Source: a virus
Virus record (IMG/VR): IMGVR_UViG_3300003937_000235
Span: 1 to 24,007 of that record
Strand: one strand, 5' to 3'
Length of the DNA stretch: 24,007 nt
The notes under the pieces were generated by a model. That model did not search any database. It worked only from the letters and a program-made list of their open reading frames with translations, and had not been told where the DNA came from. This document shows positions 1 through 24,007 of the stretch, piece after piece; within the stretch, counting starts at the first letter, position 1; every line of letters starts with the position of its first letter. Both the position numbers and the translations under genes were made by a program.

Positions 1-929
1 TGTTCCATAAACTATATGAAGGAGCTCTTCAAGGAACAAATGAATTTGATGCCACGCGTGTAGACTGGTGGGATGTACCTGGAAGAGATGAGAAATGGAG
101 GAAGATGACTATTGAGAATACATCTGAACTTCAGTTTGACCAAGAGTTTGGCAACTCATTCCATGGTACAGGTAATACATTAATATCTGCAGATATCTTA
201 TTAGCACTAAGAGCTATGAATCCTATAGAAATGCTTAATAATGTAAAGATATGGAATCAACCAGAGGAAGGCCATAATTATTTAATGTTTGTTGACGTAT
301 CTAGAGGAAGAGGCCAAGACTATTCCACATTTACAGTCATAGATGTCTCATGTAACCCCTTTGTGCAGGTGTGTACGTACCGTGATAACATGATAAGCCC
401 TTTATTACTTCCTGACATGATATACAAGTATGCTACACATTATAATGAGTGTTATGTGGTGATTGAATCTAACGATGCAGGACAAGTAGTATGTAATGGT
501 TTATACTATGAATTAGAATATGAGAACGTATTCGTAGAGTCTATGATTAAAGCGAATGCTATTGGTGTAAATATGACTGCTAAAATTAAAAGAATTGGCT
601 GTTCTAATATAAGAGATATTATGCAGCAAAAGAAATTAGCAATAAAAGACGAAGAAACAATTAGAGAGATGAGTACATTTGTAGCAAAAGGATCATCTTA
701 CCAAGCAGATCATAATTCAAATGATGACCTCATGATGAATTTAGTTATGTTTGGATGGTTCACATCTACTCCTTTCTTTGCAGAATCAACCGATGTAGAT
801 ATGAAACAAATGTTATACAAGGAAAAAGTTAAACAATTAGAAGATGAAGTCATACCAGTAGGTATTATACCACAGCAAAATGATGATGACCACCCATTTG
901 GGAAGGGTTGGCAAATATGGAAAGCTTAA
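1..929 (+). CDS. 17: Terminase large subunit gp17, C-terminal part (5' truncated by window)
   Basis: This is the C-terminal nuclease half of the DNA-packaging motor. In T4 gp17 it cuts concatemeric DNA at the start and end of headful packaging. The frame is open from base 3, well upstream of the ATG at 105, and that upstream part reads like gp17 (FHKLYEGALQGTNEF, then VPGRDEKW), so 105 is an internal Met. The three acidic nuclease positions of the T4 family can be placed: Asp in FVDVSRG (294-296), Glu in VIESNDAG (465-467), and Asp in NDDLMMN (723-728). The ATPase domain lies outside the window. Gene 18 follows after about 70 bp containing a late promoter, as in T4. Identification is secure. 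Confidence 0.95.
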   Translation, partial: FHKLYEGALQGTNEFDATRVDWWDVPGRDEKWRKMTIENTSELQFDQEFGNSFHGTGNTLISADILLALRAMNPIEMLNNVKIWNQPEEGHNYLMFVDVSRGRGQDYSTFTVIDVSCNPFVQVCTYRDNMISPLLLPDMIYKYATHYNECYVVIESNDAGQVVCNGLYYELEYENVFVESMIKANAIGVNMTAKIKRIGCSNIRDIMQQKKLAIKDEETIREMSTFVAKGSSYQADHNSNDDLMMNLVMFGWFTSTPFFAESTDVDMKQMLYKEKVKQLEDEVIPVGIIPQQNDDDHPFGKGWQIWKA

Positions 930-933
930 GTAG

Positions 934-941
934 TATAAATA
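934..941 (+). promoter_or_regulatory. Late promoter (TATAAATA) upstream of gene 18
   Basis: An exact TATAAATA lies in the short gap between genes 17 and 18. This is the T4 late promoter box read by gp55-RNA polymerase, and a gp55 gene is present at 16391. Transcription should start about 6 bp after the box, giving a leader of about 50 nt that includes the gene 18 ribosome site. Confidence 0.85.
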
Positions 942-999
942 AGTATATTGAGAAAATCCTTATTATGAATAATCTTATCAATAACATGAAGGAGTTTAG

Positions 1000-2679
1000 A
1001 TGGCTAATCTAGTTTCGCCTGGAGTACAGGTAAAAGAAATCGATTTGACCAATGTAGTACCGTCAGTATCAACAACATCAGGAGCCATGGCTGGAAGTTT
1101 TGCCTGGGGAGTTGTTAATGAAGTTGTCACTGTATCATCGGAAACACAACTGATCGAAACGTTTGGAAAGCCAGATGCGAATACTTTTGAAAGTGTTCTC
1201 ACGGCAGCCCAATTTCTAAGTTATGGCAGCGCTTTAAAGGTTGTCAGAGCTGTAGGAGCATCAGCACTAAATGCCACGGCATCAGGTACTGGTATTCTAT
1301 CACAAAACAAGACCGTATTTGACGGTCAAACACCTGCAGCAGGAGACTGGACGCAAGCCCGATACCCTGGTGTTACAGGTAACGCGGTGGGTGTATCCGT
1401 CGCGACAGCAACACAAGCACTAACAGCATGGCAAGCAACACATGTTGAAAGTATAGCTGGAACATCAGCAGGAGCAGCAGCGGTAGGCGGTTCTAATGAT
1501 GAAATACACATATTTGTTTATGATACAAACGGAACAATTACTGGTACAGAAGGTACCATACTTGAAAAGTTTACTTATCTATCGCAAGCAAGTGATGTTA
1601 AGGGCACTAGCGGAGAATCTTTATACTATAAAGATGTCGTTAATTCCCAGTCAGAATGGGTCTATATCGGTAATCACCCAGCAGCTTTGACAGATGCAGG
1701 TGAATCAGCAACTAGTAATGCATTTACAAATGTTGCATCATTTTATATTGCCTTAAGTGGTGGTATTGATGATAATGTACTAACTGTAGGTGAGACTACT
1801 ACAGCTCTTGCATATTTCGCCGATGCAGAAACAATGGACATGAGCTTAATGTTTCAATCAAACTCTTCACTGAGCGCGACTGATAATATTACACTAAGTA
1901 ATTATATTACAGCTTTATGTGCAGCAAGAAAAGATGCGGTTGGCTTTGTCTCACCAGAGAGAGCGGCAACAGTAAATGTAACAGCGGCTGCGGCTTTAAC
2001 AGCAATAGCAGCATGGAGAACAGGAGCAACCTCAACGTCTTATGGCTTTGCGGATTCTGGTTCTCTATATGTGTATGACAAGTACAATGATGTATATCGT
2101 TGGATTTGTGCGGCTGGATCAACAGCAGGACTAACGGCTAACGCCGACTTAGTTGCTGATGCTTGGTTCTCACCGGCAGGTTTTACACGTGGTAATGTTC
2201 GTAACGTTACTAAACTAGCATATAATCCTAATCAGGCAGATAGAGATGCTCTATACAAGACAGGTGTAAACCCTATTGTTACATTTCCTGGTGCGGGTAC
2301 AGTGTTATTTGGTGACAAAACTCTACAAGCTAAACCATCAGCGTTCGATAGAATTAACGTTCGTAGATTGTTTATCGTATTAGAGAAGGCTGTTAGCACA
2401 GCATCGAAAGCATCATTATTCGAATTTAATGATGAATTTACAAGGGCTCAATTCAGAAACATGGTTGAACCATTTTTAAGAGACGTTAAGGGTCGTAGAG
2501 GTATTACGGACTTTAAAGTAGTTTGTGATGGCACTAATAACACAGGAGCAATTATTGATACCAATAAGTTTGTTGCTGATATTTATGTCAAACCTGCAAG
2601 ATCTATTAACTATATAACACTAAACTTTATCGCTACGAGAACTGGCGTAGAGTTTTCTGAAATTGCAGGAGGTAACTAA
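1000..2679 (+). CDS. 18: Tail sheath protein gp18
   Basis: This is the contractile sheath subunit that polymerises around the tail tube and contracts during DNA injection. The 559-aa product opens with the typical sheath N-terminus (MANLVSPGVQVKEIDL) and ends with the conserved C-terminal domain (DRINVRRLF around residue 450, FNDEFTRAQFRNMV, then DIYVKPARSINYITL). It is about 100 residues shorter than T4 gp18 (659 aa). The middle (about 90-330) is Ala/Thr/Ser/Gly-rich, as expected for the variable surface domains. An AAGGAG ribosome site lies just before the ATG, and the stop overlaps the gene 19 start by one base, suggesting coupled translation. Identification is secure. Confidence 0.96.
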   Translation: MANLVSPGVQVKEIDLTNVVPSVSTTSGAMAGSFAWGVVNEVVTVSSETQLIETFGKPDANTFESVLTAAQFLSYGSALKVVRAVGASALNATASGTGILSQNKTVFDGQTPAAGDWTQARYPGVTGNAVGVSVATATQALTAWQATHVESIAGTSAGAAAVGGSNDEIHIFVYDTNGTITGTEGTILEKFTYLSQASDVKGTSGESLYYKDVVNSQSEWVYIGNHPAALTDAGESATSNAFTNVASFYIALSGGIDDNVLTVGETTTALAYFADAETMDMSLMFQSNSSLSATDNITLSNYITALCAARKDAVGFVSPERAATVNVTAAAALTAIAAWRTGATSTSYGFADSGSLYVYDKYNDVYRWICAAGSTAGLTANADLVADAWFSPAGFTRGNVRNVTKLAYNPNQADRDALYKTGVNPIVTFPGAGTVLFGDKTLQAKPSAFDRINVRRLFIVLEKAVSTASKASLFEFNDEFTRAQFRNMVEPFLRDVKGRRGITDFKVVCDGTNNTGAIIDTNKFVADIYVKPARSINYITLNFIATRTGVEFSEIAGGN

Positions 2680-3209
2680 TGGCTATTTTAGGCGTAGATG
2701 ATATGAAAGGCCAATTAATTGGTGGCGGTGCAAGACCTAATTTATTTCAGGTCACACAGAACTTCCCCGGTTTAATTATAAAGCCAAACTCAACGAAGGC
2801 GTCATACATGACAAAGATGGCATCGTTGCCAGCAAGTACTATTGCTCCTATTCCAGTTCCATTTAGGGGTCGTACGTTACAGATAGCTGGTGATAGAACA
2901 TTTGAACCATGGACGATCACGGTCATTAATGACAATGACTTTGATGTACGAAATGCATATGAAGATTGGATGAACATGATTAATGGTCATAATAACAATA
3001 CTGGTATAATCAAGCCAGATAGTTATATGGCTGACATGGTCGTTGAACAACTAGATAAAGCTGGTACTAGTATTAAAAAATACGATATCAGAGGTTGTTT
3101 CCCAACTACTTTGGGTGCGATTGAACTTTCGTATGATTCAGAAAATGTTATTGAAGAATTCACTGTTGAACTGCAAGTTCAATATTGGGAGTCTGATACT
3201 ACAACGTAA
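2679..3209 (+). CDS. 19: Tail tube protein gp19
   Basis: This is the major inner tail tube subunit stacked beneath the sheath. The product is 176 aa against 163 in T4. It has the tube pattern of an RPNLFQVTQNFPG start, a central RTLQIAGDRTFEPWTITVIND strand pair (about 65-85), a FDVRNAYEDWMN helix, and a C-terminal IEEFTVELQVQYWE strand. It follows gp18 with a one-base stop/start overlap. A hairpin terminator and a new late promoter lie immediately downstream, so 18-19 form a transcription unit separate from gene 20. A second tube-like protein is encoded at 9151. Confidence 0.95.
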   Translation: MAILGVDDMKGQLIGGGARPNLFQVTQNFPGLIIKPNSTKASYMTKMASLPASTIAPIPVPFRGRTLQIAGDRTFEPWTITVINDNDFDVRNAYEDWMNMINGHNNNTGIIKPDSYMADMVVEQLDKAGTSIKKYDIRGCFPTTLGAIELSYDSENVIEEFTVELQVQYWESDTTT

Positions 3210-3227
3210 ATCATCGATAAACATAAG

Positions 3228-3251
3228 GAGTGCCGAAAGGCACTCTTTCTT
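3228..3251 (+). terminator. Intrinsic terminator after gene 19
   Basis: A perfect 7-bp stem GAGTGCC/GGCACTC (3228-3234 and 3239-3245) closes a GAAA tetraloop and is followed by TTTCTT. It lies between gene 19 and the next late promoter. Confidence 0.85.
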
Positions 3252-3257
3252 AAGTGT

Positions 3258-3265
3258 TATAAATA
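3258..3265 (+). promoter_or_regulatory. Late promoter (TATAAATA) upstream of gene 20
   Basis: An exact TATAAATA lies 7 bp downstream of the gene 19 terminator and about 34 bp before the gene 20 ATG. The terminator-promoter arrangement restarts transcription for the head genes. Confidence 0.85.
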
Positions 3266-3299
3266 TATTTAAGAAAGAGTGAATTAGGAACAGGAATGT

Positions 3300-4811
3300 A
3301 TGGCAGAAAATAACGGCGTAACACTATTTGGCTTTGAGTTTAAACGAAAGGCAATAGAAGATAAAAAGAAACCTTTATCATTCGCAACCGAGAATGAGGA
3401 TGGCGCGTACGAAATTTCCCCAACTGGTGGACACTTTGGTCAATATATGGATCTTAGTGGAGATAAGTTCGAGTCAGATAAACTATTAATAATGAAGTAC
3501 CGTTCGATATCAGCATATCCAGAAGTGGATATGGCGATTGAAGATATATGTAATGAAGCAATCACAGATGAGAACGGCATTATTGTTAAATTAAATCTTG
3601 ATAACTTAGATCAAGCAGACAATGTTAAAGATCTAATCATGGAAGAATTCGATAGAATTCTAAACTTAACTAACTTCTCTATGTCATCATACGATACATT
3701 TAGACGTTGGTATGTAGATGGACGTTTATTTTATCATGTTATTATTAATGAATCTAAGCCTGATGCTGGTATATTAGAACTAAGACAAATAGATCCAACA
3801 AAGATTCGTAAGATTAAAGAAGTCGAAAAGGTTAAAGACCCTAAGACCGGTGCTGAACTTGAAAAAGAAGGCCAAGAATATTACCTCTATCAAGATGATG
3901 TATTAATTAATAACGCAGAAGGCTTACGTATTAATCCTGATGCTATTATTCAAGTTAACTCAGGTCTATTAAACGAAGAACGCAATAAGGTTATTGGCTA
4001 CTTAAATAAAGCCCTTAAACCTTTAAACCAATTAAGTATGATGGAAGACTCACTTGTCATCTATCGTATATCAAGAGCACCTGAACGTCGTATATTTTAT
4101 ATAGACGTAGGTAATCTACCTAAGGGTAAGGCTGAAGAATACCTTAATAACACGATGAATAAGTATCGTAATAAGGTTGTATATGATCCTTCTACCGGTA
4201 ATCTAAAAGATGAGAAGATCCATCGTAATGTCATGGAAGACTTTTGGTTGCCACGTAGAGAAGGCGGCCGTGGTACAGAAATCGATACTCTTCCAGGTGG
4301 TTCAAACCTTGGTGAGATTGAAGATATACAATACTTCCAAAACAAATTATATAGGGCTTTAAATATTCCTATGTCACGATTAACAGAAGCAGATGCATTT
4401 TCTGTTGGTCGTTCCTCAGAAATCACTCGTGATGAACTTAAATTTCAAAAGTTTATAGATCGTTGCCGTGGTAAATTCTCAACATTATTCTATGAAGCGC
4501 TTAAGAGACAATTGATCCTTAAAAAGATTATAGTGCCAAGCGACTGGGTAAACATCCGTGAAGACATTGTTGTTGAGTATTCTAGAGATAATTACTATGC
4601 TGAACTTAAAGATACTGAAATCCTTAAGGAACGTATAGAAACTCTTCAAATGATGGACGAATATATTGGTACGTTCTGGTCTAAAGACTGGGTCCGCCGC
4701 AATATTCTGAAATTGGATGATGAGATGATTAAACAAATAGCGAAGGATAACAAGAAAGATCCTATCGAACCAGGTGATATTAATCCAGATTTATCAAATG
4801 CACCTATATAA
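3300..4811 (+). CDS. 20: Portal vertex protein gp20
   Basis: This is the dodecameric portal at the head-tail vertex through which DNA is packaged and to which gp17 docks. The product is 503 aa against 524 in T4. Recognisable blocks are YRSISAYPEVDMAIEDICNEAI (about 60-82), the RRWYVDGRLFYH segment (about 139-150), IYRISRAPERRIFYIDVGNLP (about 254-274), and DFWLPRREGGRGTEIDTLPGG (about 315-335), followed by LYRALNIPMSRL. Portal and crown regions follow the family order with no internal break. Upstream spacing to the late box suits a normal leader, although no strong Shine-Dalgarno sequence is visible apart from AGGAA. Confidence 0.96.
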   Translation: MAENNGVTLFGFEFKRKAIEDKKKPLSFATENEDGAYEISPTGGHFGQYMDLSGDKFESDKLLIMKYRSISAYPEVDMAIEDICNEAITDENGIIVKLNLDNLDQADNVKDLIMEEFDRILNLTNFSMSSYDTFRRWYVDGRLFYHVIINESKPDAGILELRQIDPTKIRKIKEVEKVKDPKTGAELEKEGQEYYLYQDDVLINNAEGLRINPDAIIQVNSGLLNEERNKVIGYLNKALKPLNQLSMMEDSLVIYRISRAPERRIFYIDVGNLPKGKAEEYLNNTMNKYRNKVVYDPSTGNLKDEKIHRNVMEDFWLPRREGGRGTEIDTLPGGSNLGEIEDIQYFQNKLYRALNIPMSRLTEADAFSVGRSSEITRDELKFQKFIDRCRGKFSTLFYEALKRQLILKKIIVPSDWVNIREDIVVEYSRDNYYAELKDTEILKERIETLQMMDEYIGTFWSKDWVRRNILKLDDEMIKQIAKDNKKDPIEPGDINPDLSNAPI

Positions 4812-4851
4812 ACAATAAGTATACATAAAGTTTACTGGAAATAAACATTTT

Positions 4852-4859
4852 TATAAATA
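4852..4859 (+). promoter_or_regulatory. Late promoter (TATAAATA) upstream of gene 67
   Basis: An exact TATAAATA lies in the 63-bp gap between gene 20 and gene 67, 15 bp before the ATG. The predicted start near 4865 leaves a leader of about 10 nt. Confidence 0.8.
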
Positions 4860-4874
4860 CTATACAGAGATATT

Positions 4875-5096
4875 ATGAGCACAAGAACACTAATTGACAA
4901 TATAAAAACGGGCGATGCGCAGAAGAGCAACAATACTTTTAATAGTATTATGCAAGATAAAATATTAAGCGCATTGAATAATCATAAACAAGAAGTTGCT
5001 TCTAAAATGTATGGAGCGACGAACGATGCTCCAGCAGTAGAAGAACCTGCGGTGGAGACACCAGAGGGAGAAGTTGCAACAGATGCTGACGTTTAA
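4875..5096 (+). CDS. 67: Prohead core protein, gp67-like
   Basis: A 73-aa protein in the T4 gene 67 position between portal and protease genes. The N-terminal half reads as a helix (LIDNIKTGDAQKSNNTFNSI, then MQDKILSALNNHKQEV). The C-terminal third is acidic and Pro/Val/Glu-rich (PAVEEPAVETPEGE). T4 gp67 (80 aa) has the same plan of a basic or neutral helix followed by an acidic tail, and is a minor scaffold component degraded by gp21. The assignment rests on size, composition and position more than on strong motifs. The 3' end overlaps the next start by 14 bases. Confidence 0.75.
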   Translation: MSTRTLIDNIKTGDAQKSNNTFNSIMQDKILSALNNHKQEVASKMYGATNDAPAVEEPAVETPEGEVATDADV

Positions 5097-5313
5097 GGAA
5101 TCATTCAATGAAGTAATTGAAGCTAAATTAAAGCTCCCGTCGGGTGAAAAGGTAGCCAAGGAATTAACCAAACTTGGAAAGAAAAAGAAAACATCTGCAG
5201 TCATAACAAACAAATTCAATCTATATATTGATGGAATTAAGCTTGACAAATTTAAAGATTTGAAAAGTGCTGAAGATGGATTAAAGGATTTCCTCAATTT
5301 AATGGGAGCTTAA
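5083..5313 (+). CDS. 68: Prohead core protein, gp68-like
   Basis: A small basic protein (76 aa from the ATG at 5083) in the T4 gene 68 position, beginning MLTFKESFNEVIEAKLKLP. It has a Lys-rich middle (KLGKKKKTS) and a FNLYIDGIKLDKF strand pair. The frame also has a TTG at 5074, but the ATG at 5083 is preferred because GGGAG lies 12 bp upstream of it and the resulting MLTFKE start is typical of this protein. It is shorter than T4 gp68 (141 aa). It abuts the protease ATG at 5314 directly. It probably serves as an internal core protein of the prohead. Confidence 0.7.
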   Translation: MLTFKESFNEVIEAKLKLPSGEKVAKELTKLGKKKKTSAVITNKFNLYIDGIKLDKFKDLKSAEDGLKDFLNLMGA

Positions 5314-5967
5314 ATGAAGTTAATTACGGAATATATTCAACACCAACTTGGTTTTTCTATTGAAGAGAATAAAAAAACCGGTAAGAAAAGTACTTTCTTA
5401 GAAGGTGTGTTTATGCAAGCAGAAAACAAGAACAAAAACGGTCGTATATATACGCGTGAAGTTCTTACACAGGCCGTTGACAAATTTGTCAATGAGCAAG
5501 TTATTACAGGTCGTGCAGTTGGTGAATTGAATCACCCTGATGGCCCTTCCATTAATTTGGATAAAGTTTCTCACAGAATTACCGAACTTAGTTGGGATGG
5601 TAATAATGTGATGGGAAAAGCACTTATTTTGGATACCCCTATGGGTCAGATTGTAAAAGGTTTGGTCGAGGGTGGCGTACAACTTGGAGTGTCTAGTCGT
5701 GGTATGGGAAGTCTTAGTATGAAAGACGGGGTTAATTATGTTAAGGATGATTTTCTACTTAACACTATCGATATCGTACAAGATCCTTCTGCCCCTAATG
5801 CTTATGTAAATGGCATTATGGAAGGAGTATCTTACGAGATGGATAGACCTGGTCATTATACTATGACAATTGAAAAAGGTGAGACAGAAGTGAAAGAGCC
5901 TATTAAAGAGAGTTACTCGGAAGAGCAACAGTCTGCAGGTTTTGAGCATTTCCTCTCTAAACTATAA
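5314..5967 (+). CDS. 21: Prohead maturation protease gp21
   Basis: A serine protease that digests the scaffold and trims capsid proteins during head maturation. The 217-aa product matches T4 gp21 (212 aa) in length. Family motifs are visible: GVFMQAENKNKNGRIYTREV (31-50), the catalytic His in ELNHPDGPSI (His74), and the catalytic Ser region GVQLGVSSRGMGSL (Ser127 or Ser128), followed by IVQDPSAPNAYVNGI. The C-terminus is Glu/Lys-rich, as in herpesvirus-type assemblin relatives. Preferred sites in the T4 system are after (L/I)-x-E, and candidates occur in gp22 and gp23 here. The gene follows gp68 without a gap. Confidence 0.95.
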   Translation: MKLITEYIQHQLGFSIEENKKTGKKSTFLEGVFMQAENKNKNGRIYTREVLTQAVDKFVNEQVITGRAVGELNHPDGPSINLDKVSHRITELSWDGNNVMGKALILDTPMGQIVKGLVEGGVQLGVSSRGMGSLSMKDGVNYVKDDFLLNTIDIVQDPSAPNAYVNGIMEGVSYEMDRPGHYTMTIEKGETEVKEPIKESYSEEQQSAGFEHFLSKL

Positions 5968-5985
5968 TCTCTATAGGAGAATACA

Positions 5986-7158
5986 ATGTCTGAAGTTATT
6001 AAAGACGAAAGTATTGATGAAACAGTAGATGAGGTTATTGTTGAGGATACGCAAGTAGAAGCTGAAGCGGATTTAGATATCCCCGAAGCACCTCTAACAG
6101 CAGCTCGTACAGTATCAGCAATACAAGCTTCTTTGACAGAAATGTCTAAAGAAGGCCTTGACGCAATCTTTGAAGCAGCGGAAAAAGCTAAAGCTAAAGC
6201 AGCTAAAGTGGAAGACGATGAAGAAGAAGAGGGCGATGAAGAAGAAGGCGACGAAGATGAAGGTGAAGTAGAAAATACTAAAGCATCTAAGAAAGAAGGC
6301 AAAGCTAAGAAAGAAAGTAAAAAAGCTAAGACTGAAGTCGTAGATGATGACGAGAAGGACACTGAAGGTAAAGCACCGGCTAAGAAAAAGAAAGTCAAGT
6401 CGGATGATGGTACTGAAGGTGATACCGTTGAGTCAAAAGGTAAAGGTAAATTCAAAGAAGACGTGGAAGCATTAGTTAAGGACGAGGACACATTGTCTGA
6501 AGGCTTTAAAGATAAAGCGGCTACTATTTTTGAAGCAGCACTTACATCAAAAGTCAACGCTGAAACAGCAAAATTAGAAGAGCGTTATGCATCTGATTTG
6601 GCTGGTGAAGTTGAAGCTATTAAAGAAGATTTAGTTGATAAAGTAGACGGGTACTTAACGTATGTCGTTGAAAACTGGATGACAGATAACGAAGTTGCAA
6701 TTGAGCATTCTTTGAAGTCTGAAATCACTGAATCATTTATTGAATCACTTGGTACATTATTTGCCGAGCACCACATCAATGTTCCTACGGACGCTGGAGA
6801 TATCTTAGATTCTCTGTCTGAAGAAGCTAAAGATGCTAAAGCTCAGTTGAATGATGCTACTGCTCGTGCTATGGAACTTTCTGAGAAAGTTAAAACTTTT
6901 GAAAGAAAAGAAATAGTTAGTGAAGCATGTAAAGGTTTAGCTGCAACTGAAACTGCAAAATTATCTGAATTAGTTGAAGGTATTGAAGCCGACTCTAATG
7001 AAGACTTTGCTAAAAAGGTAGCAACAATTAAGGAATCTTACCTTAACAAAGATGCCGCGGTAGATGCAAAAGATGTAGATGCAATTACTGAGGATACACA
7101 AGACCAAGATATTTCTGATCAAATGAAGTCATATCTTAGCGCACTTTCGCGTAAATAA
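5986..7158 (+). CDS. 22: Prohead scaffold protein gp22
   Basis: This is the main internal scaffold around which gp23 assembles. It is recognised by position between 21 and 23, by high helical and Glu/Lys content, and by the family-like C-terminal region (SEKVKTFERKEIVSEACKGL, about 300-320, then a region ending DQMKSYLSALSRK). At 390 aa it is much longer than T4 gp22 (269 aa). The extra length is mostly a low-complexity polyampholyte from about residue 63 to 145, with runs of Asp/Glu alternating with Lys/Ala. Several LxE and IxE triplets (LSE, ITE, IKE) are potential gp21 cleavage sites. The ribosome site is AGGAG about 8 bp before the ATG. Confidence 0.9.
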   Translation: MSEVIKDESIDETVDEVIVEDTQVEAEADLDIPEAPLTAARTVSAIQASLTEMSKEGLDAIFEAAEKAKAKAAKVEDDEEEEGDEEEGDEDEGEVENTKASKKEGKAKKESKKAKTEVVDDDEKDTEGKAPAKKKKVKSDDGTEGDTVESKGKGKFKEDVEALVKDEDTLSEGFKDKAATIFEAALTSKVNAETAKLEERYASDLAGEVEAIKEDLVDKVDGYLTYVVENWMTDNEVAIEHSLKSEITESFIESLGTLFAEHHINVPTDAGDILDSLSEEAKDAKAQLNDATARAMELSEKVKTFERKEIVSEACKGLAATETAKLSELVEGIEADSNEDFAKKVATIKESYLNKDAAVDAKDVDAITEDTQDQDISDQMKSYLSALSRK

Positions 7159-7181
7159 TCCATATTAAGGAGAATATTAAA

Positions 7182-8492
7182 ATGGAAATTAATCAACAAA
7201 TACTACAGGAAAAATGGGCCCCTGTACTTGATTCTGAAGAAGCTGGCAGTATAACTGATCAGCACAAACGCAGAGTAACTGCGGTTGTTCTTGAGAACCA
7301 AGAAAAAGCTTTCGCTGAAGAGCGTGCACACATTGGTGCTTTGCATGAAACTGCTGCAAACGCTATGGGCGCATCTAGCTCAACTGCTGGCGCGGGTAAC
7401 ATTGATACTTGGGATCCAGTACTTATCTCATTAGTGAGACGTGCTACTCCTAACCTCCTTGCATTTGATCTTGTTGGCGTACAGCCAATGACTGGACCAA
7501 CTGGTCTGATCTTTGCAATGAAATCTCGTTACACTAGCCAAACTGGTGACGAAGCGTTATTCGATGAAGCGGACACTGAATTTTCTGGTGCTCCTTCTGG
7601 TGACTTATCTACGCACTCAAGCGATCCGTTCGCTGCGGAAGATACAGCTGGTCCTGACTCAGATACTGTACACGAGTATCAGCCAGGTTCTGGTAACACT
7701 ACGGCAACTGCTGAAGCACAAGGTAACTCTGGTCCTGCTATTCCTCAAATGGCGTTCTCAATCGATAAGACTACTGTGACTGCAAAGTCTCGTGCTCTTA
7801 AAGCTGAGTACACTACTGAATTAGCGCAAGACCTTAAGGCTGTTCATGGTCTTTCTGCTGAAACTGAGCTGGCAAACATTTTGTCAACTGAGATTCTTGC
7901 TGAAATGAATCGTGAAATCATCCGTCTAGTAAACGTTAACTCTGTAACATCCACTCGTGGTAATGCTGCAGGTAACTTTAACTTTGCTGGTAACGTCGAT
8001 ACCGACGGCAGATGGTTTGCTGAGAAAGCTAAAAGCTTAGTACAAGCTATGGAAATCGAAGCTAATACAATTGCTGTTTCTACTCGTCGTGGAAAAGGTA
8101 ACTGGGCTATCGTTTCTCATGGTGTTGCTGCTGCATTAAATGCTGCAGGCGCTATGGATACTGGCATGGGTACTAGCGGTCCACAATCATTGACATCTGA
8201 TGTTTCAGGTTCATTGTTTGCTGGTACTGTTTATGGTTCAATGAAGATCTATATTGATCCTTATGCAAGCGTAGACTACTTTACTATTGGTTATAAAGGT
8301 ACTAACCCTTATGACGCTGGTATGTTCTATTGCCCATACGTTCCATTAAGCATGATGAAGACAATTGGTGAGAATGACTTCCAACCAAGAATCGGATTCA
8401 AAACTCGTTACGGCGTAGCTGACAATCCATTTGTTACTGCAGGTAATGGTAACAACGTATACTACAGAAAACGTAAGGTCTTAGGCCTGTAA
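7182..8492 (+). CDS. 23: Major capsid protein gp23
   Basis: This HK97-fold subunit forms the hexons of the head. The product is 436 aa against 521 in T4. Diagnostic segments are VRRATPNLLAFDLVGVQPMTGPTG (about 86-109), AEYTTELAQDLKAVHGL, ELANILSTEILAEMNREI, and FKTRYGVADNPF near the end. A likely gp21 site is the LHE triplet ending at Glu56 (ALHE/TAAN), just before the conserved domain; this matches the place where T4 gp23 loses its N-terminus. An AAGGAG lies 13 bp upstream. Codon use favours GCT, GGT, CGT and AAC, unlike the AGA/TTA-rich accessory genes downstream, consistent with very high expression. A strong terminator follows. Confidence 0.97.
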   Translation: MEINQQILQEKWAPVLDSEEAGSITDQHKRRVTAVVLENQEKAFAEERAHIGALHETAANAMGASSSTAGAGNIDTWDPVLISLVRRATPNLLAFDLVGVQPMTGPTGLIFAMKSRYTSQTGDEALFDEADTEFSGAPSGDLSTHSSDPFAAEDTAGPDSDTVHEYQPGSGNTTATAEAQGNSGPAIPQMAFSIDKTTVTAKSRALKAEYTTELAQDLKAVHGLSAETELANILSTEILAEMNREIIRLVNVNSVTSTRGNAAGNFNFAGNVDTDGRWFAEKAKSLVQAMEIEANTIAVSTRRGKGNWAIVSHGVAAALNAAGAMDTGMGTSGPQSLTSDVSGSLFAGTVYGSMKIYIDPYASVDYFTIGYKGTNPYDAGMFYCPYVPLSMMKTIGENDFQPRIGFKTRYGVADNPFVTAGNGNNVYYRKRKVLGL

Positions 8493-8514
8493 TTTTCTAA
8501 AGTTACAAAAGAAG

Positions 8515-8541
8515 ATCCCCCTTTATTGGGGGATTTTTTTT
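8515..8541 (+). terminator. Strong intrinsic terminator after gene 23
   Basis: A 7-bp stem ATCCCCC/GGGGGAT (8515-8521 and 8528-8534) encloses TTTATT and is followed by an uninterrupted T run to 8541. It closes the virion module. Confidence 0.93.
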
Positions 8542-8544
8542 AAC

Positions 8545-8552
8545 TATAAATA
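8545..8552 (+). promoter_or_regulatory. Late promoter (TATAAATA) abutting a start codon
   Basis: An exact TATAAATA lies 4 bp after the gene 23 terminator and 4 bp before the ATG at 8557. With the T4 late geometry (start about 6 bp past the box) the transcript would begin at the start codon itself, with no room for a ribosome binding site. Confidence 0.8.
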
Positions 8553-8556
8553 GTAC

Positions 8557-9141
8557 ATGAATTATTTGGTATTATATCAAGGTGGAATGGCAGGCACATG
8601 GTTAGCTTGGTTAATTAATCAACATGATAATTTTCCTAAATACCCTAAACATGTAAAAGAATCAGGCCTTGATATTGGTTGTTGGGGAGCAGATTGGGAA
8701 ACCGAAAAAGAAACATTTAAAGAATCTAGACAACACGTAATAAGTAATACAAAGAAGGATTGTATAAAGATAATTCCTCTTCATGAATTAAGAGATCCTA
8801 TTGCAATGCCACATGATATTGATAGACCATTAAGAGATTTAGTATTTAGTGAAGTAAATCCAGTTAAAGTAATATATCCTATTGTAACAACAATGAGAGA
8901 AGAATTTATTGCTAGATGGAATAAGCTTGAACTTGGTAGTCCCGTTATAGAACAAGGCTGGACTGAATGGGATTGGTTTGTTGACCAGGAAGAACCATAC
9001 GGTGATATAGTTAAAATCGATATGGGTAAATTATTGTCAGGTGATATATGGCAATACTATAAATTATGTAATGAAATAGAAGAGGAACCGTTGCCAAATA
9101 TACAAGAACTTATTAATGATTACAAGAAATTTTTCGTATAA
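8557..9141 (+). CDS. Sulfotransferase-like P-loop protein
   Basis: A 194-aa protein, probably cytosolic. The N-terminus is a strand followed by a Gly-rich loop, YLVLYQGGMAGTWLAWLIN (residues 3-21). This resembles the phosphosulfate-binding loop of sulfotransferase-fold proteins found in marine phages. The C-terminus (YYKLCNEIEEEPLPNIQELI, then NDYKKFF) resembles the terminal helix of the same group. The middle has IYPIVTTMREEFIARW and a Trp-rich stretch (WTEWDWFVDQEEPYGD). No substrate can be inferred, and an ordinary P-loop kinase is possible. The Met at 8557 is needed to keep the loop strand, yet it sits directly after the late promoter, so its mRNA should be leaderless. Its stop codon lies within the next late promoter. 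Function is tentative. Confidence 0.5.
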   Translation: MNYLVLYQGGMAGTWLAWLINQHDNFPKYPKHVKESGLDIGCWGADWETEKETFKESRQHVISNTKKDCIKIIPLHELRDPIAMPHDIDRPLRDLVFSEVNPVKVIYPIVTTMREEFIARWNKLELGSPVIEQGWTEWDWFVDQEEPYGDIVKIDMGKLLSGDIWQYYKLCNEIEEEPLPNIQELINDYKKFFV

Positions 9142-9144
9142 ATA
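9137..9144 (+). promoter_or_regulatory. Late promoter (TATAAATA) containing the upstream stop codon
   Basis: An exact TATAAATA in which bases 9139-9141 are the TAA stop of the sulfotransferase-like gene. The next ATG is at 9151, 6 bp past the box, predicting a leaderless or nearly leaderless late mRNA for the tube-like protein. Confidence 0.8.
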
Positions 9145-9150
9145 TATAAT

Positions 9151-9618
9151 ATGCCAAACTTTTTAAATCCATCATCGTTCGTAATGACTCTAGATAGCCA
9201 GACATATTCTGGCGCTCAGTTTACAGTACAGACTATGATGCTCCCAGACGTATCTGCGGAAGGTGCACCTGTAACATTTAAACAAGTAAATGTTGCAATG
9301 GCTGCAGATAAAGTAATGTTTGCCCCATTAGAATTAAGTTATCTAATCGATGAGGATCTTTTAAACTATAAAGAGATCTTTGATTGGATGAAGATGGGGA
9401 TAGAGACAAACCATCAACAAGCAATTATTGGCAACAATCATGTACGAGATCTAACCCTAACTGTTATGAACTCGGCTAATAATGTAACAAAACAAATCAA
9501 TTTTATCGATGCTTACCCGACTAGTCTTTCATCGTTACCATTTGATATCACGACAACCGATGTAGAATATCTTACTGCAGTTGCCACATTCAATTATTCA
9601 TACTACGAATTCATCTAA
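9151..9618 (+). CDS. Tail-tube-like virion structural protein
   Basis: A 155-aa protein with the strand pattern of phage tube-domain proteins: FTVQTMMLPDVSAEG (about 24-38), MFAPLELSYLIDEDLLNYKEIFDWM (about 56-80), LTLTVMNSANNVTKQINFIDAYPTSLSSLPFD (about 101-132), and a final VATFNYSYYEF. The core FxPLxLxYLIDEDLxNYxEIxxWM resembles structural proteins of marine T4-like phages related to gp19. Its place after gene 23 is where related phages often carry a tail-completion gene (gp3), so it could be a tube terminator or initiator rather than the main tube subunit. A late promoter immediately before it fits a virion role. The family is reasonably clear; the exact role is inferred. Confidence 0.65.
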   Translation: MPNFLNPSSFVMTLDSQTYSGAQFTVQTMMLPDVSAEGAPVTFKQVNVAMAADKVMFAPLELSYLIDEDLLNYKEIFDWMKMGIETNHQQAIIGNNHVRDLTLTVMNSANNVTKQINFIDAYPTSLSSLPFDITTTDVEYLTAVATFNYSYYEFI

Positions 9619-9633
9619 TGAAACCTTTATATA

Positions 9634-10095
9634 ATGAGATCAAATATCGAACAGTGGATTGAGGAGTTTGTCTCAGTTCATAATGAATCGCTAAACCAAA
9701 CACCATGCCCGTATGCAAAAGCTGCATTAGTTAAATATATAGAAACAGATGACCTTGGTAAATCATTAGCTGATGTAATAAATAATTGGTCTGATTCACA
9801 TCAAGTTGTATGTTTATATACAGCTACAGAAAATTATACACCTTATAATTTAAATCATTTAATAATGGAATTTAATGCTGTAGCAATGCCACATGATATT
9901 GTTGCATTAGAAGATCATCCAAATGACCCAGAAATTATTAATGGTGTCAAAATGAATTTTGGCAAATGTATATTAGTATTAGTACAAAGACTTAGCGTTA
10001 TCAATAGGAAAAGCTTAGCATTAAAAGACCAAGGTTATTATGATAATTGGTCAGAAGAGAATTTAGATGACGTAGTTAATTGGAGATTTAAATGA
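9634..10095 (+). CDS. Conserved hypothetical protein with CPYAKAA motif
   Basis: A 153-aa protein with no function I recognise. The N-terminus is helical (IEQWIEEFVSVHNESL) and followed by TPCPYAKAALVKYIET (about 23-38), a motif that looks conserved (Pro-Cys-Pro before a helix). Next comes a strand-like region VVCLYTATENYTPYNLNHLI and a C-terminal stretch rich in Asn, Asp and Trp (YYDNWSEENLDDVVNWRFK). It contains AMPHDI, which also occurs in the protein at 8557 with identical codons. No ribosome site is visible before the ATG. The stop overlaps the next start (ATGA), so it is probably translated with the acyltransferase-like gene and may serve the same cassette. Confidence 0.6.
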   Translation: MRSNIEQWIEEFVSVHNESLNQTPCPYAKAALVKYIETDDLGKSLADVINNWSDSHQVVCLYTATENYTPYNLNHLIMEFNAVAMPHDIVALEDHPNDPEIINGVKMNFGKCILVLVQRLSVINRKSLALKDQGYYDNWSEENLDDVVNWRFK

Positions 10096-10622
10096 GTTAC
10101 TCATATGCGAGGATTAATTTAGAGAAAACTAATTATAGCAAAATAGATAATACAGATATTATAGATTATTATCCACGTATGCCACAGGATTTAGATAACA
10201 TATATTATAAGTATTGTAATCATCATGCATTTAATAGTGTAATGCCATTATTTCCAATCGAGTATGAAGAAAATACTATCCATGGATATTATGATACAAA
10301 TCACGATGGGCTTTATGATGATTATCATAATCATGGTGACTCAAAAATAATGGTAGGATTTAGTATGATATGTGAATTTGATAATGAAAATGCTGAAGCT
10401 TATCAGTTTGCTTGGGATTATAGAAGACCTAAATTACATTTGGGCCTTGCTAGCTTAAGACATGAGTGTGCATATTATAAAGAAAAAGGATTTAAGTATC
10501 TGTATATCGGTGGAGCAGATGAATATAAACAAAAGATAGATGGATTTGAGATAATGAGTCCAGCAGCTTGGATAGATGGAAGGTGGACAATAGATGGATT
10601 CGAACCAGTACAAAATAAATAA
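10092..10622 (+). CDS. Ate1/GNAT-like acyl- or aminoacyl-transferase
   Basis: A 176-aa protein whose second half follows the pattern of the acyl-CoA N-acyltransferase fold in arginyl-tRNA-protein transferase (Ate1) relatives. It has a strand with KIMVGFSMICEFD (about 85-97), then WDYRRPKLHLGLASLRHECAYYKEKGFKYLYIGGADEY (about 109-146), matching the family order of aromatic strand, LG-x-L turn, long helix and YLYIGG strand, and then KQKIDGFEI. The N-terminal Cys cluster of true Ate1 is absent apart from a CNHH segment near residue 42. A plausible role is transferring an acyl or aminoacyl group to an amine, but substrate and donor are unknown. It overlaps both neighbours, linking it to the amidinotransferase gene. 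Confidence 0.5.
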   Translation: MSYSYARINLEKTNYSKIDNTDIIDYYPRMPQDLDNIYYKYCNHHAFNSVMPLFPIEYEENTIHGYYDTNHDGLYDDYHNHGDSKIMVGFSMICEFDNENAEAYQFAWDYRRPKLHLGLASLRHECAYYKEKGFKYLYIGGADEYKQKIDGFEIMSPAAWIDGRWTIDGFEPVQNK

Positions 10623-11736
10623 AGCAAATGCATATAACGGTTGGGACCCTTTAAAACAGGTAATCCTCGGTAATGTATTTGAACCAGAGTTTTTTGAAAC
10701 TGTTGGTGACCCTAAACTTCGGGATTTACTCCAGCAAATCTTGTATGAAACCCATGAAGACTTAACAAATATCCGCACGACGCTTGAGGATTTGGGTGTT
10801 GAAGTAATTCAACCACCAAGGAATTCAATGGATGGAGTTCGTGAAGAGGATATGTTTGATACTATTCAGAGTGTAATGGATGCCTTCGGAAAGAATGAAG
10901 TTATTGATTTTATTTGGAAACCATGTCTTATGCCAAGAGATAATTGGATTACTTTAGGTGATAAGATTCTTTTTACTGGTTCAGACTTTACTAATCCATA
11001 TAAAATTAATCCTGATATTATAGATCATTATCCAGTGAAAAATTTAATAGAGAGGGATGGTTCCGGCTTTAGCATAAACGATCGCCCTCACACTTACAGT
11101 AATACTTTTTGGGCTCCTCAAATTATACGTGTAGGCAATAAACTTATTATTGATGAAGAGGATAAAACTAATTTAGGCGAATGGGTTTTAGATAAGTATC
11201 CACAATTTAAATCTACTTCTGCAATAACAGCGGGAGGACATACTGATGGAGCAATGTGTTTACCAAAACCAGGATTGGTTATTCATACACCATGGATAGA
11301 TGGAAACATTTTTAAAGAGACTCTTCCAGGTTGGGATATTCTTGGAATTCAAAATCCAAACCAAATGCAAGCTGATAATGCTCATGAATGGAATGGACTT
11401 AATTCATGGAGGTTAGAGAAAGATATTACAGAAGGTAGATGGTGGACACCTCAAGCTAAATCAAATCCAGAGCTTGTCAAATTTGTAGATAGCTATCTAA
11501 GTGAATGGACTGGTTTTGCAGAAGAAAGTATATTTGAAGTTAATATGCTTAGTATATCTGAAGAGGTTATCCTATCATTAAACTATCAAAAAGAAGTTCA
11601 CGATAAATTAAAGAAACATAATATAGAACCGATATACTGTAGATTTAGACATAGAAATTTTTGGGATGGTGGCTTACATTGTTTAACTTTAGATACATAT
11701 CGCGAAGGCGGTATGCAAGATTATTTTGCTAAGTAG
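10594..11736 (+). CDS. Amidinotransferase-family protein (AGAT-like)
   Basis: A 380-aa protein of the guanidino-group-modifying (pentein) superfamily, closest in plan to arginine:glycine and inosamine-phosphate amidinotransferases. It has WDPLKQVILGNVFEP at the N-terminus (17-31), CLMPRDNWITLGDKI (111-125), GGHTDGAMCLPKPGLVI (214-230) giving the catalytic His216 and the HxD motif, FEVNMLSISEEVIL (314-327), and the nucleophile loop FWDGGLHCLTLD with Cys363. The family's catalytic Asp lies in an FDAAD-type motif, where this protein reads FWAPQ (172-176), so that Asp appears replaced. Likely chemistry is amidino transfer from arginine to an amine, or a related reaction. The ATG overlaps the preceding gene by 29 bp, with GGAAGG upstream. 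The family is clear; activity and substrate are uncertain. Confidence 0.8.
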   Translation: MDSNQYKINKANAYNGWDPLKQVILGNVFEPEFFETVGDPKLRDLLQQILYETHEDLTNIRTTLEDLGVEVIQPPRNSMDGVREEDMFDTIQSVMDAFGKNEVIDFIWKPCLMPRDNWITLGDKILFTGSDFTNPYKINPDIIDHYPVKNLIERDGSGFSINDRPHTYSNTFWAPQIIRVGNKLIIDEEDKTNLGEWVLDKYPQFKSTSAITAGGHTDGAMCLPKPGLVIHTPWIDGNIFKETLPGWDILGIQNPNQMQADNAHEWNGLNSWRLEKDITEGRWWTPQAKSNPELVKFVDSYLSEWTGFAEESIFEVNMLSISEEVILSLNYQKEVHDKLKKHNIEPIYCRFRHRNFWDGGLHCLTLDTYREGGMQDYFAK

Positions 11737-12331
11737 ATCTGATATAATCAACCATGCAATCCAAGCTATTAAGGCTAAAGACTATTTAGAAATAGGCTGT
11801 GCATATAACGAAAACTTTGATAAGATCAAAGTAAAAAACAAAGTCGGAATCGATCCGAACTCAGGTGGAACATTACGTATGACTAGCGATGAATTCTTTG
11901 CGGTTAACCTAATGAAATATGACGTCATCTTTATTGATGGGTTGCATGAACATAAACAAGTCTGGCAAGACTTCTGTAATTCAGTTAAAATTCTAAGACC
12001 TAGAGGGATTATAATCTTGCATGATATGTTACCACCCGGAGAGCAACAAGCTATTTGGCCGTTTGAAGAAGATCAAAAAAATGATGCACCGCGTTGTGGT
12101 ACAAGCTGGAGAGCTTCATTCGACATACTAAAATTACAGAAAGAATATTTTATTATAGACAGAGAAACAGGTATAGCTATATGGAGAAACAATGATGTAC
12201 CAAATGATATTGATTTTGATTCAGAGACTATTACCTGGAATGAATTTCAAGAATGCCGATCGCGCATGGGATTCGATGTGATAGATTCAACTACAGGTTT
12301 ACAACGTATGTACAAACTGCGCAAACTATGA
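11726..12331 (+). CDS. SAM-dependent methyltransferase, class I (TTG start)
   Basis: A 201-aa protein with a Rossmann methyltransferase core: motif I YLEIGCAYNENF (20-31), an acidic end of strand 2 in VGIDPN (Asp43), and VIFIDGLHEHKQVWQDF (67-83), followed by LRPRGIIILHDMLPPG. This is the Methyltransf_24/FkbM-like arrangement common in O-methyltransferases that act on sugars or small metabolites. No in-frame ATG precedes motif I, so TTG at 11726 is the best start. It overlaps the amidinotransferase stop by 11 bp, suggesting coupled translation. The last codons form part of the promoter of the following gene. The substrate is unknown, and the context suggests methylation of a product of the cassette. 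Confidence 0.75.
   Translation: MLSRSDIINHAIQAIKAKDYLEIGCAYNENFDKIKVKNKVGIDPNSGGTLRMTSDEFFAVNLMKYDVIFIDGLHEHKQVWQDFCNSVKILRPRGIIILHDMLPPGEQQAIWPFEEDQKNDAPRCGTSWRASFDILKLQKEYFIIDRETGIAIWRNNDVPNDIDFDSETITWNEFQECRSRMGFDVIDSTTGLQRMYKLRKL
11740..11748 (+). promoter_or_regulatory. Possible extended -10 promoter at the methyltransferase start
   Basis: TGATATAAT matches the extended -10 used elsewhere in the window, but no TGTACA-like -35 is seen 16-17 bp upstream. The ATG at 11754 that follows is out of frame and closes after 11 codons. It could drive an internal transcript or be coincidental. Confidence 0.25.
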
Positions 12332-12337
12332 TATAAT
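12309..12337 (+). promoter_or_regulatory. TGTACA / extended -10 promoter for the radical SAM gene
   Basis: TGTACA (12309-12314), a 17-bp spacer, then TATAAT (12332-12337) within TATGATATAAT. The methyltransferase stop codon TGA (12329-12331) is inside the extended -10. The radical SAM ATG at 12344 is 6 bp past the -10, so the transcript should start at or next to the start codon. Confidence 0.75.
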
Positions 12338-12343
12338 ATAACC

Positions 12344-13648
12344 ATGGATAGTAATTGGAATAAGCACACAGGTCTTAAAGATCCTACGTGCGCATTAAAA
12401 TTTGTATGGTCATCTATAAAACTAAGCGAAGGTACATCCGCTAGTTGCCATAGAACCACATATGATAAGATACCTGAGGGAGACTTTGGTAAATTTCATC
12501 ATACCCCTACTAAAATGGCTACGCGTAAACTTATGCTGGAAGGTAAATGGCCAGGTAAAGGTTGTGAGTATTGTAAAAAGATAGAAGATGCTGGTGGTAT
12601 TTCAGATAGAATGGAAGCCAATAGCATGAAATCTGAACTCTTTAGTACAACTAACTGCACAATATTAGAAATGTATTTTAGTAATGTATGTAATCAAGCA
12701 TGTATATATTGCTCTGCTGAATATAGTTCTACATGGGAAGCCGAAAATAAAAAGTGGGGTTTAACACAAAATATTAATGACTATGCATTAGACTTCTTTC
12801 AAGACAAAGAGAATTTTAAAAGAATAAAAAATGAGTTCTGGGAATGGATGGAAGATAATCATAAGCCATTAGTTAAATATAATATATTAGGTGGCGAACC
12901 ATTCTTTCAACCAGAGTTATTAGAGAATTTAGACTTCTTTGAATCTCACCCTTGCCCTAATTTAGAGTTAACTATATTTACTAATCTAAAATGTCCTGAA
13001 CAAAGATTTCGTGATACTATGGATCATATAGAATTCTTACGTGCAATAGGTAACCTAGGTCATATAAGAATTATTTGTTCTATTGATTGTTGGGGAGAAG
13101 CACATGAGTATACACGTTGGGGATCAAAGCTAGAAGAGTTCGATAGGAATCTTGGTATACTTGCATTAGATTATAAAGATATAGAAACAGAAATCCACAT
13201 GACTATGGCCGCTACAACAATAAGGGCTATGCCAGAATTAGTAACAAGATTAAACTATTGGAATAATCTAAGAAATCCATTAAGAGAAAAGGCACCTGAA
13301 GTAAAGTCAGGTGTGAAAGAGAATTCAAAGATAAAACCTATATACATCTCTGGTAATTTTGTTGTATGGCCAAATCATATGGCACCTGATATATTCCCAG
13401 CAGGATTCTTTGCAGATGATTTTAAAAGGTTATATGAAGAGTTAGACAAAGGTGTATGGAAATATCGTATCTATGAACTAATGAGAGGATATGAAAAGTC
13501 AATAGATAATACGCCTGTCAATTATGAGATGATTAAATTACTTAAGACTGAATTGACAGATATAGACAGAAGGAGAGGATGCGATTGGAAGAAAACATTC
13601 CCATGGTTAAACGATTTTAATACGGATATAAATATTAATACATTATGA
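12344..13648 (+). CDS. Radical SAM protein (twitch-domain type)
   Basis: A 434-aa radical SAM enzyme. The 4Fe-4S motif CNQACIYC gives Cys116, Cys120 and Cys123 (CX3CX2C), followed by the SAM-binding GGEP motif in NILGGEPFFQP and strand motifs FTNLKC and IRIICSIDCWGEAHEYTRWG. An N-terminal region (DPTCALKFVWSSIKLSEG, then a Cys-His pair and GCEYC) resembles the accessory twitch-like segment seen in phage and metagenomic radical SAM proteins. A late CDWKK adds another Cys. The reaction is unknown; options include peptide or sugar modification. It has its own promoter and lies beside a methyltransferase and an amidinotransferase. Its start is supported by the need for the N-terminal motif, although no ribosome site precedes it. 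Confidence 0.85.
   Translation: MDSNWNKHTGLKDPTCALKFVWSSIKLSEGTSASCHRTTYDKIPEGDFGKFHHTPTKMATRKLMLEGKWPGKGCEYCKKIEDAGGISDRMEANSMKSELFSTTNCTILEMYFSNVCNQACIYCSAEYSSTWEAENKKWGLTQNINDYALDFFQDKENFKRIKNEFWEWMEDNHKPLVKYNILGGEPFFQPELLENLDFFESHPCPNLELTIFTNLKCPEQRFRDTMDHIEFLRAIGNLGHIRIICSIDCWGEAHEYTRWGSKLEEFDRNLGILALDYKDIETEIHMTMAATTIRAMPELVTRLNYWNNLRNPLREKAPEVKSGVKENSKIKPIYISGNFVVWPNHMAPDIFPAGFFADDFKRLYEELDKGVWKYRIYELMRGYEKSIDNTPVNYEMIKLLKTELTDIDRRRGCDWKKTFPWLNDFNTDININTL
13627..13634 (+). promoter_or_regulatory. Possible late promoter before uvsY
   Basis: An exact TATAAATA lies in the last codons of the radical SAM gene, 10 bp before the uvsY ATG. It encodes part of DININT, so it could be a chance match in A+T-rich coding sequence. 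If used, the leader would be about 5 nt. Confidence 0.4.
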
Positions 13649-14091
13649 ATACAACTGAAATACTTGAGATGTGGAAGAAAGATGGCCAGATCGATGAACT
13701 AAAATTAGATGATACTACTATAAGGATGGCACGTATCCATAGTAAGTACTTAGAGTTACTTACCATTTCTAAAATGACACGTAAGAAATATGACTTAGAG
13801 TATAAGACATTGCTCAAAGATAAATGGCTTTACTATAATGGAAAGTTATCTAAAGAAGAAATAGATAAATTTAAGTGGGAGTATGATCCATTCGGTGGAT
13901 TAAATAAACCACTTAAAGGTGATATGAATTATTATTATGATGCTGATACTGATATCCAAAGATCACAAGCACTATTAGAAGTACAAAAGATTCAAGTAGA
14001 AACTATTGAAGAAATAATGAATACTATAAGATGGCGACATCAGAATATTGGTAACATTATAAAATGGAGATCCTTTGAAGCAGGTGTATGA
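13645..14091 (+). CDS. uvsY: Recombination mediator UvsY
   Basis: A 148-aa protein matching T4 UvsY (137 aa), which loads UvsX recombinase onto gp32-coated single-stranded DNA. Visible features are the N-terminal ILEMWKKDGQID, the helix IRMARIHSKYLELLTISKM with a basic continuation (RKKYDLEYKTLLKDKWLYYNG), and the typical C-terminal RWRHQNIGNIIKWRSFEAG. It overlaps the radical SAM stop by 4 bp and the uvsW start by 4 bp (ATGA). In T4, uvsW precedes uvsY; here the order is reversed. UvsX itself is outside the window. Confidence 0.92.
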   Translation: MNTTEILEMWKKDGQIDELKLDDTTIRMARIHSKYLELLTISKMTRKKYDLEYKTLLKDKWLYYNGKLSKEEIDKFKWEYDPFGGLNKPLKGDMNYYYDADTDIQRSQALLEVQKIQVETIEEIMNTIRWRHQNIGNIIKWRSFEAGV

Positions 14092-15575
14092 TATTAACAG
14101 TAGAAGTTAAAGACAATGCCTTTATCTATGTGGACTGTGATGACAAAGGCATTATACAGGAACTAGCAGAATATTTTACGTTCTTTGTTCCTGGCTATAA
14201 GTTCATGCCTCAATTCCGTAACAAACTATGGGATGGCAAACTCAGATTACTTAACATGCGTGACCAATCCATATACTCTGGATTATTTGGTCATATAAAA
14301 GCTTTTTGTTTAGACAGAAATATAGAGCTTCAATCAATATTAAAAGAACCACCAAGTAAATATAATCTTCCAGGAATGGATTACCCTGTCGATATGTCTT
14401 GGTTTGAAACATTACCAATACCACATATACTAAGAGACTATCAGTTAGAAGCTATTGAACATGGTATTCGAACGAGGTCAGGTCTTCTAGTATCTCCTAC
14501 AGCTTCAGGTAAATCATTAATAATATATCTCCTTATGAGATATTTTTTAGCTCGTAATGAAGATAAAGTATTATTGATTGTACCTACCACTTCCCTTGTT
14601 AGACAAATGTATACCGACTTCTGCAAGTATGCAGATAATGATGATAGCTTTTTTGTTACGGATAATTGCCATGAGATTATGGCAGGTCTTGATAAAGGCC
14701 ATAAGACTAAACGAGTGTATATATCCACATGGCAATCTATATACAAAATGCAAAAAGGATATTTCCAACAGTTCGGTATGGTTATAGGTGATGAGGCACA
14801 TAACTTTAAGGCTAAGTCTCTTACTAGTATACTAACTAAATGTACTGAAGCTCGATATAGATTTGGAATGACTGGTACTCTTGATGGTACACAAACACAT
14901 AAGCTTGTTCTAGAAGGTCTATTCGGACCACATAAAAACATCACAACCTCTAAAGCTCTTATTGATAGAGGAGATCTTGCAAACATATCAATTGACATAT
15001 TGTTACTTAAACATAAAGAAGAGCATTGTAAAGAAGTAAGTAAGATGAAATATCAGGATGAGGTAGATTGGATTGTTACAAATGAGAAGAGAAATAACTT
15101 TATAAAGAATTTAGCTATCGATCTAAAGGGTAATACATTAGTATTATTCCAGTACGTGGAGAAGCATGGCGAACCGCTGTTTAGATCAATCGATAAAGCA
15201 ACAGATAATAAAAGAAAAGTATTCTATGTGAGTGGTAAGACACCCGCTGACACGCGCGAAGAAATTAGAGCTATAACTGAACAAGAGTCTAACGCTATAT
15301 TAGTATGTTCATATGGTACATTCTCTACTGGCATTAATATAGTTAACCTACATAATATAATATTTGCCTCACCATCTAAATCTCAGATAAGAGTATTACA
15401 ATCTATTGGTAGGGGATTAAGAAAGAGCACATTAGATACCAAGATATATGACATAGCCGATGACCTACATTGGAAATCTAATAAGAATTTTACACTTAAC
15501 CATGCCGCAGAACGCGTTAAGATATACTCTAAAGAAAGATTTAAATTTAAGATGCACGAAATTAAATTGTTATAA
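14088..15575 (+). CDS. uvsW: DNA/RNA helicase UvsW
   Basis: An SF2 helicase of 495 aa (T4 UvsW 503 aa) that remodels branched DNA, unwinds R-loops and moves replication from origins to recombination-dependent forks. The N-terminal DNA-binding domain (about 1-105) includes FRNKLWDGKLRLLN. Helicase motifs follow: Q-motif region LRDYQLEAIEHG, Walker A SPTASGKSLI (about 135-144), Ia VPTTSLVRQM, DEAH box GDEAHNFKAKS with Asp235, motif III FGMTGTL, motif IV region NTLVLFQYVEKHG, V YGTFSTGINI, and VI QSIGRGLRKS. It is complete with no truncation. The stop codon TAA lies within a late promoter box. Confidence 0.96.
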   Translation: MILTVEVKDNAFIYVDCDDKGIIQELAEYFTFFVPGYKFMPQFRNKLWDGKLRLLNMRDQSIYSGLFGHIKAFCLDRNIELQSILKEPPSKYNLPGMDYPVDMSWFETLPIPHILRDYQLEAIEHGIRTRSGLLVSPTASGKSLIIYLLMRYFLARNEDKVLLIVPTTSLVRQMYTDFCKYADNDDSFFVTDNCHEIMAGLDKGHKTKRVYISTWQSIYKMQKGYFQQFGMVIGDEAHNFKAKSLTSILTKCTEARYRFGMTGTLDGTQTHKLVLEGLFGPHKNITTSKALIDRGDLANISIDILLLKHKEEHCKEVSKMKYQDEVDWIVTNEKRNNFIKNLAIDLKGNTLVLFQYVEKHGEPLFRSIDKATDNKRKVFYVSGKTPADTREEIRAITEQESNAILVCSYGTFSTGINIVNLHNIIFASPSKSQIRVLQSIGRGLRKSTLDTKIYDIADDLHWKSNKNFTLNHAAERVKIYSKERFKFKMHEIKLL

Positions 15576-15578
15576 ATA
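15571..15578 (+). promoter_or_regulatory. Late promoter (TATAAATA) containing the uvsW stop codon
   Basis: An exact TATAAATA; bases 15573-15575 are the uvsW TAA. The next ATG begins at 15584, the position expected for the late transcription start, so the mRNA would be leaderless. Confidence 0.75.
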
Positions 15579-15583
15579 CATAT

Positions 15584-15949
15584 ATGGAAAAGAACTATCC
15601 AGAACACATATCAGACATACCAGTCAAATTATATAAATTGGTTTCAGGCGAATCAATTCTTGCATACACACATGATTTAGATGAAGAATCAAGTGGTGCA
15701 TTAATTGGTATAGAAGAACCAATGAAAGTAATAGTTGAAGAAGACAATCGTTATGTTATGACTCCATGGTTACCATTCTCAAATCAAAAATTACACGTCC
15801 TTGAGGATTTTAATGTTATGATTACTTCAGATGTTAATGATGATGTTAAAGCACATTATATGAAAATAATTTTAGATGAGATTAAACAAGATAAGGAATT
15901 GTTGGCAGATGAGATGAGGATGGTTAAAGGAAACGCCACCACCCATTAA
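15584..15949 (+). CDS. Conserved small phage protein, possibly LSm-like fold
   Basis: A 121-aa protein. The first 85 residues look like a small beta barrel: VKLYKLVSGESILAY (14-28), ALIGIEEPMKVIVEE (39-53), YVMTPWLPFS (57-66) and LHVLEDFNVMITSDV (69-83). They are followed by an acidic helical tail (YMKIILDEIKQDKELLADEM). The barrel order is reminiscent of Sm-like proteins annotated beside recombination genes in marine T4-like phages, but no diagnostic residue proves it. No ribosome site is possible upstream because the late promoter abuts the ATG. RNA binding is speculation. Confidence 0.55.
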   Translation: MEKNYPEHISDIPVKLYKLVSGESILAYTHDLDEESSGALIGIEEPMKVIVEEDNRYVMTPWLPFSNQKLHVLEDFNVMITSDVNDDVKAHYMKIILDEIKQDKELLADEMRMVKGNATTH

Positions 15950-15991
15950 TTATATACTGTCCCTCCGCAGAGATACTCTCTTATTATATCA

Positions 15992-15999
15992 TATAAATA
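15992..15999 (+). promoter_or_regulatory. Late promoter (TATAAATA) upstream of the Fe-S carrier gene
   Basis: An exact TATAAATA lies in the 81-bp gap before the ATG at 16031. The expected leader of about 25 nt contains the 10-bp palindrome TTTCGCGAAA (16015-16024) and no Shine-Dalgarno sequence. Confidence 0.75.
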
Positions 16000-16030
16000 G
16001 GTCAATGTACATACTTTCGCGAAAATAAAT

Positions 16031-16339
16031 ATGCAAATAACTAGTAATGCCGCAGACAAAGTAGCTGGAATGAAATCAGCAACCGAAAACCTAAGAGTTT
16101 ATATATCTGGTGGTGGATGTTCAGGCTTTAGTTACGGTTTTAAATTAGATGAGACATCAATTGATGGTGATTATAGTATTGAGAAAAATGGTGTACAAGT
16201 TCTGATAGACCCTATGAGCTATCAATATCTAGAAGGAATAACAATCGATTATGTCCAAGACTTACAAGGGGCACGGTTTCAAATAAGTAATCCAAACGCT
16301 AAAACAACATGTGGATGTGGCTCATCTTTTAGTATTTAA
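16031..16339 (+). CDS. A-type Fe-S cluster carrier (IscA/ErpA/HesB-like)
   Basis: A 102-aa protein of the HesB/IscA family, which accepts Fe-S clusters from a scaffold and passes them to target enzymes. The three ligand cysteines are present: Cys30 in [12 protein letters not shown], and Cys94 and Cys96 in TTCGCGSSF. Intervening family features are [37 protein letters not shown]. Length is standard and nothing is missing. In phages it may support host or phage Fe-S enzymes; the radical SAM protein encoded 2.4 kb upstream would be one client, though this is inference. Its TAA stop starts the promoter of gene 55. Confidence 0.92.
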
Positions 16340-16342
16340 GTA

Positions 16343-16370
16343 TGTACAATTAAGCGTTTTGTGATATAAT
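16343..16370 (+). promoter_or_regulatory. TGTACA / extended -10 promoter for gene 55
   Basis: TGTACA (16343-16348), a 16-bp spacer and TATAAT (16365-16370) preceded by GTGA. The 14-bp sequence TAAGTATGTACAAT, starting at the stop codon of the previous gene, is identical to that before gene 46 (20927-20940). This gives gene 55 a sigma70-type start independent of its own product. Confidence 0.8.
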
Positions 16371-16390
16371 GTATATAACATGGAGATATT

Positions 16391-16972
16391 ATGACTGAAA
16401 AAATTAAACCAAGAGACAAACCCCATTACGTAAATAACCGACAGTTTTCATATGCTGTCGTTGACTATGTGACCGAGGCAAATGAAGCCAAGATAAATGG
16501 AGACAAAAATCCAGTAGTACCAGATTATATTGCTATATGCTTTATGAAGATTTGTGAAGGTCTATCCCATAAACCAAACTTTGTACGATACACATATCGA
16601 GATGAGATGGTTATGGATGGAGTTGAGAACTGTCTTAAAGCAATATACAATTATAGAATAGATGCAAGCACGAGAACCGGTAAGCCTAATGCATTTTCTT
16701 ATTTCACACAGATAGCTTACTTCGCCTTTATACGTAGAATCGTTAAAGAGAAAAAGCAATCAGATATCAAATTTAAATTCATGGAGCAAGCCAATATAGA
16801 AGACTTTGTATCTAGCATTGATGTAAATAGTCCTATTGACCAGTCATTCCTTGATACACTTCGTGAAAAAATATCTAAGATTAAAGAAGTCGATACTCAA
16901 ATTAAAGACTTTGAAAAATCAGAGAAGGTTAAAAAGAAAAAAGGATTAGAAAAGGTAATGAACGATGGATAG
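16391..16972 (+). CDS. 55: Late-transcription sigma factor gp55
   Basis: A 193-aa divergent sigma70-family factor, matching T4 gp55 (185 aa) in size. It directs RNA polymerase to TATAAATA late promoters together with gp33 and the gp45 clamp. The family start KPHYVNNRQFSYAVVDYV (10-27) is clear, followed by the region-2-like core MDGVENCLKAIYNYRIDA (about 75-92) and AFSYFTQIAYFAFIRRIVKEKK (about 102-123), which is the core-binding and -10 recognition helix. The C-terminus is Lys-rich. GGAG lies 5 bp before the ATG. Its presence accounts for the late boxes throughout the window. Confidence 0.94.
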   Translation: MTEKIKPRDKPHYVNNRQFSYAVVDYVTEANEAKINGDKNPVVPDYIAICFMKICEGLSHKPNFVRYTYRDEMVMDGVENCLKAIYNYRIDASTRTGKPNAFSYFTQIAYFAFIRRIVKEKKQSDIKFKFMEQANIEDFVSSIDVNSPIDQSFLDTLREKISKIKEVDTQIKDFEKSEKVKKKKGLEKVMNDG

Positions 16973-17771
16973 AGTGGTGAGAAGATTTTTAATAGTAGGA
17001 TTTGGTATAGTAGGTAAAGCAGTACATGCTGGTTTATTACAAAATGAAACATACGATGTGGCAGTATTAGACCCACCTCTTGATATGAATATATTAGATG
17101 ATGGAATTCGTAACTATGCTGACTATAACTTTTATGATGGTATTATATTAACTTTGCCGACACCGCAAGGTCCTGTAGGTGAATGTGATGATATGGCTGT
17201 TGAACAATATGTACAAGAAATACGTAAGGTTGCACCAAGAACACCTATACTAATTAAGTCAACGATATCAATTGAGCTTATAGATTTATTAGGTGATGAT
17301 CCATATCTAACAACTAATCCAGAGTTTTTAACAGAAGCTGATAACCTAAGTGAATTCTTACATCAAAGATTTACTATCTTCGGTGGACGTCAATGTCGAT
17401 TTTGGTATGATGTATTTCTTCATGCTGGTATTGTTATGGACAATGTTAAGTTTACTGATAAACGAACAGCGGCATTTGCAAAATATGCAATTAATTCATA
17501 CCTTGCCACAAAGGTAATATTCTTTAATGAGTTAAGAGACTTCTTTGGTCCCAAAGGATTTGATGAATTAACTGAATGCATTTCATTAGACGAACGTATT
17601 GGTTCAAGTCATATGATGGTTCCTGGACCAGATAGAGAATATGGATTTGGTGGTATGTGTTTTCCAAAAGATACAAGTGCATTTCTAAGATCTAGCCATG
17701 GTAAATTAACCTTATTAGAAAAAGCAAGACAAATTAATGATGATATAAAGGCGGATCGTAGATGGATATAA
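16965..17771 (+). CDS. Short UDP-sugar 6-dehydrogenase-like protein
   Basis: A 268-aa nucleotide-sugar dehydrogenase relative. It has an N-terminal NAD-binding Rossmann motif (FLIVGFGIVGKAV, 8-20), TLPTPQG in place of the usual VxTPT, a STISIELIDLL segment, TTNPEFLTEAD, and the central helix FAKYAINSYLATKVIFFNEL carrying the conserved Lys. The catalytic-Cys loop is YGFGGMCFPKDTSAF, with Cys232. Full enzymes are about 390-450 aa. This one stops soon after the Cys loop and lacks the C-terminal UDP-binding domain, so it may act on another activated sugar or be a reduced form. It overlaps gene 55 by 8 bp and the epimerase gene by 10 bp. Confidence 0.8.
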   Translation: MDRVVRRFLIVGFGIVGKAVHAGLLQNETYDVAVLDPPLDMNILDDGIRNYADYNFYDGIILTLPTPQGPVGECDDMAVEQYVQEIRKVAPRTPILIKSTISIELIDLLGDDPYLTTNPEFLTEADNLSEFLHQRFTIFGGRQCRFWYDVFLHAGIVMDNVKFTDKRTAAFAKYAINSYLATKVIFFNELRDFFGPKGFDELTECISLDERIGSSHMMVPGPDREYGFGGMCFPKDTSAFLRSSHGKLTLLEKARQINDDIKADRRWI

Positions 17772-18481
17772 TAATGACAGGATCATCTGGCTATATAGGA
17801 AGTCACCTTGCACCATACTTAGAAAAGGCAGGACATAGAATATATGGTTATACTGGTGAGATAACAGAATTCGATTATATAAATGGCAGTTTTGATATGG
17901 TTATTCATTTAGCTGCATTGACTGGAGTTCGTAGATCTTTAGATTGGCCTGATGAATATTTTGATACAAACGTACATGGTACGAGAAAGGTATTTGAATT
18001 TTGTTATAGACGTAATATAAAATGTATGTATGCGTCAAGTTCAAATGCTTATGAATGGTGGACTAACCCGTACGCTACAACTAAAAAGATTAACGAATTA
18101 GATGGACATGACTTTGTAGGCTTTAGACCTCATACAGTTTATCCAGGAAGAGAGGATATGATGTATCATAGAATGACAGAAGATCCTGAATCAGTTGAAT
18201 ATATAAATGGATATCATGAGAGAGATTGGACTCATATAGAAGATTTATGTTCTGCTATATGTACATTGATCGAAAACTATGATATAATGAAGGGTAAGGT
18301 GCAAGATATTGGAACAGGTGAGTCAATCAATTTAAAAGAGGTAGCTGCAAAATTAATGCCTTATAGAACACCTGAGATAAGAGCAGAGAATCCAAAAACA
18401 GAACGTATAAAAACATGTGCGGATATAACAAAATTAAAGGAACTAGGATGGGAAGCTAAGCATAGAGTAGTATCTAAATGA
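17762..18481 (+). CDS. NAD-dependent epimerase/dehydratase (SDR), short
   Basis: An extended-SDR sugar epimerase or dehydratase of 239 aa. It has a TGSSGYIGSHL cofactor loop (6-16), MVIHLAALTGV (46-56), YASSSNAYE, and the catalytic YATTK (Tyr and Lys of YxxxK, about residues 103-107). Further on are VGFRPHTVYPGR, DWTHIEDLCSAI and a DIGTGESINLKEVA segment. Usual members are about 300-340 aa; here loops and part of the substrate domain are trimmed. It pairs with the dehydrogenase upstream, suggesting remodelling of a nucleotide sugar for glycan synthesis. A strong promoter-like sequence is embedded at 18260-18288. The substrate is unknown. Confidence 0.85.
   Translation: MDIIMTGSSGYIGSHLAPYLEKAGHRIYGYTGEITEFDYINGSFDMVIHLAALTGVRRSLDWPDEYFDTNVHGTRKVFEFCYRRNIKCMYASSSNAYEWWTNPYATTKKINELDGHDFVGFRPHTVYPGREDMMYHRMTEDPESVEYINGYHERDWTHIEDLCSAICTLIENYDIMKGKVQDIGTGESINLKEVAAKLMPYRTPEIRAENPKTERIKTCADITKLKELGWEAKHRVVSK
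18260..18288 (+). promoter_or_regulatory. TGTACA / extended -10 promoter inside the SDR gene
   Basis: TGTACA (18260-18265), a 17-bp spacer and TATAAT (18283-18288) within AACTATGATATAAT, the same layout as the promoter at 12309. It would serve the zinc-ribbon, 2OG-oxygenase and gene 47 run about 190 bp downstream. It is within coding sequence, so chance is not excluded, but both elements and the spacing match. Confidence 0.6.
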
Positions 18482-18624
18482 GAGTAGACAAAGAAACGAT
18501 ATGGCATTTTGTATGTCAATATTGTTCTGCCTATTGGAGCATTGCTACTATGGAACACGATTGGAAACCAAAGAAATTATATTGTCCACACTGCGGAAAA
18601 GAGAATGAGGCTGAAGAATTATGA
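18478..18624 (+). CDS. Small zinc-ribbon protein (48 aa)
   Basis: A 48-aa reading frame between the epimerase and oxygenase genes, starting at the ATG of ATGA that overlaps the epimerase stop. It has two CxxC pairs, FVCQYCSAYW (Cys13, Cys16) and LYCPHCGKE (Cys36, Cys39), separated by about 20 residues with conserved-looking WSIA. This is a classic zinc-ribbon layout, and similar tiny proteins occur in marine T4-like phages. It could bind nucleic acid or a protein partner; no function is established from sequence. The last 20 bases overlap the oxygenase start at 18605. Confidence 0.8.
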   Translation: MRVDKETIWHFVCQYCSAYWSIATMEHDWKPKKLYCPHCGKENEAEEL

Positions 18625-19168
18625 TTGGACCTTTGCAAGTGCATTGGCTCCAGAAATATGTAAAGAAATAATAGACCATGGTTTATCACAAAGTCCAAAG
18701 AGGGCAACAACTAGTGGTGGTGTTATTAGTGATAAAAGAGATTCAGACGTAGTCTGGTTATATGATCCTTGGTTGTTTGATTATATACTACCTTTTGTTG
18801 AGAGGGCAAATAGAGAAGCTGGTTGGAATTTCCAATGGGATCCTGTACACATGCTTCAATTCACAAAATACGGACCAGGACAATTTTATAATTGGCATAG
18901 AGATACAAGTATAAGGCAACCAGATTCGGAAGGTAAAATAAGAAAGATAAGTGTTACTGTAAATCTTAATGATGATTATGAAGGTGGAGAATTTTATATC
19001 GATGCTGAAAATCATTATGGTAAGACTAGTCCTAGATTGAATGAGAATTTAAAACTTCCAGGTTCAATTGCTGTATTCCCAGCTGATATATGGCATAAGG
19101 TAGATCCAGTAACAAAGGGAATAAGATATAGTTTAGTTGTATGGTTAACAGGAGATCCATTTAAATGA
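18605..19168 (+). CDS. 2OG-Fe(II) dioxygenase (prolyl-4-hydroxylase-like)
   Basis: A 187-aa oxygenase of the P4H/PKHD type using 2-oxoglutarate, O2 and Fe(II). The iron ligands are visible: FYNWHRDTS (His98, Asp100) and DIWHKVDPV (His164). Arg174 in GIRYSLVVWLTG is the expected 2OG-binding Arg. The double-stranded beta helix includes ISVTVNLNDDYEGGEFYID. An earlier start at 18509 would add 32 residues that read as out-of-frame zinc-ribbon sequence. The ATG at 18605 gives MRLKNYDWTF and is preceded by GGAAAAGAG, so it is chosen. Such enzymes are common in marine T4-like phages; the substrate could be a protein, nucleotide or metabolite. It overlaps gene 47 by 4 bp. Confidence 0.9.
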   Translation: MRLKNYDWTFASALAPEICKEIIDHGLSQSPKRATTSGGVISDKRDSDVVWLYDPWLFDYILPFVERANREAGWNFQWDPVHMLQFTKYGPGQFYNWHRDTSIRQPDSEGKIRKISVTVNLNDDYEGGEFYIDAENHYGKTSPRLNENLKLPGSIAVFPADIWHKVDPVTKGIRYSLVVWLTGDPFK

Positions 19169-20229
19169 AGATAGCAATACTGAATGATACCCATTGCGGT
19201 GTCAGGAATTCATCACAGATATTCATAGACTTTCAAGAAAGGTTTTATAATGAATTATTCTTTCCATTCTGCAAAGACAATGATATAAAACATATAATAC
19301 ATCTCGGAGATTATTATGACCATAGGAAGTTTGTAAATTTTAAAGCTCTTAATGCTAACCGCAGACATTTCCTTGAGCCTATGAAAAAAGCTGGTATGAC
19401 AATGGATATTATTCCAGGCAACCATGATGTATTTCATAAGAATACAAATGAGCTCTGTTCTCTTAAAGAACTATTAGGATACTATACAAGCAATATCAAT
19501 ATTATAATGAAGGCATCTACTTTAAACTATGATGGATGCGATGTACATTTAGTACCATGGATTAACCCAGAGAATTACGATAACTCTATGAATTTCTTAG
19601 CTAGTAATAAAGGTATTGTAATGGCTCATTTAGAGTTGCAAGGATTTGAAATGATGAGAGGTATTAAACAACCTATAGGTCATGGAATGGGTGTTGAACC
19701 ATTTGCACATTTTGATATGTGTTTGTCTGGTCATTATCATGCAAGTTCACAACAAGGCAACATCAGATACTTAGGATGTCCAATGGAATTTACATGGGCT
19801 GATGCAAATGATCAGAAATATTTCCATGTATTTGACACAGATACAAAAACAGTAGAGGCAATAGCTAATCCTCTCACATTATTTGAGAAAATATATTATG
19901 ATGATACTGACACAGATTACACAAATTATGATATAAATACTCTTACAGGCAAGTTTGTTAAAGTAATTGTTGGGAATAAGTCTAACCCCTTCATGTTTGA
20001 CAAATTTATTGAACGGATATCAGAGCTGAATACACATGATTTAAAGATAGCTGAAAATTTCTCTGAGTTCTTAGGTGAGAATGTTCTTACCAACATAGAA
20101 GATGTGGAAAATACAACTGACTTAATGGCAAGTTATATAGATGGTGTGAATACAGATCTTGATAAAGAGAAACTCAAGACGCTGATGAACAGTCTCTATA
20201 ATGATGCTATAGATATGGAGATACAGTAA
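19165..20229 (+). CDS. 47: Recombination endonuclease subunit gp47 (SbcD/Mre11-like)
   Basis: The nuclease subunit of the gp46-gp47 complex, which resects DNA ends for recombination-dependent replication and helps degrade host DNA in T4. The 354-aa product (T4 339 aa) shows all calcineurin-like phosphoesterase motifs: NDTHCG (Asp8, His10), LGDYYDHR, PGNHD, the AHLELQGF His, and SGHYH. The C-terminal region (about 270-354), expected to contact gp46, is helical and acidic. Unlike T4, two small membrane or lipoprotein genes separate it from gene 46. Its TAA overlaps the next ATG by one base. Confidence 0.95.
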   Translation: MKIAILNDTHCGVRNSSQIFIDFQERFYNELFFPFCKDNDIKHIIHLGDYYDHRKFVNFKALNANRRHFLEPMKKAGMTMDIIPGNHDVFHKNTNELCSLKELLGYYTSNINIIMKASTLNYDGCDVHLVPWINPENYDNSMNFLASNKGIVMAHLELQGFEMMRGIKQPIGHGMGVEPFAHFDMCLSGHYHASSQQGNIRYLGCPMEFTWADANDQKYFHVFDTDTKTVEAIANPLTLFEKIYYDDTDTDYTNYDINTLTGKFVKVIVGNKSNPFMFDKFIERISELNTHDLKIAENFSEFLGENVLTNIEDVENTTDLMASYIDGVNTDLDKEKLKTLMNSLYNDAIDMEIQ

Positions 20230-20432
20230 TGAAAATGAAAAAAATTTCAAAAAGTAGATGGGCAATGTTAGCATTTGTGGTAGCATGTCTTATCGTTTTA
20301 TTTAATGTAGCCGGATGTGCAATGCTTGAAAACAAAATGAATACTATGAAAGGTTTAGTAGGCATGGATGACACGATTGTTGTCGAGACACCGGTATGTG
20401 AAGGAGAAACATGCGAGGATATAAGAGGCTAG
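20229..20432 (+). CDS. Small predicted lipoprotein
   Basis: A 67-aa protein with a basic N-terminus (MKMKKISKSRW), a hydrophobic stretch (about 11-27) and a lipobox ending VAGC at Cys30, as expected for signal-peptidase-II cleavage. The mature part would be only 38 residues (CAMLENKMNTMKGLVGM, then a short acidic tail with two further Cys in CEGETC). It would be anchored in the inner or outer membrane. The function is unknown. It is flanked by gp47 (one-base overlap) and a single-pass membrane protein (22-bp overlap), so the two envelope proteins are probably co-translated and may interact. Confidence 0.7.
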   Translation: MKMKKISKSRWAMLAFVVACLIVLFNVAGCAMLENKMNTMKGLVGMDDTIVVETPVCEGETCEDIRG

Positions 20433-20929
20433 ATCAAGATGATCCAGATAGACTCCTATGGGGAGTTTATCAATTTGCAGTAACATGTATAATTATAGGA
20501 TTAATAGCATGGCCAATAGTGGTTTGGGCTGAACAAGTATGGACAGACTTCAGCCCTGAACCTGAGGCAATAGAGATTGTAACTGATGAAACTCCAACAA
20601 CAGATCCGGATATACAACCGTCGACGGTTGAAGGGTCAGATAGTGAGGGTTTAGACAAAGAAAAGTATAGACAATACTTTGAAGACAAGTCTCTTGTGCT
20701 TATGGTCTTAGGTGGTCTTGAATATTGGAAAATGAATTGTGGTGAACTATCAGACCCAGGAAATTATTTTATGAATCTTGCTATTAAAAAACATGACATA
20801 GATCCAGAAGAAATGGATATGACTGCAAGTTTTCAAACTGGTTTATTTGCTGCACAATTATATAATAACTGTGATATATTTTTAGAGCAAACAAAAAGTA
20901 TTGGTTTAGATATGATGCTTAAAAAATAA
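20411..20929 (+). CDS. Single-pass membrane protein, function unknown
   Basis: A 172-aa protein with a short cytosolic N-terminus (MRGYKRLDQDDPDR), one transmembrane helix (about 15-40, VYQFAVTCIIIGLIAWPIVVW), an acidic Pro/Thr-rich linker (about 46-80) and a folded C-terminal domain of about 90 residues. That domain contains YFEDKSLVLMVLGGLEYWKMNCGEL and LFAAQLYNNCDIFLEQT, with two Cys that could form a disulfide if periplasmic. The ribosome site AAGGAG is ideal, 4 bp before the ATG. It overlaps the lipoprotein gene, forming an envelope pair. I do not recognise the family. Confidence 0.7.
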   Translation: MRGYKRLDQDDPDRLLWGVYQFAVTCIIIGLIAWPIVVWAEQVWTDFSPEPEAIEIVTDETPTTDPDIQPSTVEGSDSEGLDKEKYRQYFEDKSLVLMVLGGLEYWKMNCGELSDPGNYFMNLAIKKHDIDPEEMDMTASFQTGLFAAQLYNNCDIFLEQTKSIGLDMMLKK

Positions 20930-20932
20930 GTA

Positions 20933-20960
20933 TGTACAATAACGTTTATTGTGATATAAT
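20933..20960 (+). promoter_or_regulatory. TGTACA / extended -10 promoter for gene 46
   Basis: TGTACA (20933-20938), a 16-bp spacer and TATAAT (20955-20960) in TTGTGATATAAT. It shares TAAGTATGTACAAT with the gene 55 promoter, again beginning at the upstream stop codon. The gene 46 ATG lies 6 bp past the -10, predicting a leaderless transcript. Confidence 0.8.
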
Positions 20961-20966
20961 ATACCC

Positions 20967-22628
20967 ATGATATTATTCAAAGAACTTACTTACAAGAACT
21001 TTCTCTCAACAGGCAACAACCCAATAATAATAGATCTCAATAAGTCGAGATCTACTCTTGTTGTTGGTACAAATGGTACAGGTAAATCTACCATTCTCGA
21101 TGCCATATCATTTGCTTTATTTAATAAGCCACATCGTAATGTCAAAAAGGGTGGCTTAGTTAATTCAGTAAACGGTAAAGGTTGTGTGGTCACTATAGAA
21201 TTTGATACTGCCGGACATACTTGGAAAATAATACGTGGTATTAAACCAAATAAGTTTGAAGTATATCAAGATGGTAACATGATAGATCAGCAGACTAATG
21301 TTAGAGACTATCAAAAGTTCTTAGAGCAAAACATATTAAAGCTTAATCATAAATCATTCCATCAAATTGTCGTTCTCGGTTCGAGTTCGTTTATACCATT
21401 CATGCAATTGAAAGCGTGGGATAGACGTGATGTCATTGAAGATCTATTAGACATTGGTGTATTCAGTAAGATGAAGACTGTATTAAAAACACGTAATGCT
21501 CAAGCTAAAGAATGGGCAAAGAATTCACATGTTGCATCGAATAATCAGAAAGATAAAATAGAACAACAAAAGAAATATATAACACAATTAGAAGAGATTA
21601 ATAAAGATGCAAAGCAATCATTTAATGAGGACATAGCAGATCTTCAAAAGAAGATAGATTCTGCAAAGACTAAATTGGATAAATATCCTGATGGCTTACG
21701 TGGCAATCTCAATTCCTTAAGGAAAGTCAGAGAAGGTTTGACTGATGCTAAGGGTAGATGTAATCATGTTATGAAAGAGCTTGTTGGTAGAGCTAAGTTT
21801 TTTGAGGATAATGATGATTGCCCTACATGCACACAAGAGATTAATAAACAATTAAAGACTGCAATGCTTATTGAAGTCAAAGACCAAGCAAGGAAAATAC
21901 AACAAGAGATTACCCACAACACAGCAAAGATGGATTCTACTGTTGATACCTTAGATGGTGTACAGACACAGATATCTGAAATGGCTGATATTAATTCTAA
22001 GATCTCGGCTCATACAAATAATATGACTGCATTAATCAATAAGCAAGTCAAAGAAGTTGATATTGATAAGCCAGCTAAAGAGCTCGTGGATATGACCTAT
22101 GATTTAATTGATATACAGGACAATCTAACTGAAGCTCAGGATGAGATATTATATAACGAAATAGCCGCTGAGATGCTCAAGGATACAGGTATTCGAACGA
22201 AAATAATTAGAGAGTACTTACCGGCGATGAATGCCCTTATAAACAAGTACTTACAGGTACTTGAGTTTTTTGTGGCATTCCATTTAGATGATAACTTTCA
22301 AGAGTCAATCAAGTCAAGACATAGGGACGAATTTGTATATGACAATTTCTCAGAAGGTGAGAAGATGCGTATTGATTTAAGTCTACTGTTTGCATGGAGA
22401 CAGATAGCAAAGATGAAAAACTCTACAAACACAAATCTGTTAATCCTTGATGAGACATTTGATTCATCTCTAGATGATGATGGTACAGACAATCTAATGA
22501 AGATCTTAAAGACACTGGAAAGTCATACCAACACATTTATTATCTCTCATAAGCCAGACTTCCTTGAGAGTAAGATGGAAGACAAGATCCAGTTTGTCAA
22601 GAAAAACAACTTCTCCGCGATTTTCTAG
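20967..22628 (+). CDS. 46: Recombination endonuclease subunit gp46 (SbcC/Rad50-like)
   Basis: The ATPase partner of gp47. The 553-aa product matches T4 gp46 (560 aa). Walker A is VGTNGTGKSTI (about 34-44), followed by the Q-loop region (FHQIVVLGSSSFIPFMQL, about 130-147) and coiled-coil arms (about 170-400) around a CxxC zinc hook, CPTC at Cys285/Cys288. Then come the ABC signature NFSEGEKMRIDLSLLFAWR (about 461-479) and Walker B LLILDETFDSSLDDDG, followed by the switch His in FIISHKP. The Met at 20967 is needed for the first strand (ILFKELTYKNF) and there is no ribosome site, because the promoter -10 ends 6 bp upstream. Confidence 0.96.
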   Translation: MILFKELTYKNFLSTGNNPIIIDLNKSRSTLVVGTNGTGKSTILDAISFALFNKPHRNVKKGGLVNSVNGKGCVVTIEFDTAGHTWKIIRGIKPNKFEVYQDGNMIDQQTNVRDYQKFLEQNILKLNHKSFHQIVVLGSSSFIPFMQLKAWDRRDVIEDLLDIGVFSKMKTVLKTRNAQAKEWAKNSHVASNNQKDKIEQQKKYITQLEEINKDAKQSFNEDIADLQKKIDSAKTKLDKYPDGLRGNLNSLRKVREGLTDAKGRCNHVMKELVGRAKFFEDNDDCPTCTQEINKQLKTAMLIEVKDQARKIQQEITHNTAKMDSTVDTLDGVQTQISEMADINSKISAHTNNMTALINKQVKEVDIDKPAKELVDMTYDLIDIQDNLTEAQDEILYNEIAAEMLKDTGIRTKIIREYLPAMNALINKYLQVLEFFVAFHLDDNFQESIKSRHRDEFVYDNFSEGEKMRIDLSLLFAWRQIAKMKNSTNTNLLILDETFDSSLDDDGTDNLMKILKTLESHTNTFIISHKPDFLESKMEDKIQFVKKNNFSAIF

Positions 22629-22693
22629 TAGAATATTATTCTACAAACAGCGGCTTTCATAGAAAAATAGTACTATTTTCGCGGTTTGACCGC
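22628..22693. repeat. Cluster of three perfect palindromes after gene 46
   Basis: Three inverted repeats lie within 66 bp: GTAGAAT-ATT-ATTCTAC (22628-22644), AAAATAGTACTATTTT (22664-22679) and GCGGT-TTG-ACCGC (22681-22693). None is followed by a T-run, so they are not typical intrinsic terminators. They fill most of the gap between gene 46 and the tRNA promoter. Possible roles are operator sites, RNA processing hairpins or a replication-linked element. Confidence 0.6.
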
Positions 22694-22721
22694 AAATAGT
22701 TCTACGGCGCACCGCAAACTA

Positions 22722-22730
22722 TGATATAAT
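22722..22730 (+). promoter_or_regulatory. Extended -10 promoter for tRNA-Tyr
   Basis: TGATATAAT within CAAACTATGATATAATATACC, nearly identical to the sequence before the radical SAM gene. No TGTACA is present 16-17 bp upstream; TTCTAC at 22700 is 19 bp away. The tRNA starts 35 bp downstream. Confidence 0.65.
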
Positions 22731-22765
22731 ATACCTATATTATGATGAAAAAGGAAATGAATAAC

Positions 22766-22850
22766 GGACGGACTGGGCACTTGGGGAGCCCCGCAGATTG
22801 TAAACCTGTCGCCTCTGGCTGTAGTGGTTCGACTCCACTTCTGTCCACCA
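22766..22850 (+). tRNA. tRNA-Tyr (GTA), class II, CCA encoded
   Basis: An 85-nt tRNA. The acceptor GGACGGA (22766-22772) pairs with TCTGTCC (22840-22846), with discriminator A and genomic CCA to 22850. The D-stem GGGC/GCCC has a GG-containing loop. The anticodon loop TTGTAAA has GTA at 22800-22802. The long variable arm has stem GCC/GGC, typical of bacterial tRNA-Tyr, and the T-arm AGTGG/CCACT has loop TTCGACT. Unusual points are C at position 8 (normally T), C at 15, and an A-C opposition at the last anticodon-stem pair (22797/22805), where E. coli tRNA-Tyr has A-U. It has its own promoter upstream. Confidence 0.88.
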
Positions 22851-22941
22851 ACATGTGCAAGTCAATGGTATCAACACATTCTCTGGCACACCAACTCGCC
22901 GCATCTGGACCAGTAACTTTCCACACAAGCGGGTCAAACTA

Positions 22942-22950
22942 TGATATAAT
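22942..22950 (+). promoter_or_regulatory. Extended -10 promoter for the CobS-like gene
   Basis: TGATATAAT within TCAAACTATGATATAATGG, the same core as at 22722 and 12332. No clear -35 is seen. It leaves a leader of about 23 nt that includes AAAAGGAC before the ATG at 22981. The rest of the 130-bp gap after the tRNA (22851-22941) holds nothing I recognise. Confidence 0.65.
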
Positions 22951-22980
22951 GGTACATATAAAATAAAAAAAGGACATATT

Positions 22981-24007
22981 ATGAATAAAGTGATTGAAGA
23001 ATTAATGAGAAAATATCCTAAGAAGGTTGAATTCTCAGCAAAAATGATTAAAGAAGCTGCGGAGGCTATTGGTGAAAATCCTAGGTCTGCGTATGTGAAT
23101 ATTAGATATACACACAATGCACCTACAGTGCGTCGCGGTGTATATAACTTGGAAACTATGATGCCAAAATCAGCTCGTCCTAAAAAGGTTGCTGTTGAAA
23201 TGGTCAAAGGTGTTGAGTCAGTAACAAACGATGAAGTTTTTGTTCCTGAATTTGATGCTACTTTTGTTCCATGGGGAAACTTTACTGAGATAGTAAAAGT
23301 TCTTAAGTCTGGTATGTTTTACCCAACTTATGTATCTGGATTATCTGGTAACGGTAAGACTTTCCAGATCGAACAGGCATGTGCGAAATTAAATCGTGAA
23401 TATGTACGTGTTCAGATTTCTCCTGAGACTGACGAAGATGATCTTATCGGTGGTTTTCGTTTAATCAAAGGTGAGACAGTTTTTCAAAAAGGTCCAGTTA
23501 TTAAAGCGATGGAAGCTGGTGCGGTCTTAATGATCGACGAGATTGATCGTGGTACAAATAAAATTATGTGTCTTCAAGGTGTTCTTGAAGGTAAGCCAGT
23601 TCTTATTAAAAAGACTGGTGAAGTTGTTGAACCTAAAGATGGTTTTAACGTAATTGCTACTGCTAACACGAAAGGTAAAGGTTCAGAAGATGGACGTTAC
23701 TCAGGTGCTACAATTATTGATGATGCTTTTTTAGAGCGTTTCACAATTACTCTTGAACAAACATTTCCTACTATGAAGACTGAGGAAAAAATTGTCATGA
23801 AACATATGTCAAAGTTTGAAAAAGTTGACGAAGAATTTGCTAAACTTTTAGTTGGTTGGGCAGATGCTATTCGTAAGACTTTTTATGATGAAGGTATTGA
23901 TGAAGTTATTTCAACTCGTCGTTTATGCCATATCGTTCAAACTTTCTCAATATTCAACAAACGTGATAAAGCAATCGCTTTATGTGTAAATCGTTTTGAC
24001 GAAGATA
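22981..24007 (+). CDS. cobS: CobS/MoxR-like AAA+ ATPase (3' truncated by window)
   Basis: The frame is open from the ATG at 22981 to the end of the window (342 codons). The N-terminal region (1-90) is basic, with VIEELMRKYPKKVEFSAKMIKEA. The AAA+ core has Walker A GLSGNGKTFQIE (Lys126), a sensor-like segment EDDLIGGFRLIKGETVFQKGP, Walker B AVLMIDEIDRG (Asp186, Glu187), GVLEGKPVLI, the sensor 1 region FNVIATANTKGKGSEDG, and an FLERF arginine-finger region. This is the CobS-type MoxR family carried by most marine T4-like phages and named after the cobaltochelatase subunit. Whether it acts in cobalamin synthesis or remodels another complex is unresolved. A ribosome site (AGGA) lies 6 bp upstream. 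Confidence 0.9.
   Translation, partial: MNKVIEELMRKYPKKVEFSAKMIKEAAEAIGENPRSAYVNIRYTHNAPTVRRGVYNLETMMPKSARPKKVAVEMVKGVESVTNDEVFVPEFDATFVPWGNFTEIVKVLKSGMFYPTYVSGLSGNGKTFQIEQACAKLNREYVRVQISPETDEDDLIGGFRLIKGETVFQKGPVIKAMEAGAVLMIDEIDRGTNKIMCLQGVLEGKPVLIKKTGEVVEPKDGFNVIATANTKGKGSEDGRYSGATIIDDAFLERFTITLEQTFPTMKTEEKIVMKHMSKFEKVDEEFAKLLVGWADAIRKTFYDEGIDEVISTRRLCHIVQTFSIFNKRDKAIALCVNRFDED

What the first reader, a model, noticed from the sequence alone, without database searches (positions are those of the whole stretch)
10092..13648. Uncharacterised enzyme cassette: Ate1-like transferase, amidinotransferase homologue, methyltransferase and radical SAM protein
Four group-modifying enzymes sit together between the capsid and recombination modules. 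The first three overlap (10092/10095, 10594/10622, 11726/11736), indicating coupled translation, and the unknown protein at 9634 joins by an ATGA overlap. Amidino transfer, acyl or aminoacyl transfer, methylation and radical chemistry are the tool set of small-molecule or peptide tailoring. No peptide synthetase or obvious precursor peptide is seen. Candidate targets are a surface glycan, a host metabolite, or a phage protein. AGA/TTA-rich codon use unlike the capsid genes is compatible with acquisition or lower expression. I know of no described phage pathway with this combination.
Basis: partly seen in the sequence, partly recalled or inferred. Interest (0 to 1): 0.75.

Follow-up and report, generated by a model that had tools for sequence, protein, structure and literature searches.

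The report
Phage three-gene guanidine-chemistry module
A T4-like phage fragment carries a compact three-gene unit (a probable haem enzyme, a small transferase and an amidinotransferase) that stays together in many unrelated large phages and is nearly absent from bacteria, which points to an undescribed chemical pathway run by viruses from the host's arginine.

Summary
In 43 of 50 non-redundant viral loci carrying the Ate1-like gene, both others lie within 3 kb. The three keep together in several gene orders and strands, and their divergences correlate (Mantel r 0.47-0.75). A fourth gene, DUF6614, joins in 26 of 50 loci but not in the window. The methyltransferase is a local extra (5 of 50). 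The radical SAM protein is a common but optional companion; here it sits behind its own early-type promoter with uvsY, whereas the module lies behind a T4 late promoter.

o9634 belongs with DUF6875, recently reported as haem oxygenases, and its invariant Cys25 lines up with the haem-ligating Cys of the arginine hydroxylase AglA. Best explanation: a self-contained pathway that moves an amidino group from host arginine to an amine, adds an aminoacyl or acyl group, and oxidises the product. Product and substrates are not shown. Phage clusters pairing amidinotransferase with radical SAM genes were described in 2010; I found no description of this module.

The parts
9634..10095 (+). o9634: DUF6875/DUF1415-like protein, probable small haem oxygenase; core gene 1
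   Evidence: 33 of 56 family members match DUF6875 PF21780 (best 1.5e-5), 8 match DUF1415; hhalign to DUF6875 prob 95%, E 2e-8; invariant C25 and H95; model pLDDT 93
10092..10622 (+). Single-domain Ate1-like GNAT transferase; core gene 2
   Evidence: 46 of 47 family members match ATE_C PF04377 (best 3.4e-8; window protein itself 0.02); Foldseek: tandem GNAT, A-PGS/L-PGS/MprF, ATE1
10594..11736 (+). AGAT-type amidinotransferase; core gene 3
   Evidence: hmmsearch of 68-member family against PDB: StrB1 1e-40, HsvA 7e-39, AGAT, SxtG; C363, H216, D218 in 68/68, D116 in 67/68; AGAT Asp254 position is Trp173 here
11726..12331 (+). Methyltransf_24 methyltransferase; clade-specific extra gene, probably co-transcribed with the core
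   Evidence: PF13578 2.4e-9; only 5 of 50 non-redundant loci
12344..13648 (+). Twitch-domain radical SAM protein; optional companion in a separate transcription unit
   Evidence: NF033640 198 bits vs cut-off 170; own promoter-like site at 12309-12337
9137..9144 (+). T4-type late promoter motif TATAAATA upstream of the tail-tube-like gene and the module
   Evidence: 9 matches in window, all + strand, 8 just upstream of late or structural ORFs; conserved at this place in relatives
8545..8552 (+). Second late promoter motif TATAAATA, upstream of o8557
8516..8532 (+). Terminator-like hairpin after gp23, separating capsid and module transcripts
   Evidence: equivalent hairpins in relatives
12309..12337 (+). 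Sigma-70-like promoter TGTACA-17-TATAAT with TG, before radical SAM/uvsY
   Evidence: in L007 and L024 an equivalent site lies between radical SAM and uvsY
9151..9618 (+). Second gp19-like tail-tube protein, upstream in the same late unit
   Evidence: PHROG 45 tail tube 5e-28

Best explanation
A self-contained, late-expressed phage biosynthetic module of three core enzymes. Proposed working: (1) the amidinotransferase takes the amidino group of host arginine onto Cys363 and passes it to an amine acceptor, leaving ornithine; (2) the single-domain Ate1-like GNAT attaches an aminoacyl group (from aminoacyl-tRNA, perhaps Arg-tRNA) or another acyl group to the same molecule or its precursor; (3) o9634, a small haem oxygenase of the DUF6875 superfamily and a distant analogue of the arginine hydroxylase AglA, oxidises the product, for example at a guanidine N-H. 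The result would be a small guanidino compound made by the infected cell late in infection. Shown: gene identities at superfamily level, the linkage and co-divergence of the three genes, conserved catalytic Cys/His/Asp, near absence from sampled bacteria, and late-promoter context in the window clade. Inferred: haem binding, order of steps, donor and acceptor identities, and the small-molecule nature of the product.
For: Linkage: 43 of 50 non-redundant ATE loci have both partners within 3 kb and 49 of 50 have o9634; several orders and strands with adjacency kept; Mantel r 0.59, 0.47, 0.75, above all 999 permutations. No other neighbour family is shared across distant phages except DUF6614 (26 loci) and radical SAM (14), so the module looks self-contained. 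Amidinotransferase: StrB1, AGAT, HsvA and SxtG at 1e-40 to 2e-36, catalytic Cys/His/Asp conserved. o9634: DUF6875 relation; DUF6875 proteins reported as haem proteins oxidising L-Trp (PMC13307353); Cys25 in register with the PC motif holding AglA Cys44, the haem ligand; same order of helices and strands as described for AglA. Precedent for the logic: the argolaphos cluster combines a YqcI/YcgG hydroxylase with GNAT proteins assigned as aminoacyl-tRNA ligases (PMC8976061).
Against: No substrate or product evidence. Known aminoacyl-tRNA GNAT transferases have two GNAT domains (PMC12945691), this protein one. The catalytic Asp of AGAT (Asp254) is replaced in 36 of 39 family members near an Ate1-like gene, so the amidinotransferase chemistry may be altered. 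The YqcI/YcgG relation is weak by profile (prob 12%), and no PDB structure matched the o9634 model at E<=0.001, nor is AglA among the 50 matches listed. DUF6875 enzymes are reported to act on Trp, not Arg. The module occasionally lacks the amidinotransferase nearby (L068, L088, L092).
Confidence: 0.4

Rival explanations
1. The module modifies a late phage (virion) or host protein rather than a free metabolite: the Ate1-like GNAT adds an amino acid to a protein, and the amidinotransferase and haem enzyme then act on that residue.
For: Ate1 itself modifies proteins; the module sits in a late unit directly after a second tail-tube-like protein; cyanophage o9634 homologues lie close to baseplate genes.
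Against: The tail-tube neighbour is confined to the window clade; contexts elsewhere are unrelated. AGAT-type amidinotransferases with solved structures act on small molecules (own knowledge).
Confidence: 0.2
2. Surface-glycan tailoring: the amidinotransferase puts an amidino group on an amino sugar, as StrB1 does in streptomycin synthesis, with the others adding acyl groups.
For: StrB1 is the best PDB match; S-SCSM2R carries a homologue beside kdsA/kdsB; CP220 beside sugar-transferase-like genes; the window has a UDP-sugar dehydrogenase and epimerase 3 kb downstream.
Against: Among module neighbours glycan genes are sporadic; the core triad has no conserved sugar-pathway partner.
Confidence: 0.13
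3. Auxiliary metabolism of the creatine type: amidinotransferase makes guanidinoacetate and the adjacent methyltransferase methylates it.
For: Phage genes are annotated as glycine amidinotransferase, and GAMT was reported as virus-enriched in the Arctic Ocean (PMC11360552).
Against: The methyltransferase is in only 5 of 50 loci and is a Methyltransf_24 protein without a GAMT match in Pfam or PDB; does not explain o9634 or the Ate1-like gene.
Confidence: 0.07
4. Hypermodification of phage DNA bases, with an amidino or aminoacyl group as the decoration.
For: GNAT, radical SAM and amino-transfer enzymes occur in known phage thymine hypermodification, and archaeosine-type amidination of phage DNA exists (own knowledge).
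Against: Thymidylate-synthase-family genes found in only 3 of 11 long module contigs, all over 329 kb (contigs may be incomplete); late expression in the window clade is late for DNA modification.
Confidence: 0.06
5. One reading: the Ate1-like, amidinotransferase, methyltransferase and radical SAM genes form one four-step cassette.
For: Adjacency in the window and close relatives; radical SAM within 7 kb of 33 of 89 non-redundant amidinotransferases.
Against: Methyltransferase and radical SAM absent from most module loci; separate promoter for radical SAM in the window; o9634 omitted.
Confidence: 0.05

Closest known systems
Radical SAM/amidinotransferase clusters of Campylobacter phages CP220 and CPt10 (PMC2853527, 2010)
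   Same: Phage-borne putative glycine amidinotransferase in a compact enzyme cluster, described as an interchangeable module; homologue found by tblastn, 23% identity.
   Different: CP220 annotation shows several radical SAM genes and sugar-transferase-like genes and names no Ate1-like, DUF6875 or DUF6614 gene in the region viewed; the present core has no obligatory radical SAM.
AGAT-type amidinotransferases (AGAT, StrB1, HsvA, SxtG)
   Same: Nearly full-length profile match; conserved Cys, His and guanidine-binding Asp residues.
   Different: Catalytic Asp254 position not conserved (Trp in the window, Asn or Cys elsewhere; D in 13 of 68); phage-specific RHRxFWDGGLHC motif.
DUF6875 haem proteins ('cytochrome P422', cited in PMC13307353) and YqcI/YcgG arginine hydroxylases (AglA, DcsA)
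   Same: Shared N-terminal Trp and Cys-Pro-(Phe/Tyr)-Ala motif with DUF6875; Cys in register with AglA haem ligand.
   Different: Shorter (about 153 aa), separate LEDHP...E motif with invariant His; weak profile score to YqcI/YcgG; haem binding unproven.
Ate1 arginyltransferase and FemX/aminoacyl-tRNA GNAT transferases
   Same: C-terminal GNAT motif with LG..SL..E..Y...G..YLYLG...YK; Foldseek hits to ATE1, A-PGS, MprF.
   Different: One GNAT domain only; no ATE N-terminal domain.
Argolaphos (alp) biosynthetic cluster (PMC8976061)
   Same: Combines a putative guanidine N-hydroxylase (AlpD) with GNAT proteins assigned as aminoacyl-tRNA ligases.
   Different: Phosphonate pathway with ATP-grasp and many more genes; no amidinotransferase in the listed table; bacterial.

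Membership tests
AGAT-type amidinotransferase | Profile similarity along most of the protein | tested here: met
   StrB1 1.2e-40, AGAT 1e-37, SxtG 2e-36, two matched stretches each
AGAT-type amidinotransferase | Nucleophilic Cys, His and guanidine-binding Asp residues | tested here: met
   C363, H216, D218 68/68; D116 67/68
AGAT-type amidinotransferase | Third catalytic residue Asp254 | tested here: not met
   Trp173 in window; Asp in 13/68; 3/39 near an Ate1-like gene vs 10/29 otherwise, Fisher p 0.011, not corrected for kinship
Ate1 arginyltransferase | ATE_C domain | tested here: inconclusive
   Family: 46/47 members match, best 3.4e-8; window protein below cut-off, E 0.02, 16 vs 25 bits
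Ate1 arginyltransferase | ATE_N domain / double GNAT architecture | tested here: not met
   176 aa, one GNAT-like domain, no ATE_N match
Ate1 arginyltransferase | Transfer of Arg from Arg-tRNA | not testable with these tools
   needs biochemistry
DUF6875 haem proteins | PF21780 match | tested here: inconclusive
   33/56 family members match, best 1.5e-5, but not the window member; hhalign prob 95%
DUF6875 haem proteins | Conserved CPF/Y motif Cys | tested here: met
   C25 56/56; aligned with Cys of CPF in DUF6875
DUF6875 haem proteins | Haem binding | not testable with these tools
   needs purified protein
YqcI/YcgG arginine hydroxylases | Sequence-profile homology | tested here: inconclusive
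   hhalign prob 12%, Cys in register; one family member matches PF08892 at 0.046
YqcI/YcgG arginine hydroxylases | Sandwich fold of AglA | tested here: inconclusive
   Order of secondary-structure elements agrees with the published description, but AglA is not among the 50 PDB matches listed
Twitch radical SAM (NF033640) | Score above curated cut-off | tested here: met
   198.1 vs 170 bits
CP220/CPt10-type cluster | Amidinotransferase embedded among several radical SAM genes | tested here: not met
   One radical SAM gene, in its own unit; 14/50 module loci have any

The most novel reading that the evidence does not exclude
A virus-specific biosynthetic pathway, dispersed by horizontal exchange among large tailed phages, in which the phage makes a hydroxylated guanidino compound from host arginine and charged tRNA with a minimal haem oxygenase, a single-domain aminoacyl-tRNA transferase and an amidinotransferase with a rewired active site: a phage-made bioactive metabolite with no bacterial counterpart.
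Probability: 0.2. Interest if true: 0.88.

Novelty: new variant of a known kind. Interest (0 to 1): 0.62.

Why it matters
Phage genomes are full of orphan enzymes read one by one as auxiliary metabolic genes ('glycine amidinotransferase' among them). Here three such orphans form one conserved unit that survives reshuffling across phages whose contigs reach 352 kb, and that sampled bacteria lack. That makes a viral metabolite or modification directly testable with three small genes. It would also extend the new DUF6875 haem-enzyme superfamily to viruses, including cultured cyanophages and phages of Puniceispirillum and roseobacters, and would offer unusually small candidates.

Tried and rejected
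Rejected: the four-gene cassette as a unit; codon usage as evidence of acquisition; creatine synthesis as sole function. Led nowhere: PDB fold search for o9634, no match at E<=0.001; bacterial DUF6614 neighbourhoods, no conserved context in the 12 loci fetched and no module genes; Pfam scan of 87 module neighbours, no recurrent pathway beyond radical SAM; tblastn of the window and one distant Ate1-like protein and of one DUF6614 against phage records, and of the Ate1-like protein against plasmids, no match; the genome search with the Ate1-like profile in 299 genomes of one phylum, no match but no positive control. Three genome-search runs failed on a handle error and one alignment and one paper look-up on input errors. 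Thymidylate-synthase search is weak evidence because contigs may be incomplete.
Full report
What is there. The window is a 24-kb fragment of a T4-like phage: terminase, sheath, portal, prohead protease, Gp23, UvsY and UvsW are confirmed by Pfam. It is a virus record of 24,007 bases.

What the conserved unit is. Relatives were collected from viral contigs with the amidinotransferase and Ate1-like proteins. The two profile scans returned only the best 80 loci each, so counts describe a sample that favours closer relatives. After collapsing at 90% identity, 43 of 50 Ate1-like loci have both o9634 and an amidinotransferase within 3 kb, and 49 of 50 have o9634. Of 42 complete triads, 29 have the window order and the rest show various other orders, strands or extra amidinotransferases. 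Pairwise divergence of the three proteins correlates (r 0.59, 0.47, 0.75; all above 999 permutations); shared phage ancestry contributes to this. A fourth gene, DUF6614, lies beside the triad in 26 of 50 loci and was not found in the 49.9-kb contig that carries the window's near-identical relative. Beyond that, neighbours differ from phage to phage. The methyltransferase is in 5 loci and radical SAM in 14.

Regulation. TATAAATA, the T4 late promoter core (own knowledge), occurs nine times, all on the + strand (4.3 expected on both strands; 5 of 100 shuffles reach nine), eight of them just before ORFs such as gp18, gp20, o8557 and the tail-tube-like gene. The motif before the tail-tube-like gene is kept in relatives, often after a Gp23 terminator. 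The radical SAM gene is instead preceded by TGTACA-17-TATAAT. In L007 and L024 the equivalent site lies between radical SAM and uvsY. The core and methyltransferase therefore most likely form a late unit, and radical SAM belongs to the uvsY unit in the window. These are motif inferences; no transcript data exist.

The amidinotransferase. A 68-member profile matches StrB1, HsvA, AGAT and SxtG at 1e-40 to 2e-36. The nucleophile C363, H216 and D218 are invariant and D116 is in 67 of 68. The position of AGAT Asp254 (residue roles from own knowledge of AGAT) is Trp in the window and Asp in only 13 of 68. It is Asp in 3 of 39 near an Ate1-like gene and 10 of 29 otherwise (Fisher p 0.011, not corrected for kinship).

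The Ate1-like protein. 46 of 47 members match ATE_C, best 3.4e-8, the window member only 0.02. The model (pLDDT 84) is a single GNAT domain with Foldseek matches to a tandem GNAT, A-PGS/L-PGS/MprF and ATE1. Known aminoacyl-tRNA GNATs have two domains (PMC12945691), so aminoacyl-tRNA use is an inference and membership in Ate1 is not claimed.

o9634. 33 of 56 members match DUF6875 and 8 match DUF1415; hhalign to DUF6875 gives probability 95%. DUF6875 proteins are reported to bind haem and oxidise L-tryptophan (PMC13307353, citing a 2025 preprint). YqcI/YcgG proteins hydroxylate guanidine N-H with a haem bound by Cys44 in AglA (PMC12866846). AglA Cys44 is the Cys of the YqcI/YcgG PC motif, and hhalign places o9634 Cys25 on that Cys, though at only 12% probability. 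The order of helices and strands in the o9634 model (pLDDT 93) agrees with the description of AglA, but no PDB fold match was significant. Cys25, Ala28, Leu92, His95, Glu100 and Tyr136 are invariant in 56 members. Either Cys25 or His95 could be the haem ligand. Homologues without annotated module partners nearby occur in cultured phages S-PM2, S-H9-2, Sf-CH11, HMO-2011 and CRP-810; for S-PM2 the neighbourhood was not viewed. Close structural matches among viral models are all unnamed or uncharacterised.

Mechanism. The simplest reading that uses all three proteins is guanidine chemistry from host arginine: amidino transfer, aminoacyl or acyl transfer, and haem-dependent oxidation. The argolaphos cluster pairs a YqcI/YcgG hydroxylase with GNAT proteins assigned as aminoacyl-tRNA ligases (PMC8976061), which shows that the combination is chemically sensible. 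Which molecule is made, and whether the target is a metabolite, protein or glycan, is open. The lack of conserved neighbours argues for general host substrates.

Relation to the literature. Campylobacter phages CP220 and CPt10 carry clusters with five radical SAM genes and a putative glycine amidinotransferase (PMC2853527). Virome surveys list glycine amidinotransferase or GAMT as auxiliary genes (PMC8226683, PMC11360552). In the open-access papers searched I found no description of the o9634/Ate1-like/amidinotransferase module; subscription papers and preprints were not searched.

Verdict.

Noticed in passing
L034/L041/L108 upstream of the module: In one group of phages (a related contig is 115 kb) the genes upstream of the module include DUF444 (YeaH-like) and SpoVR proteins, normally a bacterial stress operon with the kinase PrkA.
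   Followed up: partly
L017 (Marine virus AG-345-D19), 1-7954: An amidinotransferase without the Ate1-like gene sits beside proteins that look like a carbamoyltransferase, a sulfotransferase, two SGNH-type proteins, radical SAM and two methyltransferases; assignments by eye only.
   Followed up: no
window 9151-9618: A second gp19-like tail-tube protein soon after Gp23, behind its own late promoter motif.
   Followed up: partly
window 16031-16339: Phage-encoded Fe-S biogenesis protein (PF01521, 7e-20) kept in close relatives.
   Followed up: no
window 16965-19168: UDP-sugar dehydrogenase, NAD epimerase and 2OG-Fe(II) oxygenase in a row, a likely sugar-nucleotide set.
   Followed up: no
S-PM2, S-H9-2, Sf-CH11, HMO-2011, CRP-810: Cultured phages encode o9634 homologues labelled hypothetical, close to baseplate genes in cyanophages and next to a 2OG oxygenase in Sf-CH11 and CRP-810; good candidates for testing haem binding.
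   Followed up: partly
L067, L071, L066: Two or three amidinotransferase paralogues flank the same module, suggesting different acceptors.
   Followed up: no
window 12331, 20954, 22724: GATATAATATA-like sites recur before the radical SAM gene, gp46 and the tRNA-Tyr region, a candidate early or middle promoter of this phage group.
   Followed up: partly
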